Part shown: positions 1-64,000 of the stretch, one piece after another
Numbering within the stretch: position 1 is the first letter of the stretch
Layout of the letters: every line of letters starts with the position of its first letter
Source of the DNA: a virus
Length of the DNA stretch: 64,000 nucleotides
Strand: one strand, 5' to 3'
IMG/VR virus record: IMGVR_UViG_3300048919_000048
Location: 62,001-126,000 of that record
Notes under the pieces: model-generated
Told to the model about the DNA's origin: nothing
Databases searched by the model: none
Seen by the model: only the letters and a program-made list of their open reading frames with translations
Made by a program: the position numbers and the translations under genes

Positions 1-126
1 GCTCCCGGTTGGCGATACCTTATTCGTGTGACCGAGACTGATTATCTTGAGCCACAAAAGGATCTGCGTTTAGTGCTGCGTAACCAGCAGCAGGTTTATC
101 TTCCCACGGAGAAATTCGGATGGTAA
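1..126 (+). CDS. Partial hypothetical protein (C-terminal 41 residues)
   Basis: An open frame enters from the left edge and ends at TAA 124-126. The visible part contains PGWRYLIRVTETDY, which resembles GWRYVVAETEYPF in the next gene, so the two are probably tandem paralogues. The next gene starts inside the last codons (ATG at 120), typical of translational coupling. The function is not recognised and the start lies outside the window. Confidence 0.7.
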   Translation, partial: APGWRYLIRVTETDYLEPQKDLRLVLRNQQQVYLPTEKFGW

Positions 127-398
127 AGTACGATATTCAAATGTTTGACTGGGTGAAGGTTATTGATGTAGCTCCGGACGGCTACCTGCGGGATGTTTTG
201 AAAACAGGCATCCCTTCAGACACCCCGCTTCAAGTGATCGAGATTTATCGTCATGAGCGTTGGGGTTGGCGGTACGTGGTGGCTGAAACTGAATACCCGT
301 TCGGTGATTATGAGGTATCAGGTGACGATATCTACGAGGTGAATCATCCACCAGAAGTCTTCTATGAGCAAAGGAATCCTTATGGCGAAGAAGGTTGA
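120..398 (+). CDS. Hypothetical protein, paralogue of the upstream partial gene
   Basis: This 92-residue protein is soluble and acidic with no membrane segment. A Trp/Tyr-rich stretch around residues 43-50 (RWGWRYVV) matches the partial gene before it. It overlaps its upstream neighbour by 7 bases and the next gene starts within its last 17 bases, so it belongs to a tightly packed early operon. No family was recognised; the shared motif suggests a small beta-rich domain duplicated in tandem. Confidence 0.7.
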   Translation: MVKYDIQMFDWVKVIDVAPDGYLRDVLKTGIPSDTPLQVIEIYRHERWGWRYVVAETEYPFGDYEVSGDDIYEVNHPPEVFYEQRNPYGEEG

Positions 399-603
399 CA
401 AGAACCAGAAGGAAGAGTACCATTATGAGCGTCACCACTTCTACTTGGACAAACATGCCGGGAAACAAGTGTGTGCATGGTGCGGGCTGGTAGCCCTACG
501 CAATAAGGCTTCAGAGTGGTGTGTTGAGAAAGGGTGTGACTACAGGCTGCACCCCTCTTATCATAGCACAATGAAAAAGTTGACTAAACAATTTGATTTC
601 TAA
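382..603 (+). CDS. Small putative zinc-binding protein
   Basis: A 73-residue basic protein. The ATG at 382 is chosen over the one at 364 because AAAGGA lies 7 bases before it. It holds CAWC near residues 32-35 and C-x4-C near 48-53, a possible four-cysteine zinc site, among many Lys and His residues. It may bind nucleic acid or protein, but no named family was recognised. It sits between overlapping early genes. Confidence 0.65.
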   Translation: MAKKVDKNQKEEYHYERHHFYLDKHAGKQVCAWCGLVALRNKASEWCVEKGCDYRLHPSYHSTMKKLTKQFDF

Positions 604-616
604 GGAGAATTACATT

Positions 617-964
617 ATGATGACTTTCTGGCAATACCTGTGCGACAATCCGGCAATCCTGATTTCTTGCGTTATCTTCGGGGCGGTTTTTGGGATCATC
701 ACCTCTTTCTTCGAAGGTTATAATTTCAAAGAACGCATGGGACACATCGGGGTCTCGATCCTTATTTGGGTGGTCATCATGTTCCCAATGGTATCTTGGG
801 CAGACTATCATGACTATAAGAAACATTACCAGACGTGTGAGAAACCTGTTGCTAAACGTGCCGGGTACATCTTCTCAGAGAACCGTTGCTGGAAACCTAC
901 CAACACGTATGTGAAGGTAAATGAAACAACCAAAACCAAACAGGAGCTTCTGGATGTCAAATAA
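617..964 (+). CDS. Two-segment membrane protein
   Basis: A 115-residue protein started at ATG 617, with AAGGAG 10 bases upstream; an earlier in-frame ATG at 593 lies inside the previous gene and has no such site. Hydrophobic segments at about residues 12-33 and 45-62 predict an inner-membrane hairpin, followed by a polar Cys-containing C-terminal tail of about 50 residues. The function is unknown; small membrane proteins of this kind in phage early regions often act on the host envelope or on superinfection, but nothing here proves that. Confidence 0.65.
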   Translation: MMTFWQYLCDNPAILISCVIFGAVFGIITSFFEGYNFKERMGHIGVSILIWVVIMFPMVSWADYHDYKKHYQTCEKPVAKRAGYIFSENRCWKPTNTYVKVNETTKTKQELLDVK

Positions 965-1355
965 GGCGGAACTCGTCGAGAAGAACCGGGAGGAGGTTAA
1001 CGTCTTCCTCTCCAATGTCTTCGGGTACAGCTTCCAGGCGGTTATTCGTAACCGCTTCCCGCTGGCGCAGTTGGACTTCAAACCTGTTGAAAAACTACCA
1101 TACGTCGGCGAAGGTAAAGCGTGGGTATGTGACTGTGGTTGTGGTGAACAAAACCCAATCCTGATCCCTTATGCCACAATGATGGTTGTCGGGGCTGACG
1201 GCCTGAAGGCGGCAGACATCGAAGGTATCTGGGTGTCACCATGCACCGTGAAAGGCTCAGAGCCAGAAGATGGTATGCGCCACTTCGGTATGGACCTCTG
1301 GGACTACGAAACTGACGACCTTGCAGATCCTAAGGTTCGTTTGGAGGGAAACTGA
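954..1355 (+). CDS. Hypothetical protein with CDCGCG motif
   Basis: A 133-residue protein, started at ATG 954 (CAGGAG 7 bases upstream) rather than at 921. It overlaps the membrane-protein gene by 11 bases. The Cys cluster CDCGCG near residues 59-64 could be part of a metal site. The rest is a mixed soluble sequence with an acidic C-terminus. The stop overlaps the next ATG (ATGA), so translation is probably coupled. No family recognised. Confidence 0.65.
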   Translation: MSNKAELVEKNREEVNVFLSNVFGYSFQAVIRNRFPLAQLDFKPVEKLPYVGEGKAWVCDCGCGEQNPILIPYATMMVVGADGLKAADIEGIWVSPCTVKGSEPEDGMRHFGMDLWDYETDDLADPKVRLEGN

Positions 1356-1591
1356 TGAAGCTGGTACTTGACCCAAGTATTCGCCCGGAGTTTGAGACTT
1401 ACCATGCCAAAATTGATGGTGGGGATCTTGGTGGGGAAACCGAAGTGTGGGTGTGCAAATCCTCCGCTTCTTTCGGGCTGAATCAAGGCGGAGAGGATGA
1501 TGGTTGCGACATCATTCTTCTCGACAAAGAGGGCCTCCTCAAACTGCAATCGTTGGTAAATCAAGCTGTTGAACTGTTGGAGAAGGACTGA
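1355..1591 (+). CDS. Hypothetical protein
   Basis: A 78-residue acidic soluble protein. Its start shares ATGA with the preceding stop, and its own stop does the same with the next gene. A predicted helix occupies about residues 58-77 (LLKLQSLVNQAVELL). No domain was recognised; the tight coupling supports it being a real gene. Confidence 0.65.
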   Translation: MKLVLDPSIRPEFETYHAKIDGGDLGGETEVWVCKSSASFGLNQGGEDDGCDIILLDKEGLLKLQSLVNQAVELLEKD

Positions 1592-1836
1592 TGAAAAGGG
1601 CTTTTGGTATTCTGTTTGAACTTCTCGGGGTCGTTGCCCGTATGTGGTGGTTGGATCTGTCTTTCCACAAAGGCAAGCACAAGGATCGTGTTGAAGTCCT
1701 CCGGGCGCGTGGTAAAGATCTCGTTGAAGAGTTCCACACTCTGTCAGAAAAGCTCGACGAAGAGCACAAAGAGAGTGTTGATCGTTACCGCAAGGTTAAG
1801 GCAGAGATCGATAAACTTAATAAGAAGGGTAGTTAA
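1591..1836 (+). CDS. Membrane-anchored coiled-coil protein
   Basis: An 81-residue protein with a hydrophobic N-terminus (about residues 5-22) followed by a long charged helix rich in Lys and Glu that has coiled-coil character. The design resembles the next gene, and the two may be a functional pair. It is coupled to its upstream neighbour by ATGA and ends immediately before the next ATG. Function unknown. Confidence 0.65.
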   Translation: MKRAFGILFELLGVVARMWWLDLSFHKGKHKDRVEVLRARGKDLVEEFHTLSEKLDEEHKESVDRYRKVKAEIDKLNKKGS

Positions 1837-2124
1837 ATGTTGAAGGTATTGTCGAAGTTTGCTAGAGTCATTCTTCTGCTGACGGCACTGATTGTCCTTA
1901 ACCCGCACAGGATTATCCTGATCCCGTTCAGCCTGCTCGCTGCCTTCGGTAGCTGGCTGGCATGGAAACTGGAGGACGGTTGCCAGTGGGTTGCTGACAA
2001 AGTGGCTGTCGCAAAAGAGAAGTTCTGGTTGTTTGGGAAGCCGATCAACAAGAAGCTCGATGAAGAGATGGCTGAGTTAAACCGTCTTGTGGCGGAGGTG
2101 GATAAGAAGTTTAAGGCCGACTAA
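1837..2124 (+). CDS. Membrane protein with C-terminal helix
   Basis: A 95-residue protein with two hydrophobic stretches at about residues 8-21 and 25-43, then a charged amphipathic helix to the end. It starts directly after the stop of the previous membrane/coiled-coil gene and overlaps the following gene by one base. It could be an inner-membrane effector; no family was recognised. Confidence 0.65.
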   Translation: MLKVLSKFARVILLLTALIVLNPHRIILIPFSLLAAFGSWLAWKLEDGCQWVADKVAVAKEKFWLFGKPINKKLDEEMAELNRLVAEVDKKFKAD

Positions 2125-2459
2125 TGGCGGTCCTTAACTTCTACCACCTGAGTAAAGTAATCCCGGAGAATGCTGTATACATAGGCCGCAGGATGCCCCA
2201 CTTCGGGCTACAGCAGTCTAAGTTTGCAAACCCCTTCAAGCTGTCGAAAGAAGAGCCAAGAGGGGCCACAATTGAGCGCTATCGTGTTTGGCTGTGGGAA
2301 CAGATTCGTTCCGGGAAAATTACCATTGAAGATCTTCTTGCTTTGGAAGGTAAAGATCTGGTATGCTTCTGTCATCCCCAACCATGTCACGGAGACGTTA
2401 TCGAAGCGGCTGTGAAATGGGCGAGGGGAGTTTACGATAAGAGGAGAGGAAATGTTTGA
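2124..2459 (+). CDS. DUF4326-family protein
   Basis: A 111-residue protein matching the DUF4326 pattern: YIGRRMPHFGLQQSKFANPF near residues 20-39, a central LWEQI helix, and the hallmark LVCFCHPQPCHGDVI near residues 82-96 with paired Cys and His. The family is widespread in phages and its function is not established. The Cys/His cluster suggests metal binding or catalysis. It overlaps the next gene by 8 bases within the early operon. Confidence 0.8.
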   Translation: MAVLNFYHLSKVIPENAVYIGRRMPHFGLQQSKFANPFKLSKEEPRGATIERYRVWLWEQIRSGKITIEDLLALEGKDLVCFCHPQPCHGDVIEAAVKWARGVYDKRRGNV

Positions 2460-2667
2460 AATTTTCTGTGAGTGGGACATCGGTCAAGAAGGCTTGCTGT
2501 TCACCTCTGAAAAAGCCGCCAACAACTGGATGCTGGAGAATGAAAACCTGGCAGACTGTTTTGAAGATGGTCTTACCGGACAGGTGGGTATTGATGACCT
2601 GACCGCCGCTGGCCTTCTGGGCACCAATTTACTGACCGTTCTCAACGAGGAAGGAGAGAAAGTATGA
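2452..2667 (+). CDS. Hypothetical acidic protein
   Basis: A 71-residue strongly acidic protein with no membrane segment, preceded by GAGGAGAGGAA and overlapping both neighbours by a few bases. Such small acidic phage proteins often inhibit a host protein by binding it, but this is only a general tendency. No motif recognised. Confidence 0.6.
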   Translation: MFEIFCEWDIGQEGLLFTSEKAANNWMLENENLADCFEDGLTGQVGIDDLTAAGLLGTNLLTVLNEEGEKV

Positions 2668-3410
2668 TCAAGAAGTTTGTAGCGTGGGTAAAGGCCCTGT
2701 TCGCCCCAGCGAAGATCGATGATGTAAAGGTTGATGAATACATCGCCAAGCAGTCCCGTCGTACCCACGACGAGTCTGACGTGGTTCTGAAGGCGACGGT
2801 GAAAGGTGATGAGGTTACCTTCACGAAACCTCAGACCGTTAACCAGGTTCGCTTCACCAAGCCAGAAACTCGTCCTCTGGATGATCAACTGAATGATAAT
2901 CAAGTTGTGGTCGCTGTGGATCTGGCAGAACAAACCAAGCGTGTGGTGACGGTAGAGGCCCGCAGTACCGTTCGTGAGATCCCGGTGCATAAGACCCCAC
3001 CTAAACCTCTGAACGAACAGCTTAAAGGTGTGGAACTGCCAGCGTATGCGAAGGGTAAGACCCTGCCGCCGAAGGCGAAGCGTGAGTACATCAAGCGTGC
3101 TGGCTCTCCGGCCCCGGCCCGTCGCCTGGATGACACCCCGCACAGCACAGGTGGTCATGTTGCCTCCCACGGCATTGATCCAGTGAACGCCGCGCTGTAC
3201 GGTTATGCAGCAGCAACGATCCTAAGCGACGACACCCCGGCGGCGCAGCCTGCCCCGGTGGAAGAGTGCCGCAGTTCCGCTGCGACCTCTACGTACAGTT
3301 CGAGCTACTCGTCCTATGACGACAGTTCAAGCTACAGCAGCAGTTCGAGTAGCAGTTCCTACGACTCCAGTTCGTATGACAGTGGCTCCAGCTACTCATC
3401 CTGTGACTAA
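2664..3410 (+). CDS. Protein with Ser/Tyr/Asp-rich disordered tail
   Basis: A 248-residue protein. Residues 1-15 are amphipathic, about 30-175 are charged and Pro-containing (repeated FTKP, KPLNEQL and RPLDDQL-like phrases), and about 200-248 are almost only Ser, Tyr and Asp, ending SSYSSCD. The tail is encoded by near-repetitive agc/agt/tac codons. It is the last gene before a GC-rich hairpin at 3419-3436. The tail is probably intrinsically disordered; no function is assigned. Confidence 0.65.
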   Translation: MIKKFVAWVKALFAPAKIDDVKVDEYIAKQSRRTHDESDVVLKATVKGDEVTFTKPQTVNQVRFTKPETRPLDDQLNDNQVVVAVDLAEQTKRVVTVEARSTVREIPVHKTPPKPLNEQLKGVELPAYAKGKTLPPKAKREYIKRAGSPAPARRLDDTPHSTGGHVASHGIDPVNAALYGYAAATILSDDTPAAQPAPVEECRSSAATSTYSSSYSSYDDSSSYSSSSSSSSYDSSSYDSGSSYSSCD

Positions 3411-3418
3411 GTAATATC

Positions 3419-3436
3419 CGGGGGCTTCGGCCCCCG
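3419..3436 (+). terminator. Hairpin with UUCG loop, probable terminator
   Basis: Seven G/C pairs (CGGGGGC / GCCCCCG) closed by TTCG lie 8 bases after the stop of the Ser-rich gene. There is no long T run after it, so it may be a weak terminator or an mRNA 3'-end stabiliser. Confidence 0.6.
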
Positions 3437-3473
3437 TTCAGTGGAATAACGTTTTACCTTGAGGAGTGATGAA

Positions 3474-3896
3474 ATGAGCAATACAAGAAAAGTTTACCCG
3501 GCAAAACCACCACGTGTTGATAAAAAGGCCCCTCGTTACGGGGACCCGGAGTTCCCAAAAGTGACACCAGAGGAGCTTGCAAAGGCCCGTGAGGTGTTCT
3601 GGGATATCTTCATGGTCAAGCATGACAGTGACTGCTTCAATGATTTCGCAATCGCCATCGGCGGGGACCGTAATCGAGCCAAACAACTCTATTACTTCAT
3701 CCTGTTCCAGAAGGGATTTATGCAGAACCAACAGGCCCGTGAGCGTAAGGTTCGCGGTAAGCTTGCTGTCCGGATCAAGAAGTACACCGAGTTTCTTGAA
3801 AACCCTGAGACGATCTATCAGATCTTGGCCCGTGCAGAGGACGAAGTTGACAAGGAAGAAGAACAGGGACGTCAGGTAGGAGAAACAAAATGTTGA
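3474..3896 (+). CDS. Hypothetical basic protein
   Basis: A 140-residue protein started at ATG 3474, with GAGGAG 7 bases upstream; an earlier in-frame start at 3459 has no site. The N-terminus is Lys/Pro-rich, and the middle is helical with basic patches (RERKVRGKLAVRIKK near residues 87-101). It could bind nucleic acid. It is the first gene after the hairpin, so it may have its own promoter. No family recognised. Confidence 0.65.
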   Translation: MSNTRKVYPAKPPRVDKKAPRYGDPEFPKVTPEELAKAREVFWDIFMVKHDSDCFNDFAIAIGGDRNRAKQLYYFILFQKGFMQNQQARERKVRGKLAVRIKKYTEFLENPETIYQILARAEDEVDKEEEQGRQVGETKC

Positions 3897-4042
3897 TAGC
3901 ACCGGAAACTTTTGTTATATTGTTCATATTGGTTGCCATGGCGGGTTCCCGGTTCTACTATTGGACGGTGGCATCATCTTTGGCGTATATCTTGGGGATC
4001 ATGATCTCCACAGAAATTTCTAAATTTGCGGGGTGGATGTGA
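3890..4042 (+). CDS. Small membrane protein (50 aa)
   Basis: This short frame starts at ATG 3890 after GTAGGAG and ends at TGA 4042. It encodes two hydrophobic stretches (about residues 6-19 and 26-39), including FVILFILVAMAG. It overlaps the gene before it by 7 bases and the lipoprotein gene after it by 4. Spacing, ribosome site and composition support a real membrane protein of unknown role. Confidence 0.6.
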   Translation: MLIAPETFVILFILVAMAGSRFYYWTVASSLAYILGIMISTEISKFAGWM

Positions 4043-4323
4043 AGAAATTAATTCTACTGGCAGCGTTGGCACTCGCAGGTTGTGATAAGCCGGATCGTTA
4101 TGACACATTACCGACTCTCTTGCCGGAACAGGTTGTTGAACTCCACAAGGCTTGTCAGACCCAGCCCGATTTCAAGTCGAGCCGGGTTATTGTGAGAGAC
4201 TCGTCGGCGCGAGCCGTAATCTGCCGATATCAGGACAAGCAGCCCGGCAGCGGCGGTGGTCCTGCCACTTACGAGGTTGATGCAAAGATTCTTCAGCTTA
4301 AAATTCAGGAGGGTTTGAAATGA
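4039..4323 (+). CDS. Small lipoprotein
   Basis: A 94-residue protein with a textbook lipoprotein signal: MKKLILLAALALAGC, with the lipobox LAGC placing Cys at residue 15. GTG 4039 is preferred over GTG 4033 because it gives this clean signal. The mature part has two further Cys residues and is polar. It would be lipidated and placed in the cell envelope. Superinfection exclusion is one possible role; the spanins lie elsewhere (39.9-40.6 kb). Confidence 0.7.
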   Translation: MKKLILLAALALAGCDKPDRYDTLPTLLPEQVVELHKACQTQPDFKSSRVIVRDSSARAVICRYQDKQPGSGGGPATYEVDAKILQLKIQEGLK

Positions 4324-4637
4324 TTGATTTTGTATGGACCGTCTTTATGGCAGGGGCTTGGCTGTCCGTCCTTATCTGGATGGTGCCAACAATCATCGCC
4401 TACAAACGTGATCACCGAAACAAAGTGGTGATCTTCGTAATGTCGGTGGTGATTTCAATGCTGCCGACATTGGTCTTCGTCGGCCTCGGCTGGGTGATGC
4501 TTCTGGCTTTCTCCCTGTACAAATCCCCGGAGGTCGTCGTTGTCCAAGGTCCTCGTGGGGAACCGGGTCCACCTGGTAAAGATGCTGATGAGATCCCTCT
4601 GTCGGCGGCAGGTGTTGTAAAACCTCGAAGGGAGTAA
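4320..4637 (+). CDS. Membrane protein with short collagen-like tail
   Basis: A 105-residue protein with hydrophobic segments at about residues 5-27 and 38-66, followed by a short collagen-like stretch (GPRGEPGPPGKDADE) near residues 77-91. It overlaps the lipoprotein gene by 4 bases and ends just before the lectin-like gene. The Gly-X-Y stretch echoes the collagen-like virion genes, which is odd for a membrane protein. Function unknown. Confidence 0.65.
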   Translation: MIDFVWTVFMAGAWLSVLIWMVPTIIAYKRDHRNKVVIFVMSVVISMLPTLVFVGLGWVMLLAFSLYKSPEVVVVQGPRGEPGPPGKDADEIPLSAAGVVKPRRE

Positions 4638-4638
4638 C

Positions 4639-5280
4639 ATGAACGAGATCCTTATTATTGGGGGCCAGAAGAAACGGAATGTAATTTTGGAAGTGGATGC
4701 AACCAGGCAGTCCTTGGGTGCTACGACCCTGACAGACTGGACCGGGAACAATGTGTTCTCTCTGGTCGGCACAGGGGCCAAAATTGCAGACGTAACTGGA
4801 ATCGGTCGGGTAATGGACTTCACTGTTGGGTCGTCCTTCTTCCAGACAGGACTCCCCGTTGATCTTTCAACGGAACCAATGATTATCGACATCATCTTCC
4901 AAAGCATTAACTCCTCAGCTACCCAGATGGTCTGGTGTACCGGGGATTATTCAAGCCGTATTGTTGCTGGGCTTGGTCATTATGCAATGGTGGGTGTCGG
5001 CAGTCACCAGCTTTTCCCAACGGATGCAGCGGGTAACTTTGTCCGCTGTTCAATAAACGGTACGGTCAGTCAGGTATTTGACCTGACGATCCAAACTGAT
5101 CCGGTTGCTAAAACACTCCGGGTCAAGAATAACACGTCGGGTTTGATTCAGAACTTCAACGTTCCGTTCTGGTTTGGTGCCGGGGAAAGACTTTCAGTAG
5201 GCGGAAGCTACGTAAGCGGCGTGGGGTCTGGATTGCTGAGAGGCTACGTTAAGAAGCTGGTTGTTTCAAAAGTAAGTTGA
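4639..5280 (+). CDS. Lectin-like (LamG/ConA-type) protein
   Basis: A 213-residue protein that is beta-rich throughout and resembles a concanavalin A-like/LamG sandwich. It starts MNEILIIGG, almost the same as the minus-strand protein at 41027-41689 (MNEILMVGG), which is also lectin-like. The shared N-terminus suggests a common docking or assembly role. It ends the operon and is followed by a promoter with a palindromic core. A virion surface or receptor-related role is inferred. Confidence 0.6.
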   Translation: MNEILIIGGQKKRNVILEVDATRQSLGATTLTDWTGNNVFSLVGTGAKIADVTGIGRVMDFTVGSSFFQTGLPVDLSTEPMIIDIIFQSINSSATQMVWCTGDYSSRIVAGLGHYAMVGVGSHQLFPTDAAGNFVRCSINGTVSQVFDLTIQTDPVAKTLRVKNNTSGLIQNFNVPFWFGAGERLSVGGSYVSGVGSGLLRGYVKKLVVSKVS

Positions 5281-5310
5281 TTTAAAACCGGGGCCATGTA
5301 TAATGGCCCC
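5277..5310 (+). promoter_or_regulatory. Sigma70-like promoter with palindromic -10 region
   Basis: TTGATT at 5277-5282 and TATAAT at 5299-5304, spaced 16 bases. The -10 lies in an inverted repeat with 8-base arms (GGGGCCAT at 5290-5297, ATGGCCCC at 5303-5310) and a 5-base centre. The same 23 bases occur at 53751-53773 in another promoter. It reads into the gene at 5336. Confidence 0.7.
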
Positions 5311-5335
5311 ACATTAAACAGACGAGGAAGATAAG

Positions 5336-5710
5336 ATGAGCATTTTCGATAACACCTTTGTTGAGCCGGGCTGGGTTTGTGTTCAGGCACAGAAGAACAT
5401 TACTCGCTCCGAGGAATACAAATACGTTAACCTTAACCTAATCTACGAACTGGACCAGCGTCAGGTTGAAGTAGGGGCGTCATACGCCATCAACGTCGGC
5501 GGTCAGGTGTCTCGTGAGGTTCCGGTTAAGATGCTCATCAAGATGTACAGCCTGTCTGGTGATGTAACGGAAGAACCTGAAGTCCTCTTCAAACGTTCAC
5601 TGAGGGCATATCGCCCGGATCAGATGACGGAGGAGATGATCAAGGACATTAATGCTGCAAACTTGATGTTTGACAAAGCAGACAAAGAGGTGCAGCGAGT
5701 CTATCTGTAA
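5336..5710 (+). CDS. Hypothetical protein under palindromic promoter
   Basis: A 124-residue soluble protein preceded by GAGGAAG. It looks beta-rich in residues 1-80 and helical at the end (DINAANLMFDKADKEVQ). It directly follows the strong promoter at 5277-5310, which suggests early, regulated expression. No family was recognised. Confidence 0.65.
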   Translation: MSIFDNTFVEPGWVCVQAQKNITRSEEYKYVNLNLIYELDQRQVEVGASYAINVGGQVSREVPVKMLIKMYSLSGDVTEEPEVLFKRSLRAYRPDQMTEEMIKDINAANLMFDKADKEVQRVYL

Positions 5711-5719
5711 GGAGAGAGA

Positions 5720-5905
5720 ATGAACAAATTACTGGCAGGTTTAGGTCTGGGATATTTGGCAGTTGTGATCGCGGCGTTTGCAGCTTGGGTCACCCACGTT
5801 GTGGTGTGTATCAAGACGGCATCTTGGCTGTTCCTGATCGCAGGCGCTATCCTGGCCCCGATCGGTGTTATCCACGGTATTGGCGTGTGGTTCGGCATCT
5901 TCTAA
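5720..5905 (+). CDS. Small two-segment membrane protein
   Basis: A 61-residue very hydrophobic protein with segments at about residues 3-30 and 36-60, separated by a short polar turn. GGAGAGAG lies just upstream. It is co-transcribed with the gene at 5336. The hairpin topology resembles phage small membrane effectors or holin-like proteins, but it is not near the lysis genes. Confidence 0.6.
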   Translation: MNKLLAGLGLGYLAVVIAAFAAWVTHVVVCIKTASWLFLIAGAILAPIGVIHGIGVWFGIF

Positions 5906-5906
5906 G

Positions 5907-5934
5907 TTGCAAATCGCAGTAAATGTGGTAACCT
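5907..5934 (+). promoter_or_regulatory. Possible sigma70-like promoter
   Basis: TTGCAA (5907-5912), a 16-base spacer and TAACCT (5929-5934) lie ahead of the SSB-like gene at 5985. The match is moderate. A GGCC...GGGGCC pair follows in the leader at about 5943-5960. Confidence 0.4.
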
Positions 5935-5984
5935 GTTGTTCTGGCCTCGTTCTGGGGCCTTGTTTATCCTCGAAGGAGAAGTGA

Positions 5985-7253
5985 ATGTCTGAAGTCAAAG
6001 TAATTACTGCCGTCTATGATGCCATCAACGATGTTAACGTCCACATCGCAACTGGGTCCATTGAGCGTATCGCCATCAAACGTATCAATGCCGACGGCAG
6101 TCCTAAGGTGACCAACATCACCAAGGGTCCAAGCGCTGGTAAATCCATCGTGGCGACCCACCGCGCTTCCATTCTGCTGAAAAATGGTGAAGACCAAGAG
6201 TGGATCAGCTTCGGCACCCACGAAGTCAAAAACCTGAAGTACGAAAACCAGTACCAGATTAAGGTCGATGACAAATGGACCGATCTGAAAGAAGGTATGG
6301 TTATCCGTGTTCCGGTTCAGATCCGTAAGTGGACCGATGCAGAAGGTAAAGAACGTTCCGGTGCGGAAGGTAAAAAGGCGAAGATCAAAATCACCGATGC
6401 TTCTGGCGCTCGTGAACCTCGTCAGGCAAACAACGCAGGAAGCTCTCAGGCGTCCTCTACGGCGTCCAATAGCTCTGGTGGCAAAACCACTAAGGTTTAC
6501 GGAGAAATCCTCTCTCTGAGCGATACAGGTGCTGTGGTGAAGGATGAGAACGGTAATGAGGTCTCCGTTGTCCTGACCAAAGAGCAGATCGGTCAAGTTC
6601 AGGCAGGTGGTCGCTTGGCAGGCCAGCGTGGCGAAGACGGTTCCATCGTGTCCGGTTTCAAAGCATACGGCCCGAAAGGTTCGGCCCCGGCGGGTGGTAG
6701 CCGATCCGGCGGTAAGAAAGATAACTCCGGTATGGAAACAGGTCATGCACTTAACGGTGCCCTTAACCTGCGCCGTAGCGGCCTGACTATCCCTCCGGTT
6801 GTTGAGGTAGCCAAAGTTGTTCATGATGTTACCAAACATCTGAAACTGGATGCGGCGAACAATCCGGCAAACAAAGGTATGTCTGATTACGATCTGGGCG
6901 CGATGGTTGGTCACGCTGTTCTGAACGCAACCCGAGATATTCAGGTTGGTGAAAATGACAATCCGGAAGAGATCACTGGTAAACTGCTGGCATATGCCCG
7001 TGGCCTTATGAGTGAAGTTGTCCCGGGTGTGTCTGCCTACGTTAAAGGTGAACAGCCAAACAACTTGGAGCAGACTGCACAGTCTCAACCAGACCCTAAA
7101 CTGGAGCCAAAAACTGAACCCCAGCAGACGGCCCCAGCAGTAAACGACAACGGTCACCTCGATATGTCTCCTCCGGACATTGATTTCGATGATGACATTC
7201 CGTTTGCCCCGATTTGCCTGATGTATCCTAATCATGCAATCTATGCCTTGTAA
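5985..7253 (+). CDS. SSB-like protein with DFDDDIPF tail motif
   Basis: A 422-residue protein. The N-terminal 140 residues look like a beta-rich domain, possibly OB-like; about 140-165 are a Ser/Ala linker; about 170-225 form a small beta domain; about 255-350 are helical; about 355-395 are a Gln/Pro/Glu linker. Near residues 400-407 it carries DFDDDIPF, the tip by which bacterial SSB recruits repair proteins. Here 15 residues follow (APICLMYPNHAIYAL). A ssDNA-binding or annealing role is inferred from the tip and linkers; the fold is not proven. Confidence 0.6.
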   Translation: MSEVKVITAVYDAINDVNVHIATGSIERIAIKRINADGSPKVTNITKGPSAGKSIVATHRASILLKNGEDQEWISFGTHEVKNLKYENQYQIKVDDKWTDLKEGMVIRVPVQIRKWTDAEGKERSGAEGKKAKIKITDASGAREPRQANNAGSSQASSTASNSSGGKTTKVYGEILSLSDTGAVVKDENGNEVSVVLTKEQIGQVQAGGRLAGQRGEDGSIVSGFKAYGPKGSAPAGGSRSGGKKDNSGMETGHALNGALNLRRSGLTIPPVVEVAKVVHDVTKHLKLDAANNPANKGMSDYDLGAMVGHAVLNATRDIQVGENDNPEEITGKLLAYARGLMSEVVPGVSAYVKGEQPNNLEQTAQSQPDPKLEPKTEPQQTAPAVNDNGHLDMSPPDIDFDDDIPFAPICLMYPNHAIYAL

Positions 7254-7719
7254 GATTTGTTTTAAGTGCGGGGCTGAAAAGCCCCTCACCGAATTCTATA
7301 AGCATAAAGGCATGGCTGACGGACATCTTAACAAGTGCAAGACCTGTACAAAGAAGGATGTCAGCGAGAACAGGGAAGATAAAGGAGAGTATTACAAGGA
7401 ATACGAAAAATCCCGTAATAAACTCCCGCATCGTGTTCAGGCCAGAAAGGATTATGCCCGAACTGAGGTCGGTGCTAAAAGTATCCAAAAGGCAAAGGAT
7501 TCCTATATCAAAAGGAACCCTAAAATCCGTGCGGCGCATATTGCTGTGGGGAATGCTGTCCGCGATGGTAAGTTGACAAGGGCGTCGTATTGCGATGTGT
7601 GCCGGGAGAATCTATTCACCGAGGCGCATCACTGCGATTACAACAAACCCCTTGAGGTGATGTGGTTGTGCGACAGATGCCATAAGGATTGGCACTTGAA
7701 CAATGACCCGATTTATTGA
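7234..7719 (+). CDS. HNH-type endonuclease with N-terminal zinc ribbon
   Basis: A 161-residue protein. The N-terminal CFKCG...CKTC pattern is a zinc ribbon, common before phage HNH domains. The middle is a basic helix. The C-terminus holds CDVC, EAHHCDY and CDRCHKDWH, the Cys/His framework of an HNH nuclease. ATG 7234 or 7246 are both possible; both lie inside the end of the SSB-like gene. It looks like a free-standing HNH gene or a homing-type insertion. Cleavage activity is inferred from the family. Confidence 0.7.
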   Translation: MQSMPCKICFKCGAEKPLTEFYKHKGMADGHLNKCKTCTKKDVSENREDKGEYYKEYEKSRNKLPHRVQARKDYARTEVGAKSIQKAKDSYIKRNPKIRAAHIAVGNAVRDGKLTRASYCDVCRENLFTEAHHCDYNKPLEVMWLCDRCHKDWHLNNDPIY

Positions 7720-7729
7720 AAAAGAAAAA

Positions 7730-7753
7730 GGCACCCAATCGGGTGCCTTTTTT
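7730..7753. terminator. Bidirectional terminator between convergent blocks
   Basis: GGCACCC (7730-7736) and GGGTGCC (7741-7747) form a 7-pair stem with a 4-base loop, flanked by an A run on the left and a T run on the right. It therefore works for the plus-strand HNH gene and for the minus-strand RCC1-type gene that ends at 7755. Confidence 0.9.
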
Positions 7754-7754
7754 A

Positions 7755-8921
7755 TTATACGTTGAACTCAGAAATGTTCTTGAACTTAGGTGAGTCATAA
7801 TGACCTTGGTTGATATCCGCCGTCCCGGTAAAGAACAGGTTGTTATCATAGACCATGAAATGACCGCCGTTCGGGGAACCAAGAGCGCCACCGTCAGGAT
7901 GAATGGTGATCTGATTGATCTTGGTTACATCCCATTCCCCTTGGAACATGAATGTCGGCTCCATCGGGGTGGTGTTTACAAGACCATCCGGTGTACCCTG
8001 AGGTCCGGTCCCATAGCCATACAATTTACCATCAACAGAGAAGAAGTTCGCAAAGTAACCCGTCGGCACCATGTAGCTGGTGAACCCCGCTCCGAATTTG
8101 GTTGTCTCCTTCCCGTAAGCTGAGTTACTCAATACCCCGATAGAGTAGATCATCTTGGTGGTAGGATCAGACGACATATACCCAATGAAGATCGTCAGTT
8201 CACCAAAGCAGATCATGTCCTCGATGAAAAATCCGGCGGGGGTGTTGATGAGGCGGAAGTTCGGTGATACGTCGGTGCTGCCATTGCCCAATACGTTACC
8301 AGGGAGTCCAGCAGCGTATGCAAGGCCCGTTGCGGAGTTCAGGTATACAGTACGAGACTCGATCACAGAAACACGCTTGACGGTGTTCTGGATGATTGTC
8401 GGGGTGGCATAGGATGTTGTCAGGCTACCCTTCCCCATACAGCCGTTGGCATTGATACCAGAACCAAACATACGCCCATCATTAAGTAGCCACATGGTGG
8501 CCCCAGGACCTCCGTGAACATCCTTGATCGTCGTCATGTCCAAAGTGGAGGTGATGGTGGATGGCAAGGCTGTCCAGTTAGGGACGTCAGATCCGATCCC
8601 CGTCAGCCCCGGCTGATAACCTGCAAATTTCCAAGCTCCTCCGTTATCCTCCGTCACAAAGCATTGACTCGCCCCGAAAACACGTTTAATGTTGGTAGCT
8701 GTCTTGTACCAAGTGTTATTGTTTGGTGTCAGGGTTCCATCACCAAGCTCCCCGTGGAGATTGTCGCCTTGAGTGTAGAGATCGCCATTGGTCAGCAGTA
8801 CGGCTACCGATTTTTTGTATCCATTGGTGACGTACCAAGTCGAAGCCACAGATTTTACAATGCCCGGCGGAAGCGGCAACTTCTTACCACCAGTTAGTGT
8901 CAGTGCAGGAATAGGGAACAT
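7755..8921 (-). CDS. RCC1-type beta-propeller tail protein
   Basis: A 388-residue protein with repeats of the RCC1 type: YTQGDNLHGELGDGT (about residues 49-63), then FGSGINANGCMGKGS, YAAGLPGNVLGNGS and YGYGTGPQGTPDG at roughly 50-80-residue intervals. Such repeats build a seven-bladed propeller. It is the last gene of the tail-fibre cluster and follows the segmented fibre gene, so it is probably the receptor-binding tip or an adhesin on the fibre. It ends at the bidirectional terminator. Confidence 0.7.
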   Translation of the reverse strand: MFPIPALTLTGGKKLPLPPGIVKSVASTWYVTNGYKKSVAVLLTNGDLYTQGDNLHGELGDGTLTPNNNTWYKTATNIKRVFGASQCFVTEDNGGAWKFAGYQPGLTGIGSDVPNWTALPSTITSTLDMTTIKDVHGGPGATMWLLNDGRMFGSGINANGCMGKGSLTTSYATPTIIQNTVKRVSVIESRTVYLNSATGLAYAAGLPGNVLGNGSTDVSPNFRLINTPAGFFIEDMICFGELTIFIGYMSSDPTTKMIYSIGVLSNSAYGKETTKFGAGFTSYMVPTGYFANFFSVDGKLYGYGTGPQGTPDGLVNTTPMEPTFMFQGEWDVTKINQITIHPDGGALGSPNGGHFMVYDNNLFFTGTADINQGHYDSPKFKNISEFNV

Positions 8922-8938
8922 AAAACCTCCAAAAAGAA

Positions 8939-8955
8939 AGCCGCCCGGAGGCGGC
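8939..8955 (-). terminator. Terminator of the segmented tail-fibre gene
   Basis: On the minus strand, AGCCGCC-TCCG-GGCGGCT is followed by TTCTTTTT. It lies 5 bases after the fibre gene stop and just before the ribosome site of the RCC1-type gene. Confidence 0.8.
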
Positions 8956-8959
8956 TGTA

Positions 8960-10687
8960 TTATCTGCGGCTGGTAATGACGGTGTCAATGACCTGGTCTT
9001 TACCACGATACAGCAGTTGAACGATAGTGGTCCCGCTTGCAGATGTGTCGAAATCACCGTCGCCGATCTTGACGAATTCCGGGCTGAACGTAACAGTACG
9101 GCCCCCGGTTGTGTCCTGAGTGAAGTACATCAGGATTGTGCCGCCAACGCCCCCGGTAAACAACCCGACAGGAGGCTTGACAAGGACGTTGCGATCAACG
9201 AGAATATCATAAAGGCTTGACGTGCCATCTGGGGTAAACTCAGAGCTTGTCAGGGCGATCAGTTTTGGTGGGATGTTGAAGAGGTCTGAGGTGACCTTAT
9301 CAAATTCCGCCGTCGTCCCGGTTGTTGCTCCGGTCACTGTCATACTCGTCGTTGTCACAGAGTGAGGGAGAATGTCCTTCCCATCAACAGACAGGTCGAT
9401 ACCTGTAACCGTACCAGTGACCACAAGATCCTTGACGGTAGTGGTTCCACCAACGGAGATGTTGCGAGTTACTGTTGCGTCAACACCCACGGTCAGGTTT
9501 GTGCCGACGTTAACTTCATTGTTTGTCACAACAGAGTTAGGGCGGATATCTTTACCATCGACATTGACGTCAAGTCCAGTAACCGTTCCGGTAATAACAA
9601 GGTCTTTGACCGTCGTCGTCCCGGTTGCGGTGATGTTCTTGCTGTTGACGAATTCAGATGCCGTAACAGAACGAGGGCGGATATCCTGACCATCGACGTT
9701 GGCAACAAAACCTTCAAGGTTGTTAACACGAAGGGTTCCGATTTCAGCAATACCATCAACAATCAGTTGTGGCTTCGGATCGTTAACCGGATCGCTGGTT
9801 GTACCTGACAGGTGCAGGTAATCACCCGCCGCATTCCCTTTCAGGTCTACAGACACGCCCCCGTTGTTAATGTCCCCAGCCGTCAACGTAGTGAAGTTTG
9901 CCACATCGGTACGGATTGTCCCAGTGGAAATCTCAAACGGCGTCAGGCTTGTCTTACGGGTGATCCCAACAGGGAACGGGGCCGTGGTGGTGAAGTTAAC
10001 ATAAGATGCAGAAGATGGCAACTCAATTTGACGAACACGCAGCAGGGCGTTGAGTGCGTCGATAGCTGACCCTGTGCTGGTGATCTTGCCAGTGACATCA
10101 AGATCTTTCGTAGTCGTTTTGTTGCGGACGTTGATGTTCTCAAAATCACTGTCACTCCCGATCTCGCCGATCTGCTGGCGAAGGACATCCAGTTCCGTTT
10201 GCACCCACTGGGTGTTAGGGATGGTCTGGGAGTTATCGCCCGCCGCCGGGGTAGGTGTGCGGGGGTTACCCCGGAAGTTCGGAGACTGGATCGGGGCGTA
10301 GATGTCCGCCATATTGGTTCGGTCAAGGAAGACTTTGAACTTTTTGTTGTTGGCAGGGTCATCCGTCATCACCGCTGGGTTTGACGTTGTCGCCGAAGGT
10401 GCATACCACCAAGCGGTCAGGCCGTTACTGTCGGTGAAGGTATAAAGCTGGTTGTACTCGGTGACGGAGCCACCATTGCGCCATGGCAACGGCGGGGTCT
10501 TGAAGTACAGGTTGTCCAAAAGTGCTTTACGGACAGAGGGGATTAGGCTACCATCTTCAGTTGTGGCCTGAGCAGTGCCATCCCCGTTGACTACGATGTG
10601 GAGGCGCTTGGAGTCCTCGATGATCTGATCAACAGCCTGATCAGCCTCAGAACTCAGCAACGCGATGATGTCAGTATTTGATGACAC
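8960..10687 (-). CDS. Tail fibre with repeated beta segments
   Basis: A 575-residue protein. After an N-terminal domain (about residues 1-190) the middle carries repeats of the form TTVKDLVVTGTVTGIDLSVD followed by GKDIxPxSV, spaced about 40-50 residues, typical of a trimeric fibre shaft. The C-terminus (about 480-575) is a separate beta-rich domain. It lies between a holin-like gene and the RCC1-type gene. A fibre or spike role is inferred from repeats and position. Confidence 0.65.
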   Translation of the reverse strand: MSSNTDIIALLSSEADQAVDQIIEDSKRLHIVVNGDGTAQATTEDGSLIPSVRKALLDNLYFKTPPLPWRNGGSVTEYNQLYTFTDSNGLTAWWYAPSATTSNPAVMTDDPANNKKFKVFLDRTNMADIYAPIQSPNFRGNPRTPTPAAGDNSQTIPNTQWVQTELDVLRQQIGEIGSDSDFENINVRNKTTTKDLDVTGKITSTGSAIDALNALLRVRQIELPSSASYVNFTTTAPFPVGITRKTSLTPFEISTGTIRTDVANFTTLTAGDINNGGVSVDLKGNAAGDYLHLSGTTSDPVNDPKPQLIVDGIAEIGTLRVNNLEGFVANVDGQDIRPRSVTASEFVNSKNITATGTTTVKDLVITGTVTGLDVNVDGKDIRPNSVVTNNEVNVGTNLTVGVDATVTRNISVGGTTTVKDLVVTGTVTGIDLSVDGKDILPHSVTTTSMTVTGATTGTTAEFDKVTSDLFNIPPKLIALTSSEFTPDGTSSLYDILVDRNVLVKPPVGLFTGGVGGTILMYFTQDTTGGRTVTFSPEFVKIGDGDFDTSASGTTIVQLLYRGKDQVIDTVITSRR

Positions 10688-10699
10688 GAGAATCTCCTC

Positions 10700-10963
10700 T
10701 TACTTTGAATCTTCGTTGTTGGAAACTTCAGCCTCTTTCTTGGCAATACCCCAGCGAAGATTGATGAGGTCACTCAGAAGGTGCGGTGCTACTACGGTAG
10801 GGGCATACACCCAAACGTACCACTCTGGGAGAGTGTTGCTGAAGCCGTACCAGAGGAAAACTGCCGTCATAGCCGCCATGCCGATGTTTGACCAAAACTT
10901 TGTGTGAGAAGCTTTGTCAGGTTCAATCGGGGAGGTTACGAGGTCTTTCAAGAATTTTAGCAT
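10700..10963 (-). CDS. Holin-like membrane protein
   Basis: An 87-residue protein with hydrophobic segments at about residues 25-42 and 48-68 and a charged C-terminus (KKEAEVSNNEDSK). The size, two-segment topology and position in a cluster of small membrane genes next to tail fibres fit a phage holin. No endolysin is recognised beside it, so the role is inferred. Confidence 0.5.
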   Translation of the reverse strand: MLKFLKDLVTSPIEPDKASHTKFWSNIGMAAMTAVFLWYGFSNTLPEWYVWVYAPTVVAPHLLSDLINLRWGIAKKEAEVSNNEDSK

Positions 10964-10986
10964 AGAACACCTTCATTATCAATGCG

Positions 10987-11445
10987 TCACACCAGATGGG
11001 CAACAAGGACAAATGCCAGAACTGAACCCGTTCTGAGCCATTCGGATACGGTATTGTCCTTCCAGGAGTAAACGAAGATGAATACCTCAATGAAGTATCT
11101 ATGAGCATCCTGTACTGCGAAGGAGTAGATCCAATCTGGGAAAAAGATCGGGTATTGGATTGCGAATACTTGTACCAGCATCATAGGCACTGCCAAAGTC
11201 AAAATGGCGATTTGACGATACCCTCGGACAAAGAGTGCCACGGTAAATAAAAGTATTGAATCCAATGCCCAAGCTGTGGTAAAGTACAGCGTAATGTCGA
11301 AGAACTCGGCCCCGCTGAAAAACCAAAACATCAGGTTTTCAAGAACAAGGTAGGCGAGGCATAGCCCCGCCATTACCTTGGCCCCGGCATCCGGGCGGGT
11401 TGCCAGGATGACGAAGCAGAGTCCAAAGATAATGGACGTGATCAT
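10987..11445 (-). CDS. Polytopic membrane protein
   Basis: A 152-residue protein that is largely hydrophobic with about five membrane segments (roughly residues 2-16, 23-43, 50-72, 78-96, 105-127). It overlaps the upstream coiled-coil membrane gene by 4 bases. Together with the two flanking small membrane genes it may serve in lysis or its timing, but no family was recognised. Confidence 0.6.
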   Translation of the reverse strand: MITSIIFGLCFVILATRPDAGAKVMAGLCLAYLVLENLMFWFFSGAEFFDITLYFTTAWALDSILLFTVALFVRGYRQIAILTLAVPMMLVQVFAIQYPIFFPDWIYSFAVQDAHRYFIEVFIFVYSWKDNTVSEWLRTGSVLAFVLVAHLV

Positions 11446-11780
11446 TTGTTTCGACGGCTCTCCAGCATTACGTTGAGTACGGAGCGGATGTCTTTCTGAA
11501 GAGCGTTGTTCTCTTCTTTCGCTTCCTTACGCATGTCGTTAATGTCGGAGCGGATGTCGGTGATAGTGTCGGTGAGATGCTTGATCTTACGATCGAGAAT
11601 ATCATCAATACTATCCTTACTGACCATGCTTTCACGCAGCCGGATGATGTCTTTTTCAAGAGCATCCTGCTTTTCCTGCATTTTCTTAAAGTCTGAGTAA
11701 AAGATTTTGAGTACCCCCAACAATAGGAAAGTCACCAAACCCCAAAGAGACTTCAGAATCAACATAATATCAAGAGCCAT
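11442..11780 (-). CDS. Membrane-anchored coiled-coil protein
   Basis: A 112-residue protein with start at 11780, where AGGAGAAG precedes the ATG; a longer frame to 11804 has no such site. One hydrophobic segment (about residues 3-24) is followed by a long charged coiled coil (about 30-112). The build resembles lysis-accessory or DUF1515-like phage proteins. It is coupled to the membrane gene downstream by overlap. Confidence 0.6.
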   Translation of the reverse strand: MALDIMLILKSLWGLVTFLLLGVLKIFYSDFKKMQEKQDALEKDIIRLRESMVSKDSIDDILDRKIKHLTDTITDIRSDINDMRKEAKEENNALQKDIRSVLNVMLESRRNK

Positions 11781-11821
11781 GTGTCTTCTCCTGGGGCCGA
11801 GCAAGTGCCCGGCCTAAAAGG

Positions 11822-12337
11822 TTATGCAGTGGTGAATTCGGACCAGTCAACATCCCCTGCCGGGGTGTCGTCAGAAATCCGGTTTAGTTTAATACGAAGC
11901 TTGCGGAGAGCGTTGTATTTCTCAACCTCCTCGTCCGTAGCATCGCCCAAATCGACTGCATCCTGGAGAGGAACAATCAGATAGTTCAGCTTCTTGTAAG
12001 CCTCCTCCTTTCTGACAGATGTTGGGACCGATGGGTCAACATCCACCTGGTAGAGTTTCTTACCGTCGTAGATCCAAGTCTTGTCGAAAAGATTGAAACC
12101 TTCCGGCAGGACGTTAATATCCACAATGGAGAGTCCATGGGGCTGAGTAAAGACAAGATTCTTAGACTCAGTTGCACAACGAACGACCCCGAAGCTGTCA
12201 AACAAAACAACGTACTTCTTCGTGAATTTTGAACGTGTCTGGTAAAAGTCACGGCCCTTATCGTCACAAAGATACTGGATGCCCTCCCCGAAGGATTTCT
12301 CCTCCGGGTCATATGGGCGAATGTTATTCATTCGCAT
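11822..12337 (-). CDS. Tail fibre assembly chaperone (Tfa-like)
   Basis: A 171-residue protein with the Tfa C-terminal pattern: a helix DATDEEVEKYNALRKLRIKL near residues 132-151, followed by a short strand ending in W. Tfa proteins help fold or cap the distal end of tail fibres. It lies immediately downstream of the large fibre gene at 12341-13963, the usual arrangement. The N-terminal half is family-typical beta structure. Confidence 0.7.
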   Translation of the reverse strand: MRMNNIRPYDPEEKSFGEGIQYLCDDKGRDFYQTRSKFTKKYVVLFDSFGVVRCATESKNLVFTQPHGLSIVDINVLPEGFNLFDKTWIYDGKKLYQVDVDPSVPTSVRKEEAYKKLNYLIVPLQDAVDLGDATDEEVEKYNALRKLRIKLNRISDDTPAGDVDWSEFTTA

Positions 12338-12340
12338 TTA

Positions 12341-13963
12341 TTAGCCCTCGACAATTACCCATTCACCATTCACCTGCTTCAGAAGCGCCTTAAACTCGAT
12401 GTACTCGGCAGACTCTTTCTGGCGGACGTAAGTTACAACACAACCCGGAGGTGCCTGCAATGGGTCACCACGCTGCTGTACGCCGAGCTTGATGTCTTCC
12501 AGTGTCGGGGTAACAACCTCAGGGACAATCGTCACGGCACGAGTGGTAGAAACACCAGACAGTGTTCCTCGGACGGTGATTGTCGCTGTGCCCGGAGACA
12601 CACCAGTAACATACCCGGCGCTGTTCACAACAGCCACCCCGGCATTACTGGTCAGGTATTGCAAAGGTTCAGTCGCGCTGCTTGGGGTTCTGTTTACCGT
12701 CAACATCTTAGACTCATCGACCTGGATGTTACCCGGGTCTGCTACAGACAGACCTGTCAGGACTGAGTAGCTCGTAACTTGGATAACGGAGTTCATCCCG
12801 GTGGAGATGGATGCGATGATGTTCGTCGTGCCAGCACCAACCAGAGTGATCAGGCCGGAAGAGTTTACTGTCGCCACCGCAGGGTTCTGGCTGGTCCAAG
12901 TGACCGGGTACTGACCTGCAATTGAGGACGGCAGGACGTTGGCTGTGGCCTGCACGGAGTAACCAACACGGTTGCTGATGGTGTCTGGAGAAACCACGAT
13001 AGCCGTTGGTGACTGACCACCAGAGCTTTGCGCCTGATCCGTCTTGATGATATACATCACGGCGGCGTTCTTAGGACGGGTTTCCACCCCACCTTCGCTC
13101 ATGGCTTTAGTTGTGGACAGCGGCAAGCGGATAATGTAGTTATCGCTCTTGTTAGCACCACTAAGTTCATACCCAACAGTCCCCGCCGGGTACGGACCAG
13201 AAATGATGGAAGCACCTGCCGGAATACTGGCATTCTGGTACACCATCTGGAGGTAGTGCTCGTGAGCTTTCAGGGAGTCATCCTGAATAGATCCGAGACC
13301 ACGGTTAGGTTGCTCGTCGTATGCCGGGGAACCATGTGCCCAACCACGCAGGAACAGGCCACGGTAATCTGGGACAGTGTTGCGTCCGAGAACACCATAA
13401 AGCTTAGGGTTCTGTCCGGTGTTAAACACCTGACCGTTACACTCCAGCCACCCGTTTGGCGGGGTTGCACCAGGCCAAGGGATGATAGCGCCGATCGGAA
13501 CAAGACGAGGCTCAAGCTCGTCAATACGCCCGTTTACCTGTGCAATGGCAGAATCAAAGTCTTGACGCAGTTGAGTCAGATCGTTTCGAACACCTTGGAT
13601 CTCGTTCTTCAGTTCAAGAACTTTCTGGTCCACATAACGCTTCAGATCAGCAACACTCTGTTGGAGGTTGGTGATATCTTGACGAATAACGTTCAACTGC
13701 TGGTTAATGCGGGCTTCAAGTTCTTGCAGCAAGCGGGCAATTTCAGCCTCAAGCTCAGGGAACTTCTCATTAACAATCCAGTCGATCCACCCGGAGGACT
13801 GGTTGAGGATGTAGTTGAATTCCTCAGTGGCTGGCTTCTGTCCTTTATCATAGCCTTTGTCGAGCAAGTCGTCAATAGGCTTAGATTTGTTTGGTTTGCC
13901 AGTTCCCGGAAGGTTTACGTCCTCACGTGCCCAGACGTAAATTGGGTCCGTTGGTCTAGCCAT
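12341..13963 (-). CDS. Tail fibre with collar and Ig-like domains
   Basis: A 540-residue protein started at 13963; the longer frame to 14128 runs into the gene before it. N-terminal residues 1-70 look like a baseplate-docking domain and about 70-155 are coiled coil. About 157-185 is a phage tail-collar segment (VPIGAIIPWPG...NGWLECNG). About 310-390 and 395-470 are two bacterial Ig-like (Big_2) domains with the pattern VATVNSSGLITLVGAGTT. A short C-terminal domain follows. Probably the main side fibre, assembled with the Tfa-like chaperone. Confidence 0.8.
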   Translation of the reverse strand: MARPTDPIYVWAREDVNLPGTGKPNKSKPIDDLLDKGYDKGQKPATEEFNYILNQSSGWIDWIVNEKFPELEAEIARLLQELEARINQQLNVIRQDITNLQQSVADLKRYVDQKVLELKNEIQGVRNDLTQLRQDFDSAIAQVNGRIDELEPRLVPIGAIIPWPGATPPNGWLECNGQVFNTGQNPKLYGVLGRNTVPDYRGLFLRGWAHGSPAYDEQPNRGLGSIQDDSLKAHEHYLQMVYQNASIPAGASIISGPYPAGTVGYELSGANKSDNYIIRLPLSTTKAMSEGGVETRPKNAAVMYIIKTDQAQSSGGQSPTAIVVSPDTISNRVGYSVQATANVLPSSIAGQYPVTWTSQNPAVATVNSSGLITLVGAGTTNIIASISTGMNSVIQVTSYSVLTGLSVADPGNIQVDESKMLTVNRTPSSATEPLQYLTSNAGVAVVNSAGYVTGVSPGTATITVRGTLSGVSTTRAVTIVPEVVTPTLEDIKLGVQQRGDPLQAPPGCVVTYVRQKESAEYIEFKALLKQVNGEWVIVEG

Positions 13964-13973
13964 TAAAATCTCC

Positions 13974-14618
13974 TCAGTTGAAGGCCCAGTCTTCTTCGTC
14001 GTCAGAAACGTACACGAGGGTGGACATACCACCCGCACCAGTGCGTTCTTCGTCGTAGACCGATGCGAATCCGAATGCCTGAGCATCCCCGCTGAACCCG
14101 AATGGATAACCTTGGTTCTCAACCACACGGAGGTGAGTCACCAGAGGTAGCATGTCAATGATTTCCGGGAGGATATCCGTGACTTCCATACAGGTATTGA
14201 AAATGTTAATATCGAGACGGTAGTTGTAGCCTTTGTAGGTTGTAACTCCGTCTTCCCCAAAGAGTTGCTTCAGGGTGGCGATGATGTCTGCACGGGTCCC
14301 GCTTTTGGAGTTGTTCCCGGTCAAGATCATGATCACAGCGCGATATTCTGGGTCATTCAAACCGTTACGGTAAATGCCCAATTGTCTGCCGATTTCATCA
14401 AGGATGGCGTCTTCAGCGTTCAGCGTGGTACGCAGTTCTGCAAGCTCGACCATCTTCTTGTCGATATATTCAAGGCGTTCCAGCAAGATCCGTAGAGTCT
14501 TCTCGAAGTTTTCTTTGCCGTCGAAGATACCGGAAGGGAGGTAATCAATACCCCCCTGCACGAAATCCGGCAGAGGGTGGATGTGGTTAACATCCTTCAG
14601 TACAACTTCCTCTGCCAT
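13974..14618 (-). CDS. Baseplate protein, DUF2612/tail protein I-like
   Basis: A 214-residue protein with DAILDEIGRQLGIYRNGLND near residues 70-89 and a following helical-strand domain, as in DUF2612 baseplate proteins of P2-like and DUF3383-sheath phages. These proteins join the wedge to the tail fibres. The gene lies between gpJ-like and fibre genes in the usual baseplate order. Confidence 0.75.
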   Translation of the reverse strand: MAEEVVLKDVNHIHPLPDFVQGGIDYLPSGIFDGKENFEKTLRILLERLEYIDKKMVELAELRTTLNAEDAILDEIGRQLGIYRNGLNDPEYRAVIMILTGNNSKSGTRADIIATLKQLFGEDGVTTYKGYNYRLDINIFNTCMEVTDILPEIIDMLPLVTHLRVVENQGYPFGFSGDAQAFGFASVYDEERTGAGGMSTLVYVSDDEEDWAFN

Positions 14619-14627
14619 TTTTACTCC

Positions 14628-16112
14628 TTACACGATCTGACTGAAGATCACGTCCTCAGGTTCCAAAGAGAAGACCTCCGTCGTCCCCGCCGTAACGTCT
14701 GTGTTGACGTAGGAGGAATCAGGGGCACCTTTGTTCTTGATGTCCACAAAGACCTGTGTGAATCGATCCGGGGAGGTTGAACTCATGACAGTTCCCACTA
14801 GACGAACGTTATAAAGCGTCCCGGCGATCATTGTACCGTTCACCGCTGTCGCCAGGCCGTTTGCGATGCTCGTCTCTTCCGTAACAGACAGTGGGCGTCC
14901 ACGGTAACGAACACGGATCTGAAGCTCACGGGCAGTTGCCTTCGTGTGCCAGATTCGTTCAATCTGGTCATCTTCAGTGGTGATGTCGTAGAACGTGTCA
15001 CCATACGTGTTATTCGATGCAGCGATCGTGTCATAAAGCACTTGACTAATCTCTGCCGTTCCTCCACCATAACACACAGTCATGAAGCGATAAGGTGGGA
15101 TTCCCAAACTGTTGGTCTTGTCCGTATTGTTGTTGAAGATACGAACCTTCTCAATGCCTTCCACCTTGTTCAGGAGCGCCGCCAGAATTGCCGGGCGGGT
15201 AGCCTTCCCTTCGTTGATGGACTGAGTGGCACGGATTCGGTATTCGTTGTCAGATTCAACATCTGATCCGTCGATGAAGGCCGTCAGGTTATCCATCGCC
15301 ACAAATCCACCCGGTGTTGGGTTGATGGTGGTAACGGAGTGGATATCACGAGAGATGTAGCCCGGCTCGATAGAGCGGACATCCATTGAGATGGTCTTTG
15401 TGCCAACCATCGGGTTTGTACGGAAGTCAACTCGACTTGACAGGCCGATCATGTTCTTGTTAGAATCATAACCGATGTACAACGCCCCTTCGGCTGAATC
15501 AATGATGATCCTGTCTTGGTTGGAAAGGATCGTGTTATTTACGATGAAGTCCTTGATTTGCCCGAAGAATGTCATCAGGGGCTGTCCGGATGTCGCCGTA
15601 AGATTCAGGGTGAGGGTTTTTACAGTCTGGTCGGTTGTGTTCTGGATTTGGAATCGGTAAGATCCGACTGTCAAATCCGTACCCCGGATTAGCTGGGCCA
15701 CAATATTACCTGCCACCTGAACATCAGATGATAGCTCGTAATCAGTATCAATGGTGTAGGTAGAGGCAGAATAAATCATATTGTACGGGACTGAGGAATC
15801 GATCGTCATGACGACTGTCCCGGTACTGCGGGTCTTTCCGAGGCGGTAGATACCGCGCTTGCCCAACAGGTCGTCCAAGTAGATGCCCTCGGCACCTTGC
15901 ATGGTCTGGGCGTAGTATACGGACCCCATCAAGAGCCAGAGTTGGTACTCTCGCTCGTTAAAAATCTGAATCAGCTTGTCCGCAACGGAGTTGCTCTCGG
16001 TGTTGAAATCTTCACCAAAGGCGGACTTGAAAGTCTTCTTCGTTTCTTGAACAAGGTCATCCATCGGCGGGAGGTTAAATCCACTGCCTGTCAAACCATA
16101 ATTCTCCGCCAT
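14628..16112 (-). CDS. Baseplate J-like wedge protein
   Basis: A 494-residue protein of the Baseplate_J family: N-terminal helix MDDLVQETKKTFKSAFGEDF, then AQTMQGAEGIYLDDLLGKRG near residues 67-86, and DGSDVESDNEYRIRATQSIN near 281-300. It forms the baseplate wedge ring. Upstream is a terminator (16178-16200) and an AT-rich promoter-like stretch, so it may open its own transcript. Downstream genes follow closely. Confidence 0.9.
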   Translation of the reverse strand: MAENYGLTGSGFNLPPMDDLVQETKKTFKSAFGEDFNTESNSVADKLIQIFNEREYQLWLLMGSVYYAQTMQGAEGIYLDDLLGKRGIYRLGKTRSTGTVVMTIDSSVPYNMIYSASTYTIDTDYELSSDVQVAGNIVAQLIRGTDLTVGSYRFQIQNTTDQTVKTLTLNLTATSGQPLMTFFGQIKDFIVNNTILSNQDRIIIDSAEGALYIGYDSNKNMIGLSSRVDFRTNPMVGTKTISMDVRSIEPGYISRDIHSVTTINPTPGGFVAMDNLTAFIDGSDVESDNEYRIRATQSINEGKATRPAILAALLNKVEGIEKVRIFNNNTDKTNSLGIPPYRFMTVCYGGGTAEISQVLYDTIAASNNTYGDTFYDITTEDDQIERIWHTKATARELQIRVRYRGRPLSVTEETSIANGLATAVNGTMIAGTLYNVRLVGTVMSSTSPDRFTQVFVDIKNKGAPDSSYVNTDVTAGTTEVFSLEPEDVIFSQIV

Positions 16113-16177
16113 TACTCCTCCTGCGCTTAAATTAGGCGATAAGCGTATTTTATCATATTACACTGAGAATTAAAAGA

Positions 16178-16200
16178 AAAGGGAGCCAGAGGCTCCCTTT
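16178..16200 (-). terminator. Terminator after gp25-like gene
   Basis: On the minus strand GGGAGCC-TCT-GGCTCCC is flanked by AAA and followed by TTTTCTTTT. It lies directly after the stop of the gp25-like gene. Confidence 0.85.
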
Positions 16201-16201
16201 G

Positions 16202-16735
16202 TCATTTCCAAGTATTAACCCACGTACTGTCGCCATATTTCGGCAGTTGGAAGTTAATAAGGTAGTACAGTTTGTTCTTGAAGTTGATGATGACACCTTC
16301 ATCACCACACAGTTGCACGTTGCCCTCTGGTGGTGTAGGATACTGGTACTGGTCCTCACCGATAAACGCAAGGTTAATCTCCTCGCCTTCGGCAGTGACT
16401 ACGGTAAAGTAGCATTTATAGGAACGGCCCACGACATCCATAGTGGAGTCAAAATCAACGATCTGAAGAACGTCCGGCTCCTGACGGACCTCTGACTTGA
16501 TCCTTCCGTCAAGAACGGCTTTTACCGTTTTCTTCCCAACGAAGGTCCGGTAAGGGAAGCCAAACGTCTCGTCGAAGTACCAGTCCCCAGACCAAATGGC
16601 GAAGCGAAGATACAGACGTTGACGAAGAGAAAGCTGGTTCGTTAGGGCCAGCTTCATGCCCCGGTTACCCGGGACACCGAAGTCCAGATCCCCGGTCAAG
16701 GGATCGAGGAGCAGGTCTTTATATTGAGTAGCCAT
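16202..16735 (-). CDS. Baseplate wedge protein, gp25/gpW-like
   Basis: A 177-residue protein with the gp25-type core LRFAIWSGDWYFDETFGFPY (about residues 43-62) and a following DVLQIVDFD segment. The family forms part of the inner baseplate wedge. It has a C-terminal extension of about 50 residues compared with short gp25 proteins. It lies between the spike and gpJ-like genes, as expected. Confidence 0.8.
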   Translation of the reverse strand: MATQYKDLLLDPLTGDLDFGVPGNRGMKLALTNQLSLRQRLYLRFAIWSGDWYFDETFGFPYRTFVGKKTVKAVLDGRIKSEVRQEPDVLQIVDFDSTMDVVGRSYKCYFTVVTAEGEEINLAFIGEDQYQYPTPPEGNVQLCGDEGVIINFKNKLYYLINFQLPKYGDSTWVNTWK

Positions 16736-16743
16736 AATTCCCC

Positions 16744-17448
16744 TTAGGCATTTGGAGGTTGGGTGTTGTTAGAACCAGAACCGTCTGTCCAAGTGTAGAA
16801 GTGACTATGACGCTTGAAGTATTCGAAGAAGTCATCCACATCGACACCATTTGCCGTAATGATTCTCCCGGCTGGTGTAATCCGGGCACCGTTAACGGTC
16901 ACCATCCCGGAAGGGTCCATGACAAGTGACCCCGGGCCATTATTAATCTTTACGTTGCCGTCAGCCAATGCTTCCACGGACACCTTCGGGTTAGCCAAGG
17001 AGGCGTCACCATTGGGCTTCAGAGTCAGAACCGCCTTGTCATTCTCCAACACGACGTTGTCCGGGTGAATAGCCTTCGAGTTATCATCCGTAAAGATCTG
17101 GGTCACAGCCCAACCTGCAAAAAGCTGATGGGTGTTCTGATCGTTGTTATCCCCCTCGTTTCGTTCAGAGAAGGACAGGCCGACGATATCCCCCGGCTTG
17201 ATCGGCATCGTGAGACGGGCCTTGCCGTTCGCTCCCGATGGAAGAAGGACGGGAACATCATAAATGACCGGGTATCGGTCAGTGGTGCCGGAGGGGAACT
17301 CTGTGTAGGCCATCGGCTGAACATCAACGGACGGCCCTTTGTAATTCACCCCGACCACTTTGCCACGGATATTCGTGTGGACGTTGTTACGCAGGAAACG
17401 GGAGATGTAAATCCCGAATGCTGCATCATAGCGGTCAGTATATGCCAC
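16744..17448 (-). CDS. Baseplate spike protein, gpV/gp138-like
   Basis: A 234-residue protein. Residues about 20-120 form an OB-like domain (IRGKVVGVNYKGPSVDVQPM, then PIKPGDIVGLSFSER). About 140-200 are repetitive short beta strands (KVSVEALADGNVKINNGPGS) typical of the spike helix. It ends with HSHFYTW. It would sit under the hub and puncture the outer membrane during contraction. Confidence 0.85.
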   Translation of the reverse strand: MAYTDRYDAAFGIYISRFLRNNVHTNIRGKVVGVNYKGPSVDVQPMAYTEFPSGTTDRYPVIYDVPVLLPSGANGKARLTMPIKPGDIVGLSFSERNEGDNNDQNTHQLFAGWAVTQIFTDDNSKAIHPDNVVLENDKAVLTLKPNGDASLANPKVSVEALADGNVKINNGPGSLVMDPSGMVTVNGARITPAGRIITANGVDVDDFFEYFKRHSHFYTWTDGSGSNNTQPPNA

Positions 17449-17457
17449 GTCAACTCC

Positions 17458-18438
17458 TTATTGCATAAGTTCGCCACGGGTCTCTACCAACCCGAGTTCG
17501 GTCACCCAGTCCCCAGTTTCATATCCACCACGGTGGGTAAGCTCTGCCACCTTGTAGAAGCCTTTGTGGTAGCGGGTGTTGAGATATACAGTTGATTCCG
17601 GTAGGATAGCGCCGTTCAGAAGTGTGGTTACAGTCATACCCACGTCCTCCTTGATGTCGTGCTCCTTGGCCTTCTTAGAAGGCTTCTTGGGCTTCGCCCC
17701 GGCCTTCTCTTTGGCTTTGGCTGCAAGCAACTTCTTGGAAGATGCAGGCTGCTTCGGGGTCGGTGTCCCTACCATGCCGCCTTCTTCGGAGATCTCGAAC
17801 ATGACATTATTGAAGCGAGAACCCTCTCTTGTCCAGTACACGGCACCATCTTGCACCGAGAACGTAGATCCTGTATTCTTTGCCAGGTTAGCAAGGTTTT
17901 GGGATGCATTCCCGGTGAACGCCATGGACGTCTGAAGGGTTTGGTTACCAAAGTCGATCACACGGCCCTTTGGCAGCTTCAAATCGTTGATCAGGTCGTT
18001 AAGGACACTGTTCAATGGTGTCCCTTTACGATATGACCGGGCAGTTGTGGCAGTCGTAAGGTTCAGCGTTCCATCACCCAAGATGAACTTGGTTTCTCGG
18101 GTCTCTGCTTCGAAGTTATCCTCCACATACTCAACCGTGCCGGAGAAGATCAGCTTCTCATCGCCATTGTATCCTGCATGGAGCATCACCGCAAGGGACT
18201 CTCGCTGGTTTACTGACAAGTAGTTGACAACCTCATCAGATAGGTTGTACACTGTGACATAACCCTTGTTAGGCTCCTTCGAGTTATCTTTCTTCACGTT
18301 GAATTCCATGTGAAGCTCTTTGATCTCGTAGGCATTGCCTTTGCTGGTGTTGGTATACTTCTCGATGTTAACTGGCTTTTCGCCAATCGACACCGGGCGA
18401 CCAATCACCAAGGTATATGTCCTCTCCATCGCTCTCAT
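17458..18438 (-). CDS. Baseplate hub protein (gp27/gpD-like)
   Basis: A 326-residue protein with the hub pattern: an N-terminal strand domain, then GNASQNLANLAKNTGSTFSV near residues 176-195, and a C-terminal HRGGYETGDWVTEL strand. An unusual Lys/Ala-rich insert (about residues 232-262) contains KAKEKAGAKPKKPSKKAKEH. Its ATG overlaps the preceding stop (TAATG). It joins tube to spike. Confidence 0.75.
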   Translation of the reverse strand: MRAMERTYTLVIGRPVSIGEKPVNIEKYTNTSKGNAYEIKELHMEFNVKKDNSKEPNKGYVTVYNLSDEVVNYLSVNQRESLAVMLHAGYNGDEKLIFSGTVEYVEDNFEAETRETKFILGDGTLNLTTATTARSYRKGTPLNSVLNDLINDLKLPKGRVIDFGNQTLQTSMAFTGNASQNLANLAKNTGSTFSVQDGAVYWTREGSRFNNVMFEISEEGGMVGTPTPKQPASSKKLLAAKAKEKAGAKPKKPSKKAKEHDIKEDVGMTVTTLLNGAILPESTVYLNTRYHKGFYKVAELTHRGGYETGDWVTELGLVETRGELMQ

Positions 18439-18803
18439 TATTCTTCCTCCACATCCTCAAGCAAGGATGAATAAGTCATCTGAACCCCAGACAAAGGGCC
18501 GATATTGAAACGCCCGGCTCGGGTCCGGATATCTCCCAAGGGCCACAGTACCAAGTTACCATCTGGGATGTTGTCAAGGTAACGATAAGGGGCCAAGATA
18601 TCTGAGTAACAGGTCAGTTTAGACGTGATGGTTGGCACCGGGGCACCAACATCCCCAAAGGACATAAACCACGACTCATCTCGCTCGTTCCACATGAAAC
18701 GAAGTTCGTAAGTCACGGAGTCCAGAACCACACGGAATGTTTCATCCGGGTATCCGCTCAGTGAAAAGTCAAATGTGCGGACAACTGTTTTTGTTTCAGC
18801 CAT
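18438..18803 (-). CDS. Baseplate plug-like protein
   Basis: A 121-residue beta-rich protein with YELRFMWNERDESWFMSF near residues 31-48. This resembles the small baseplate plug protein of phage Pam3 (DUF6983-like). It lies between the Dit-like and hub genes, the expected position. The assignment is by pattern memory, so moderate. Confidence 0.65.
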   Translation of the reverse strand: MAETKTVVRTFDFSLSGYPDETFRVVLDSVTYELRFMWNERDESWFMSFGDVGAPVPTITSKLTCYSDILAPYRYLDNIPDGNLVLWPLGDIRTRAGRFNIGPLSGVQMTYSSLLEDVEEE

Positions 18804-18805
18804 GA

Positions 18806-19675
18806 TTACGGTCTCTTCAGTGAGTTAGGGTCAAATGGAAGCTTGGCACCCGGCTTGCCGGAGAAGTCCGTCGTTCCAACCATCTGGTTCTCCCAGCGCT
18901 CCTTTGTAGCCGCATTCTTCCCGATATAGGGAGTCTGACGCTTCTGCTTGTCACTATCATCCACAGCGCCACCTTCTGCCGTCTGCTTGTTCCCTGAGTT
19001 GGCATTCTTCGCCTTCTTCGGGTCCGCAACTTTGGCCTGGGCGAGCACCGTCAGGTTAGCATTCTTGAATCGAAACTCCTCAAGACTAACCTGTACAGTA
19101 ATGGAAGATCCTGTCTCTGAACTACGGTCAACTTGGAAGTTAGTGATCACATAGTTGGTCAGGATGTTATCTTCAGTCACCAACGTTACCAACTGGTGCG
19201 AGTCGGCAATCAGTTCCAGGATCTCGATGGCCTTCGCCGGACGGCGGGCCTCCATCGGGTTTTCCTTGTTGGTGTCTCGGTCAATCATGTTGCGGGGGTC
19301 AATCAGGTAAGGAGAGTCAGTAACAACCCCAGTGAAAGAAAATTTACCATCTTGCGTGGTTACGTGGTCAGAGGCTTTTGCCTTTGACTCCACGGCATAG
19401 CTTGACTTGTTGTAGTCCTTTGTGTAAGAATGGTTTGTAACGGAGTCGAAGAGGATTGCCAGATCATCCGTCTGGTTTTTGCTCTCGAACTCGTTGAGTC
19501 GCCCACGGCGGAGGCCGGAAACGAACATGGTGTACTGAATGTCCTCTCGGGCCTTGGCATTAGCAACTGCCGTTTCTTTCCGATCGACTCCAGCCCGCCA
19601 GTCGTCAACGGCTTGCTTCATTTTCTTTTCTTGTTCCGTTGACGGAACGTAAACACCGTTTTCGTAACTTGCCAT
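18806..19675 (-). CDS. Dit-like baseplate protein
   Basis: A 289-residue protein. Residues about 60-205 resemble a Dit-like hub domain (FDSVTNHSYTKDYN, KFSFTGVVTDSP, then a long strand VTEDNILTNYVITNFQVDRS). The N-terminus and the C-terminal 80 residues are charged and probably flexible. It follows the tape measure in transcription order, as hub genes usually do. It has a short leader with CAGGAGGA. Confidence 0.65.
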   Translation of the reverse strand: MASYENGVYVPSTEQEKKMKQAVDDWRAGVDRKETAVANAKAREDIQYTMFVSGLRRGRLNEFESKNQTDDLAILFDSVTNHSYTKDYNKSSYAVESKAKASDHVTTQDGKFSFTGVVTDSPYLIDPRNMIDRDTNKENPMEARRPAKAIEILELIADSHQLVTLVTEDNILTNYVITNFQVDRSSETGSSITVQVSLEEFRFKNANLTVLAQAKVADPKKAKNANSGNKQTAEGGAVDDSDKQKRQTPYIGKNAATKERWENQMVGTTDFSGKPGAKLPFDPNSLKRP

Positions 19676-19722
19676 AAAAGTCCTCCTGTGCTAGTATTTT
19701 AGCATGAATACAGGCAATAAAA

Positions 19723-19740
19723 AAGGGGCCGAAGCCCCTT
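19723..19740 (-). terminator. Terminator after tape measure gene
   Basis: On the minus strand AAGGGGC-TTCG-GCCCCTT is followed by TTTTATTG, 3 bases after the tape measure stop. A TAAAATA-containing promoter-like segment follows before the next gene. Confidence 0.9.
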
Positions 19741-19742
19741 GA

Positions 19743-22178
19743 TTAGTTAGGTCCACCCTGAATCAACATGTTGAAGTTGAACTGGTTGTTCTCGTCAACA
19801 ACGGCACGGATCATGTTCTTCAGTTCGCCAGCCTTGATCTCGATGGTCACGTTACCTTCGACCTTCTGAGGCTGCGCTGGGAATGGAATTCCTGTTGGTC
19901 CGGTGATCCCGGCACCCGGGCCTGGGGTCCCGATAGTCGGTGCATTGAGATTACGAGGTTTGTTGAACCATTCGTCAAGGACATCCATCAGGCCAACGGG
20001 ATGAAGTGACATACCGTACTTCTCTTGCATTGCCTGTTGGTCAATCCCTGCTTCAGCAAGACGTTCGTCACCACGTTTAACGAAGCGGTCATTCAACATG
20101 CTTCCGCCTGCGTAAACCTCACCGAGGATACCCAGTTTGGCAAACTTACCGAGGGCCTTCCAACGTTCCAAGAAGGACAGGGGCTTAGGAGGACCCGCAG
20201 GGCCACCTGGGGTTCCGGCAGCAGGACCCGCAGGTCCAGCCCCTGGTCCACCCGTGGAAGCAGGGCCACCCATTGATTCACGGATAGCAACAAGGGCACC
20301 ACGCAGGCCAGCGATTTTTGTCAGGATCTTGAAGATTCTGTTCAACCCGCCGACGAAGATCCCGATTCCGAGAGCATATCCGGCCCAATCGAAGACTTGC
20401 TTCAGCATGTCCCCCTGATAACCGAGCTTCTCTGCGTAGTAGCTGACGATACGATCCAAGAGCACGAAGTCATCGTGGATCTCTGTCACCATGTCCCAGA
20501 ACCCTTCGATTACGTTCCCGAAGAAACGACCGAGGTTTTTGGCAAGGTCACCGTTACTATCGAGGATCTTGGCAAGGTCACGGAACACACGAGTCATCTG
20601 CTCACCGAAGCCACCTTCGAAGACGGCGTTCTGGAAGTTAACCCACGTCTGCTGCATCTGCTGCATAGCCACTCGGTTGCTGTTCAGCGCCTTATCCAGC
20701 GCACCACCCTTACGGGCAGCTTCAGAGAAGTATTTGGCAACATACGGCAGAACTTTGGCAGATTTCAATTCACCCTTCTGCATCATATCCATCAGTTTTT
20801 CAACGTCGATGGTTGTATCGCCAAAGGCTTCTTGTGCTGCCTTAACGAACACTTGCAGGGAGCCGGGAATACCTTCCGCCAACTGACCTTTCAATTCTTC
20901 AGCCATGATCTGGCCTTTACCCATCATCTGCCCGATCGCGGTGATACCACGCTGGAACTTGACCGGATCCACCTGAAGGGCTGTGGCGTACTCAGAGAAG
21001 CCTTTGAACAGTTCATCGTTCTGAGCCTTGTTCAAGATACCGTCGGAGTTGACGGACATCTGTACGTAACCCTGAGAAGCAATCTTCAGATCCAAGCCCA
21101 AACGGTATGCCTGATCTTTCAGGAACTTGATTCGTTTAGCCGCCTCATCTGATGAATCAGAAACCATCGTCATAGTCGCATCCATACCCTGGAAGAACTG
21201 ACCCTGACGGAGAACTGAAGCGCCGGATGCAAATACCCCATAGGCTGCTCCCGCATTCAGCAGTTGGGAACGAATATCACCAAGGGCCGCTCCAAACCCG
21301 CCCGCATTCGCTTGAGCGGAACGGAACTGTCGTTCCAGCGCCTGGATGCTCTGACGGTACTGACCTGCTGAGAGTGTGCCAGCCTTGAACTGTTTGTTCA
21401 ACTCTTGGATGCCATTACCTGCACCGTCTCTTCCGAGGGAGCTTTGATAATTGCGTCCGTATTTTGAAGAAAGGCGGATTCGCTGCTGGGACATCACATC
21501 GTCGATGCGGGCTGCACGGGCAGCTTCAGAAGCACGTTGACGAGCCTCTGCTTTTGTCTTACGATCCTGTGCCTGAGACTGAGTACGGATACGACCAGCC
21601 ATTGCCCGGTTTTGACGAGCAATCAATTCTGGGTTGTACGGTTTGTTCGGATCTCCCACCATCCCGGTGCCGAAGCCACTACGAGGGGGAAGAGGAACAG
21701 AGTTGATGCGGGTAACGTTGAGGGGACGAGATGCAGCATTCATACCAGTCGTTGCTTTACGGTTGGCTTTTTTGGCCTCACGCTCTTGCTGCTGGTAGAA
21801 CTTCCTCATCTCTGACATCCCCTCACGGGGTGCGGTCATCTGCTTGACCTTCTGGCGAATGCGGGCTGAAGAAGCTTTAGCGATTGCCTCTTTGGCACGA
21901 GCCTCTTTTTTGGCAATGGCGATGCTGTAGTCGGATGCACGTTTTTCTTCACGCATACGGGTTTCAGCCAGGCGCTTGTTCACCAAACGCATCTGGGCGG
22001 CAGACTTGTCATAAGCTTTCGCCGGGTCTTTCTTAGGCTTGGTGATGGCATCGGATGCCTTCTCCCATTCCTTGCCCACCTGGCGAATCTGTTTTACCGC
22101 ACGGTTATAGGAAGCCTTATCGACCTCAAATGTTGTACGGTTGACCGTTTTGGTTACGATCACGTTTCCACTTGCCAT
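19743..22178 (-). CDS. Tape measure protein
   Basis: An 811-residue protein. Residues about 1-260 are Lys/Arg/Ala-rich coiled coil. About 300-520 match the tape measure domain (TMP_3 type): GASVLRQGQFFQGMDATMTM, then MAEELKGQLAEGIPGSLQVF. Hydrophobic helices lie near 600-635. About 655-690 are a Gly/Pro/Ala-rich linker, and about 740-811 form a C-terminal domain. The length sets the tail length (a rough 0.15 nm per residue gives about 120 nm). It follows the chaperone pair. Confidence 0.9.
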   Translation of the reverse strand: MASGNVIVTKTVNRTTFEVDKASYNRAVKQIRQVGKEWEKASDAITKPKKDPAKAYDKSAAQMRLVNKRLAETRMREEKRASDYSIAIAKKEARAKEAIAKASSARIRQKVKQMTAPREGMSEMRKFYQQQEREAKKANRKATTGMNAASRPLNVTRINSVPLPPRSGFGTGMVGDPNKPYNPELIARQNRAMAGRIRTQSQAQDRKTKAEARQRASEAARAARIDDVMSQQRIRLSSKYGRNYQSSLGRDGAGNGIQELNKQFKAGTLSAGQYRQSIQALERQFRSAQANAGGFGAALGDIRSQLLNAGAAYGVFASGASVLRQGQFFQGMDATMTMVSDSSDEAAKRIKFLKDQAYRLGLDLKIASQGYVQMSVNSDGILNKAQNDELFKGFSEYATALQVDPVKFQRGITAIGQMMGKGQIMAEELKGQLAEGIPGSLQVFVKAAQEAFGDTTIDVEKLMDMMQKGELKSAKVLPYVAKYFSEAARKGGALDKALNSNRVAMQQMQQTWVNFQNAVFEGGFGEQMTRVFRDLAKILDSNGDLAKNLGRFFGNVIEGFWDMVTEIHDDFVLLDRIVSYYAEKLGYQGDMLKQVFDWAGYALGIGIFVGGLNRIFKILTKIAGLRGALVAIRESMGGPASTGGPGAGPAGPAAGTPGGPAGPPKPLSFLERWKALGKFAKLGILGEVYAGGSMLNDRFVKRGDERLAEAGIDQQAMQEKYGMSLHPVGLMDVLDEWFNKPRNLNAPTIGTPGPGAGITGPTGIPFPAQPQKVEGNVTIEIKAGELKNMIRAVVDENNQFNFNMLIQGGPN

Positions 22179-22208
22179 TGCGCCTCCTCTGGCGGTAGCC
22201 GTGGAGGT

Positions 22209-22325
22209 TTACTGTCTCCACGGATCGAAGCCTTCCGGATGTTCCGGAACAACCATAGGCCCGTGTTTGCGTTCAGCTTGAACACAGGCAATAAAAATAA
22301 GGGTCATCAGTGTCAGTACGATCAT
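22209..22325 (-). CDS. Tiny membrane or exported protein (38 aa)
   Basis: A short frame between the chaperone pair and the tape measure, start ATG at 22325 with GAGGAGAG 6 bases upstream. The N-terminal half is hydrophobic (MIVLTLMTLIFIACVQA), then a Pro-rich polar tail. It could be a membrane peptide or a lipoprotein-like signal with Cys at residue 14. The strong ribosome site supports it being expressed. Confidence 0.55.
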   Translation of the reverse strand: MIVLTLMTLIFIACVQAERKHGPMVVPEHPEGFDPWRQ

Positions 22326-22379
22326 GGTATCTCTCCTCTTTGGTATGTTTTAGACATATTATCACACCAAAAAAGAAAA

Positions 22380-22403
22380 GGCCAGAGTCTTTCGACTCCG
22401 GCC
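22380..22403 (-). terminator. Terminator after tail chaperone pair
   Basis: An imperfect stem GGCC-GAGT / ACTC-GGCC with one bulged base per side, followed on the minus strand by TTTTCTTTTTT. It closes the tube/chaperone transcript. Confidence 0.8.
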
Positions 22404-22404
22404 C

Positions 22405-23147
22405 TTAACCTCCCTTAAACTTCTTGTTTCGGGCAGCGATCTCTTGATTCCTGCGAGCCTGGTCGATATCCTTCTGCTGGGCTTCCTGAACGAAGTCCTG
22501 AATATCAAGATACTCATTCTTCTTCAGAAGGTCTTCCATATCCCCGGCCTCAATGGTGAGTTCATTCACACCTTTGAATCGCTCCATCACCCGGTAAGTG
22601 AGGTAGTCGTACCATTTAAGAGATGAGTGCTTCCGTGCATACTCGATTGCCTTCTCTACTGTACTCAGCGGGATCAGATTTCCGTCTGGTTCGTCTCGTC
22701 CAGTTGATCCACCGCTCGTGCCAGCCCCAGTTTTTTGAGGAATGTGTCGATGGTCCCGAAACCGCTCTTTCCGAAAAAACAACCGTAGTTGACTTCAACC
22801 ACCTTACTCAGCAGAGTGATCAGGTCTTCAACGTGGTCCTCGAAAACGATGTCGATGTCGATTGGGCCACCCATGCTGTCTACTTCGATCCCTTCCAAGA
22901 GCAGGTCCAGAATCTCTTGACCGCCATCCTCAATTTGGTCGAGGATATAAAGGATCGCTGTTGGTACTGCGTCTTGCAGACCTTGACCGCCGGAGAAGGC
23001 AGAACCAGCCATTGTGCCCATCGGTACTGCCACCAGGCGACCAATCTTAGGCATATTACGAATCACTTGGCTTGGTGACCAGTGATAAATTGTAAAGCGC
23101 TTTCCGCCGCACAGAATAATGTCTGTGGACTTCTTAACCTTAAACAT
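22405..23147 (-). CDS. Tail assembly chaperone, long -1 frameshift product
   Basis: The long form of the pair. It reads 125 codons from ATG 23147 to the slippery heptamer T TTT TTC (minus strand, 22779 to 22773), slips back one base, and continues 122 codons to 22405, giving about 247 residues. The downstream frame has no good start or ribosome site of its own; it opens with TTG on the slippery run. Gene pairs of this kind (as lambda gpG/gpGT) coat the tape measure protein during tail assembly. Position just before the tape measure fits. Confidence 0.75.
22674..23147 (-). CDS. Tail assembly chaperone, short form
   Basis: The zero-frame product, 157 residues, start ATG 23147 with CAGGAGTG upstream. 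It is the abundant short form in this type of frameshift pair. Its last 32 codons lie after the slip site. It follows the tube gene and precedes the tape measure. The fold is not recognised residue by residue; the call rests on gene order and the slippery site. Confidence 0.75.
   Translation of the reverse strand: MFKVKKSTDIILCGGKRFTIYHWSPSQVIRNMPKIGRLVAVPMGTMAGSAFSGGQGLQDAVPTAILYILDQIEDGGQEILDLLLEGIEVDSMGGPIDIDIVFEDHVEDLITLLSKVVEVNYGCFFGKSGFGTIDTFLKKLGLARAVDQLDETNQTEI
22773..22779 (-). other. Programmed -1 ribosomal frameshift site
   Basis: On the minus strand the zero frame reads TGT TTT TTC GGA, so the heptamer T TTT TTC has the X XXY YYZ form. A one-base backward slip gives codons CGG AAA GAG, which lead into the 22405 frame. 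Confidence 0.75.
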
Positions 23148-23194
23148 GATACACTCCTGTGTCTTCTGTTGAAAAATCCATGCCGTGAGAAAAG

Positions 23195-23210
23195 GCCACA
23201 TCCCTGTGGC
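23195..23210 (-). terminator. Terminator after tail tube gene
   Basis: On the minus strand GCCACA-GGGA-TGTGGC is followed by CTTTTCTC. It lies 8 bases after the tube stop, and may let only part of transcription reach the chaperones. Confidence 0.7.
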
Positions 23211-23218
23211 TCACGTTG

Positions 23219-23701
23219 TTATTGGTCCAGACCAACCAGACCAGTAATGCCTGCGACAGCACCTTGGATCTGATCAGGAGACAGCCACGCATCCAGTACG
23301 CCGATTTCCCAGTCCATCTGACCAACTTCGGAACCGTAGGTCAGGTCAGGCTGTTTCTGAATCCAACCGATGGTGTTCAGGGACAGACCCTGAGAACCTT
23401 CGACTTGGACTGGCAGGTAAATCAGGCCAGTTACGTTGGCTTGGCGCTGCCACTGGGCCAGATAGCCGTTCCAAGGAGCGGTGTTCTGGAGTGACAGGGT
23501 CATTACCCCGGTGTTGTCACGGGACAGGGCGTTACTGATCTCGCCATCTACGCCCGCATGGACGGAGATGTTGTCGTTGTTACGAGAGATAACGATCTTC
23601 GTATCCGCTGCGAAGCCAGCAACACGCTGTCCACCAATGAAGACCAAGACTTTTGCCGGGTCATACGCCTGAAGCGTCAGGATTTTGGATTGGTTCAGCA
23701 T
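23219..23701 (-). CDS. Tail tube protein (DUF3277-like)
   Basis: A 160-residue protein following the sheath gene by 3 bases. It has the tube-type strand pattern: KVLVFIGGQRVAGFAADTKI near residues 17-36 and LSRDNTGVMTLSLQNTAPWN near 58-77, as in DUF3277 tube proteins linked to DUF3383 sheaths. It forms the inner tube through which DNA passes. Confidence 0.85.
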   Translation of the reverse strand: MLNQSKILTLQAYDPAKVLVFIGGQRVAGFAADTKIVISRNNDNISVHAGVDGEISNALSRDNTGVMTLSLQNTAPWNGYLAQWQRQANVTGLIYLPVQVEGSQGLSLNTIGWIQKQPDLTYGSEVGQMDWEIGVLDAWLSPDQIQGAVAGITGLVGLDQ

Positions 23702-23704
23702 CTA

Positions 23705-25126
23705 TTACACTCCTACAGCAGAAGAGGTCATCGGGGTCTGAGCGTTAGTGCTCTGGCCCGCCGGACGATCCAGTACAACGGCGGCGCGGATCTTGACGTA
23801 GTGCAGGGAGTTGTTGTACACAAGCTCTACCTTCACGTCACGCAGGATACGTGCAGCGAGGTCATTCGTCGGGATCTCAGCGCGTTTCGGAATGGTGATC
23901 GTCGGGTCATAAGACACTTTGTTTGTAGTGTCATAACCAGTCAGGATAGCACCGTTACGAATACCGATGTTGATCGGGTTGTTCATCAGTACAGACTTCA
24001 GAACTGGAAGGTCTTCGTCGCTCATCTTCATGGACAGGCCCATGTCAGAACGGCGTTTCATGTACGCAAACACGGATTCTTCCATACGGAACTTAACCCA
24101 GTGGGAGAAGCGAATCACGTCAACGTACTGACCGGATGAAGTTTTACCTTCGATGTAGCTACCAGTGCCGTACAGGCTGCGGTAGATGTTGGCGTTACGA
24201 GACCAAGCGTTTGAGCGCTGGGTGTCTGATCCAACAAACGGGGTCATTCCCGGCATCGTTTTCAGGTGCAGAGAGTCGCCGTATGATGGGTCGTTCGCAG
24301 CCATCGCGCCGATAACGGAACCTTCAGTGAAGCTTACGTCAGCGCCAGCATCGGAAGTTCCCAGAGAGTCGTAGCTCAGAGCCTTCAGCGTGTCAAACAC
24401 AGAAGAGGATGAGTTCTCAGGGGCGTATGCATCAGCATCCGTGGAGTTGTAGATGTGCAACTTGTAGTTCGCCTTAGCAAACTCAGCAGCAGCAACGATG
24501 TCTGCATCAGCACGGGCTTCTGTCGCCAGGAAGTACCAGTTATGGTTCTCAGCGATGACGGAAGGCAGAACAGTCGCCACGGTCTCAGCAGAGTCGTTAA
24601 CGATCTTGTAGGTGCCCGCGCCTTTACCAACGCTAACGATGTTGTCGTCAACTGCGGTCACTGTCACATAAGTGCCAGTTGCAACACCAGTAACTTTCCC
24701 GGTCAGGTCAGCATCGTTGGTGATTGCGTCTGCCAGCGCCGTAGCGATCTGGGCAGGTGTGTTGCCAGGCAGTACGTTAATTTTAACAGCCTTGACCATC
24801 TTATTCAAGGTGATATTAACGACAACCTGTTCGGTGTTTGTGGTCCCGGTGAAATCCACCTTGGTAGAGCTATTAGACATACGTCCGATACCAACACGGC
24901 GAGGGGCAAAGTTCCCTGAAAATGCGTTGGTGGCGAACTGGTACGCCGGGGAGCCTACAGCGAACCCATCAGCAACCATCCCTTCAGTGGACACGTAGTA
25001 ACGAACACGCTCTGGGAAGTTGTTGTGGATTGCCAGGAACATCGGGGTTTCAAAGCCAACGGTGTCGATTGGTTGAGTGCCAAGGCTAACCTCAACGTCA
25101 ACAACCTTGTCTTGATATTCAGCCAT
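23705..25126 (-). CDS. Contractile tail sheath protein (DUF3383-like)
   Basis: A 473-residue sheath protein: N-terminal arm, then FLAIHNNFPERVRYYVSTEG near residues 31-50, a central IAAALADAI-type insertion domain, and a C-terminal part with YMKRRSDMGLSMKMSDEDLP. It starts MAEYQDKVVDVEVSLG, which is almost the same as the start of the giant collagen-like protein at 29438-32719. AGAGGACA lies upstream. Confidence 0.9.
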   Translation of the reverse strand: MAEYQDKVVDVEVSLGTQPIDTVGFETPMFLAIHNNFPERVRYYVSTEGMVADGFAVGSPAYQFATNAFSGNFAPRRVGIGRMSNSSTKVDFTGTTNTEQVVVNITLNKMVKAVKINVLPGNTPAQIATALADAITNDADLTGKVTGVATGTYVTVTAVDDNIVSVGKGAGTYKIVNDSAETVATVLPSVIAENHNWYFLATEARADADIVAAAEFAKANYKLHIYNSTDADAYAPENSSSSVFDTLKALSYDSLGTSDAGADVSFTEGSVIGAMAANDPSYGDSLHLKTMPGMTPFVGSDTQRSNAWSRNANIYRSLYGTGSYIEGKTSSGQYVDVIRFSHWVKFRMEESVFAYMKRRSDMGLSMKMSDEDLPVLKSVLMNNPINIGIRNGAILTGYDTTNKVSYDPTITIPKRAEIPTNDLAARILRDVKVELVYNNSLHYVKIRAAVVLDRPAGQSTNAQTPMTSSAVGV

Positions 25127-25180
25127 TTTGTGTCCTCTGCTTCTGAACGATTATTGACCAGCACGAATGTGCCAATTTGT

Positions 25181-25196
25181 GGGGGATTACTCCCCC
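25181..25196 (-). terminator. Hairpin overlapping neck gene stop
   Basis: GGGGGA-GTAA-TCCCCC on the minus strand spans the stop codon of the 25187 gene. The following bases are ACAAATT, not a T run, so it may only dampen transcription. Confidence 0.4.
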
Positions 25197-25894
25197 GTCT
25201 TGTCACTGATAAGCGCTGGCTTATCAATAACCGGAGTTTCCAAACAAACCGACACGATCTTGTCGTTGTAGACGATCGGAGGATTTGGCTTTGGTGGTAG
25301 ACCAGGATCATCACCGCCGGGCTTGACACCCACGTCATAGTCTGCTTCAATACCAACAGGTGGGCCAGACGTGTTCCCGGTTTCGATCCCGATGACAATG
25401 TGCTCGATATCCTCGAACGTACCGATATCTTTCTCCACGAACGTCGTGTTGAAGGTGATAATGGTCCGCGCCCGATTCTCGAACAATTGCTGGTTCAGCG
25501 GGACACGCATTCGAGCAATATTCGATGTGGATGAGTACGCATAGGGAGAACCCGTCGGGAAGTATTTCTCACGAAGGAACGGCAGGCCGAATGCCTGATG
25601 CACCCGGGACAGTGCCCAGTGAGGTTTCCCACGGTAAGCGGTGAGGGTATAGCTGGCGGTGTAGTTGTGGGCCGTATGCACGACTCCGTCTTCATCCACC
25701 ACTTCAGCAGTTGCCCAGTCGAGAGGGGTAAGCAATGACAGGTCCACGAGGATGTAAGGCCCTTCCGGTTTTGGAATGGTCTCATCAGCTTCAACGACAT
25801 CATAGCCCGTTACGTCCAAACAGAGACGACCGATTGCCTTGGTCAGTGCTCCCATCACGACATCTGAATTTGTAAAGTCCAGAAGGTCTGCCAT
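25187..25894 (-). CDS. Neck/tail terminator-like protein
   Basis: A 235-residue protein immediately before the sheath gene. Its core (about residues 40-165) resembles LIC_12616-type phage neck proteins, with YILVDLSLLTPLDW and LTAYRGKPHWALSRVHQAFG. The C-terminal 60 residues are Pro/Gly-rich and probably flexible. The position fits a tail terminator that caps the tube and sheath. Its start overlaps the preceding gene. Confidence 0.6.
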   Translation of the reverse strand: MADLLDFTNSDVVMGALTKAIGRLCLDVTGYDVVEADETIPKPEGPYILVDLSLLTPLDWATAEVVDEDGVVHTAHNYTASYTLTAYRGKPHWALSRVHQAFGLPFLREKYFPTGSPYAYSSTSNIARMRVPLNQQLFENRARTIITFNTTFVEKDIGTFEDIEHIVIGIETGNTSGPPVGIEADYDVGVKPGGDDPGLPPKPNPPIVYNDKIVSVCLETPVIDKPALISDKTGE

Positions 25895-26340
25895 TACAGA
25901 CCTCCCTCAGTTCCAACTGGAACTGCGATCAGGTAGTATCGGTAGCGAGGCACACCGGAAGACGGATACATATCTGCCTTCATCACGGTAAACCACGTCT
26001 GCCCGCCTCCGGAGTCCGGCAGCAACATCTGATCAGAAAGATGCTCTGTGCCCTCTCGTGCTCGGAACAAAAGAGTCTCAGAGTAAACGGTGTAGGAGTC
26101 ATAGTCCTCTTCACCGCCGATCATCAACTGGTTGTTCTGGTCACGGATGGCTTTGCCCCGCATCGGTTGGATAGTGCATTCAACGGCAGTGAAGGGGGTG
26201 TAAACCACCTCTCGCCCGCCGTTCAGGAACGGACTGTCAGGGTCTGTCTTGACCCACTCACGTTTCCTGCATTGCACCTCGATTCGAGGAATGAGTTTGT
26301 TACGGCTTGAGAGCAACGAATAAGCTCTTGGCATCGCCAT
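25894..26340 (-). CDS. Head-tail connector-like protein
   Basis: A 148-residue beta-rich protein of the neck cluster. The order (adaptor, completion, this gene, terminator, sheath) suggests a head-tail stopper. The sequence itself gives no strong family signature. It overlaps the following gene by one base. Confidence 0.5.
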   Translation of the reverse strand: MAMPRAYSLLSSRNKLIPRIEVQCRKREWVKTDPDSPFLNGGREVVYTPFTAVECTIQPMRGKAIRDQNNQLMIGGEEDYDSYTVYSETLLFRAREGTEHLSDQMLLPDSGGGQTWFTVMKADMYPSSGVPRYRYYLIAVPVGTEGGL

Positions 26341-26350
26341 CAGTCACTCC

Positions 26351-26812
26351 TTATTTGCCTTGGTACTTGACAACCTTGTACGTTGCCGCACTTGACAAGT
26401 CACCATAATGAATCATTGCGTCGTCAAACCCCTTGTAGCTCGCCCAGTCTTTTGATACCTTAGGGTTACTGAATGTCCCAGTGGAGATCGTGAAGCGAAT
26501 ACTATCTGCTGCGTCCTTTCCGATTTTCTCCAAGTAGCTACTGAAGTGGCGACCTTGGATGATCCCGTTGTGCATTCGTTTGATATGCTTCAGGAGACCT
26601 TCTTGGAAGTGCAGGGAGGTTGAGAACATGAAGTTACGCTCAGGAAGGTTATTCCAGCCTTCTTCATGGATGGCGGCAAGAGTCGCCATGTTCAGCCCAG
26701 AATAGTGTTTCTCGTCGTAAAAACCAGATTCCACTTCTTTCTCAGCTAAATCAGAGAGTTGGCTGAAATACCGCTTCAGTTCAGAGATGTCGGTGAACGA
26801 CTTCTTTGCCAC
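26351..26812 (-). CDS. Tail completion/neck protein, gp10-like
   Basis: A 153-residue protein with the pattern of HK97 gp10-like or gpS-like proteins: a central helix ATLAAIHEEGWNNLPERNFM near residues 43-62 and a C-terminal helical part. In related phages such proteins shape the neck. A sigma70-like promoter lies just upstream (26833-26861). Confidence 0.6.
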   Translation of the reverse strand: MAKKSFTDISELKRYFSQLSDLAEKEVESGFYDEKHYSGLNMATLAAIHEEGWNNLPERNFMFSTSLHFQEGLLKHIKRMHNGIIQGRHFSSYLEKIGKDAADSIRFTISTGTFSNPKVSKDWASYKGFDDAMIHYGDLSSAATYKVVKYQGK

Positions 26813-26832
26813 GGTATTTCCCCATGAAAGTT

Positions 26833-26861
26833 ATTTTACCACATTAGGTTAGCAAAAGCAA
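26833..26861 (-). promoter_or_regulatory. Sigma70-like promoter for neck genes
   Basis: On the minus strand TTGCTT (26861-26856), a 17-base spacer and TAAAAT (26838-26833) precede the gene starting at 26812. Confidence 0.55.
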
Positions 26862-26874
26862 CAAAGTCAACGCT

Positions 26875-27402
26875 TTAGCGAACCATCCAAGGACTGCGTC
26901 TCGCTTGGCTGCAAGGCCATGCTGACTGCTTAGGGATCGCCGGGGTTGGATACACACCCTGTTCCATAAAGCCGTTCACAGAGTTAGGGTTGTTCTTCAC
27001 ACGGAAGAATTCATCTTTACGTACACCACCAATGATCACGAGGGCATTGTTGAATCCAAGGGATGGGTCAACATAATCCGGGTTCAGTTCGAGCCAGTCA
27101 AGGAAGTCTTTCCATGATTCCCAGCTTGATCCGCCTTTGATGGAAATAGTCTCGTCACCGATTTTCTCGAATCGCTCACGAATAGATGAAGCACCGCTGG
27201 AAACTTCCTGAACAATCAACCAACGGACGCAGTCAACGACGGTGTTGTACAGGGCCAGTGGGGTTTTATCCGGGTTGTTGTCCAAGTCATACGTCAACTT
27301 CCACTTGGTCCAGAAGAAGAGGATCGTCGCATCCGAAATCTCCTCGGTGGTGATACCACCCAAGAGCATACGGACGATCTCAATTACTTGTTCGTCGGTC
27401 AT
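26875..27402 (-). CDS. Head-tail adaptor candidate
   Basis: A 175-residue mainly helical protein, the first of the neck genes. It opens MTDEQVIEIVRMLLGGITTE and has a helical hairpin to about residue 90, like gp15/gp6-type adaptors that bind the portal. The C-terminus is loop-rich. The assignment rests mostly on position and helical content. A possible promoter (TTGTCT, 17 bases, CAAAAT) lies upstream. Confidence 0.5.
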   Translation of the reverse strand: MTDEQVIEIVRMLLGGITTEEISDATILFFWTKWKLTYDLDNNPDKTPLALYNTVVDCVRWLIVQEVSSGASSIRERFEKIGDETISIKGGSSWESWKDFLDWLELNPDYVDPSLGFNNALVIIGGVRKDEFFRVKNNPNSVNGFMEQGVYPTPAIPKQSAWPCSQARRSPWMVR

Positions 27403-27476
27403 AAAAGGGGCCTCCAGTAAGGGTAGACTTCATGTTACCATATTTTGCACAAAAAGTCATTGACAGACAAAAAGAA

Positions 27477-27494
27477 AGCCGCCCGAAGGCGGCT
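27477..27494 (-). terminator. Terminator after small collagen-like gene
   Basis: On the minus strand AGCCGCC-TTCG-GGCGGCT is followed by TTCTTTTTG, 4 bases after the stop at 27499. Confidence 0.9.
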
Positions 27495-27498
27495 GTAC

Positions 27499-28308
27499 TT
27501 AGTTGGTGTACAACTTGATTTGAACTTCAAGGAATGTTAAGTTCATATCAACCCCGGTGGTATTGACAAGCCACAGGGTACAACCATCCACAGTAAAGGG
27601 GTCGGTTACGGTGTGGGTCCAAGAGTCCAAGGAGATTGCACCCCTGTCCAGTGATGTACCGGAAACCTTTACCCTCGTGGCTGCTGCCAGTTGAGTTGTA
27701 CCGTCGGCACGACGCAAGTCAACACGCCATTCACGGGCTTGGTTAGCACCGCCTGACAGTTCGCCTTGAAGTCGAACAACAAATCGGACATCTCGCCAGC
27801 CGTCCACTGCTGGGAACTTGGCTACCCCAGTCGAGGAATTGAAATCAATCTGTGCGTTACTGTCCGCCAACAGTGCCCAACCAGGCGCGGTCCCGATGTT
27901 AAGGGACTGTCCATTTGTGATGGTGATTGCGTTAGTTGTTCTTCGAACATCAATGCTGAAGACGGCACCATCATCTCCCGCCGGGCCTTGTGTTCCTTGA
28001 GTCCCTTGCGGACCTTGGATTCCCTGAATACCTTGGTCGCCTTTATCTCCTTTCGGCCCAGTAGCACCAGTCAGTCCAGTGTCTCCCTTCAGACCTTGTT
28101 CACCCGCCGGGCCTGTAGGGCCTGCCGGGCCAATTGGTCCTTGGGGTCCTGGGTCGCCAGGGTCTCCCTTATCCCCTTTTGGTCCCACAGTTCCTCCCCC
28201 GGAACCGATCGAGGCAAAAGGAATCATCGTCTCTGACTGGAGGTCATACAATGCATACCCAAAGTATACACCGTTTTGCTCTCCCGTAATACCTCTTAGT
28301 GTTGCCAT
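27499..28308 (-). CDS. Collagen-like fibre protein with C-terminal beta domain
   Basis: A 269-residue protein. Residues about 1-38 form an attachment domain. About 41-112 are uninterrupted Gly-X-Y collagen-like repeats ([16 protein letters not shown]). About 113-269 form a beta-rich domain resembling a trimeric jelly roll or lectin. It lies among head and neck genes, so it may decorate the head or neck as a trimeric fibre. Host glycan binding is possible but unproven. Confidence 0.7.
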
Positions 28309-28328
28309 ACTGACTCCTTATACAGAAA

Positions 28329-28348
28329 AACCGCCCCGAAGGGCGGCT
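28329..28348 (-). terminator. Terminator after head-fibre-like gene
   Basis: On the minus strand CCGCCC-TTCG-GGGCGG is followed by TTTTTC, just downstream of the 28352 stop and upstream of the next ribosome site. Confidence 0.85.
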
Positions 28349-28351
28349 TTA

Positions 28352-28747
28352 TTATGCTCCCGGAGCAAACAATCCTGTAGCCCTGATAGCAGCTAGCAGA
28401 TTGTTGAAATCCGCCATTGTCGGATCAGCGGTGATATTTGGGAAATCTCCTTGGAGAACCCCACCACGCTGTGTTGTAGTTGGAACCTTATTCCCAGCCA
28501 TTGCTGTGGTTCCAGTTGTACCGATAACAAGGTCGGATGTTCCAGCGCCGATCGCTGAACGGGCAGTAGCTTGGTCTGCCCCAGCCGCGATAACAGCAGG
28601 TTTGTCAGTCACGTCAGCCCATGCTACAGAGCCGCCGCCACCGCTGCCTTCAAAAAGTTCAGTCAGGGTTTTAGTTTCCCCGGTTGCCTGATCCATGATC
28701 TGGTAACCAGTCAGTGTGCCGAGTGATGCACCGCCAATTGCTGCCAT
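28352..28747 (-). CDS. Head fibre-like protein
   Basis: A 131-residue protein with the pattern VAWADVTDKPAVIAAGADQA (about residues 40-59), ARSAIGAGTSDLVIG and a C-terminal DFNNLLAAIRATGLFA. These phrases match phage head-fibre proteins of the phi29 gp8.5 type. It follows a DUF4376-like gene by one base and precedes the small collagen-like gene. A fibre on the capsid is inferred. Confidence 0.65.
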   Translation of the reverse strand: MAAIGGASLGTLTGYQIMDQATGETKTLTELFEGSGGGGSVAWADVTDKPAVIAAGADQATARSAIGAGTSDLVIGTTGTTAMAGNKVPTTTQRGGVLQGDFPNITADPTMADFNNLLAAIRATGLFAPGA

Positions 28748-28748
28748 G

Positions 28749-29399
28749 TTATTCTCCTACAAAAGTAGTTGGGACTTCAGGGATGTCTGTGATGACAGAG
28801 GTGTCGTACACAGATTTTACGTAGGCCAGGAGGTTTTGGTGGACCTTCCCGGTTGCGACCATAATCGCATCAATCTTCGCCACTGCGTCTGCGGAAGGCA
28901 AAGTAAGGGTTGAAAAATCCGTTTTACGGATTAGAATGTCTTTGTCAGGATGGGCTTGAGCATACGCCTTGATGGTGTCGAGGTTGATAAGCTCACGAGG
29001 CTCAACCGAGAAAGTATCCCCGTCAACAGTTACCCCGGCAGACAGGTCTGCGGTATACTGCTGGTAGGCACGGCTACGATGATCTTCTTTGGCCCGGACC
29101 AAGTTCTCTGCGATCTCTTCAGGATAGAAATCACGAGCTACCCAAGTCTTGTACCAGAGGTCATCGTCAGGATTTAGTTTGGGAGTTCCCTCTGTGACAA
29201 CATCACCGACAGGGATCTCTGAGTCATGAACCATGCAATAACCCCACAGGTCACGCATGTCAGCTTCCCATACATAAGAGCCGATACTGACGTTGGTATG
29301 CTCTTTCAGGAAGTCACTGAGGTAAACGGGGTATTTCATGTCGGACATGCGAATCATCGGTGTCCAAGCATAAACCTTGCTGGTAGGATCTACAGCCAT
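28749..29399 (-). CDS. DUF4376-like fibre-associated protein
   Basis: A 216-residue protein started at 29399, where AAAGGAGA lies 6 bases upstream; a longer frame to 29561 lacks this. The second half resembles DUF4376, often found in tail-fibre-linked proteins: AYQQYTADLSAGVTVDGDTF near residues 113-132, then IKAYAQAHPDK and a terminal helix. It lies between two fibre genes. Function in fibre attachment is inferred. Confidence 0.6.
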   Translation of the reverse strand: MAVDPTSKVYAWTPMIRMSDMKYPVYLSDFLKEHTNVSIGSYVWEADMRDLWGYCMVHDSEIPVGDVVTEGTPKLNPDDDLWYKTWVARDFYPEEIAENLVRAKEDHRSRAYQQYTADLSAGVTVDGDTFSVEPRELINLDTIKAYAQAHPDKDILIRKTDFSTLTLPSADAVAKIDAIMVATGKVHQNLLAYVKSVYDTSVITDIPEVPTTFVGE

Positions 29400-29411
29400 T
29401 TGGATCTCCTT

Positions 29412-29434
29412 TAAAGGGGCCGAAGCCCCTTTTG
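29412..29434 (-). terminator. Terminator after giant collagen-like gene
   Basis: On the minus strand AAAAGGGGC-TTCG-GCCCCTTTAA, directly after the 29438 stop. The next ribosome site follows at once. Confidence 0.85.
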
Positions 29435-29437
29435 GTA

Positions 29438-32400
29438 TTAGTCTACAGTCATCGCCTGAACACCCGTCAGGTCCGTGCCGTCCCAGAAGAACGTCAGGAT
29501 GGTACGGGTTGTACCAAGCGCAGGCTGGGTTCCGTTTGACCAAGCCATCGGGGTAGGCCACGTCATAGAGCCGCCTTTACCGATGAACTTAACAACTACC
29601 GTCATCGCACGGCCTGCTGGCAGGTTGGAGATGGTAATTGTCTTGGACGTGGTTCCGTCAACGGTGAACACGTTAGACACAGCAGCATCCAGCGCACCAG
29701 TGGCAGACATCACACGGAGGTCGTAACGGTCAAGCTTCTTCCACGCACCGTTTGAACGGACGTAGTAGCCGGAATCCTGAGGCGCTTCAAGAACGCTGAT
29801 CAGTGTCCAGTCACCGTCGATACGGGAATACTGCTTACCATCCTTAGGTGCATCGTAGACGTTACCACCACCCATGTGGCCCAGAGAACCCCAAGTGGTT
29901 GCGTTTGTCTTCAGGAAGAACTCAAGGGTAGAGGAGTTCAGGAAGTAATCCCCGACACGTCCATCAGCAGGGGTAGGGTTACGGGCAAACACGATCCACA
30001 AGGAACCTTGGTCACCTTTATCACCTTTAACACCCTGAGGTCCGGTAGGACCTGTGTTACCTTGAGGACCAGTAGGTCCGATTGGACCTTGGATAGGACC
30101 CAAGTTTTCGTAGGCAGAACCCGTCCAACCCCAGAAATCGCCATCGATCAGGTAACCCTGTCCCAGCGTCCCGGTTGGCGGCAGTTCAGAACTGCTGTTC
30201 AGCTTACCGATGATTTCTACACCCGGACCCATGTCACCTTGAGGACCCTGAGGACCGATATCCCCCTTGTCACCCTTAGGACCTTGTGCCCCAGTGGCAC
30301 CAGTTTCACCTGTGGCACCTGTAGGACCAACTGGACCACGAACAACGCCCATGTTAACCCAAGTGCTGCCGTTCCAAGAGAAGCCTGTTCCGGTGTCCTC
30401 GGTCACGTAGTAATCACCGACGGTGTTACCAGATGACGGCAGGGAGCCTTGGTTAGGGACAGTCCCTTTAGGGATTACTCCTGCACCATTATCGCCAGTG
30501 TCGCCCTTCGGACCAGCAGGTCCGGTATCACCAGTGTCGCCTTTAGGTCCGGTGTTACCACGTGCCATCCCGGTATTAACCCACTGGAGGCCGTCCCAAG
30601 CAAATCCTTCACCTGTGTCAACAGTTGTCCAGAAGTCACCCTTCACGTTGTCGGTGGTAGGGAGGGAAGCTTCGTTAGGAACAGTGCCTTTCGGATTCAG
30701 GCCAGTACCTTGTGGACCAACGTCACCTTGGTCACCTTTTGGACCTTGTTCGCCCGCCGGGCCAGCAGGTCCGGTAGCGCCAGTGTCACCTTTAGGCCCG
30801 GCTGGACCCTGCGCTCCAGTATCACCCTTCGGACCACGAACTGGTCCAACGTTCTGCCATGCAGTACCGTTAAAGATGTACAGGTCGTCACCGATCAGCC
30901 ATGCATCACCCGTCACCGGATTTGCAGGAAGATCTGCTTCGCTCGCTTTCTCACCAAGGATAGCTACACCTTCACCAACAGGACCTTGAGGACCTGTCAG
31001 GCCAGTGTTACCACGTGGACCCTGAGGGCCAGTGTCACCTTTTGCACCTTTCAGGCTGGCAAGATATTCGTTCAGCGAACCTGTGAATCCAGCTTCAACC
31101 GCAAGAGCATAGTTGTCCTTACCAGTTGCGCCCGGGTCGCCTTTCACGCCCTGAGGGCCTTGAGGGCCAGTATCGCCCGTATCACCTTTAGGGCCTTGGA
31201 ATGCCCCGAGGTTCTCCCAGTTTCCGTTACCAGTTGATACCCAAACATCCGTGCCGATCAGGTATGCATCACCTGCATCTGCTCCGGCAGGGAGACTACC
31301 TTCGTCTGCTACCTTACCGAGAATGTTGATGGCGTTGGCGTTTGTACCGTCTACACCGGGATCACCCTTATCGCCCTTCGGCCCGGTTGGTCCGGTTGGT
31401 CCGATGAGAGAGTTCAGGAAGTCAACCTGAGAACCAGTGTGACCGTTATCCAGCCAAACCTGATACGCAGACTTACCTTCCGGCCCGACTTGGCCTACAG
31501 TTTGCCATTTATCGGTGTCACCTGTCCAGACATACATCTTGTCTTGGATGATGTAGCAATCGCCGTTGCTGTTGCCTTCCATTGGGAGGAAGGATGGATC
31601 AGGGAAAGATCCGAGGATCTGGAGACCGATGCCGTCAGCCCCTTTCAGGGAACTCAGCCATTCGTCCTCTGTCCCAACGAAGCCTGCGTTAACTGCGACT
31701 TCATACGCAGACAGACCCTGAGGACCAGCAAAGCTGCCGAGGTTTTTCCACTGCTTAACGCCACCCTCTTCTACCACCGTCCAGAAGTTCTGGTTGATGA
31801 CGTAAGTGTCGCCGAGTTCCATATCCGCAACTGGTGGCAACTGGGTAACATCACTCAGTTGGTCGATGACGTTGATGCCGATCCCTGCTGGGCCTTTAGG
31901 ACCTTCCGGACCACGGGCACCCTGTGCCCCGGCTGGGCCAGCGGGACCTGTTGCACCTTGAGGGCCAGTTTCGCCCTGAGGACCTTGTGGTCCTGTCAAA
32001 CCTTCTGGGCCTTCCGGACCCTGTGGTCCTGTTGGACCAATCGGACCTTGCGGCCCGGTAGCACCAGTGTCGCCCTTATCACCCTTGACAGTCTCGACGA
32101 AAATACCGTCAGACTTCATCTCGATCTTGTTCGCCGGGTCAGCAGAGATTTTGGTCTCTTGCGGGCGAACATACATAGCGCCTTGGCGGATTTCGAGCAT
32201 GTTGTCCTGTGCAGTGGACACAGGGACATTCAGGCCAGCAGAACCAGCCTTCAGGGCGTTCTGAGCACTTGGATCAACAATCACATCAATCTGAGTCTTG
32301 GCCTTCCCGGTAGGGTCAGCTTTGATATCCAGAGTCTTGTTTGGTGACGTGGTTGATACGTTGACAGGATCGGAGTATACTCCTTCCAGCGCTGGGTTAC

Positions 32401-32719
32401 CAGCGTTAGCTGCATCCTGTGCAGAAATGTACGTTACCGTGTTCCCTTCTTTTGAGGAAATCTTGGTGTCGGAACTTCCAACAAAGAGGCCCTGTTCGTC
32501 TGAGGAGCTTACCACCTGGAGGCGGTTACCTGCACGACGGGATACGTTGACATTTGCCAGAAGAGGAGAGGATTGAGTACCATCACCGATCAGTGTGGTA
32601 GATACGGTGTCTTGTGTCTCGATCCCCGTGAAAGGGGCACCAGACCCACCTGAGGTGCTCGTAGAAGGATCTGGTACGGTAACCAGTACCTCTACGACCT
32701 TATCTTCGTATTGTGCCAT
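29438..32719 (-). CDS. Giant modular collagen-like fibre protein
   Basis: A 1093-residue protein, the largest in the window. It starts MAQYEDKVVEVLVTV, like the sheath. About residues 215-275 are the first Gly-X-Y block. From about 275 to 950, collagen blocks alternate with about eight small modules reading LPxxxxxGDxYxI...W(V/E)NLG. Three modules carry the AGFVGTEDEWLSSLKG-type repeat. About 950-1093 form a terminal beta domain. It lies in the head gene block and probably makes a long trimeric fibre on the virion surface. Confidence 0.75.
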   Translation of the reverse strand: MAQYEDKVVEVLVTVPDPSTSTSGGSGAPFTGIETQDTVSTTLIGDGTQSSPLLANVNVSRRAGNRLQVVSSSDEQGLFVGSSDTKISSKEGNTVTYISAQDAANAGNPALEGVYSDPVNVSTTSPNKTLDIKADPTGKAKTQIDVIVDPSAQNALKAGSAGLNVPVSTAQDNMLEIRQGAMYVRPQETKISADPANKIEMKSDGIFVETVKGDKGDTGATGPQGPIGPTGPQGPEGPEGLTGPQGPQGETGPQGATGPAGPAGAQGARGPEGPKGPAGIGINVIDQLSDVTQLPPVADMELGDTYVINQNFWTVVEEGGVKQWKNLGSFAGPQGLSAYEVAVNAGFVGTEDEWLSSLKGADGIGLQILGSFPDPSFLPMEGNSNGDCYIIQDKMYVWTGDTDKWQTVGQVGPEGKSAYQVWLDNGHTGSQVDFLNSLIGPTGPTGPKGDKGDPGVDGTNANAINILGKVADEGSLPAGADAGDAYLIGTDVWVSTGNGNWENLGAFQGPKGDTGDTGPQGPQGVKGDPGATGKDNYALAVEAGFTGSLNEYLASLKGAKGDTGPQGPRGNTGLTGPQGPVGEGVAILGEKASEADLPANPVTGDAWLIGDDLYIFNGTAWQNVGPVRGPKGDTGAQGPAGPKGDTGATGPAGPAGEQGPKGDQGDVGPQGTGLNPKGTVPNEASLPTTDNVKGDFWTTVDTGEGFAWDGLQWVNTGMARGNTGPKGDTGDTGPAGPKGDTGDNGAGVIPKGTVPNQGSLPSSGNTVGDYYVTEDTGTGFSWNGSTWVNMGVVRGPVGPTGATGETGATGAQGPKGDKGDIGPQGPQGDMGPGVEIIGKLNSSSELPPTGTLGQGYLIDGDFWGWTGSAYENLGPIQGPIGPTGPQGNTGPTGPQGVKGDKGDQGSLWIVFARNPTPADGRVGDYFLNSSTLEFFLKTNATTWGSLGHMGGGNVYDAPKDGKQYSRIDGDWTLISVLEAPQDSGYYVRSNGAWKKLDRYDLRVMSATGALDAAVSNVFTVDGTTSKTITISNLPAGRAMTVVVKFIGKGGSMTWPTPMAWSNGTQPALGTTRTILTFFWDGTDLTGVQAMTVD

Positions 32720-32752
32720 TACTTACTTCTCCGGGGAAGGGATGGGAGAGAT

Positions 32753-32769
32753 GGCCCCGTGAAGGGGCC
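32753..32769. other. GC-rich hairpin in fibre gene leader
   Basis: GGCCCC-GTGAA-GGGGCC lies between the 32778 stop and the giant fibre gene start. No T run follows on either strand, so it is more likely a processing or attenuation structure than a full terminator. Confidence 0.4.
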
Positions 32770-32777
32770 GGAGGGAA

Positions 32778-33380
32778 TTACAGTGCAGCTTTCAGATCTT
32801 CCAACATTGCATCGAAAGTCTTAGCCTTGCTCAGGGAGATTCCCAGAGTCAGGGCGTAGGATTCCAGAGCGGCCTTTGCAGCAGCTTTCTTGGTATCGTC
32901 ACGCAGAGTTTCTGCATGGGCGAGGATCTCTGCCTTTTCTTCATCAGTGCGAGAAGAAACAGCTTTTTCCTCAACTTCTTCCTTGACTTCTGACGTTGGT
33001 TCGATTACAGTTGTCTGTACCAAACCAGCGAGAGGAGAAACTTCCTCAACGTCAGGAGGGATAACGTTGGCGCGGGCCACACGGATCTCTTCGACATTCG
33101 CCAAGAATTTCTCTGGGGTCTTAGGTGTCTCATGGAAGAAAATGAGGAACGCCGCACCCTTACGGACAGAGGCGACAGTGTTGATTCCCAACGCCGTCAT
33201 TTCCTCGATCTGAGTCAGGAATTCATACAGGTTACGGCCCATGACGAGTTCATTGTCATAGGAATAAAGGAAAGGTGCCAGGCGGGCTGATGCATCTACA
33301 TCCAGTTTCGGCAGGTATTGACCGAAGAACTTCAGCATGTGATATTCGCTCTGGAACACTTCCATATGCGGTTGTGCCAT
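32778..33380 (-). CDS. Hypothetical head-region protein
   Basis: A 200-residue protein. Residues about 1-95 form a structured N-terminal part (LKFFGQYLPKLDVDASARLA), then about 105-150 are a Glu/Val-rich linker, and the last 45 are helical with Ala-rich repeats. It lies between the major capsid and the giant fibre gene, so it may link head and fibre. No family recognised. A promoter is placed upstream. Confidence 0.6.
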   Translation of the reverse strand: MAQPHMEVFQSEYHMLKFFGQYLPKLDVDASARLAPFLYSYDNELVMGRNLYEFLTQIEEMTALGINTVASVRKGAAFLIFFHETPKTPEKFLANVEEIRVARANVIPPDVEEVSPLAGLVQTTVIEPTSEVKEEVEEKAVSSRTDEEKAEILAHAETLRDDTKKAAAKAALESYALTLGISLSKAKTFDAMLEDLKAAL

Positions 33381-33414
33381 TATAGGATACTCCTTCGTTG
33401 TGAATCAAAAGCCT

Positions 33415-33443
33415 ATCTTACAATGGTACACTATTTTGGTTAA
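33415..33443 (-). promoter_or_regulatory. Sigma70-like promoter before 32778-33380 gene
   Basis: On the minus strand TTAACC (33443-33438), 17 bases and TAAGAT (33420-33415). It follows directly after the capsid terminator. Confidence 0.5.
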
Positions 33444-33469
33444 AATGTACAGTTATACCGGAACCAATA

Positions 33470-33496
33470 AAAAAGGCCACCCGAAGGTGACCTTTT
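33470..33496 (-). terminator. Terminator after major capsid gene
   Basis: On the minus strand AAAAAGGTCACC-TTCG-GGTGGCCTTTTTT with one mismatch, 4 bases after the capsid stop. The long T run makes it a strong intrinsic terminator. Confidence 0.9.
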
Positions 33497-33500
33497 TCAA

Positions 33501-34499
33501 TTATGCAGTGAACTTACCTGTTGACTTAACAACCAGTTCAGGACGGTTGTTTACGGTCAGGAAGGAAGTCTCAGATTCGATCTTCGCTTCACGCAGGTAG
33601 TTGGACTCTTTGAAGAACACGTACAGTTCCTGAGCCACCTGGTTTGCATCACGCAGGGTGTCGCTCGGAGCGTAGTAGATCTCGAACATACGAGAGATAC
33701 CACGTGGGAAGATATACGCTTCACCTGCCGGGATGTTACCGGAGATATCTTCGATGAACAGGATGTTCTTGTGTTCGAAGATACGGTTGTTAGCGTTACC
33801 GCCCAGACGACGACGCAGCATTTCCTGAGTGGATGGGTACTGAGAGTACGCACCAGTCACCTGTGGGTGAGCGATCAGAGCGGAGAACCACTGACGGGAC
33901 GCCAGAACGACGATCTCGTAGTTGTCACCGTTGTCACCAGCCCAGTCGATGATGTGAGCACGAGCTTCAGCTTCCAGAACCTCGATTGGGTCAACACCCA
34001 GTTTGGTGAAGTCTACGTCAGCCGTAGTCTGGGTTGCACCCCAAACGTCGTAGTAGTCGTAGTCACAGGTCGGGTCATCCGGAGACCAAGAGGTGCCCTT
34101 CAGAGCAGCATACATGGCTTTGGACTTCAGGATCGCATGGCTGCGACGGATACGTGCCATGTGGCGCTGAACTTCAGCGTCAACCGTGGCTGGGGCGTTC
34201 TCGGTGCCGAACTCACGGAAGTTCTGGATATCAGCACGGTCGATGGAACGGTCCAGTGGGAAGAACGGAATGTTCAGGTTGATGATCTTTTTACGATCGT
34301 TCGCCAGGTGCTGACGTACACCACCACGCTGAACAGCCTTGATGTCACCAGCGCCGTCATCACGACGCTCGATACGAGCCACAGTGGTACGACCATAGTG
34401 TTCGGAGAACAGGTTCATGCTCTGGAGCAGAGTGTCCACACGTGGCATGGTAGAGATCAGGCCAGTGTAGTCAAGAATCTGGAAATCACCGTTTTGCAT
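33501..34499 (-). CDS. Major capsid protein (gpE-like, HK97 fold)
   Basis: A 332-residue protein of the major capsid protein E family. Features: an N-terminal strand to about residue 100 with LNIPFFPLDRSIDRADIQNF near 75-94, a helical central part, GDNYEIVVLASRQWFSALIA near 189-208, and a C-terminal ELYVFFKESNYLREAKIES. It follows the decoration gene with a 20-base gap and ends at a strong terminator, in keeping with high expression. Confidence 0.9.
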   Translation of the reverse strand: MQNGDFQILDYTGLISTMPRVDTLLQSMNLFSEHYGRTTVARIERRDDGAGDIKAVQRGGVRQHLANDRKKIINLNIPFFPLDRSIDRADIQNFREFGTENAPATVDAEVQRHMARIRRSHAILKSKAMYAALKGTSWSPDDPTCDYDYYDVWGATQTTADVDFTKLGVDPIEVLEAEARAHIIDWAGDNGDNYEIVVLASRQWFSALIAHPQVTGAYSQYPSTQEMLRRRLGGNANNRIFEHKNILFIEDISGNIPAGEAYIFPRGISRMFEIYYAPSDTLRDANQVAQELYVFFKESNYLREAKIESETSFLTVNNRPELVVKSTGKFTA

Positions 34500-34518
34500 T
34501 TAAATATCTCCTGTTGAA

Positions 34519-34977
34519 TTACAGTACGGAACCGATGAACTGGGTGCCGACAATCTTATCAGTTACCTGGTTACCTTGGGCTTCCAGAACCTTGATACCT
34601 GCGGCGTCGATCGCGGTGCCGTCAGCGTATTTGACTTTCAGAGCGTTCAGGGTCAGGCCGCGAACCGCCAGAACCATAGGAACTTTCTCGCCTGGTGTGA
34701 AAACACCAACGTAGTGTTCAACACCCGGCAGAACCTTACGGTCAACCAGAACACCGTAGATGTCAGCAGCGTCAGCAGGAGCGGCAACCGGAGTACCGTC
34801 TTCTTTTACCAACAGGCCAGCAAACAGGGTAGTTTTTGAATCCGCAGCCGCGCCGGATGCGATAAAGGTCATATCCACTTCTTTGAAGTTCCAGCCAGTG
34901 TCACCGAAGGCAACAACACGGCCCAGAACGATATCGGAGTAGTTACCTTCGAGGGTAGCAACGTGTGCTTTAGCCAT
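34519..34977 (-). CDS. Head decoration protein (gpD-like)
   Basis: A 152-residue beta-rich protein just before the capsid gene, the lambda-like order. It contains SKTTLFAGLLVKEDGTPVAA near residues 47-66 and LVDRKVLPGVEHYVGVFTPG, as in head decoration protein D families. It would form trimers that stabilise the expanded capsid. Confidence 0.75.
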   Translation of the reverse strand: MAKAHVATLEGNYSDIVLGRVVAFGDTGWNFKEVDMTFIASGAAADSKTTLFAGLLVKEDGTPVAAPADAADIYGVLVDRKVLPGVEHYVGVFTPGEKVPMVLAVRGLTLNALKVKYADGTAIDAAGIKVLEAQGNQVTDKIVGTQFIGSVL

Positions 34978-34994
34978 TTTTAGGGGTCTCCAGA

Positions 34995-36098
34995 TTAGGC
35001 GTTAATGAATTCAGCAGAGCCAGAAGCTTTCGCCAGTTCTGCTTGACGTTCTTTGATCACACGGTCCAGACGGGCCTGTGCATCTTCGGAACCCTTGGCG
35101 ACTTCGGTCAGGGTGCCGTCAGCACCGATGCCTTTGCCATCAGCGAAGGATTTTTTAATCTGCTCGATCTCTGCATCTTTAGCAACAAGAGCGTCGTCTT
35201 TTGCTTTCAGATCAGCGGCAGCTTTTTCCAGTACAGAAACCAAGACGGCCTGCGCTGGGTTTTCGATCACATCGGCAACAACTTCACGCTGGTCAGCAGC
35301 TACGAAGGAAAAGCCGGAGGCTTTCTCAATAGCTACGGCGCGTTTAGCTGCCAGTTGAGCCTTAACGATTTCCTCAGCAGCACCAAAGGTTTTCTGCATA
35401 GAGGTCATCTGGGCAACCAGAGCTTCATTGGCCTTCATCAGATCAATGAACTGCTGGGATTTGGTTACGTCAACTTCTTTCTCCACGGGATTCTCCTCGA
35501 TGGTGTTGGTAGATGCTCCAGCGGAGCTTTCAGTTGGTGCCTCAGCAGTAGACTTTTGTGTTTCCACAACAGGCTTGACTTCTGGAGCAGGTTCGGTTAC
35601 AGTCTTATCACCGAAGTCGATACCCAAGTCACGGCAACCGTCTTCAAAGTCCTTGCGGGCCTTGATAAGCTCGAACTGTTCCATAAGGGACAATTCTGCG
35701 CCGTCACGGGCCTTTTTGATGATGGATACGGAGGCGAGTTTTTCATCCAGGTATTCCTGGTGTTTCTCGTTCCATTCCGCTTCCCATGAGTCATCATTAG
35801 GCGGGTTATCTTCGATGGACTGTTCGAACTCGGTTTTCATCCCAAGCACCTTGGTGAGCAACTCAGCGTCTCCACTCCACAAATGGAAGAAGCGGCGCAG
35901 GTACTCTTCCATGGAGATGGTGAGCGTAACCTGTTCGAGAGATTTAAGGATGTCAACCGTGAGCTTGTCAGGGTCAACTTCAGATTTGGTCAGGAGGCTG
36001 ACGTGGCGGTTATTCGCGCTGTAGCCCTGATCTTTGTGAGTGAGAGCAATGCCGCGAGACTTAATCTTGCGACCTTTCTCGATCCACGTCTTGATCAT
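34995..36098 (-). CDS. Scaffold-like head protein
   Basis: A 367-residue protein between protease and decoration gene. About residues 1-165 are a structured helical part. About 168-210 are a Pro/Glu/Ser/Thr-rich linker, and about 210-330 are coiled coil rich in Ala, Lys and Glu. A long coiled coil at this position is typical of capsid scaffolding proteins. The N-terminal domain may give it a second role. The start overlaps the protease gene by 4 bases. Confidence 0.6.
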   Translation of the reverse strand: MIKTWIEKGRKIKSRGIALTHKDQGYSANNRHVSLLTKSEVDPDKLTVDILKSLEQVTLTISMEEYLRRFFHLWSGDAELLTKVLGMKTEFEQSIEDNPPNDDSWEAEWNEKHQEYLDEKLASVSIIKKARDGAELSLMEQFELIKARKDFEDGCRDLGIDFGDKTVTEPAPEVKPVVETQKSTAEAPTESSAGASTNTIEENPVEKEVDVTKSQQFIDLMKANEALVAQMTSMQKTFGAAEEIVKAQLAAKRAVAIEKASGFSFVAADQREVVADVIENPAQAVLVSVLEKAAADLKAKDDALVAKDAEIEQIKKSFADGKGIGADGTLTEVAKGSEDAQARLDRVIKERQAELAKASGSAEFINA

Positions 36099-36673
36099 TT
36101 GGCTTCCTCTTCTTCGAGTGAAATACTGAAGTCAAGTTGAGTCAGTTCGTTAGTCTCTTCGTTCAGCATTCCGCCGCACTGAAGTGACAGGCCACCGATA
36201 ATTCCGGCCTTTTTCAACTCCCATGTTTCAGGGGTGTATTGAACCTTCGCTACCCATGACCCAGCTTTAATTACTTCGCCTGTTTCAGCGACTGTGACGT
36301 CGAACTCTGGTTGAATCCAGTGGTCAACGATTTTCCAAGAGTCGGTATCAAAAAGGTGATACAGGTTCTCCGTGACAGCACCGAGTTCCTGAGCCTTTTT
36401 GAAATCCTGTTGGGCTTTTACCAAGGTATCCTTGGACATCCATTGCCCGTGAAGGTCCGGGGTGTCAGGTTCATAAATGATCTCGTAAGAAACCATCTCC
36501 TCTGCACCTGCGGATTTCTGGACAAGGACGGAGCCAACGGCCCCGTCAATTGCAGCAGCTTTATTAAAACCCTGCGACAGAAGGTCGTTGGCCTTTTTCA
36601 CAAACCGACTCTTTTGAATTCGAGTCAGAATAGCCTGTGAAGGAAGGTCGGAAAGGGTAATGTTTTCCATCAT
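36095..36673 (-). CDS. XkdF-like prohead protease
   Basis: A 192-residue protein with the XkdF family order: YEIIYEPDTPDLHGQWMSKD near residues 63-82, YHLFDTDSWKIVDHWIQPEF near 105-124, then KAGSWVAKVQYTPE and IIGGLSLQCGG. XkdF proteins are putative serine proteases that process the scaffold before capsid expansion. Start at 36673 is chosen, with GGGAGC upstream. A promoter lies just before it. Confidence 0.75.
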   Translation of the reverse strand: MMENITLSDLPSQAILTRIQKSRFVKKANDLLSQGFNKAAAIDGAVGSVLVQKSAGAEEMVSYEIIYEPDTPDLHGQWMSKDTLVKAQQDFKKAQELGAVTENLYHLFDTDSWKIVDHWIQPEFDVTVAETGEVIKAGSWVAKVQYTPETWELKKAGIIGGLSLQCGGMLNEETNELTQLDFSISLEEEEAK

Positions 36674-36689
36674 TGCTCCCGTGATAATT

Positions 36690-36718
36690 ATTTTAGCACT
36701 GAACTGACTGTTTTGCAA
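36690..36718 (-). promoter_or_regulatory. Sigma70-like promoter before protease gene
   Basis: On the minus strand TTGCAA (36718-36713), 17 bases and TAAAAT (36695-36690), about 17 bases before the protease start. It would drive protease, scaffold, decoration and capsid genes. Confidence 0.6.
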
Positions 36719-36739
36719 CAGGTTGTTTTCACGACCGGA

Positions 36740-38263
36740 TTAATTATCCAAATTAGCCGCTGAATTATCCCGTGCAGCAGAGATTTTACCAGTACCGTTA
36801 CCGGAAGAACCCTTCGTCATGCCGTCCCCGGCGCGACTGGTATCTTCTCCCAACAGCTTCATGAGTCCCTCTTGAGAAATGTCTTCCTCAATCTTCTCAT
36901 CAATGCCCAGAACTTCAAGAACACGGTTGATAACCTTAGGAGTCTTCGGCAGGTAGCCAACGGCACCGATACGCTGAATCGCCTTAGAGAAACCTTCCAT
37001 GTCTACGTCCACAATCTCCCCAGCCTTGACGTATGGCATCTCTGTCTCTGGGAGGCGGATGTCATTCAGGGCCAGCAGTTGTGGCAGCAGGTTTTCGTTC
37101 AGAGCTTCCAGAATGATCTCGTTTACACGCTGAACAAACTGGGTGTGGATGGTCTGTTTTGACTCAGACAGGTTGTAAGAACCGCCCTTGTCGTTACCCA
37201 CGTTGATGAATCCAGCACCGAGGCGGTCAAGGATGGACTTCTTACGGTCGCTAATCAACTGTGCGGTACTGTACTGCTTGCCCATCCCATCGATCCCTTT
37301 CAGGGTCATGGAATACTGAGGGGCGTTGTCCTTGGTGTCAGAAGGCAGCATGAAGAATGACTGCTCACCAGAGTGGGCGTTTGCAGCATCTTCCATCAGG
37401 CCACGAACCATCTCCGCTTCCGGGGAGGACGGGTCCATAGCCGCCTTGTTAAGGATCTGGGAAGGGATCTTCAATTCGATCACACCGCCCATGTCCTTGG
37501 TGGCACCAACGACTTCGAGGTTCTCAATCAGAATCTTTTCACGCCAGGCGCGGTAACATCCTACCAGGGGTGATACGCCGAGAGCTTGGGAGGAAGAACC
37601 ACCCGTATTCATGAGCATCACACGGTTGATAGGGATGATTACGTCACTCATCCGGGTGGATGTACCACCAACGCCGATTTCGCTGGCTGTGTAGTTCTGG
37701 AAAGCCGACAGGGATTGTTTTACACCGACGATAGCAGAACCATCTTCGTTATAGACAATCGGGTTTGTACGGCTCAGTGAAGCTTGTGGTCGGAAAGCAA
37801 GGTTTTTAATCTTGTACTTGCCGATGTATTCTCCAACTGTTACCTGCGTGTAGACTTTCTCCACAACGGACAGGCCATACTCGTTGAATGTCGCAGCATC
37901 ACGGGCGAACTGGCGGAGGGTCTGACCATCCATGTTCTTCAGGCAATACTCGACGAACTTAGCAGCCTTTTTGGACTCCTCAGATTCACCAGGGATTACC
38001 TTGAAGTCCTTGAACGCTTTTTCCACGAAAGTGTACAGCATGTCAAGGCCAGTCGCAACAGTCGCATCCTGCTTCATGGATTCAACTGTGCCGATCAGGT
38101 TAGGCCAGCGGATCTCTTCCGCCTTCATACGTTCTGAGTCAACCTGAACCTTTGCCAAAGCAAAAGTCCCCTGCTCACTCATACGCATACGGGATACGTT
38201 GACCTGTTCGCTGGTGGCCTTAGCCACACGAACTTGGCGATTACGATTACGTTTTCTTGACAC
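36740..38263 (-). CDS. Portal protein
   Basis: A 507-residue portal of the DUF935/gp6-like type. It has a wing part with FRPQASLSRTNPIVYNEDGS near residues 156-175, and a core containing GVSPLVGCYRAWREKILIEN near 230-249. A stem/clip region with DRKKSILDRLGAGFINVGND lies near 340-359, followed by a Gly/Ser-rich C-terminal tail. GTG 38263 is the start, with AGGGG upstream. It follows the large terminase by 18 bases and forms the dodecameric DNA entry ring. Confidence 0.85.
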   Translation of the reverse strand: MSRKRNRNRQVRVAKATSEQVNVSRMRMSEQGTFALAKVQVDSERMKAEEIRWPNLIGTVESMKQDATVATGLDMLYTFVEKAFKDFKVIPGESEESKKAAKFVEYCLKNMDGQTLRQFARDAATFNEYGLSVVEKVYTQVTVGEYIGKYKIKNLAFRPQASLSRTNPIVYNEDGSAIVGVKQSLSAFQNYTASEIGVGGTSTRMSDVIIPINRVMLMNTGGSSSQALGVSPLVGCYRAWREKILIENLEVVGATKDMGGVIELKIPSQILNKAAMDPSSPEAEMVRGLMEDAANAHSGEQSFFMLPSDTKDNAPQYSMTLKGIDGMGKQYSTAQLISDRKKSILDRLGAGFINVGNDKGGSYNLSESKQTIHTQFVQRVNEIILEALNENLLPQLLALNDIRLPETEMPYVKAGEIVDVDMEGFSKAIQRIGAVGYLPKTPKVINRVLEVLGIDEKIEEDISQEGLMKLLGEDTSRAGDGMTKGSSGNGTGKISAARDNSAANLDN

Positions 38264-38281
38264 GGCATATCCCCTGTGGTA

Positions 38282-39769
38282 TTAATAACGTCGTGAAGCG
38301 TACAAAGTAGGGGCATTTGGTCGAGGAATAGCGACGGCGCGGACAACCTCGGTCTTCTCCAGGAAGTTAATTCCTGATGCCACGGCATCCGCCCAGTCAT
38401 CCTTACGGGACCCAGTAGAACGCTCACCGTTGAAAGCTTCAAGCTCTTTCATCAGGGCGATATACGTGTCCATCGGGAATGACTTTTTGACGATCCGGAC
38501 AAATCCGTTTTGAGCCAATTGGGCGAACGGAGAGAAGCGGGTAAGCTTCGATTTGTTACCGGGCGTCGGGTCTTTTTCCACCAAGTACCCTTTGGAGATA
38601 AGATCTCTGGATGACGTTGTAAACTCAGAAATACCTGCTTGGCCCGGGTCAACGGAGAAGATGATGATTGTATCGTCACCATCAATGATCGCCTGTTTGG
38701 TGATCAGTACATCACGCTCGCCAGCCTTTTTACAAAAGCGGCCTGCGGTCCCGGTAGACCATTCACCGTCGTCGATGAAGTCTTCATGGTAATCTCCGAA
38801 CAGGTAGTAAAACCCGTCGTCATCACGCGCCACACCGATCCCGGCAGTGAAGTCGGGGGTCTTGTTAGCTGTGGAGCGCTCCGTGCCTGCCTTATCGTAA
38901 GCACGTACTTTAGTGACGTTCAGTGGGAGGCAATCAACCTCTTTCAGGAACTCACGTTTGAAATAGTTTGCACCTTCCGGGCGGGCATCCCAGTTGCCGT
39001 GAAGCAGACGGGCGCGGTCAACGTCGTTCAGACCTTCCAACTGGGCAAGGTATTCCGGGTTGTTGATCAGCATCGGAGGGTTGTCGTAAATGGTGGAAGA
39101 GATGAAGCTGAAAGATACCGGGCGAGTTTTCTTGCCGTATCTCTCTTGGAGTTCTTCCTTGGTGGCACCCCAAATGTAGTTGTCGTCAATACGGACAAAC
39201 CAGCGGATGACACCGTCACGCTCTGGGATCGGGAAGCCGTTCTCGTCCAGATACCAGTCAATCATTTCCCGGAGTTTGTGATCCGGGTCCGGGTTACAAG
39301 AGATAACCATGCGGGAAGGATATTTCGAGCCAGAACGCAAACGAGACATCATGTACTCAAGCTGTTCCCACTCAAACTGTGTTCCTTCGTCCACGCCGAT
39401 GAAAGTAAATTCCAGACCCTGGATGTTGTACTTATCGTTGATATGCTGCATGGACTGCCACTTCACCGTCGCCCCGTTAGGGAACGTCGCAATCATCTCG
39501 TTCTCTTTGAACTTCGGCTTGACGATTGGTGGAAGCTGGTTGTAAATATCTTTAGCCTTGTCGAACAGACCGCCCTGACCACGAATCTGAGGCACTGTAC
39601 GGCGGAACATGATACATGCTGTACGAGGATCGTCTACGATCAGGAGCGGCATCAACTGGAGCAGGTAAGACTTACCTGAACCTGCTGCACCACCCATGAC
39701 GAGGATCTGGGCCTTGGATTCGAGAACCATCTGTTGCTTACGGCTCGCAGGTGCGAACGTAGCTGACAT
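38282..39769 (-). CDS. terL: Terminase large subunit
   Basis: A 495-residue packaging ATPase/nuclease. The ATPase domain has Walker A GGAAGSGKSYLLQL near residues 32-45 and Walker B FTFIGVDEGTQFEWE near 130-144. The nuclease domain shows FSVDPGQAGISEF near 375-387 and DDWADAVASG near 464-473, with acidic residues for two metal ions. It is the first gene of the virion block. The small subunit candidate is not adjacent but at 43458. Confidence 0.95.
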   Translation of the reverse strand: MSATFAPASRKQQMVLESKAQILVMGGAAGSGKSYLLQLMPLLIVDDPRTACIMFRRTVPQIRGQGGLFDKAKDIYNQLPPIVKPKFKENEMIATFPNGATVKWQSMQHINDKYNIQGLEFTFIGVDEGTQFEWEQLEYMMSRLRSGSKYPSRMVISCNPDPDHKLREMIDWYLDENGFPIPERDGVIRWFVRIDDNYIWGATKEELQERYGKKTRPVSFSFISSTIYDNPPMLINNPEYLAQLEGLNDVDRARLLHGNWDARPEGANYFKREFLKEVDCLPLNVTKVRAYDKAGTERSTANKTPDFTAGIGVARDDDGFYYLFGDYHEDFIDDGEWSTGTAGRFCKKAGERDVLITKQAIIDGDDTIIIFSVDPGQAGISEFTTSSRDLISKGYLVEKDPTPGNKSKLTRFSPFAQLAQNGFVRIVKKSFPMDTYIALMKELEAFNGERSTGSRKDDWADAVASGINFLEKTEVVRAVAIPRPNAPTLYASRRY

Positions 39770-39838
39770 AATTCTCCTGAAATAAATGTTGACAACTAAT
39801 GCAATATGGGTATATTACCATAATACGGCCCAAAAGAA

Positions 39839-39864
39839 AAGGCCCTCCACGTATGGAGAGCCTT
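39839..39864 (-). terminator. Terminator after spanin genes
   Basis: On the minus strand GGCTCTCCA-TACG-TGGAGGGCC (one mismatch) is followed by TTTTCTTTT, 10 bases after the o-spanin stop. Confidence 0.85.
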
Positions 39865-39873
39865 TTGGCACAA

Positions 39874-40188
39874 TCACTTACCCTTGTCGCAGACTTCCCC
39901 AACCGAATCGTGGAAGAGGTTGCAGACGTATTGCTGGAGGTCTTCGAACCTGCGTTCTATTGTCCCTGCACGTAAGTTGTTGTTACTAACCACAACTCCG
40001 GCCTCACCGTTGTCAGCACCCCTCTTCAGGTACTGCTTTGGCGGCGACTTACGCATTAGCTCTCTGTCCGGCTTTGCTGCAAGGTCTTCTATCGTGGTGC
40101 CCTTGAAGGCAACCTCTGGGATTCTGTCTTTATTGCTACATCCTGATAGTGCCAGAACCATGAACATTCCGAGAATAAACTTCCTCAT
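39874..40188 (-). CDS. Outer-membrane spanin lipoprotein (o-spanin)
   Basis: A 104-residue lipoprotein: signal MRKFILGMFMVLALSGC with lipobox LSGC (Cys 17). The mature part is polar and Pro-containing and has two Cys near the end. It directly follows the i-spanin gene, sharing one base. Spanin pairs link inner and outer membranes and fuse them in the last step of lysis. The class (separate adjacent genes) is clear from the arrangement. Confidence 0.75.
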   Translation of the reverse strand: MRKFILGMFMVLALSGCSNKDRIPEVAFKGTTIEDLAAKPDRELMRKSPPKQYLKRGADNGEAGVVVSNNNLRAGTIERRFEDLQQYVCNLFHDSVGEVCDKGK

Positions 40189-40559
40189 CAGTCCCCCAAG
40201 GATTCATTGTACAGGTCGATAAAGTCATCATCCAGCCCTTTCTTCCGGGCGGCTTCAGTCTTGTTGTATTCGATCTGCTTGTGAGTTACATCCTGGGTAC
40301 GCTTCTCTTCAAGCTTGCGCTTCTCTTCAGATACCCGGGCCAGTTGTTCGTTAAGAGACACGTTCTCGGCCTTACCTTTGTCGATAAGGTCAACGTACTC
40401 CTTCCCTTTCTTCTCCCACTGGACATTAGCAGACTGGAACCCACGGTCATATGCCGCAGACTCCTTCGTACCGACGTACCAGTTGAAGGAGAAGATCAGT
40501 GCGATCGCCACTGCAATGCCGATCAGATACTTCTTGTATTTCAGAATAAATGCGTTCAT
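40188..40559 (-). CDS. Inner-membrane spanin (i-spanin, Rz-like)
   Basis: A 123-residue protein started at 40559, with GAGGAGGGA 6 bases upstream. One N-terminal membrane segment (about residues 10-27) is followed by a long periplasmic coiled coil (about 40-100), with KGKAENVSLNEQLARVSEEK near 53-72. Length and build match Rz. It pairs with the o-spanin lipoprotein immediately downstream. Confidence 0.8.
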   Translation of the reverse strand: MNAFILKYKKYLIGIAVAIALIFSFNWYVGTKESAAYDRGFQSANVQWEKKGKEYVDLIDKGKAENVSLNEQLARVSEEKRKLEEKRTQDVTHKQIEYNKTEAARKKGLDDDFIDLYNESLGD

Positions 40560-40605
40560 ACTTCCCTCCTCTGAGTAGTTTATCACCGTTTGCACAAATA
40601 AAAAA

Positions 40606-40625
40606 GCCCTCCACGAAGGGAGGGC
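40606..40625 (-). terminator. Terminator of the tRNA array
   Basis: On the minus strand GCCCTCC-CTTCGT-GGAGGGC is followed by TTTTTTATTTG. It lies about 45 bases after the tRNA-Phe 3' end and before the spanin ribosome site. Confidence 0.9.
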
Positions 40626-40668
40626 ACTGAGGCGAAGGAGAGGAGATATTTCTGTTATTATAAGAATG

Positions 40669-40745
40669 TGGTGGAACTGAACGGATTTGAACCGCCGACG
40701 CGATGCTCTTCAGGCAACCGCTCTACCAACTGAGCTACAGTTCCA
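40669..40745 (-). tRNA. tRNA-Phe (GAA)
   Basis: A full cloverleaf with encoded CCA: acceptor TGGAACT/AGTTCCA, D loop AGTTGGTAGA, anticodon loop CTGAAGA and T loop TTCAAAT. It is the last tRNA of the array before the terminator. Confidence 0.9.
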
Positions 40746-40747
40746 AA

Positions 40748-40836
40748 ATAATCAGGGACTTGCGTTACTCCAGTATCGGAATCCACATTGAGTACGCCTA
40801 CTCAACCCTACTCACATTCAACCGGAGCCTGATTAT
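40748..40836 (-). ncRNA. Structured RNA between tRNA-Phe and tRNA-Ser (element D)
   Basis: An 89-base segment closed by a perfect 9-pair helix (ATAATCAGG / CCTGATTAT). Inside is a perfect 7-pair hairpin (TTGAGTA / TACTCAA, plus strand 40788-40805) with a 4-base loop. No T loop or CCA is present, so it is not a normal tRNA. A stable small RNA is inferred from the pairing. Confidence 0.5.
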
Positions 40837-40841
40837 CTATT

Positions 40842-40928
40842 TGGCAGAAGAGGAGAGACTTGAACTCTCAGGCCCCTAGGGACCCCGGATTAGCAGTCCG
40901 GTGCGGCTACCAATTTCGCCACTCTTCT
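40842..40928 (-). tRNA. tRNA-Ser (GCU)
   Basis: Long variable arm, anticodon loop CTGCTAA, acceptor AGAAGAG, T loop TTCAAGT and encoded CCA. It reads AGC/AGU. Confidence 0.9.
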
Positions 40929-40932
40929 AAAT

Positions 40933-41025
40933 TGGCGGAAGATAATAGAGTCGAACTATCACCGTGGGGTCGCCACAGCGGGCCGGGGTTCAAATCCGGG
41001 TGCGTACCACTACGCCCTATCTTCC
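40933..41025 (-). tRNA. tRNA-Ser (UGA)
   Basis: A 93-base class II tRNA: acceptor GGAAGAT, anticodon loop TTTGAAC, extended variable arm, T loop TTCGACT and CCA. One A-C mismatch is in the anticodon stem. It begins 2 bases after the lectin-like gene stop, so gene and tRNA share a transcript. Confidence 0.8.
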
Positions 41026-41026
41026 A

Positions 41027-41689
41027 TTATTTGATAGAAATCCAAGCCGTTTTAGTGTTTGTCGGGTAGGTTGAATTTCTGAAAAGTGTAAGAGGTGCTG
41101 CGCCAGCTCCACCTTGTGCGTTAACAAAGGCTGAAAGTTGGGCATCACTGACGGGCTGGAAAAACACTTCAACTCCGTCCAAGGAAAGATGGATTCCATC
41201 GCTTCCCATATAATAAGAGATAAGATGCCAACCCGTCTTTACGTTTTCCGTCCCGGACATCGGGTTTGCTTGACCATTCCAGCCATAGAAGCAAACCCTT
41301 AATTGATCACTTACCAACTTTAGCCCGAAAGACCAATAGTTTATACCGGAATTCTGAACCATGAATCCGATCAGGGTGGGGTGGATCTGGTTAGGATAAA
41401 CATCATTCACCCTATCAACATAAACCATGGCGTCTACCCTTGCCCCTCTTCGAAAGGCAGATAAGTTTGACCCGTAGTTGTACGAGATGTATCCGTTATT
41501 TGATTGAATAACATCGTTACCACCAAACAATGTCTTTGTTACACCAGAATAACCTGTTGGAGACCTATTACCAGACAAATCGGGATTCATGCCATTCTGA
41601 GCCGAGGCCAAGAACAAGCAAGTCGATGGATCTGGCGGTGGAAGATACACGCCCGCCGGGCGACCACCAACCATTAGAATTTCGTTCAT
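41027..41689 (-). CDS. Lectin-like protein inside the tRNA array
   Basis: A 220-residue protein started at 41689 (MNEILMVGG) with GAGGTG upstream. The sequence is beta-rich and LamG/ConA-like, with GWHLISYYMGSDGIHLSLDG near residues 153-172. It shares its N-terminal phrase with the gene at 4639-5280. It sits between tRNA-His and tRNA-Ser with only 2 bases before the latter. A surface or glycan-binding role is inferred; insertion of a protein gene here is unusual. Confidence 0.6.
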   Translation of the reverse strand: MNEILMVGGRPAGVYLPPPDPSTCLFLASAQNGMNPDLSGNRSPTGYSGVTKTLFGGNDVIQSNNGYISYNYGSNLSAFRRGARVDAMVYVDRVNDVYPNQIHPTLIGFMVQNSGINYWSFGLKLVSDQLRVCFYGWNGQANPMSGTENVKTGWHLISYYMGSDGIHLSLDGVEVFFQPVSDAQLSAFVNAQGGAGAAPLTLFRNSTYPTNTKTAWISIK

Positions 41690-41702
41690 ACACACCTCGA
41701 AT

Positions 41703-41778
41703 TGGGGTGACCTGTGGGACTTGAACCCACGACTGCCCGGTTCACAACCGGGGATTCTACCTGCTGAATTAAGGCCAC
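41703..41778 (-). tRNA. tRNA-His (GUG)
   Basis: Acceptor GTGGCCT/AGGTCAC, anticodon loop TTGTGAA, T loop TTCAAGT, C at the discriminator and encoded CCA. The base before the acceptor is T, so the usual G-1 of tRNA-His is not encoded here. Confidence 0.85.
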
Positions 41779-41783
41779 ATTTC

Positions 41784-41843
41784 AGTGCTCTCCTGTTGAA
41801 GCCATCACAGCGTTGCTGATCCATCATTCAACCCAAAAGCACT
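41784..41843 (-). ncRNA. Nested-hairpin RNA between tRNA-His and tRNA-Gln (element C)
   Basis: Three nested stems in 60 bases: AGTGCT/AGCACT outside, GTTGAA/TTCAAC in the middle and CAGC/GCTG with a 3-base loop at the tip. No tRNA features. It is either a small stable RNA or a processing signal. Confidence 0.4.
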
Positions 41844-41849
41844 CAAAAA

Positions 41850-41924
41850 TGGCGGGGGATGGAGGATTCGAACCTCGCGTTAGCGGGATCAAAACCCGCT
41901 GTTTTGCCAATTAAACTAATCCCC
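41850..41924 (-). tRNA. tRNA-Gln (UUG)
   Basis: Acceptor GGGGATT, anticodon loop TTTTGAT on stem GCGGG/CCCGC, T loop TTCGAAT and encoded CCA. Confidence 0.9.
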
Positions 41925-41965
41925 TACGCTGGGTGAGATAACCCGATCACCACGGGCAATAAAAT

Positions 41966-42039
41966 TGGAGCGGACATCCGGGATCGAACCGGACTCATTA
42001 GCTTGGAAGGCTAAGGCACAACCACTATACCATGCCCGC
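41966..42039 (-). tRNA. tRNA-Gly (UCC)
   Basis: Acceptor GCGGGCA/TGTCCGC, anticodon loop CTTCCAA on stem TTAGC/GCTAA, T loop TTCGATC and CCA. Confidence 0.9.
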
Positions 42040-42045
42040 TTTATG

Positions 42046-42123
42046 TGGTACTCCAGGAGAGATTCGAACTCATCACTGACATGATCCTAAATCAAGTGCC
42101 TCTACCAATTGGGCTACTGGAGC
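42046..42123 (-). tRNA. tRNA with anticodon UAG (Leu-type anticodon, short variable arm)
   Basis: Acceptor GCTCCAG/CTGGAGT, anticodon loop TTTAGGA, T loop TTCGAAT, discriminator A and CCA. The anticodon UAG reads CUN leucine codons, but the variable region is only about 6 bases, whereas bacterial tRNA-Leu has a long arm. The T stem has two mismatches. Confidence 0.7.
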
Positions 42124-42132
42124 GAAGATGGA

Positions 42133-42202
42133 TGCGGGGGTCGGATTCGAACCGACGACATGAGGCGTATGAGACCTCCGCGCTACCGCTGGGCCACCCC
42201 GC
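42133..42202 (-). tRNA. tRNA-Met (CAU), elongator or Ile2 type
   Basis: Acceptor GCGGGGT with a 7th-pair mismatch, anticodon loop CTCATAC on stem GAGGT/GCCTC, T loop TTCGAAT. G1-C72 pairing argues against initiator tRNA. CCA is not placed directly after the discriminator (TCCA follows), so it may be added after trimming. It could be lysidine-modified tRNA-Ile. Confidence 0.75.
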
Positions 42203-42209
42203 AATAATT

Positions 42210-42286
42210 TGGTCGGTGTACGAGGACTCGAACCTCGGACCTAATGCTCCCAAAGCAATCGCTCTACCAAACTGAGCTACACACCG
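42210..42286 (-). tRNA. tRNA-Pro (UGG)
   Basis: Acceptor CGGTGTG, anticodon loop TTTGGGA, T loop TTCGAGT, discriminator A and encoded CCA. One T-T mismatch in the anticodon stem. Confidence 0.9.
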
Positions 42287-42290
42287 TGTA

Positions 42291-42366
42291 TGGTTGGAGA
42301 TGGTGGTTTCGAACCACCGACCTGACCCTTATCAAGAGCCTGCTCTACCAACTGAGCTAATCCCCA
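42291..42366 (-). tRNA. tRNA-Ile (GAU)
   Basis: Acceptor TGGGGAT/ATCTCCA, anticodon loop TTGATAA, T loop TTCGAAA and CCA. Confidence 0.85.
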
Positions 42367-42370
42367 AAAG

Positions 42371-42446
42371 TGGCGGTCCTAACGGGATTCGAACCCGCGA
42401 CTCTCCCGTGACAGGGGAGTATGTTTACCGCTAATACCATAGGACC
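42371..42446 (-). tRNA. tRNA-Asp (GUC)
   Basis: Acceptor GGTCCTA/TAGGACC-type pairing, anticodon loop CTGTCAC on stem CTCCC/GGGAG, T loop TTCGAAT, discriminator G and CCA. Confidence 0.9.
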
Positions 42447-42452
42447 TGAATT

Positions 42453-42559
42453 TGGTTTTGAGATGAGAGTCCGAGTCTTGTACAGCCTTACCCGTTGTCA
42501 ATTGGCAGCTATCGCGCGATTCGCACTTCCGACACGGGATTTAACTGTTACACCTCAAA
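42453..42559 (-). ncRNA. tRNA-like RNA with acceptor stem and CCA (element A)
   Basis: A 107-base segment with a 7-pair acceptor-like stem (TTTGAGG / TCTCAAA, one G-U), discriminator A and encoded CCA, but no normal D or anticodon arm. A CCCGT / ACGGG helix encloses about 38 bases, and the T-arm-like loop is CTCGGAC rather than TTCGAAN. It may be a decayed tRNA or a tRNA-mimicking RNA. Confidence 0.45.
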
Positions 42560-42561
42560 GA

Positions 42562-42643
42562 TGGCAGGAAGGTGAGGAGTCGAACCCCCGGAGCCGGGGT
42601 TGGAACCCGGTGGAGTTCCACAACCCCATTAATCTACCAACCT
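42562..42643 (-). tRNA. tRNA-Trp (CCA)
   Basis: Anticodon loop TTCCAAC on a perfect CCGGG/CCCGG stem, T loop TTCGACT, discriminator G (typical of Trp) and encoded CCA. The D region is enlarged and the acceptor stem has two T-T mismatches, so folding is imperfect. Confidence 0.75.
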
Positions 42644-42649
42644 AAAAAC

Positions 42650-42727
42650 TGGTACACCCAACGGGACTCGAACCCGTATTTGCCGACGTGAAAGGTCGGT
42701 GTCCTATTCCAATTAGACGATAGGTGC
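42650..42727 (-). tRNA. tRNA-Glu (UUC)
   Basis: Acceptor GCACCTA/TGGGTGT, anticodon loop CTTTCAC on stem CCGAC/GTCGG, T loop TTCGAGT and CCA. Confidence 0.85.
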
Positions 42728-42777
42728 TTTTAACGAATAGCCATCGAAATGACTATTGATTAATTACACATATTGTT

Positions 42778-42853
42778 TGGCTGACGGTACTGGATTCGAA
42801 CCAGTTATCCTGGGCTTAACAGGCCCCCGCATGTCCATATATGCTCACCGTCA
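42778..42853 (-). tRNA. tRNA-Asn (GUU)
   Basis: Acceptor TGACGGT/ACCGTCA, anticodon loop CTGTTAA, T loop TTCGAAT, discriminator G and CCA. Confidence 0.85.
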
Positions 42854-42964
42854 ATAATAGGGTGCGCCCCTTCCGGTGTGATTACGCAGTTATCGTCGAG
42901 GGAACTCGTAAACAGGGACCTTCAGTTGGACGACTTGCGGTTAGCTAATCCGCTTCCTTTCTTT

Positions 42965-43015
42965 ACCGTGGGCCGCAGGGAATGCAAGCATTTTACCTGA
43001 AGATATTTCCACGGT
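42965..43015 (-). ncRNA. Long hairpin RNA upstream of tRNA-Asn (element E)
   Basis: A perfect 7-pair stem (ACCGTGG / CCACGGT) encloses CAGG/CCTG and AATGC/GCATT stems on one axis. It is part of a 167-base stretch (42854-43020) between tRNA-Asn and tRNA-Lys that holds no tRNA; another near-palindrome GCGG..CCGC lies at about 42937-42953. Confidence 0.4.
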
Positions 43016-43020
43016 TTACC

Positions 43021-43097
43021 TGGTGGACCGTCAGGGACTCGAACCCCGAACCTCGGGATTAAAAGTCCCTTGCTCTAACCAATTGAGCTAACGATCC
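43021..43097 (-). tRNA. tRNA-Lys (UUU)
   Basis: Acceptor GGATCGT/ACGGTCC, anticodon loop CTTTTAA on GGGA/TCCC, T loop TTCGAGT and CCA. Confidence 0.9.
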
Positions 43098-43101
43098 GAT
43101 C

Positions 43102-43196
43102 TGGCAGTAGGAGGGAGATTTGAACTCCCGGGACCAGGGGCTACCTGATCCGACACCTTTCCAAGATGCTGCTTTAAGCCACTCAGCCATCCTACT
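43102..43196 (-). tRNA. tRNA-Ser (GGA)
   Basis: Class II tRNA with long variable arm: acceptor AGTAGGA/TCCTACT, anticodon loop TTGGAAA, T loop TTCAAAT, discriminator G and CCA. It is the third Ser tRNA in the array. Confidence 0.85.
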
Positions 43197-43202
43197 AAAA
43201 TT

Positions 43203-43290
43203 TGGTGGGGAGTGATGGAGTCGAACCACCCGAGTCGCAATGACAACAGATTTACAGTCTGCACCGCTACCTCTACGGAAATAACTCCCC
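43203..43290 (-). tRNA. tRNA-Tyr (GUA)
   Basis: Class II tRNA: acceptor GGGGAGT/ACTCCCC, anticodon loop CTGTAAA on CAGA/TCTG, long variable arm, T loop TTCGACT and CCA. Confidence 0.9.
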
Positions 43291-43293
43291 GAA

Positions 43294-43425
43294 ATTCTCT
43301 TTTGTTCGGCTCACCTGATATCCATGAGGCTGCGCTACCTCATATAGACCTTATTCGCTGGACCGCCCCGTTGTACACCGTGACTATCTTGCGAGTTCGT
43401 TAACAGATGCCCGACAGAAGAGAAC
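43294..43425. ncRNA. Structured RNA beside tRNA-Tyr (element F)
   Basis: A 132-base segment whose ends pair over 17 positions with about 14 matches (43294-43310 with 43409-43425). It contains a perfect 6-pair hairpin ATGAGG/CCTCAT (43324-43343). No frame or tRNA fits it. The strand is uncertain, but neighbours are on the minus strand. It is directly after the 43458 gene terminator. Confidence 0.5.
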
Positions 43426-43431
43426 TTTAAT

Positions 43432-43454
43432 AAAGGCCCCTAATGAGGGCCTTT
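43432..43454 (-). terminator. Terminator after small-terminase candidate
   Basis: On the minus strand AAAGGCCC-TCATTAG-GGGCCTTT followed by ATTAAA, 4 bases after the stop at 43458. Confidence 0.85.
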
Positions 43455-43457
43455 CAA

Positions 43458-43832
43458 TTACTCATCTTCCCCTACCACTTTATACTCACGAATTTCGGTT
43501 GTCAATGGCATAACCGCTTTTAGTTCATCAGATGAACCTGAGTGAGTCTGGGAGGAGGCAGATGTTGTGCCGCCTGCTGCGTCGTCTTCGTTATCCTCTT
43601 CAGTGTAGAGGTTGTTAACCTCTTTCGCCTGCTCAAGGATATACTTCGCCGTCGTTTCTTTCACCTTCTCTGTGCCGGAGGTCAGAAGACCTTCGAGAGT
43701 GGAGATAGCTTTCGGCGTCAGACGGGCTAATTCGCCTCGGAGATTAATCATTGCCTTTTCAAGGGCAATGGCTGTACTCTCCTCTTTGCTTGGGCGACCA
43801 CGCTTACGAGTTACAATCGCAGCCTTGCTCAT
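43458..43832 (-). CDS. Small terminase subunit candidate
   Basis: A 124-residue protein. An AT-hook-like KRGRPSKEE lies near residues 10-18. A helical part follows (about 22-75) with AISTLEGLLTSGTEKVKETT, and the C-terminus is acidic and Ser-rich. The N-terminal basic motif followed by this helix repeat is common in small terminase subunits. It is separated from the large subunit by about 3.7 kb of RNA genes, spanins and the lectin-like gene. It has its own promoter and terminator. Confidence 0.55.
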   Translation of the reverse strand: MSKAAIVTRKRGRPSKEESTAIALEKAMINLRGELARLTPKAISTLEGLLTSGTEKVKETTAKYILEQAKEVNNLYTEEDNEDDAAGGTTSASSQTHSGSSDELKAVMPLTTEIREYKVVGEDE

Positions 43833-43858
43833 AATGCCCCCATTGAGTTAGTGTATTC

Positions 43859-43887
43859 ATCTTAGCAGTATAATTACACTATGTCAA
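43859..43887 (-). promoter_or_regulatory. Sigma70-like promoter for 43458-43832 gene
   Basis: On the minus strand TTGACA (43887-43882), 17 bases and TAAGAT (43864-43859), about 27 bases before the gene start. The -35 is a perfect consensus. Confidence 0.7.
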
Positions 43888-43903
43888 TAGGTTACATGAA
43901 AAT

Positions 43904-44026
43904 TGGCAGCGACTCCAGGATTCGAACCCGAACAGCCCGGCGATCAACCCGGGAGCGAAGTACCCTATTGGATAGATGGTCTACTCATGCCTGAGCGATT
44001 CCCATTTCTCCTCAACCTCAGTCGCC
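43904..44026 (-). ncRNA. Oversized tRNA-like RNA with CCA (element B)
   Basis: A 123-base segment with acceptor stem GGCGACT/AGTCGCT, canonical T arm (loop TTCGAAT, 5-pair stem), discriminator G and encoded CCA. The anticodon-type stem CCCGG/CCGGG has an 8-base loop GTTGATCG. About 60 bases lie where a D arm should be. It may be a tRNA with an insertion, or a tRNA mimic; GAU (Ile) is one possible anticodon reading. Confidence 0.5.
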
Positions 44027-44032
44027 AATGTG

Positions 44033-44112
44033 TGGTGCCCCTCCCCGGAGTCGAACCGGGAACTCCTGCCGTTTGAAAGCAGAGCCTCTACCTTTTGTTG
44101 GGCCAGAGGGGC
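44033..44112 (-). tRNA. tRNA with anticodon CAA (Leu-type anticodon, short variable arm)
   Basis: Acceptor GCCCCTC/GAGGGGC, anticodon loop TTCAAAC on stem CTGCT/GGCAG, T loop TTCGACT, discriminator A and CCA. The anticodon reads UUG leucine, but the variable loop is about 5 bases, unlike bacterial tRNA-Leu. The D loop is enlarged. Confidence 0.75.
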
Positions 44113-44113
44113 T

Positions 44114-44190
44114 TGGAGCAACGTACTGGATTCGAACCAGTGAACACCTCGTTTGCAGCGAGAGCCGTTACCAGACTCCGGCAACGTTGC
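44114..44190 (-). tRNA. tRNA-Cys (GCA)
   Basis: Acceptor GCAACGT/ACGTTGC, anticodon loop CTGCAAA, T loop TTCGAAT, discriminator T (U73, typical of Cys) and CCA. Confidence 0.9.
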
Positions 44191-44196
44191 ATGATC

Positions 44197-44272
44197 TGGT
44201 GCTGGATGCAGGGGTCGAACCCGCGACCTTCTGATTACAAATCAGTTGCTCTACCAACTGAGCTAATCCAGC
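44197..44272 (-). tRNA. tRNA-Thr (UGU)
   Basis: Acceptor GCTGGAT/ATCCAGC, D loop AGTTGGTAGA, anticodon loop TTTGTAA, T loop TTCGACC, discriminator A and CCA. It is the first tRNA of the array in transcription order. Confidence 0.9.
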
Positions 44273-44540
44273 AAATCTCCCAGCAAGTCCGGTAGCTGTT
44301 ACACTCCGGGGGAGGGAGAAATGGGCAGAGGACGTATGCCCGTGGGGTTGACTTCCCCTTACCGTCCAGCAAAACATGTTTCACGTTACGGGTGGTCGTA
44401 AGACCTGAAGCAACCGTCGCTATTCCAGAGGTCGTCGATGGAGCCGCTGTCTTCCGGCTGAACTGGCCCAACGTCATCGCAGAGGGTCCACTTTATCCAT
44501 CCACCTACTTGATTGTCATCTCGTTCGGGACATATTCAGA
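44273..44540. other. Leader region of the tRNA array, no gene seen
   Basis: About 270 bases without a convincing frame or tRNA. Short inverted repeats occur: TCTCCC/GGGAGA around 44276-44327 and GGGC/GCCC around 44331-44349. It probably serves as leader and processing region for the array. Confidence 0.4.
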
Positions 44541-44723
44541 TTACTTGGAGTCATGTTCTTTGTCAACAGGCTTTTTATCGTTTGCACAAAGATTGCACAT
44601 TATACTCCGTTTTGGACCGAGATATCGGTTACCGCACACGAAACAGAGGCAGATGTAGCCCTTGTATTCGTGGTTCCGGGGGTCATCAGCCCCCGGCAGG
44701 TGATTAAAGGTCCGGGCGCTCAT
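44541..44723 (-). CDS. Small zinc-finger-like protein
   Basis: A 60-residue basic protein started at 44723, with GGGGAG 7 bases upstream. CFVCG near residues 27-31 and CNLC near 43-46 form a four-Cys zinc-knuckle pattern. It overlaps the upstream micro-gene in another frame. A regulatory or nucleic-acid-binding role is possible. Confidence 0.55.
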   Translation of the reverse strand: MSARTFNHLPGADDPRNHEYKGYICLCFVCGNRYLGPKRSIMCNLCANDKKPVDKEHDSK

Positions 44724-44796
44724 CGAAAACTCCCCAGTCCTCTTCATTTCTTATACCCTCACCCCAGCCTACGAAACCGTCGAACTCGTCTTTCAT
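44704..44796 (-). CDS. Micro-protein, paralogue of 44798-44887 (30 aa)
   Basis: A 30-residue acidic peptide with GGGGAG 7 bases before its ATG. Residues 10-20 read GWGEGIRNEED, which matches GYGDGIRDEED in the neighbouring micro-gene. The conserved core and good ribosome sites suggest two duplicated real genes. Function unknown. Confidence 0.5.
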   Translation of the reverse strand: MKDEFDGFVGWGEGIRNEEDWGVFDERPDL

Positions 44797-44797
44797 G

Positions 44798-44887
44798 TCA
44801 GACTCCCCAATTGTGTTCAAAGAACTCAAAATCTTCTTCGTCACGGATACCATCTCCGTATCCAATCACCAATTCAGTGCTGTTCAT
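44798..44887 (-). CDS. Micro-protein, paralogue of 44704-44796 (29 aa)
   Basis: A 29-residue acidic peptide; GGAGGA lies 8 bases upstream and its ATG overlaps the preceding stop. Core GYGDGIRDEED. It stands immediately before its paralogue. No known family. Confidence 0.5.
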   Translation of the reverse strand: MNSTELVIGYGDGIRDEEDFEFFEHNWGV

Positions 44888-45105
44888 ACTGAAATATCCT
44901 CCACATAGTAGGTTAATCCCGGGAGACCATCTCCCTTCATGTCGTTATCGACAAGCTCTTTAATCCCGGATGCAAGAAGTTTATGCATTTCAACCTTGAT
45001 CTGGTCCATAGACAACTGCTTCAACTTTTCCTCCAGATAAGGGGCCAAGTCGGCATTGCTGTAGTCCATTTCAAAAGTGACCTTCACTTCGATAACCTGC
45101 TTCAT
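44884..45105 (-). CDS. Hypothetical protein
   Basis: A 73-residue acidic protein: a beta strand start (VIEVKVTFEMDY), a central helix and a short C-terminal strand. It overlaps both neighbours by about 4 bases. The opening strand resembles that of the gene upstream (YVVTIDLDDDY), so they may share a fold. Function unknown. Confidence 0.6.
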   Translation of the reverse strand: MKQVIEVKVTFEMDYSNADLAPYLEEKLKQLSMDQIKVEMHKLLASGIKELVDNDMKGDGLPGLTYYVEDISV

Positions 45106-45329
45106 TTAACCTCTCCGTCGAAGGTTACAGAGACTTTGGTCGCTCCAGCTTCACCCATCCCCCGCATCAAGGTTTCTGTTATTGCCTCTGGGAACTTGTC
45201 TTCCGCTACAGAGTATACCGGGTTACTCTCGTCAACACCAGGCACATTCTTCAGTTCTTTGATGACCTCTGGTGTAGATAGATAATCATCATCCAGATCA
45301 ATCGTAACGACATACTGAAATTTTCTCAA
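45102..45329 (-). CDS. Hypothetical protein
   Basis: A 75-residue acidic protein, a small alpha/beta fold by composition, coupled by 4-base overlaps to its neighbours. No motif recognised. It belongs to the run of small genes downstream of the NadV gene. Confidence 0.6.
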   Translation of the reverse strand: MRKFQYVVTIDLDDDYLSTPEVIKELKNVPGVDESNPVYSVAEDKFPEAITETLMRGMGEAGATKVSVTFDGEVK

Positions 45330-45577
45330 ATTTCCTCCTTCAAAATTGCCAGTTTATAACGAGAGGTCTTATCAACCTCATTTGGGTAAAACGAGTATAA
45401 ACGGTTACCATCTCCAAAGTCAACACTTTGCCAATGCTCAAGTGGGAACCCTACGGTGCTGAAGGCTAAATCGTCCGCATCGTCGAGGGCATCTTGAAGT
45501 GTGGGGTAATGCTCAGAGTGTTCTTCGGAAGTGTAATCGGGGGTGACAAAACTGAGAGTGAGTTTATAGGGATTCAT
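45326..45577 (-). CDS. Hypothetical protein
   Basis: An 83-residue protein, rich in Tyr, Asp and Leu, with an Asp-rich helix LQDALDDADDLAF near residues 27-39. A sigma70-like promoter lies upstream (45612-45640), so it starts a sub-operon of small genes. Function unknown. Confidence 0.6.
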   Translation of the reverse strand: MNPYKLTLSFVTPDYTSEEHSEHYPTLQDALDDADDLAFSTVGFPLEHWQSVDFGDGNRLYSFYPNEVDKTSRYKLAILKEEI

Positions 45578-45611
45578 AAGTCCAACAGTAAGTTAATCAA
45601 GTGATATGGTC

Positions 45612-45640
45612 ATTTTACTGGAGGACTTAACGATAGTCAA
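45612..45640 (-). promoter_or_regulatory. Sigma70-like promoter for small-gene operon
   Basis: On the minus strand TTGACT (45640-45635), 17 bases and TAAAAT (45617-45612). The -35 overlaps the end of the preceding gene. Confidence 0.6.
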
Positions 45641-45966
45641 CGCTTGACGAAGGAGTCAAGGAAATCGGCAAGCAGGCCGGGGGTTGGGGTCAAGGTTAGC
45701 TCGACACGTAGCGTCCGGCTCTTCGTATCCTCCTCGGAAAGAGGGAGGCATTTTACGGCAGGAGTGAAGTCAACCAGGGGCTTAACTTCCTCCCCGTCAA
45801 TAAAGCACCTGACTTCCTTGTTGTCATAAACGCGCTGTGCGACGTTCTCAGCGTTTTCTGCGTAGTAGTCAAGCAAACCCTCGTCTACGGTCTGTTGTGG
45901 CTCCTTAGAGCGATCCAGGTGGGTTGCTGCACGGTTCCTGTCATGTTTTGCGACAAGGTTTCTCAT
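45637..45966 (-). CDS. Hypothetical protein
   Basis: A 109-residue soluble protein. A helix (about residues 25-48) is followed by beta-rich segments with TLRVELTLTPTPGLLADFLD near 84-103. Its ATG overlaps the preceding stop. No family recognised. Confidence 0.6.
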   Translation of the reverse strand: MRNLVAKHDRNRAATHLDRSKEPQQTVDEGLLDYYAENAENVAQRVYDNKEVRCFIDGEEVKPLVDFTPAVKCLPLSEEDTKSRTLRVELTLTPTPGLLADFLDSFVKR

Positions 45967-46133
45967 TCGCTGTGCTCCGAGATGATTGAATGGATGTTTC
46001 CGAGTTCAACATCGACGGTATCGAGTTCATCAAGAGGCTCGAAGTCTTCAATGTTTCCTTGTCGGTCCAAATACACTATGGCGATCTCAGTGATGGTCCG
46101 GGTAATAGTTGCCTTTACCTTACGAGGTTTCAT
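45963..46133 (-). CDS. Hypothetical protein (56 aa)
   Basis: A short frame with AGGAGAA 5 bases before ATG 46133, sitting directly after the NadV terminator. The N-terminus is basic (MKPRKVKATITRTITE) and the rest acidic. Its TGA overlaps the next ATG. The strong ribosome site and coupling support it. Function unknown. Confidence 0.55.
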   Translation of the reverse strand: MKPRKVKATITRTITEIAIVYLDRQGNIEDFEPLDELDTVDVELGNIHSIISEHSE

Positions 46134-46150
46134 ATTTTCTCCTGTGAGAA

Positions 46151-46170
46151 AACCGCCCCGAAGGGCGGTT
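46151..46170 (-). terminator. Terminator after NadV-like gene
   Basis: On the minus strand AACCGCCC-TTCG-GGGCGGTT is followed by TTCTCAC, 5 bases after the stop at 46175. Confidence 0.85.
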
Positions 46171-46174
46171 GAAA

Positions 46175-47965
46175 TTATTTCAGGTTTGCTGTGACACGCT
46201 CACGGATTTCAGTCAGCGTTTCGTCAACCAACAGTTTGCCGTCACGGAACACGACACGGAGTTCGTTATCGGCATCGTTGACTTGCTCCAGTTGGAGGTT
46301 ATCAACCAGCTTCAGTTCTCCGTCTTCACCACGAACAACCTTCAGGAAGCCCTGAGCAGACTTCTTGCCAAGGTCGGTCTTAGGCTCTTTGACGACCATG
46401 ATTTGCTGACCGTCGATAACCGCGCCAGTTGCCTTCACGGCCTGACCCAGAGAATCACGGGTGTTGAACTGAGTGGTGAAAGAACCAACACCAAACACAA
46501 CGTTGCTTGATGCAAAGCCCTTCGCTTCCAGACGCTCGAAGATCTCTTTGGCGCGGGCCACGGTGATGGAGTCACCGTAAATCAGACCGACATGAGTATC
46601 CAGAGTGCGGTAGCCTTTGGAGTTCACATCTCCGCCGAACACATCGTGCAGGAGTTCAACAGAACCTTTCTGCTCGTTGGTCAGTTCTGGCTTGTCGATA
46701 GCCGTCACCTTGCTACCATCAACGTAGTAATACGTGTATTCAGCACGGTTCCACTCAATGGAGCCACTCATGCGGTACAGTTCACCGTCGAACAGGAAGA
46801 AACGCTCAACGATGTCATCGCCACGTTCACCATGTGGAGTATCCTGACGGACCTCTTCAACGGCGCTTTCCAGTGCCCAGCTTGCCGCTTTTTCCAGAGT
46901 ACCAGCTTCATCGAGTGCCTCGATTTTACGCCAGTCGAGTGTGCCACAGATGATATCTTCCGGTACGCCGGAGTCCGGGCGGAATACCACACGACCGTCA
47001 CGGGCCATGATTTCATCTTTCAGGATGCGAACACCCTCAGTGATCAGACGGAACCAGTCATAGCTATCGCCGACATATGACACGAAACCTTTCGGGAAGA
47101 TTTCCGTGATGTAACGACGCAGGAACTCGACCTCTGCGTGGAAACGCAGGTCATCCAGCGACATTTCCGGATGCTCAGAACGAAGGCGTCCGATGATGAA
47201 GCCGATGTTCGTTGTTGCAACGCTGTGCTCGGATGCCGGGATGGAGCCGGATACGAACTTACCCTTCATACCGTAATAACGGTTTGCATACAGAATCGCC
47301 GGGATGGTATCTGTACCCTGGGAGTTCATCAGTTGACCGAACTCAGACTGCGCCGCATCGTGAGTACCAGCCTGACCACGATAAGCAAAGCAGTGGATCT
47401 GGTATGGAACGTGCAGGTTGTTGTCACAGGTTTTCTGCGCCCACAGTTCAGCCAGCTTACGATACTGCCAGAAAATGGTTGCCGTGGTTACGGTTTTCCA
47501 GTTTTCAGAGGAGATCACCGACTCCAGATAGTTAGGTAACCAGTAGAAGTCCGGATGCGTGTTCTGAATGGTGAACAGCGGAACCTGTACCGGAGAAAGT
47601 GTACCTTCCGGCAGAGCACGGATTTCAACAGGCAGGTAACCCAAGTCGTGCAGCTTTTCAAAGCCCCACGTTTCAACCATGTCCGGGCCGATAGCCAGGT
47701 CACAGGTTTCTTTGAATTCGCCGATAGCGTCTTCCTTCGGACGACCGAAGAACTCACGGTTGAAGTGGTCGATCAGGAACCACTTGATAAAACCTTGCAG
47801 TCCGGCAGACATGACGCGCTGGTCATTGTCGGAGAAATGCTGGAAGTGCTTGCTTGATCGTGGTGTCATGTTGTCCTGTACGATTTCAGACTTTTTGCTG
47901 TACATGGAGATGTGGCTTGGTTTATACCAGTCAGCAAACAGAATAGGCAGGTCATTATGTAACAT
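46175..47965 (-). CDS. nadV: Nicotinamide phosphoribosyltransferase-family protein (NadV/Nampt or Namat)
   Basis: A 596-residue protein with the full Nampt signature: N-terminal DWYKPSHISMY, AYRGQAGTHDAAQSE near residues 194-208, the phosphohistidine loop SGSIPASEHSVATT near 241-254, RPDSGVPEDIICG near 333-345, then NSKGY, LIYGDSI and GVGSFTTQFN. Nampt joins nicotinamide to PRPP to give NMN. It is about 100 residues longer than usual because of an insert after RPDSG (about 350-445). It follows a PRPP-synthetase-family gene, so the pair may rebuild NAD+. In some phages the homologue uses ADP-ribose pyrophosphate instead; the sequence alone does not decide. Confidence 0.9.
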   Translation of the reverse strand: MLHNDLPILFADWYKPSHISMYSKKSEIVQDNMTPRSSKHFQHFSDNDQRVMSAGLQGFIKWFLIDHFNREFFGRPKEDAIGEFKETCDLAIGPDMVETWGFEKLHDLGYLPVEIRALPEGTLSPVQVPLFTIQNTHPDFYWLPNYLESVISSENWKTVTTATIFWQYRKLAELWAQKTCDNNLHVPYQIHCFAYRGQAGTHDAAQSEFGQLMNSQGTDTIPAILYANRYYGMKGKFVSGSIPASEHSVATTNIGFIIGRLRSEHPEMSLDDLRFHAEVEFLRRYITEIFPKGFVSYVGDSYDWFRLITEGVRILKDEIMARDGRVVFRPDSGVPEDIICGTLDWRKIEALDEAGTLEKAASWALESAVEEVRQDTPHGERGDDIVERFFLFDGELYRMSGSIEWNRAEYTYYYVDGSKVTAIDKPELTNEQKGSVELLHDVFGGDVNSKGYRTLDTHVGLIYGDSITVARAKEIFERLEAKGFASSNVVFGVGSFTTQFNTRDSLGQAVKATGAVIDGQQIMVVKEPKTDLGKKSAQGFLKVVRGEDGELKLVDNLQLEQVNDADNELRVVFRDGKLLVDETLTEIRERVTANLK

Positions 47966-47979
47966 ATGAATCTCCTCAG

Positions 47980-48004
47980 TTAAAAATCGGGGCGGTGTGC
48001 CCCG
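47980..48004 (-). terminator. Attenuator-like hairpin between prs-like and nadV genes
   Basis: On the minus strand CGGGGC-ACACC-GCCCCG is followed by ATTTTTAA and then the nadV ribosome site GAGGAGA. It may reduce nadV expression relative to the gene before it. Confidence 0.65.
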
Positions 48005-48018
48005 GAACGTGATATAAG

Positions 48019-48909
48019 TTACTGGAACTTCACCATCTTGTCAACCGATTTGAAAATTTTATTTTCGTTTCGGCCTTCGAGGTTCTTCATCCACGGGTAT
48101 GCGGAGTAAACCTCGTCGATGACATCCTTAAACACATCCGCACCGTAGGAATAAATCCCATGGGTGGTGTACAGAATGACTTCGCTTGCGCCTTGGTCAC
48201 GAAGGACCTTGCCCAGTTCGATGAAGGTTCGACCGCCATCGCAGATGTCATCAACCATAATCACACGCTTGCCCTTAACGTCAGGGCCGGAGTATGTGGT
48301 ATCCGTGATCTCATTGGTAATGAGGTTTCGGTGCTTCGTACCAACACCAATATGTCGGTGACCAACCTTCTTCGCCAGCTTGGTGACTTTCTTAATCGCC
48401 CCGGCGTCAGGTGCCACAATGACAGCGTCATCAAAGAAGCCCGGGCCGAGAATATCCAGAGCCAGTTCGTATTGCTCGAAGACGGATACGTTTTTGATGT
48501 GGGACGGGGACACGTCTGAGTGCGGGTCATCCACAATAATTCGGTCAAAGGAGCACAGCCCCAGAATTCGACCAAACACCTCAGCCGACAGCGGCTCACC
48601 TGGAACCATAACCCGGTCTTGTCGGGCATACGGGATGTAGGGCAGGTGGCAAACCTTTTTCACCAAGTGCCCGGTGCCACGACCCAGACGGTTGAATGCG
48701 TCGGTGAACAGGAGCAGGTCCATGATGGCATCTGAACTGTCCACGTTGGCATAGACCACCAGGTCTTTACCTTCCGGCATGTTTTCTTTCAGATCGGGGT
48801 TGAATGGGCTGGTCAGCATATACCCGTTGATACGGACGCTGCGCTCACCCCCGGCGAATGTTCCAAATTCGATATCCAGTTGGCTACCGCCAAGATATGC
48901 ACGAATCAT
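48019..48909 (-). CDS. prs: Ribose-phosphate pyrophosphokinase-family protein (Prs or ADPR-PP synthetase)
   Basis: A 296-residue protein of the PRPP-synthetase family. It shows the ATP-loop region LPYIPYARQDRVMVPGEPLS near residues 87-106, DDPHSD near 120-125 and the PRPP loop VIMVDDICDGGRTF near 210-223. Prs makes PRPP from ribose-5-phosphate and ATP. It is slightly shorter than host Prs (about 315). Being next to nadV, it could supply PRPP, or, as in NARP1-type pathways, add pyrophosphate to ADP-ribose. Confidence 0.9.
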   Translation of the reverse strand: MIRAYLGGSQLDIEFGTFAGGERSVRINGYMLTSPFNPDLKENMPEGKDLVVYANVDSSDAIMDLLLFTDAFNRLGRGTGHLVKKVCHLPYIPYARQDRVMVPGEPLSAEVFGRILGLCSFDRIIVDDPHSDVSPSHIKNVSVFEQYELALDILGPGFFDDAVIVAPDAGAIKKVTKLAKKVGHRHIGVGTKHRNLITNEITDTTYSGPDVKGKRVIMVDDICDGGRTFIELGKVLRDQGASEVILYTTHGIYSYGADVFKDVIDEVYSAYPWMKNLEGRNENKIFKSVDKMVKFQ

Positions 48910-48952
48910 ATTTCTCTCCTCTCAGTTAAAGTGTCTGCATGGTACAAAAATA

Positions 48953-48977
48953 AAAAGGCCCCGTCAAGAGCCTTTTA
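48953..48977 (-). terminator. Terminator after winged-helix gene
   Basis: On the minus strand AAAAGGCTC-TTGAC-GGGGCCTTTTT with a mismatch, then ATTTTTG. It overlaps the last codons of the 48964 gene. Confidence 0.75.
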
Positions 48978-49329
48978 AAATATTCGGGTCATTTACCACA
49001 ATGTACAGCCGGGACTTCACCTTACCCTCGTACACGGTGTCTTCCTTGTGCGTCGAGATGTAACCCATCTCCTCCATCCTCTTCAGGAATTGTCCAACCT
49101 TGGTTCTTGAGTTTACAGACATGCCAAAGAGAGCCGCAAGCTTACCCTGCGATTCATAATAGCACTTCTCGACCGGGATACCTTCCTTCACCGCCTTACG
49201 TGCAAAAAATCCAAACCTCCAATGAAGAATCACCATCTTCTTTACATCGTCCCCCTTCATGTCCATCACCCACTGCATTGGGAACTGGATGAAGGCACCC
49301 TCCGGGACGAAACAATCAAACTCTTCCAC
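48964..49329 (-). CDS. Winged-helix DNA-binding protein candidate
   Basis: A 121-residue protein with a winged-helix look: SQGKLAALFGMSVNSRTKVG near residues 60-79 (helix-turn-helix) followed by QFLKRMEEMGYISTHKED and a wing strand SRLYIVV. It is the first minus-strand gene beside the AT-rich divergent region, so it may control that region or start replication. The assignment is structural, without a named family. Confidence 0.6.
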   Translation of the reverse strand: MEEFDCFVPEGAFIQFPMQWVMDMKGDDVKKMVILHWRFGFFARKAVKEGIPVEKCYYESQGKLAALFGMSVNSRTKVGQFLKRMEEMGYISTHKEDTVYEGKVKSRLYIVVNDPNILKGS

Positions 49330-49460
49330 TTGCCCTCCTTACTCTAACCCGACTCCAGTTTGCCATCTTGTCTTCCACATGTCAACCATGTAGCCCAAAA
49401 GGCACACAAGAGTATATAACTACATAAAACCTCGCTACGCTCGCCCTCCGGGCTACGGTT

Positions 49461-49513
49461 TTATTAATCTTATAATTTATTCGTTACACTCATAAATTAT
49501 TAATCTTATAATT
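49461..49513. repeat. 17-bp direct repeats, 36-bp period
   Basis: Two exact copies of TTATTAATCTTATAATT start 36 bases apart in the AT-rich region. Iteron-like spacing is about 3.4 helical turns. Confidence 0.7.
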
Positions 49514-49626
49514 ATTATTCATATTCATTCATAATAATTATTAAAAAGAAGAAAACAATAGAAGATTTCTATCAATCTTAAAGATCTTTATATAGATCTT
49601 ACATGAAAAATTTTAAATTTAAAGTA

Positions 49627-49655
49627 TTGACAGGAGGATCATCAGATCATAGAAT
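49627..49655 (+). promoter_or_regulatory. Sigma70-like promoter for rightward genes
   Basis: TTGACA (49627-49632), 17 bases and TAGAAT (49650-49655), 40 bases before the gene at 49695. Perfect -35 and good spacing. Confidence 0.7.
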
Positions 49656-49694
49656 GAATACATCGAAACGAGACAACCGTATGAGGGTTATAGA

Positions 49695-49976
49695 ATGTTA
49701 AGTAATAAGAAACGTAATAAAATTGATGAACTGGAATTAGCTCATCTGGAAGCTGTGCGTGAGGCATGGCACTCAGCGAAAGCTGGCCTGAAGGTCTGCA
49801 TGGTGTCTGTTTACGAGTGTGGATGGGACACCCTGTTGGGTAAATATTATGGTGTGATGATCAAATATGTTGAGAAGGGCTTGATTTATCATCGTGTGGA
49901 AGATAGTATGAAGCCTGAACTCCAGCTTACCGCTGATGACCTTGACAATGTACTGATTACGATGGAGATGATCTGA
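49695..49976 (+). CDS. Hypothetical early protein
   Basis: A 93-residue protein, helical basic N-terminus then a beta-rich part (KVCMVSVYECGWDTLLGKYY). It is the first gene after a strong promoter and so probably early. The leader has AGGGTTATAGA as a weak ribosome site. The stop overlaps the next ATG. No family recognised. Confidence 0.65.
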   Translation: MLSNKKRNKIDELELAHLEAVREAWHSAKAGLKVCMVSVYECGWDTLLGKYYGVMIKYVEKGLIYHRVEDSMKPELQLTADDLDNVLITMEMI

Positions 49977-50203
49977 TGAAACAGTGTGTGAATGATATTG
50001 TGGCCTTCGGCCTGAATCAACGCGAGTTGGACTTGGTGGCCTTTGTGGTGATCATTGTGCTTGGAATTGTGCTTGGCCGATGGATGCTGTCCTACCTCGA
50101 CCACGGGTTGGAGACTAAAGAGGAGCGCTGGGCACGGAAGAACCCGTTCTTGGCGGTTGACTTGGACATGCACCCTCGTGGGAAGAAACGAAATGTGTGG
50201 TAA
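49976..50203 (+). CDS. Single-span membrane protein
   Basis: A 75-residue protein with one hydrophobic segment (about residues 19-37, LVAFVVIIVLGIVLG) and a basic C-terminal tail. It is coupled to neighbours by overlaps. Function unknown. Confidence 0.6.
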   Translation: MKQCVNDIVAFGLNQRELDLVAFVVIIVLGIVLGRWMLSYLDHGLETKEERWARKNPFLAVDLDMHPRGKKRNVW

Positions 50204-50393
50204 CTGTGATGATGGTTCATACCCTCACTACGGTGTTGGACCACATATCTGCTTCTACAAGATACCGGGCGCGGTGATCGGGCAATCAATAACTTTGTCC
50301 ACAGCACCTCCAAATTACGTGGAGGATTCTGACTGCCCCGGGTTGGGTGTTTGGTACTGCCCGGAGTGCCGGGCTGGAATGAAGGAGAAATAA
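50193..50393 (+). CDS. Small zinc-finger-like protein
   Basis: A 66-residue protein, start ATG 50193 inside the end of the previous gene. CGNC near residues 2-5 and CPEC near 56-59 could bind zinc, with other Cys at 20 and 49. It ends one base into the next ATG (TAATG). No family recognised. Confidence 0.55.
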   Translation: MCGNCDDGSYPHYGVGPHICFYKIPGAVIGQSITLSTAPPNYVEDSDCPGLGVWYCPECRAGMKEK

Positions 50394-50695
50394 TGGCTTT
50401 AAATTTCCGAGATGGTGTTGTCGATCGGATGGAGGAGATCTACCGGGCACAAGAGAAGCCTCGATTCTACAAGTGGTCTATTGATCTGAATGACCAGTTG
50501 GAGTATCTTGAGGAACGGATGCACCGGGCCAATATCGACTTCACTGTGACCAAGGTAAAACAGAACTGTGACAACATGCACTTGACAGTGTCAGGAGACC
50601 CGGATCAAGTGGCATGGATGGACATGGCGCTGCTTGTGTGGGCAAACAATAAACGGTGCAAGCACCTGTTGGTACTGGAGCATGTTGATGGATGA
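50393..50695 (+). CDS. Hypothetical protein
   Basis: A 100-residue protein started at ATG 50393, with GGAG 8 bases upstream. It seems alpha/beta, with a helix DQLEYLEERMHRANIDFTV near residues 33-51 and a C-terminal ALLVWANNKRCKHLLVLEHV. No known family. Confidence 0.6.
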   Translation: MALNFRDGVVDRMEEIYRAQEKPRFYKWSIDLNDQLEYLEERMHRANIDFTVTKVKQNCDNMHLTVSGDPDQVAWMDMALLVWANNKRCKHLLVLEHVDG

Positions 50696-51020
50696 GACAA
50701 TCATCGCCTACAAATTGTTTCGTGTTCGGAAGGATGGCACAATAGGCCCCCTATTCATCAACAGGAAGCTCGTGGTGGCCCCTGGTGAGTGGATGGAGGC
50801 AGAGTGCCACCCGACAAAAGGGTTCGCTTTACGGCCCGGCTGGCACTGCACACTGGCCCCTGTGGCCCCGCACCTAAGCACCAACCTGAAATCCGGTGAA
50901 GTGCGTAAATGGTTTAAGGTGGAGGTTCAGGGTATTACAACCTTCCAGCGTCCGGAGTCCCAAGGTGGGACGTGGGTCCTGGCTAAAAGACTCCGTGTCG
51001 TGGAGGAAGTGGATGTGTAA
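50688..51020 (+). CDS. Conserved phage protein of unknown function
   Basis: A 110-residue protein started at ATG 50688 (GGAG 7 bases upstream). YKLFRVRKDGTIGPLFINRK near residues 8-27 and HPTKGFALRPGWHCTLAPVA near 41-60 are typical of a small protein found in many phages and prophages, whose function is unknown. It overlaps the previous gene by 8 bases and the next starts within its last 8. Confidence 0.7.
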   Translation: MDETIIAYKLFRVRKDGTIGPLFINRKLVVAPGEWMEAECHPTKGFALRPGWHCTLAPVAPHLSTNLKSGEVRKWFKVEVQGITTFQRPESQGGTWVLAKRLRVVEEVDV

Positions 51021-51231
51021 CTGTGAAGAATGCAAGCGCTGGAGCCGGGTTTATGAAATCCAAGTCTTCCTGCGGCACCATGGAGAAGAGGCATTGCTCG
51101 ACGGTCTTGATGAACTGTATGAGACGTATGTCCATGACAGCATGGATCACGAGCATCTGAAGGCGATCGTGGACAACAAGTGGCCTTCTGCGGAGGCATA
51201 CATGAAAGAAAAGGGGTGGGTTCGTGGCTAA
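51013..51231 (+). CDS. Hypothetical small acidic protein
   Basis: A 72-residue protein, start ATG 51013 with GGAGGAAG upstream. It opens MCNCEECKRW, giving three close Cys (CNCEEC) that may bind metal, then is mostly helical. It overlaps neighbours on both sides. Confidence 0.6.
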   Translation: MCNCEECKRWSRVYEIQVFLRHHGEEALLDGLDELYETYVHDSMDHEHLKAIVDNKWPSAEAYMKEKGWVRG

Positions 51232-51649
51232 GAGTTTATCGGAGATGTGGTTGGATGCAGGAATCGACCGCTGCCTTGAGCAGCCTAAGATTGAGGAAGC
51301 CCTTCGTGAGAAGTTGAAGGATTTCTCAAATGAAGAAGATATCCAACCTTTTGACGAAGAGGAGGAACCGGAGTACGACTCACCTAACGGAAGTGTGTGG
51401 ATCGTAGCTGTCGATTACGCCGGGAGGGTAACTGTTCTGGAAACCCCGAACATTCACCCGGCACTGCTGGACAACGGCCCGGAGGCAGAATATCTCGGCC
51501 TCCCGCCGGACGTGGATGACATGGACCCAGGGGTTTATCGCTGGACGTGCAGTTATCACACCCATATTGACCGGGAGTCTGGTCAAGTTGATGATTACGA
51601 CTTTGAGATAGAGGAGTCGGTATTGCTCTGGTCACCAGATAATGCTTGA
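51224..51649 (+). CDS. Hypothetical acidic protein
   Basis: A 141-residue protein with GTG start at 51224. N-terminal helix (about residues 2-35), an acidic linker (DEEEEPEYD), then a beta-rich part with VWIVAVDYAGRVTVLETP near 58-75. It is strongly acidic. It overlaps the next micro-membrane gene. No family recognised. Confidence 0.6.
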   Translation: MAKSLSEMWLDAGIDRCLEQPKIEEALREKLKDFSNEEDIQPFDEEEEPEYDSPNGSVWIVAVDYAGRVTVLETPNIHPALLDNGPEAEYLGLPPDVDDMDPGVYRWTCSYHTHIDRESGQVDDYDFEIEESVLLWSPDNA

Positions 51650-51761
51650 CGCGGTTCGGTTCCTTGCGGTATTCTTGGTTTTCGGCGGGGTTGTCCTCGC
51701 CGGACTTACCATAATGGCGATGGCAGGAGGTGTCGGCGGTGAGAAGTGTAAAGGAGATTGA
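51642..51761 (+). CDS. Small membrane protein (39 aa)
   Basis: A short frame from ATG 51642 to TGA 51761. It is mostly hydrophobic (FLAVFLVFGGVVLAGLTIMA near residues 7-26) with a Gly-rich polar end. The start overlaps the preceding stop and the next gene starts inside it. No strong ribosome site, so coupling is likely. Confidence 0.5.
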   Translation: MLDAVRFLAVFLVFGGVVLAGLTIMAMAGGVGGEKCKGD

Positions 51762-51930
51762 GGCTGACCTGAAAAAGCAAGATTTTAGGATCTACTATCG
51801 GGCGGTTAAGGCGAGAAGCCGCCTGCAAGGCTGGCTCCCGGCACTGATTAAGGCAAACGACGAATTTTTCCGAGATAATCCGGACTACGTCGAAGGTGCA
51901 ATGTGTGGAAAACTGAAGGAGAAACAATGA
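51739..51930 (+). CDS. Hypothetical small basic protein
   Basis: A 63-residue basic helical protein. GTG 51739 is preferred because AGGAGG lies 8 bases before it; GTG 51730 in the same frame is also possible. Its stop overlaps the DNA ligase ATG. Function unknown. Confidence 0.55.
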   Translation: MRSVKEIEADLKKQDFRIYYRAVKARSRLQGWLPALIKANDEFFRDNPDYVEGAMCGKLKEKQ

Positions 51931-53306
51931 GTAACGTAACGAGTATTCTTGCAGAGTTGTCAGCAACCCGATCCTTGAAGGAGAAGGAAGCGATCCTGCG
52001 AGCAAATGCGGATAATGATGGCCTTAAACAAGCCTTCCAGATCGCATATTCCAAAGAACTGAACTTCTTCGTTCGTGGGCTGCGTGTCCCGTTCTTCACC
52101 CCCGGCCTTCGGACACTGTCAGATAGTGTCCAAATGTTGGTTGAAAACATCGCCGGGCGTGTATATACTGGTGACGATGCCAAGTCGTACATGACCCAAC
52201 TGGTGCAGACCTGCGAAGAGCCGGACACCCTGATGAAGATCATCAACCGAGACCTGGAATGTGGCATCCAGACCACGCTGACCAACAAGGTGTGGAAAGA
52301 CCTGATCACGGAACCTCCGTACCAGAGCTACACCCTGTTCAAAGAGGACCTGTTGCGTAAGTTCAACTACAAGGGCGCTTTCTCCGACGAGAAAATGGAC
52401 GGCCTGTATGCGGACATCATGGTGTGGCCTGAGCAGGTGGTCTACCGATCACGTTCCGGCAAGGAACTGAACTTCCGCGCCCCGGAGAACGTTGAACGTG
52501 CGCTGATGAAAGCGGCTGTTGACGATGACGGCACGGCGAAGCCATACGTGGCACACGGAGAAGGTCTGGTTATTGATCCAAACGGGTTGCACGGTGTTAT
52601 GGAACGTGCCGAAGGCAACGGATACCTGAACCAAGACCCGGCAGATATCGATCGTGACCGTGTTCGCCTGGTGATCTGGGACCGTGTGACGATGGATGAG
52701 TATATTGCCCGCAAGTCGAAGCGTCCGTACAGCGAACGCCGCCTGTCTGCGCAGGGCCTCGCCTGGTGGGTGGAAGATCCGGAGCACATGCAGTTCGTGA
52801 AAGGTCGACAGATCAACAGCCTCAAAGAGGCGATCGATCACTTCATCGAGATGCGTCTCCAGAAGAAAGAAGGCACGGTCCTGAAAGAGGCCGCGATGCC
52901 TTGGGGCGACAATAAGACGAAGAAAGGCGTCAAACTGAAGAACGAGTTCGATGTGGATCTGGAAGTTGTCGGGACGACCCCGCACAAGAAAGATCCAACA
53001 CTGATCGGCTCACTGATCTGTCGTACTCGTGACGGACTGCTTGAAGTTGGTGTCGGCTCCGGCCTGACCGACGCGCTTCGTAAGAAGCCTGCGGAATATT
53101 TCATCGGACAGATCATCACGATCAAGGCCAACGACATCACGAAGTCGGAGACCAAAGAGCTTCAGTCTCTGTTCCTGCCGCGCCTCAACTACAAATTCGT
53201 TGAGATCCGCTTGGACAAGACGGTCGCAAACAGTCTGCCGGAAGTGATCGAGGCGTCTGACTCACTGCTGGATCTGCTGCGGGCCATCGCGGAGGACCTG
53301 GAATGA
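51927..53306 (+). CDS. ATP-dependent DNA ligase
   Basis: A 459-residue ligase. Motif I is EKMDGLYAD near residues 155-163, with Lys 156 as the adenylation site. AHGEGLVI (about 211-218) is motif III-like, and LKNEFDVDLEVVG (about 337-349) opens the OB-domain part. About 1-145 form an N-terminal helical domain as in T4-like ligases. It seals nicks in replication and repair. AAGGAGAAA upstream marks ATG 51927, and the long C-terminal OB domain is complete. Confidence 0.9.
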   Translation: MSNVTSILAELSATRSLKEKEAILRANADNDGLKQAFQIAYSKELNFFVRGLRVPFFTPGLRTLSDSVQMLVENIAGRVYTGDDAKSYMTQLVQTCEEPDTLMKIINRDLECGIQTTLTNKVWKDLITEPPYQSYTLFKEDLLRKFNYKGAFSDEKMDGLYADIMVWPEQVVYRSRSGKELNFRAPENVERALMKAAVDDDGTAKPYVAHGEGLVIDPNGLHGVMERAEGNGYLNQDPADIDRDRVRLVIWDRVTMDEYIARKSKRPYSERRLSAQGLAWWVEDPEHMQFVKGRQINSLKEAIDHFIEMRLQKKEGTVLKEAAMPWGDNKTKKGVKLKNEFDVDLEVVGTTPHKKDPTLIGSLICRTRDGLLEVGVGSGLTDALRKKPAEYFIGQIITIKANDITKSETKELQSLFLPRLNYKFVEIRLDKTVANSLPEVIEASDSLLDLLRAIAEDLE

Positions 53307-53743
53307 CAGGATTTTGGATCGGTGCTGTCGCCTGCGTCATTCTCGGGTGTGTTTGGTACTGGGACAAGTTCATAACGCCAAAGCGTATGACCCGGCCCCC
53401 GGTAAATCGGATCATGGAGCTTATTGCAGAGAAGAAGCTGGAAGTGTACGACAATCCGTCACAAGCGGATCGGGATCGCTGTAGCCACTTTGTTGACTAT
53501 GTGATCCTCGACACCCAGCGCGGCGCAAAGACCTTCATGTACCGGGATGCCTTCCACGGATCTGCTGTTACCTCCGGAGATCTTGACTGGATGAATCGCT
53601 GGGAGCAAAACCGAGTTCTTAAACTGGTCGAGCAGATCTGCGGTGCCCGAAGGAAGGCGTATCGTAAAGCGTGTGCCGTCGAGAGGGAGGCCCGTGACGA
53701 GCGCCGACGGGAAGAAGCACAAAAGATTTACGAAAGTCGTTGA
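53303..53743 (+). CDS. Membrane-anchored hypothetical protein
   Basis: A 146-residue protein with one N-terminal membrane segment (about residues 3-21) and a basic, helical cytoplasmic part (RREEAQKIYESR end). It overlaps the ligase stop by 4 bases. It ends in the -35 region of the next promoter. No family recognised. Confidence 0.6.
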   Translation: MTGFWIGAVACVILGCVWYWDKFITPKRMTRPPVNRIMELIAEKKLEVYDNPSQADRDRCSHFVDYVILDTQRGAKTFMYRDAFHGSAVTSGDLDWMNRWEQNRVLKLVEQICGARRKAYRKACAVEREARDERRREEAQKIYESR

Positions 53744-53773
53744 CAGTGTGCCGGGGCCATGTATAATGGCCCC
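53740..53773 (+). promoter_or_regulatory. Strong sigma70 promoter with palindromic -10
   Basis: TTGACA (53740-53745), 16 bases and TATAAT (53762-53767). The -10 is inside GGGGCCAT/ATGGCCCC arms (53753-53760, 53766-53773). The core is the same as at 5288-5310. It reads into the MazG-like gene. Confidence 0.85.
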
Positions 53774-53798
53774 CACTGAAACAGAAAAGGAGAAGTTG

Positions 53799-54161
53799 AT
53801 GTCGCAGTTTATTAAAGATGCCATTCGTACCGAGTCCCACAATTTCTATCTGGATGCGGTTGGGCCGCGCCTGATTCACGCCTCTATGGGTCTGGTAACG
53901 GAAGCGGCAGAGTTTCAGGATGCTCTGAAGAAGTCACTGTTCTACGGTAAGCCGCTGGACACCACCAACCTGAAAGAAGAGGTGGGTGACCTGCTGTGGT
54001 ATCTGGCGCTGGCGATGGACGCACTGAACACCGATTTCGATGCGGAGCAGGATCGTGTGATCCGTAAGCTAAAGGCTCGTTACCCAAGCAAGTTCGATAA
54101 CGAACTGGCAGAGAACCGCGATCTGGCAACCGAGCGCAAGATCTTGGAGACCGACAAGTAA
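53799..54161 (+). CDS. MazG-like nucleotide pyrophosphohydrolase
   Basis: A 120-residue protein with the MazG acidic pattern: LVTEAAEFQDALKKSLFYGK near residues 32-51 (EAAEF) and EEVGDLLWYLALAMDALN near 61-78 (EEVGD), which bind Mg for hydrolysis of NTPs to NMPs. ATG 53799 follows AAAAGGAGAAG. Phage MazG proteins may clean nucleotide pools or alter the ppGpp response. It is the first gene after the strong promoter. Confidence 0.8.
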   Translation: MSQFIKDAIRTESHNFYLDAVGPRLIHASMGLVTEAAEFQDALKKSLFYGKPLDTTNLKEEVGDLLWYLALAMDALNTDFDAEQDRVIRKLKARYPSKFDNELAENRDLATERKILETDK

Positions 54162-54337
54162 TGCCGATGTATTCTTACAAATGCCCCGAGTGCGGGTCAG
54201 TATTTGACAAGAATCGAAAGATTGCAGAGCGCGAAACTGCCCCTTGCAATTGCGGCGGTACTGCGGTAAAGTCTCTTTCTGCTCCCCGGGGCATTAAGAA
54301 TGGTTATTTTGAACAAGGGCGAATGTTCGTCCGATAG
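54161..54337 (+). CDS. FmdB-like zinc-ribbon protein (58 aa)
   Basis: A short protein from ATG 54161, directly coupled to the MazG stop (TAATG). CPEC near residues 8-11 and CNC near 29-31 form a zinc ribbon of the FmdB type (MYSYKCPECG). Such small ribbons may bind nucleic acid. Function unknown. Confidence 0.65.
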   Translation: MPMYSYKCPECGSVFDKNRKIAERETAPCNCGGTAVKSLSAPRGIKNGYFEQGRMFVR

Positions 54338-54345
54338 GAGGACTA

Positions 54346-54681
54346 ATGGAAACTAAAATGACAATGCAGAGCCTGGTACCGTTCGCATACGACCCGACCA
54401 AAAACGCTGTGATTTTCGATGGTCATCGCGTAACTGGTTTTGCACAGCCACTGAAGTACCGCCGTGTTGAGGAGGATACTCACGAGCTTCATCTTCAGGT
54501 CGTGAGCGAGTTCCTCCAGAAGATCGGTGTCGGTAATACTGGCGTACTAACCATCGGCGCACATGCGGGTGGCGAACGTAAAGTTTCGATCAACTGCGGT
54601 GTTCTTCGTGTGGAAACCATTTACATCAAAGAACTGACCGGAGATGTACCTGAGGTTGTGGTAGTTCTGAAAAAAGTTTAA
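54346..54681 (+). CDS. Hypothetical protein
   Basis: A 111-residue beta-rich protein with GGAGGACTA just upstream. It contains VIFDGHRVTGFAQPLKYRRV near residues 22-41 and a C-terminal VPEVVVVLKKV strand. It resembles a small phage beta-sandwich but no family was named. It ends before a new promoter. Confidence 0.6.
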   Translation: METKMTMQSLVPFAYDPTKNAVIFDGHRVTGFAQPLKYRRVEEDTHELHLQVVSEFLQKIGVGNTGVLTIGAHAGGERKVSINCGVLRVETIYIKELTGDVPEVVVVLKKV

Positions 54682-54688
54682 GTTTTTG

Positions 54689-54721
54689 TTTACACGCTGA
54701 GTTAAAACGAGCATAATGCTC
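54689..54721 (+). promoter_or_regulatory. Sigma70-like promoter with small palindrome
   Basis: TTTACA (54689-54694), 17 bases and CATAAT (54712-54717). The -10 is the centre of the inverted repeat GAGCATAATGCTC (54709-54721), echoing the palindromic promoters at 5277 and 53740. Confidence 0.65.
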
Positions 54722-54750
54722 ACACATTCACTGAAGAGGAGTAATACACA

Positions 54751-55068
54751 ATGGCTAAAATCAAAATCGAACTGCTGAACACCCTGCCTTCTGATCCGGC
54801 TGTCCGTAAGCGCCTGGCAAACATCGTTCAGGAAGGTGTTGATGCGATTCGTAAGCAGAAAGATGGCGCAGAGGATCTGAAAAGCATCCTGGCGATCACC
54901 AAAGAAGACCTTAACATCGATCCGAAATTCCTGCGTACCCTGATCAATGGTGAGTACGACAAGCAGGATGCCGCAGAGAAAAAACGTGCGGCGCTGGAAG
55001 GCCAGATCGAACAACTGAACGAACTGGACATCCTGATGGGTCGTAAGGCCGACGAAGACGGCGAGTAA
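54751..55068 (+). CDS. DsbA-like DNA-binding protein candidate
   Basis: A 105-residue highly charged helical protein. Its middle (AITKEDLNIDPKFLRTLINGEYDK, about residues 48-71, broken as helix-turn-helix) resembles the late-transcription DNA-binding protein DsbA of T4, where a similar ...DLGIDGKLFNKLL phrase occurs. A role in transcription is possible; the resemblance is by eye and limited. Strong ribosome site GAGGAG. Confidence 0.5.
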   Translation: MAKIKIELLNTLPSDPAVRKRLANIVQEGVDAIRKQKDGAEDLKSILAITKEDLNIDPKFLRTLINGEYDKQDAAEKKRAALEGQIEQLNELDILMGRKADEDGE

Positions 55069-55086
55069 TACCCCGCTATGCAGTAC

Positions 55087-55104
55087 CCGCCCCTCCGGGG
55101 GCGG
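55087..55104 (+). terminator. Hairpin after DsbA-like gene
   Basis: CCGCCCC-TCCG-GGGCGG with 7 pairs, then TTAACC. A weak T tract suggests partial termination. Confidence 0.6.
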
Positions 55105-55141
55105 TTAACCCCAAATAATAATTGAGAAAGGAGATTTACCC

Positions 55142-55420
55142 ATGAATATCAACTTCAACGATGCAACCTTCGAAAAACTGCGTTTCCTGGCTGACCGTGA
55201 AGGTCGCTCCGTAGCCGCATTCGTTTCCATGCGTATGGATGAACTGGCAGACCAACTGGTAAACACCACCTTCACTCTGAACGAACTTCCGGCGGGTGTG
55301 CAACTGGCACATCTGGACCCGACACCGCGCCCGGCCCCGGTGCGTAGCGGAGAACAAGCGTTCTACGTTCTGCCAAGCGATAATCAGAATGAGCGCCGTT
55401 ACGCTGAAGACCAATACTAA
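55142..55420 (+). CDS. Ribbon-helix-helix DNA-binding protein candidate
   Basis: A 92-residue protein. The start INFNDATFEKLRFLADREGR near residues 3-22 followed by SVAAFVSMRMDELADQLV fits a ribbon-helix-helix (Arc/MetJ type) domain, which binds DNA as a dimer. The C-terminal half is Pro-rich. It lies between two terminators, alone. It might bind the palindromic promoters, but that is speculation. Confidence 0.6.
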   Translation: MNINFNDATFEKLRFLADREGRSVAAFVSMRMDELADQLVNTTFTLNELPAGVQLAHLDPTPRPAPVRSGEQAFYVLPSDNQNERRYAEDQY

Positions 55421-55433
55421 AATAACCGCCCTT

Positions 55434-55457
55434 CGGGGCGGTTTTTCTTTATATCCC
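55434..55457 (+). terminator. Strong terminator after RHH gene
   Basis: AACCGCCC-TTCG-GGGCGGTT followed by TTTCTTTAT. Confidence 0.9.
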
Positions 55458-55459
55458 TA

Positions 55460-55487
55460 TTGACTCCTGCCAACCATCCTGTATACT
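55460..55487 (+). promoter_or_regulatory. Sigma70-like promoter
   Basis: TTGACT (55460-55465), 16 bases and TATACT (55482-55487), just after the terminator. It opens the long overlapping operon that runs to the window end. Confidence 0.7.
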
Positions 55488-55518
55488 ACTCACATCAAAC
55501 AACGAAAGAGGAAATATC

Positions 55519-56037
55519 ATGTCGAACAGCATTAACCTGACCTTCATCGAAAAATGGATCAACAATGTATCGATCTACCCTCCGGCAGAGATTTTCTTCC
55601 AAGCTCCAAAGAGCCAAGAGAAGAAAGAGAAGCGCTGCAAGGAGATTTGTGAGTCTCTATACCGTTTCAACTGGGAGGACTCCCCGGTGCCAAACCCAAT
55701 AGGCACTGTTCGTGAGATTGTCCGGGAGATGGTGGTGGTTGATAAACTGTTCGAATACAACCGATTCCCACCGGATTACCAGAACATCCTGAAATTGCTT
55801 GCGAGGTTTTTGAAGGCGGCATGTTATCTGATCGACCAGTTGAACGATATGCACAAAGAGCATGAGAAACTGAGCGAATGGTACTTGGAATGGCGACGTG
55901 GTCAGTTGCACATCATAATGAACGCAAACCGCTGGGGTGCTGACATCCTGCGATTGCCGACAGAGGGCGAGTACGCCGATCAGATTCAAAAACAGTTTTT
56001 AGACGACGTATCACTGACACTGAAGGAAATGGAATGA
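55519..56037 (+). CDS. Hypothetical protein
   Basis: A 172-residue mostly helical protein with GAGGAAAT upstream. It has a basic N-terminal part (KSQEKKEKRCKE) and a Trp/Tyr-rich helix (LSEWYLEWRRGQLHIIMNAN near residues 120-139). First gene of the operon after a promoter. No family recognised. Confidence 0.6.
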   Translation: MSNSINLTFIEKWINNVSIYPPAEIFFQAPKSQEKKEKRCKEICESLYRFNWEDSPVPNPIGTVREIVREMVVVDKLFEYNRFPPDYQNILKLLARFLKAACYLIDQLNDMHKEHEKLSEWYLEWRRGQLHIIMNANRWGADILRLPTEGEYADQIQKQFLDDVSLTLKEME

Positions 56038-56237
56038 GGACAGATATGAAATGGCGTGACCTAGCCTTGCAGTTCGATGGTCATCGTATGCAGGCTCTCT
56101 GTTTTCTGAAGCAGATTCTCGGATCTTTGCCGGAAACGGAGTTCCCAGAGGCCCGGCAGTTTTTGAAAGAAGGTCCAATCCCCGGCGAAGAGATCCTTCG
56201 TCAACGTCTACAGGAAATGATGGAGAAAATAAAATGA
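56034..56237 (+). CDS. Hypothetical small protein
   Basis: A 67-residue protein. ATG 56034 overlaps the preceding stop; ATG 56046 has its own AGGA site, so the true protein may be 4 residues shorter. It is helical, with Pro-Gly breaks. Function unknown. Confidence 0.55.
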   Translation: MRTDMKWRDLALQFDGHRMQALCFLKQILGSLPETEFPEARQFLKEGPIPGEEILRQRLQEMMEKIK

Positions 56238-56440
56238 AATACTTCGCACTGGGCTTTTCTATCGCAGCACTGGTTGCCGTCATTATGATGGGTAATGCAC
56301 AGGCGGCACAGACGCTTGACCTGGAGGATTACTACACCGACGGCAGCGACAAGGTATGCATCTACAGCAACGGTCGAACCACTGTGGCAATCACTCACGA
56401 GGGGGGCGGTTCTTGCCCTTCCAAATACGTTAAGCACTGA
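56234..56440 (+). CDS. Small exported protein
   Basis: A 68-residue protein with a clear signal peptide: MKYFALGFSIAALVAVIMMG followed by NAQA and likely cleavage before AQTLDL. The mature 40-45 residues have two Cys that could form a disulphide in the periplasm. It is translationally coupled to its neighbours. An envelope-stage role is inferred. Confidence 0.65.
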   Translation: MKYFALGFSIAALVAVIMMGNAQAAQTLDLEDYYTDGSDKVCIYSNGRTTVAITHEGGGSCPSKYVKH

Positions 56441-56447
56441 GGTGACA

Positions 56448-56660
56448 ATGACATATTTCAAAATTAAGTCAGCGCACCTGCCGTGGCTGGAGATGGAGAT
56501 TTGCAAGGGGACGATCTTTTATCAGCACTACAGCTTCGCCACACCAGACTGGGTTCCATGCGGAGCTTACCGGGAAGGCAGTGCCAGCTATGATCGTCTG
56601 TCGGCAGAAGAGGTCAGCCGCATGATCAAAAAAGACAAAAACGTATACTGGAGGAACTGA
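56448..56660 (+). CDS. Hypothetical protein
   Basis: A 70-residue protein started at ATG 56448 (GAGGTGACA upstream) with aromatic-rich composition (TIFYQHYSFATPDWVPCG). It overlaps the next gene by one base. No family recognised. Confidence 0.6.
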   Translation: MTYFKIKSAHLPWLEMEICKGTIFYQHYSFATPDWVPCGAYREGSASYDRLSAEEVSRMIKKDKNVYWRN

Positions 56661-57172
56661 TGACTTTATTCGAAGAGTACGCGATGTTGGTGTCCAACGG
56701 CAATGCTGACTTGCACAAGGACCTCCACGGGTGTTATGATGACCCACAAGTGATGTTGCTGCTGGTGGACTTTGAGCGCAAGGTGAAAGCCAATCTCTTC
56801 AGTGTATTCGACGAGATGGCTCCTGAAGGTCTCCCGGATGTTTGCTACAAAGTGGCGGATTGGTGGGACGGACGTAAGTTGCAGCGCCGGATTGTGTCGG
56901 CAGCAAATCGCTTCGAACTGAAGGACGGTGGGACTCTGGTTATCCCCGGTGCCCGTCACTACTCCCGCGATATGGCGGCGGTTATTGACCAAGTACGCGA
57001 CAAACTGGTGAATGATCATGTGCATGGGGATGACCAAGGGTTCATCGACCAGTGGGGAGAGTACCACACCCGCGAAGAAGCAGTTATCATCGCCACCCAC
57101 GCCGGACAGATTGACCGCTGGCGTCGAAAAGGTGGTCCGGCAAACGAATTATTCAGCGAGGACCTTTACTGA
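56660..57172 (+). CDS. Conserved phage protein of unknown function
   Basis: A 170-residue protein. Residues about 76-105 hold RRIVSAANRFELKDGGTLVI and PGARHYSRDM, and about 120-150 hold QGFIDQWGEYHTREEAVIIA. This GARHY...GFIDQ.G...REEA pattern is recalled from many phage proteins of unknown function. It may be a small enzyme, as the motif is strongly conserved. Coupled on both sides. Confidence 0.65.
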   Translation: MTLFEEYAMLVSNGNADLHKDLHGCYDDPQVMLLLVDFERKVKANLFSVFDEMAPEGLPDVCYKVADWWDGRKLQRRIVSAANRFELKDGGTLVIPGARHYSRDMAAVIDQVRDKLVNDHVHGDDQGFIDQWGEYHTREEAVIIATHAGQIDRWRRKGGPANELFSEDLY

Positions 57173-57411
57173 TGGGTAGGTTAAGGGTCGGTGAAAGTCA
57201 TGACAATCCATTTATGACTTTATCACAATTCCAGAAGTATGCGTCCCCACGCGACTGGAAATGGTTCTCCACATCGTTCTTTGAGGCGGGGTATGGAAAC
57301 GACACACCCGGCGAGGTTATGATTCACTTCTATGAGTGCAGAAACAAGTACATGTCTGAAAGATGCGCTGAAGAAATGAGCGCTTGGTACAATAAGGAGA
57401 GAGGGATTTAA
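57172..57411 (+). CDS. Hypothetical protein
   Basis: A 79-residue protein, aromatic-rich, with a helix WYNKERGI at the end. It starts one base before the preceding stop ends and overlaps the next ATG. No motif recognised. Confidence 0.6.
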   Translation: MGRLRVGESHDNPFMTLSQFQKYASPRDWKWFSTSFFEAGYGNDTPGEVMIHFYECRNKYMSERCAEEMSAWYNKERGI

Positions 57412-57569
57412 TGAAAATCTGGACAATCTTTTACAAAGTTGATGGCGTTGAGAAAACGTACCAAATCCCGGCGGAAGACTATATTCACGCCCTTGTGCGC
57501 CTGGGTCAGATCTACGGCGACAAAGAAGGCAAAGATGATCGTGTAATCGTCGTGCAGAAGGTGATGTGA
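57411..57569 (+). CDS. Hypothetical small protein (52 aa)
   Basis: A short protein from ATG 57411, with AAGGAGAGAG 8 bases upstream, to TGA 57569. It is an alpha/beta sequence: MKIWTIFYKV strand, a helix DYIHALVRLGQIYG and a strand RVIVVQKV. The shape suggests a ferredoxin-like half domain. Real by ribosome site and coupling. Confidence 0.6.
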   Translation: MKIWTIFYKVDGVEKTYQIPAEDYIHALVRLGQIYGDKEGKDDRVIVVQKVM

Positions 57570-57907
57570 TGGAAACTGTGACTATCGAAGTATTTGCGGT
57601 GGATATGTCGAAGGCTGTCGGGTTCCGCAAGATGGAGCCTACTGGCCCGGCGGGGCTACGATTCGGACTGTATCTTCCGGCGAAGGGTGAGAAATTGACC
57701 CGATTTGGTCAATTGGTGGATATTCTTGACGCCCATTTGATTGACAGCCCGTTGTTCCCGTGGAAGATTTCCTATATCCACATCAACCCCGGGTATTACA
57801 AAGAGGATTCCAGTATTCTGCTGGCGCAGTATCTTCCGGAGCTTCCTTTGTCGGCAGACTGCCGCATCAGTTGCCCGGCGTCCCTAATTTTTGGAGATGG
57901 ACTATGA
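57569..57907 (+). CDS. Hypothetical protein
   Basis: A 112-residue protein started at ATG 57569 (TGATG coupling); a GTG in frame 3 bases earlier is possible. Beta-rich with Pro/Gly loops. No family recognised. Confidence 0.6.
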   Translation: METVTIEVFAVDMSKAVGFRKMEPTGPAGLRFGLYLPAKGEKLTRFGQLVDILDAHLIDSPLFPWKISYIHINPGYYKEDSSILLAQYLPELPLSADCRISCPASLIFGDGL

Positions 57908-58104
57908 TTAAGATTCTTTTTGCATTTCTCTATGTCGTGTTCATCGTCGCTATGAGTTGCATTATTCCGGCGATTATGATCCCGGTGTTCCAAGACTACG
58001 GGTTGTATGCCCGAGATGTGGTCGGTTTCACCCTGACGATCACCCTAATTTCTGATATAATCCTGCTCGGATTTGGGGCAGTGGTGTGGAGCGTATACGC
58101 ATGA
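57904..58104 (+). CDS. Two-segment membrane protein
   Basis: A 66-residue very hydrophobic protein, segments at about residues 3-29 and 42-64, starting ATG 57904 in the end of the previous gene. GGAG lies just upstream. Another of the several small membrane proteins in this phage. Function unknown. Confidence 0.6.
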   Translation: MIKILFAFLYVVFIVAMSCIIPAIMIPVFQDYGLYARDVVGFTLTITLISDIILLGFGAVVWSVYA

Positions 58105-58298
58105 AAGTGATTCATCCAATCAAAAACGGCATGTTCCCGATCCAGACAGTCCTGCGGGACCTTGCTAACCAAGAGAACTGCGATGGTGATCCATATGACC
58201 AGATGTATCAGGCCGCTGATTACATCGACGATCTGGAGGCTCGCTTGGAGTTCTTCCGTGAAAAGTACAACCGACTTGCCGGGGAGTTTAACGTATGA
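58101..58298 (+). CDS. Hypothetical protein
   Basis: A 65-residue protein started at ATG 58101 with GGAG 9 bases upstream; the longer GTG form at 58086 is less likely. A C-terminal coiled helix (DDLEARLEFFREKYNRLAGE) is visible. Coupled on both sides. Confidence 0.6.
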   Translation: MKVIHPIKNGMFPIQTVLRDLANQENCDGDPYDQMYQAADYIDDLEARLEFFREKYNRLAGEFNV

Positions 58299-58483
58299 GT
58301 TATGTTGCGGGTTTTTACATGATCACTCAGCGAAATGGCCTGACGCCGATCAAGTTCCGCATTGATGGTCATCAAGTCATACCGACATTCTCGTCATATC
58401 GTGAGGCATCTATGTTCGCCGACGATAACGTTCCGATGGATGTTGACTACCGTGTCACTGAAGTAGCTATTGGGAGAGCATAA
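58295..58483 (+). CDS. Hypothetical protein
   Basis: A 62-residue alpha/beta protein, coupled by 4-base overlap upstream and 1-base overlap to the NADAR-family gene downstream. No motif recognised, but the position makes it a neighbour worth testing with NADAR. Confidence 0.6.
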   Translation: MSYVAGFYMITQRNGLTPIKFRIDGHQVIPTFSSYREASMFADDNVPMDVDYRVTEVAIGRA

Positions 58484-59040
58484 TGAAAGTAACCGATAAG
58501 CATGTGTTCTTTTACTCGTGGAAGGACATGTTTAGCAATCATTACCGCAATGACCGGGCTTTCGCTTTACCGCGCCATGAGCAGGAAGGTGTGAAGTTCT
58601 ACACTGGGGAGCACATGATGATGTACGAAAAGGCCATGCTGTTTGCCGATCACAATATCGCCCGGCAGATCACAGAGGTCTTCCACCCGCAAGAGGCCAA
58701 GATGCTGGGCCGTAAGGTAAAGGGATTCAACAACGTACTGTGGGAGAAGTCCAGAGAGCAGATCGTCGAGAACGTCTGCTACTGCCGCCTGGTGTTCGAC
58801 CTCGGCCTCCGCTGCGAGGCGATACAGCACCGACTGGCGGGCCGCAGTTTCGTCGAGGCATCTGACCGGGATCGCATCTGGGGTGTGGGTCTGAGCCAAG
58901 ATCACCCGATGATTGATGACGAGGCCAACTGGCTGGGCCTGAACCTACTGGGTAAGGCGTGGGACCGGGCGACTGACGCCCTTATTGATCGCTGCGGCGG
59001 ATATGACCGTGTGAGAGGTGATTTTGCAGATCAAGCATAA
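58483..59040 (+). CDS. NADAR-family protein (YbiA/RibX-like)
   Basis: A 185-residue protein with the NADAR pattern: FSNHYRN near residues 17-23, FYTGEHMMMYEKAMLFADHN near 39-58, PQEAKMLGRKVKGFN near 68-82, then VEASDRDRIWGVGLS (about 127-141) and GLNLLGKAW. NADAR domains act on N-glycosidic bonds of NAD/ADP-ribose-linked or riboflavin-related compounds, and some remove ADP-ribose from guanine in DNA. In a phage it may counter ADP-ribosylating defences. Confidence 0.85.
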   Translation: MKVTDKHVFFYSWKDMFSNHYRNDRAFALPRHEQEGVKFYTGEHMMMYEKAMLFADHNIARQITEVFHPQEAKMLGRKVKGFNNVLWEKSREQIVENVCYCRLVFDLGLRCEAIQHRLAGRSFVEASDRDRIWGVGLSQDHPMIDDEANWLGLNLLGKAWDRATDALIDRCGGYDRVRGDFADQA

Positions 59041-59527
59041 GATTTGTCTAATCCCACAAACGGCGTGGGATAACAACCTTCGCTCCTACCTCACCCAAGC
59101 TGGGTGGGATAAGGTGCGCCGTAAGTGCTATGCCGAGCACAACTATACCTGCCAGATCTGTGGCGGGCAGGGTGGTAACGGAAGAAAACATCCGGTTGAG
59201 TGCCATGAAAGCTGGACATTCGAAAACGGAGAGGTTAAACTGGTCGGCCTCATGAGCCTGTGTCCGCCGTGCCATGAGTTCCACCACCCGGGACTCGCAG
59301 AGAAGAACGGGAAATTGGAAAGAGCGATCAAGCAATTCATGAAGGTCAATGGGATCAGTCGTGATCAGGCCATTGCCTATCTGAAAAGTGAGTTCGCCAC
59401 ATGGCAGCAGCGCAGCCAGCAGGAGTGGTCGCTTAACATCGACTACCTGAGTGAGTACATGGGGCCGGACTTCAAGTTCAAGCGCCCCGTCAAGGAAGAC
59501 AAGGATGATTTTGGTGATGCGTTCTAA
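59018..59527 (+). CDS. HNH endonuclease-like protein
   Basis: A 169-residue protein. CQICGGQGG near residues 46-54, VECHESW near 61-67, and LCPPCHEFHHPG near 84-95 make an HNH/zinc framework. The C-terminus is helical. Start is GTG 59018 or TTG 59024, both with GAGAGG near. It follows the NADAR gene with overlap. DNA cleavage is inferred from the family. Confidence 0.75.
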   Translation: MILQIKHKICLIPQTAWDNNLRSYLTQAGWDKVRRKCYAEHNYTCQICGGQGGNGRKHPVECHESWTFENGEVKLVGLMSLCPPCHEFHHPGLAEKNGKLERAIKQFMKVNGISRDQAIAYLKSEFATWQQRSQQEWSLNIDYLSEYMGPDFKFKRPVKEDKDDFGDAF

Positions 59528-59539
59528 GAGGAGTAGGTA

Positions 59540-60652
59540 ATGGGTTATCCTGTAGTAGAAAACTTTAAGGATATTGTTACGGATGATGTTACTATTGTTC
59601 TTGATTTGGATCAGACGTGTTATGTTGCGGCGGCGGGCGCGGAAAAGCGAACCATTATCGCAACCCACATTAAGTCTGGTCGCCAGATGGAGTTCAAGAA
59701 CAAGACGGAGTTCTGGGGCCGACAGCAAACCGTAGTTGGCGGCTGGCTGAAGGACCAGAACACCAACATGGAAGCCAAAATGCTGGCGTCGGGGAAGGAA
59801 TTCAAACCTTGGACCCGTGAGGACTTCACGATCGAGGATAAGCAGACCCCGGAACCCGTGGAGAACTGCCTGCATTTGCTGAAGATCAAGATCAACGCGA
59901 TCCTTGAGCATATGGGCACAACCAATGGGCTGGGCGTCCTTGGAGGGGAAGGTAATTTCCGGCTGGTTTTACCTACTCCGGAGATCTACAAAGGGAACCG
60001 TGAGGATACTATCCGGCCGCTCCTTTTGGCAGACACTCGTGAGTATGTCCAGCGTAAATACGGCGCGATCGTCATCGACGGTATCGAGGCCGATGACTAC
60101 CTGACCATGAAGCAGTATGAAGGCTGGTTGCATTACAAAAAGACTGGCAAATTCAACTACATTGTGGCATCCTTCGATAAGGATCAGGTGCAGTGCCCGG
60201 GGCTGATCTTCAACACCATGCGCGATTCGACAGAGCGCGACTGGAAGCACCCGCTCCCGTGGCTCATTGATGACTCCATGGGTGAGATCTGGATGGAGAG
60301 CGGGAAGGTTAAGGGCTGGGGCAAGAAGTTCTTTGGCTACCAGATGCTGTTCGGTGACCAGTCGGATAACGTCAAGCCGTACCAGAACTTCGACAAGATC
60401 CGGTTTGGTGAAACATCTGCCTTCAAGGTCATCTCTCCTTGTCAGGACGAGAATGCCATGTGGGCAGCGATCGTTAATCAGTACAAGAAGTGGTTCCCTG
60501 ACGGGGTTGAGTTCACTGACCACATGGGTGTTCCTCGTAAGTTCACCGCCGGGCAGTGGGCATCGGTTATCTTCCAGGCTGTCTACATGAAGCGTACACC
60601 GGACGATAACACCACTTTGGGAAATGTTCTTCGTAAAGCGGGGGTTGTGTAA
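59540..60652 (+). CDS. FEN-type 5'-3' exonuclease
   Basis: A 370-residue protein of the flap/5' exonuclease class. Acidic metal-site motifs: VLDLDQTCY near residues 20-28, VIDGIEADDYLTM near 182-194, and ASFDKDQ near 214-220. Nearby KFFGYQMLFGDQSDNVKPYQ lies near 269-288, the helix-hairpin region. It removes RNA primers or flaps. GAGGAGTAGG lies upstream. It has an N-terminal extension compared with T4 RNase H. Confidence 0.85.
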   Translation: MGYPVVENFKDIVTDDVTIVLDLDQTCYVAAAGAEKRTIIATHIKSGRQMEFKNKTEFWGRQQTVVGGWLKDQNTNMEAKMLASGKEFKPWTREDFTIEDKQTPEPVENCLHLLKIKINAILEHMGTTNGLGVLGGEGNFRLVLPTPEIYKGNREDTIRPLLLADTREYVQRKYGAIVIDGIEADDYLTMKQYEGWLHYKKTGKFNYIVASFDKDQVQCPGLIFNTMRDSTERDWKHPLPWLIDDSMGEIWMESGKVKGWGKKFFGYQMLFGDQSDNVKPYQNFDKIRFGETSAFKVISPCQDENAMWAAIVNQYKKWFPDGVEFTDHMGVPRKFTAGQWASVIFQAVYMKRTPDDNTTLGNVLRKAGVV

Positions 60653-60987
60653 TGAGTCAAGACGACGCCAAGGGTTTAGATTCTCGCGTCGAGGAGATGA
60701 TTAAGGCCGATGAGATCCGGGCGGCGTTTGTGCCCGGTTCCTCAAAGAACTTTTATCTCATCGAGGAGCCATGGACAATGCTTGAAGAGCCATGGCGTAT
60801 CCAGTGGTATGATAATCGTACCCGCAGCCTGTGTGAGGTTTACCCGGTGGGTGTCCCTTACCCAGGGGACAAGTACGCCATGTTCACGGTGTACGACGAG
60901 ATCAGTAAGGTCATTAAGAACTACGTGTTTTTGATGAACGAGTACCATTTTATTGCTGAGGACGAAGATGCGCTTATTGTCGATTGA
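60652..60987 (+). CDS. Hypothetical protein
   Basis: A 111-residue acidic protein between the exonuclease and the RuvC-like gene, coupled to both. Repeated EEPW (residues about 38-47) and a beta-rich part with VYPVGVPYPGDKYAMFTVYD. No family recognised; a cofactor for one of the neighbouring nucleases is possible. Confidence 0.6.
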   Translation: MSQDDAKGLDSRVEEMIKADEIRAAFVPGSSKNFYLIEEPWTMLEEPWRIQWYDNRTRSLCEVYPVGVPYPGDKYAMFTVYDEISKVIKNYVFLMNEYHFIAEDEDALIVD

Positions 60988-61591
60988 TCAGAGTATGGCC
61001 TCCTGTGCGTATGTTGTCCTTGATGACGGGGTTCCGATCTTCAAAGAGGTCTTGCATACGACCGGGTCTGAGAAAAAGGCAGGCTCGTCTTCAGACTGGT
61101 GTTTGTTCTTCAAACACCCGGCGGAGCAGATCGCATACATCTCCCGTAAAATTGCGGATGTGTGTGAGTCTTTCGAGGTCGAGCACATCGTGCTTGAATC
61201 TTTGAGTTTCGGCTCCGCTGGCAATGCGACCCGCGATCTGGCTGGTTTATTTTTTGGAATCCAGTTGACACTGCTTCGTGATGGGTATAGCATGGACAAT
61301 ATCCACACCATCGCGCCAACGTCCGTTAAATCTTGGGCACGTAAATGGCTTCCCGGCGAAGAGCAGGAAGTTCCTAATGCGAAAGGCACCAAGATGGACA
61401 AGGTTAAGATGGGCAAAGACGAAATGATGCGTGTCTGCGAGATCCTCCACCCGGGGTTCTTGAAGGGCTATAACAAGTCCGGAAAGAATGGCGGGGCAAC
61501 TGACCTCGCTGACGCCATCCTGATTGGAGGGTGTTTCCTTGAAAGAAATGGAGATCGACTGGGTTTCGCTAAGAAGGGAAGCAACACGTAA
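60968..61591 (+). CDS. RuvC-like Holliday junction resolvase
   Basis: A 207-residue RNase H-fold nuclease started at ATG 60968 with GAGGACG upstream. The motifs are LLSIDQSMASCAYVVLDDG near residues 3-21 (first Asp), HIVLESLSFGSAGNATRDLA near 76-95 (Glu) and GATDLADAILIGG near 177-189 (two Asp). It would cut recombination junctions before packaging. It overlaps both neighbouring genes. Confidence 0.8.
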   Translation: MRLLSIDQSMASCAYVVLDDGVPIFKEVLHTTGSEKKAGSSSDWCLFFKHPAEQIAYISRKIADVCESFEVEHIVLESLSFGSAGNATRDLAGLFFGIQLTLLRDGYSMDNIHTIAPTSVKSWARKWLPGEEQEVPNAKGTKMDKVKMGKDEMMRVCEILHPGFLKGYNKSGKNGGATDLADAILIGGCFLERNGDRLGFAKKGSNT

Positions 61592-62222
61592 AATCGTCCT
61601 CTGCGGTGATCGGAACGACTGTGAGTATTGGCTGCACGGGCTTAGTGGTACACTGGGCCGTGACAACACCTATATCTCTCGTGCTCGTGGTAACAGGACG
61701 GAACTCTTGGTGCTCGATAAGGCGCTAAACCTCCTGTTCTTGGTGGAATTCATCAGTACGAACCAGTGGTCGTGGTACGAAAAGATGAGGGGCACCCGGT
61801 ATGACGAGGTTCTCATCACCCGGCGCGGTATGCAGAGGATGCAATACCCGGAACAACTGGCTGATACACTTTCTCGGAGGGAAAGGAATGGGACGGTATT
61901 GGAGATGTCTCTTTACTACCTCACGCAAAACGACAGCCAAGCAGTGAAAAAGTTGGGGCTGGAAACAGCCCAAAGCACTGCGCTCGATAACGGGGATGAT
62001 GTCGGAACAATGTCGGAAGAATTTGACTTCCCTGTTTCACTTTTCCGTCGAAGCATGATGGGTTATTTTGAAGATTACCGCCGTCCAACACGTGAGGAAT
62101 TTCTCTTCGCGCTGACAATGGAGAATATTAGTGGCAGTACGGCCCGGGAGAAGAAGGCGATCGAAGAGGCCCTCCTTTACGTCCAAAGTAAAGGCAACAA
62201 CGCCAATTCGAGTTCCGCTTAG
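61539..62222 (+). CDS. Hypothetical protein between two resolvases
   Basis: A 227-residue protein with TTG start at 61539 (GGAGG 8 bases upstream); ATG 61548 is an alternative. Residues about 15-75 look alpha/beta, with LLVLDKALNLLFLVEFISTN near 56-75. The rest is helical and charged, ending in Ser-rich ANSSSA. It overlaps the RuvC-like gene by about 50 bases and the endonuclease VII-like gene by about 90. No family recognised. Confidence 0.55.
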   Translation: MKEMEIDWVSLRREATRKIVLCGDRNDCEYWLHGLSGTLGRDNTYISRARGNRTELLVLDKALNLLFLVEFISTNQWSWYEKMRGTRYDEVLITRRGMQRMQYPEQLADTLSRRERNGTVLEMSLYYLTQNDSQAVKKLGLETAQSTALDNGDDVGTMSEEFDFPVSLFRRSMMGYFEDYRRPTREEFLFALTMENISGSTAREKKAIEEALLYVQSKGNNANSSSA

Positions 62223-62700
62223 TAAGGACAAGTGGGTTTCTGGTTCCAAGAGCATAGCGGCTTACCGCGACCAACTCCTGCTGGAGCAAGGCGGTGTTTG
62301 TGCTATCCTTGGGGAGCCTATGACGGACCCATGTTTGGACCATGATCACTATGACGGTAAGTGCCGTGGTGTGATTGGTTCCACACTGAACCTGTTTGAA
62401 GGCGGAGTCCAGAAGTTATGGGCAAAGCACATGGAAGGTAAAACAGGGTTGACAATGAGTGAGACGTTGCGTAGACTGGCAGACTACCTTGAGACTGACC
62501 AGACGCACCGTAAGTTCCACGGCGAGATTGTTGCGGATCTTAAAAAGTCACTCAAGAGGTGGACTAAGGAGACTATCGCCCGTAACGCATACCTGAACTT
62601 CGGTATCGTTATCGACGAGAACCTGGACAAGGGCGTGATGATTACCATCTACGTTACTGAGTTTGTCCGGAAATTGGAGGAAGACTATCTTTATGAGTAG
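62131..62700 (+). CDS. Recombination endonuclease VII-like protein
   Basis: A 189-residue protein with the endonuclease VII core: EQGGVCAILGEPMTDPCLDH near residues 52-71, then DHYDGKCRGVIGSTLNLFEG near 72-91 (LDHDH...RGVI...N). These His/Asp/Asn residues hold the metal, and zinc Cys are partly replaced. GTG 62131 is favoured by GGAG 7 bases before. The N-terminal 30 residues are basic. It cuts branched DNA before packaging. Confidence 0.75.
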   Translation: MAVRPGRRRRSKRPSFTSKVKATTPIRVPLSKDKWVSGSKSIAAYRDQLLLEQGGVCAILGEPMTDPCLDHDHYDGKCRGVIGSTLNLFEGGVQKLWAKHMEGKTGLTMSETLRRLADYLETDQTHRKFHGEIVADLKKSLKRWTKETIARNAYLNFGIVIDENLDKGVMITIYVTEFVRKLEEDYLYE

Positions 62701-62926
62701 CATTGATAGAAGTTTATACGCCGGGTTGGATACCCCATACATTCGATTCTTCTACCGTAACTGGAGAGGTGAATGCGGTTATCGAACCATCAAGGGTGCC
62801 CCGATGTTCTGGTACGGGGAAAGTCAGTACCATAAGGGTGCTCAGTGGTTCATCAAGGCCCACGATGTTGATAAAGACGACGTTCGTGATTTTGCCCTGG
62901 TAGACATTATCGAATTTTGTAAGTAA
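62693..62926 (+). CDS. Stand-alone WYL-like small protein
   Basis: A 77-residue protein started at ATG 62693; GGAGG lies further upstream than usual. TPYIRFFYRNWRGECGYRTI near residues 14-33 and QWFIKAHDVDKDDVRDFALV near 48-67 fit a WYL-type fold, usually a ligand-sensing domain of regulators. No DNA-binding domain is attached. A sensor or inhibitor role is inferred only. Confidence 0.6.
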   Translation: MSSIDRSLYAGLDTPYIRFFYRNWRGECGYRTIKGAPMFWYGESQYHKGAQWFIKAHDVDKDDVRDFALVDIIEFCK

Positions 62927-62940
62927 TCGGGAGATTAATT

Positions 62941-64000
62941 TTGGCTAATGTAACTTTCACTGTTGAACAGGTTATGGCTCTGATGAAGGGTGGGTTGTCC
63001 CAACGCGAGGTGGCCCGTCAACTGGGCAAGGAATCTCAAGAGTCAACTGTACGCAACATGCTGAAGCGTGAACTGGAAGCACGTAATCTGGACTCTGTCC
63101 AAGAACTGATTGACAGCATCCCAACCCCGGACGAGTATGCTGACTTTATGCAGCAAGAGGTTAGCTCCGGAAAAACCGTAGCCGAGATCCAAAAGAGCTT
63201 CATCGATCATGTACGTGATAGCAACCCCGGCGCGAAGGTGTTCTTGGGCGACGTGGAAACATCCCCAAGCATCGCGTATTCCTTTGGTCGCTTCAAGCAA
63301 TTCATTGCTCCGAAACAGGTGATCATGGAACCGTACATGCTGACGTTTGCCGGAAAGTGGCTGCACAACCCGTCGATCTTCAGCCGCAAGCTGACTGACT
63401 ATCCGGAAGAGTTTAGCCGGGATCACCAGTCTGACCGAAAACTGATCGAAGACCTCTGGAAAGTGTTGGACGAGTGTGATATCTTCATCGCACACAATGC
63501 CCGCTTTGACCGTGGTTGGGCCAACCAGCGTTTCGCATACTACGGTATGCAGCCGCCAAGCCCATATATCACGATCGACACCCTTGCGGCGCTGAAGGAG
63601 GCGTTCTCTCTTCCTTCAAACGCACTGGAAGCAGCGTGTAACTACTTCGAGCTTGACAGCCGTAAGCTGTCTCACGAAGGTTTCGGACTGTGGCGTCGTT
63701 GTGTGGAAGGCGATCCTACCGCATTCGACGAGATGGAGGAGTACAACATCGGGGACATCCCGACGCTGGAAGAGTTGTACCTGACTGTTCGTCCGTACAT
63801 GCGTAAGCACCCGAACATCGCCCTGTTCCATCCGGATCAGTCAGTGATGCGCTGTGTGCGCTGTGGCTCCGACGACCTGGTGGAAGAGAAAGGCAAGTCT
63901 GCCCACACCTTCCTGTCCAAGTTCAAGGTGTACCGTTGTCAGGAGTGCGGATCTTGCGCTCGTGACCGTCAGAACGTTCGTGAGAAGGCAGCGATGAAGA
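62941..64000 (+). CDS. DnaQ-like 3'-5' exonuclease with HTH (partial)
   Basis: A frame from TTG 62941 (GGGAG 7 bases upstream) that stays open to the window end, giving 353 residues so far. A helix-turn-helix lies at about residues 15-40 (GGLSQREVARQLGKE). The exonuclease motifs are FLGDVETSPSIAYSFG near 100-115 (Asp, Glu), CDIFIAHNARFDRGWANQRF near 179-198, and YNIGDIPTLEELY near 268-280. Zinc-ribbon pairs CVRC and CQEC lie near 304-340. It may be a repair, proofreading or primase-linked nuclease. Confidence 0.75.
   Translation, partial: MANVTFTVEQVMALMKGGLSQREVARQLGKESQESTVRNMLKRELEARNLDSVQELIDSIPTPDEYADFMQQEVSSGKTVAEIQKSFIDHVRDSNPGAKVFLGDVETSPSIAYSFGRFKQFIAPKQVIMEPYMLTFAGKWLHNPSIFSRKLTDYPEEFSRDHQSDRKLIEDLWKVLDECDIFIAHNARFDRGWANQRFAYYGMQPPSPYITIDTLAALKEAFSLPSNALEAACNYFELDSRKLSHEGFGLWRRCVEGDPTAFDEMEEYNIGDIPTLEELYLTVRPYMRKHPNIALFHPDQSVMRCVRCGSDDLVEEKGKSAHTFLSKFKVYRCQECGSCARDRQNVREKAAMK

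Follow-up and report, generated by a model that had tools for sequence, protein, structure and literature searches.

The window analysed here, a stretch of 64,000 nucleotides from a virus record of 151,943 bases, carries two adjacent genes on the minus strand: an Adps-like gene (ADP-ribose pyrophosphate synthetase, Prs family; 48019..48909, 296 aa, ATG start), named from family profiles, and, after a gap of 53 bp, a Namat-like gene (nicotinamide ADP-ribose transferase, Nampt family; 46175..47965, 596 aa, ATG start), named from profiles, tree and structure model. The former scored 285 bits against PHROG 619 (Prs) and 135.6 bits against TIGR01251 (cut-off 113), the latter 630 bits against PHROG 448 (Nampt) and 460.5 bits against NCBIfam PRK09198 (cut-off 405); judged by these profiles, chance is excluded by a wide margin for both family assignments. 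A preliminary description of this DNA had reported a Nampt-family gene of 596 residues directly following a Prs-family gene, and both ORFs were indeed found in place, with profile scores over the curated cut-offs. Separate parts of a further family, PHROG 12872 (547 positions), are matched by the two proteins, which suggests that fused Adps-Namat proteins may occur in some phages. Among named phages, the closest that was found is Cronobacter phage CR9 (Certrevirus, Vequintavirinae), 94.9% identical across 89% of positions 40000-54000, with protein identities of 99.8% for Namat and 100% for Adps; by these similarities the source phage is Certrevirus-like.

The two genes had also been placed on one transcript, which was not borne out: the 53-bp gap contains a terminator-like GC hairpin followed by a T run (47988..48004, minus strand; -13 kcal/mol, z -3.6), sites of this kind being, as a set, not clearly over chance in the whole stretch (7 found versus 4.4 +/- 1.8 in shuffles). 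The stem of this hairpin is also present in CR9, CR3 and the related locus L004, the long T run being limited to the window and CR9. Another terminator-like hairpin was found by the terminator scan upstream of the Adps gene (48953..48976, minus strand). Downstream of the pair, 18 tRNA genes lie in a run on the minus strand (40669-44272), and a gap at 49330-49694, separating divergent gene blocks, contains promoter-like matches, such as TTGACA-17-TAGAAT at 49627 on the plus strand.

The donor used by enzymes of the Nampt family can now be approached at the residue level. A Namat signature published in 2026 consists of a clamp-helix motif with aromatics at positions 3 and 7, and of a stacking residue in the clamp loop, either Arg, or Lys/Tyr followed by a residue able to stack (PMC12774641). 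The window protein features the clamp-helix motif GSFTTQFNTRD (aa 494-504; 46454..46486, minus strand), aromatic at both positions, with Thr at position 5, which is aromatic in most others. In its clamp loop region, RSSKHF (aa 36-41; 47843..47860, minus strand), K39 aligns with R40 of the Namat of Bacillus phage SPbetaL1 and is followed by H40, so that the stacking residue would, on the alignment, be His. Ten of the 12 ligand-contact positions compared are the same as in SPbetaL1 Namat, and the residues at the Ser190 and Ala362 places are Ala and Ser. His247 (47225..47227, minus strand), invariant in a 60-row alignment, shares its number with the catalytic histidine of human Nampt.

Similarity searches, whose products include near-copies, provided 172 rows, 161 of them of Namat type. 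An 11-letter motif was obtained from 160 of these, position 3 being aromatic in 159 and both positions in 137. In contrast, all 11 control phage Nampts, picked by source and not by motif (L083, L087, L092, L094 and L095 from phage records, L096-L101 found with an Aeromonas phage 31 protein), feature GGG at the clamp-helix site, and none is aromatic at either position. The site reads GAQTYQRNTRD in the solved HdNadV (Hd standing for Haemophilus ducreyi), a structure in complex with NMN according to its title. An Adps-type ORF lies in the examined stretch for 88 of 101 Namat-type rows, the 13 exceptions including some on short contigs, versus 0 of the 11 controls. A core tree, built with FastTree on 156 rows without the insert columns and containing several long branches, which were flagged, separated 10 Nampt rows from the other 146, all Namat, at a local support of 100; the tree comparison proposed in the preliminary description thus sets the window protein among Namat, away from Nampt. 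A segment between RPDSG and the helix, 12 residues longer, was considered as a Namat-only determinant and rejected, since the IICG and KG elements of this segment also align with HdNadV.

A structure model of the window Namat (AlphaFold2, 60 aligned proteins) reached a pLDDT of 94.4 and a pTM of 0.90. The best-matching chains are two Namat entries (Z 46.5 and 46.4; 9w5x at 46.5, with 46% identity), followed by HdNadV (Z 45.2 and 45.0; 9ke8 at 45.2) and by mammalian Nampt at 41.1 or below (human Nampt 41.1). The model has a Nampt fold, with Namat entries scoring best, but a Z only 1.3 lower for HdNadV means that the fold by itself cannot separate Namat from NadV. The partner gene is similarly equivocal. 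Its phosphate-binding loop, VDDICDGGRT (aa 219-228; 48226..48255, minus strand, within the Adps-like gene), was located by alignment and compared, in a set of 133 sequences, with VDDMIDTGGT of E. coli Prs, LDDICDGGRT of Adps from Escherichia phage JohannRWettstein (Bas63) and VDDLSSFGGT of SPbetaL1 Adps; among the 40 commonest loops listed, DTGGT occurs only in that of E. coli. The window Adps scored 119 bits against Bas63 Adps, 89 against E. coli Prs and 88 against SPbetaL1 Adps, and the comparison of Adps with Prs is not decisive alone.

According to the chemistry described in the literature for both steps, and transferred here by homology, the Adps protein (48019-48909) would use ATP to transfer pyrophosphate onto the ADP-ribose left by NAD+-destroying defences, and Namat (46175-47965) would join nicotinamide and ADP-ribose pyrophosphate into NAD+ in a single step. 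The Nampt fold, ligand contacts that are for the most part conserved, the clamp signature of Namat and the Adps-type neighbour together provide the basis, drawn from alignments and a model, for reading the pair as NARP1. The clamp signature favours ADP-ribose pyrophosphate over PRPP as the candidate donor, and with it agree both the core tree and the lack of any match to the NMN adenylyltransferase family (PF01467) in the 151,943-base, possibly incomplete, record, the control giving a signal in 14 of 14 genomes. The pair is thus very probably NARP1, a new member of an established pathway. The earlier reading in terms of NARP1 is strengthened by the signature, the tree and the neighbouring gene, the Adps side being less clear when taken alone, and its reservation that the donor is not decided by sequence alone has been largely overtaken by the 2026 signature, which points to ADP-ribose pyrophosphate.

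There is, in our judgement, only a slim chance that the pair performs ordinary NMN salvage instead, a PRPP synthetase feeding NadV and the host completing NAD+ from the NMN made. Such enzymes do occur in both families, the window Adps is a clear homologue of E. coli Prs (27% identity), and Namat also accepts PRPP in vitro, which leaves room for NMN making (PMC12774641). However, neither the 11 controls nor HdNadV possess the clamp aromatics, the core tree puts the window among Namat, the Prs loop DTGGT differs from the loops of both the window and Bas63, and two control Nampts adjoin a gene annotated NadM or cytidyltransferase, for which the window record shows no PF01467 counterpart. In the same phage record, outside the window, lies a macro-domain-like gene (L190 G000:C1:38958-39317) scoring 17.6-18 bits, below the family cut-off of 22; a macro-domain gene near the NARP1 of Pakpunavirus has been speculated to free ADP-ribose for the pathway (PMC12846349).

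The window Namat has 91 residues between G341 and K433, where SPbetaL1 Namat has 10. An insert of roughly 100 residues in the Nampt gene had been noticed before, and its extent is now set at aa 342-432 (46670..46942, minus strand). In the full-length model a helix at 357-375 is followed by three strands (385-392, 395-408 and 411-424), and folding the segment alone gave the same order of elements with a pLDDT of 88; the insert is thus, on alignment and model, a predicted alpha-beta-beta-beta domain at a hypervariable site of Namat. Within the domain family H, G, W, N, R, D, K and Y are conserved at 90% or more, the window deviating at two such places, with E and Y instead of D68 and K69. Comparison of the predicted fold with the PDB yielded a best E of 0.13 with Foldseek and a best Z of 4.7, to a pseudopilin, in a second search, which is not proof of a new fold. 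The best BFVD match is a nameless viral protein of 156 aa (TM 0.68, E 2e-6), the same length as the stand-alone S4-7 ORF described below. At the sequence level, the domain gave weak single matches to Pfam and none in a PDB profile search; among PHROGs it matched the Nampt family, apart from which 2 of 12 members hit one weak endolysin family (E 0.0013).

Nearly all occurrences of the domain lie inside Namat. A scan of IMG/VR confirmed 61 loci out of 66 pattern matches, partly repeating loci fetched earlier: 60 lie within a Namat ORF and one stands alone. In a phage collection, 38 records match the window insert at E of 1 or less, and the match falls inside Namat wherever annotated or checked (LC76P1, frurule and XD2 included; unannotated records such as POP17 and POP18 were outside the check), the exception being a stand-alone 156-aa ORF of Vibrio phage S4-7, in whose record (129,756 bases) neither Namat nor Adps was found. 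The other of the two stand-alone ORFs with the domain, 135 aa long (L186:2213-2620), sits beside genes which by eye resemble those for a DNA polymerase and an SSB. Among bacterial genomes 18 pattern matches gave one confirmed case. On a Clostridium tagluense contig (L195), a cluster brings together an ORF that looks Adps-like by eye, a gene of the isochorismatase family, a Namat containing the same insert domain as the window, an ORF judged HNH-like by eye, and an NAD synthase gene. Elsewhere, an ORF that by eye looks HNH-type (L010:4834-5361) interrupts a Namat gene, the second half of which seems to begin at a new start, and Rfam gave two matches on this interrupted gene, both under the gathering score. 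Each half of the window Namat matches a PHROG of its own (16547 and 15800).

Across Namat the insert ranges from 10 to 132 aa, and those of many clades have no detectable likeness to each other. We rejected the idea that all long inserts form one visible family: a profile of the window domain was scored on 30 others (27 from fetched rows, 3 typed), and for just 3 of them did no more than 2 of 200 shuffles of the same insert reach the score of the real one. To account for where the domain is present, the core tree requires at least 24 changes, 16 of them forced by well-supported branches. Core and insert often disagree: the window is 97.8% identical to L002 in the core and 72.5% in the insert, the values for L004 being 92.5% and 87.9%; L005 and L006 share 95.2% of the core and 40% of the insert, while for L007 and L045 the relation is reversed (83.4% and 94.7%). 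In the quartet of the window with L002, L003 and L004, informative core sites join the window to L002 in 57 cases versus 13 for L004, and insert sites in 7 versus 21 (Fisher p = 2.4e-7, a test which leaves out the third grouping, with 27 core and 3 insert sites, and counts adjacent, hence non-independent, sites). The window insert therefore sides with a different relative than the window core.

The 161 Namat rows form 824 pairs with a core identity of at least 80%, non-independent and often involving short inserts, and insert identity is below 50% in 761 of them; by core-identity band the figures are 587/597, 129/131, 30/50, 13/27 and, at 99% core identity or more, 2/19. Ten rows are of Vequintavirinae type, as assigned by similarity, and in 43 of their 45 pairs no 60-residue window of the core compares as poorly as the insert.

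Further instances come from Vibrio phages. The Namat DNA of phage Ceto matches 49 Vibrio phage records, in one piece in 5 (Ceto twice, VF16, VPT02 and KIT04, the last three at 87-89%) and in two pieces in 44 (43 at 94.4-95.8% identity, VPG01 at 88.6%); as 13 of the 49 are RefSeq doubles, this corresponds to 4 and 32 of 36 names, respectively. That the break falls at the insert is confirmed for the seven genes compared, six from phages with V. harveyi BAA-1116 or V. campbellii BB120 as hosts (three of them, L113-L115, equated with Ceto, at 100% identity, Achelous and River4), plus VF16 from V. parahaemolyticus. The six have Namat cores 97.9-99.6% identical and mutually unrelated inserts (21.6-34.4%), while VF16 and Ceto share 93.3% of the insert and 94.3% of the core. 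Switching between host species does not account for this pattern. In three Vibrio phages with unrelated inserts, the 1.57 kb upstream, including Adps, is 86-89% identical. From the conflicting similarities of insert and core we infer recombination between conserved flanks, movement of larger pieces being the alternative.

Pairwise dN/dS, computed by the Nei-Gojobori method with our own script on 12 pairs, ranges in six Certrevirus-type pairs from 0.02 to 0.08 in the core and from 0.14 to 0.39 in the insert. In other pairs, where insert alignments are poor, insert values were 0.28, 0.54 (L005/L008), 0.92 (L045/L009) or not computable; several dS are near or above 1, making all these values rough. 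The insert is evolving faster than the core and, in the Certrevirus group, is not free to drift. We consider it highly probable, on sequence comparison and modelling, that the pair is NARP1 with a Namat whose predicted folded insert occupies a site of unrelated inserts among close relatives.

The suggestion that the insert marks altered substrate use found no support, and a role as substrate switch was rejected: the same clamp accompanies unrelated inserts at the same site, Bas63, whose enzyme is a Namat according to PMC12774641, included. As SPbetaL1 Namat has no insert, the domain is probably dispensable for NAD+ chemistry. In our reading it is a variable module attached to an enzyme that is itself conserved, its exposure being assumed. 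Our leading guess, offered tentatively, is that it protects Namat from something that binds or senses it; possibly, and with the same reserve, it is a cassette comparable to an antigenic-variation or decoy module, the NAD+-making core staying fixed and the added domain being swapped so as to evade some factor by which Namat is bound, sensed or inhibited.

Other roles deserve consideration. A docking platform for Adps, channelling the intermediate, would suit the adjacency of the two genes at many loci and the behaviour of the insert-free SPbetaL1 Namat, which does not bind Adps stably (PMC12774641); we regard it as quite unlikely, in view of the three Vibrio phages whose inserts are unrelated despite similar upstream regions with Adps, and of the stand-alone domain of S4-7. 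It is doubtful that the site is simply permissive, tolerating any drifting sequence, as its range of lengths, the lack of likeness between many clades and the high, poorly aligned dN/dS values of L005/L008 and L045/L009 might suggest, given the lower, if rough, values of the six Certrevirus pairs, the confidently predicted fold, the abrupt replacements and a single domain family, with its strongly conserved residues, recurring inside Namat at 60 of the 61 loci fetched, repeats included. The stand-alone ORFs of S4-7 and L186 would fit a second, independent anti-defence or regulatory protein riding inside Namat, an unlikely reading too, as such cases are only two, with no known function, and the domain has no convincing Pfam match and no sequence match in the PDB.

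The insert is the new part of the finding: no description of it was found in a literature search or in the available part of PMC12774641, the 2024 Nature survey of NARP1 genomes, which possibly lists this phage group, lying outside that search. A phage of Certrevirus type is assigned to the NARP1 group by a residue-level test, and a broad anti-defence pathway is seen to have a hypervariable, exchanged domain in its central enzyme. The kit itself would probably restore the NAD+ of the cell after bacterial defences have destroyed it. If recognition drives the variation of the insert, an unseen counter-counter-defence would be aimed at Namat, and if the cassette reading is true, bacteria or rival mobile elements would be fighting back against NARP1 itself. 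Vibrio phages that differ at the insert site while their Namat cores are almost identical already form sets on which these ideas could be tested.

Among known systems, HdNadV and the phage Nampts of Straboviridae, CcrBL9 and YB07 share with the window Namat the fold and much of the catalytic core, but lack the aromatics of the clamp helix (positions 3 and 7); a clamp helix of Nampt type, which reads GGG in the phage controls, is absent from the window. In CcrBL9 and YB07, moreover, the gene adjoins one annotated NadM or cytidyltransferase, with no Adps-type ORF in the examined stretch, a Nampt and NadM arrangement whose NMN adenylyltransferase is missing from the window record, possibly incomplete, as judged by PF01467. 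The NARP1 of Bas63, reportedly bench-tested in a 2024 Nature paper, also has Adps beside Namat, the Adps loop DDICDGGRT, Ala at the Ser190 place and a long insert at the same site; however, its Namat is 40% identical to that of the window and its insert has no profile likeness to the window's. Bas63 is a Felixounavirus (PMC8594841). The NrsAB system of Vibrio phage ICP1, in whose presence NAD+ is higher (PMC11559045), has Adps followed by Namat and the clamp motif GSYTYQYVTRD, but no long insert. The NARP1 of SPbetaL1 (PDB 9w5w/9w5x) shares gene order, clamp motif, fold (Z 46.5) and 10 of 12 ligand-contact positions, and differs in the Adps loop VDDLSSFGGT, in a Namat identity to the window of 41-51% by segment and in the lack of the insert. 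NARP1 has further been described together with RyDEP (PMC13232231) and in Pakpunavirus (PMC12846349), and the window pair would join a pathway that is already established.
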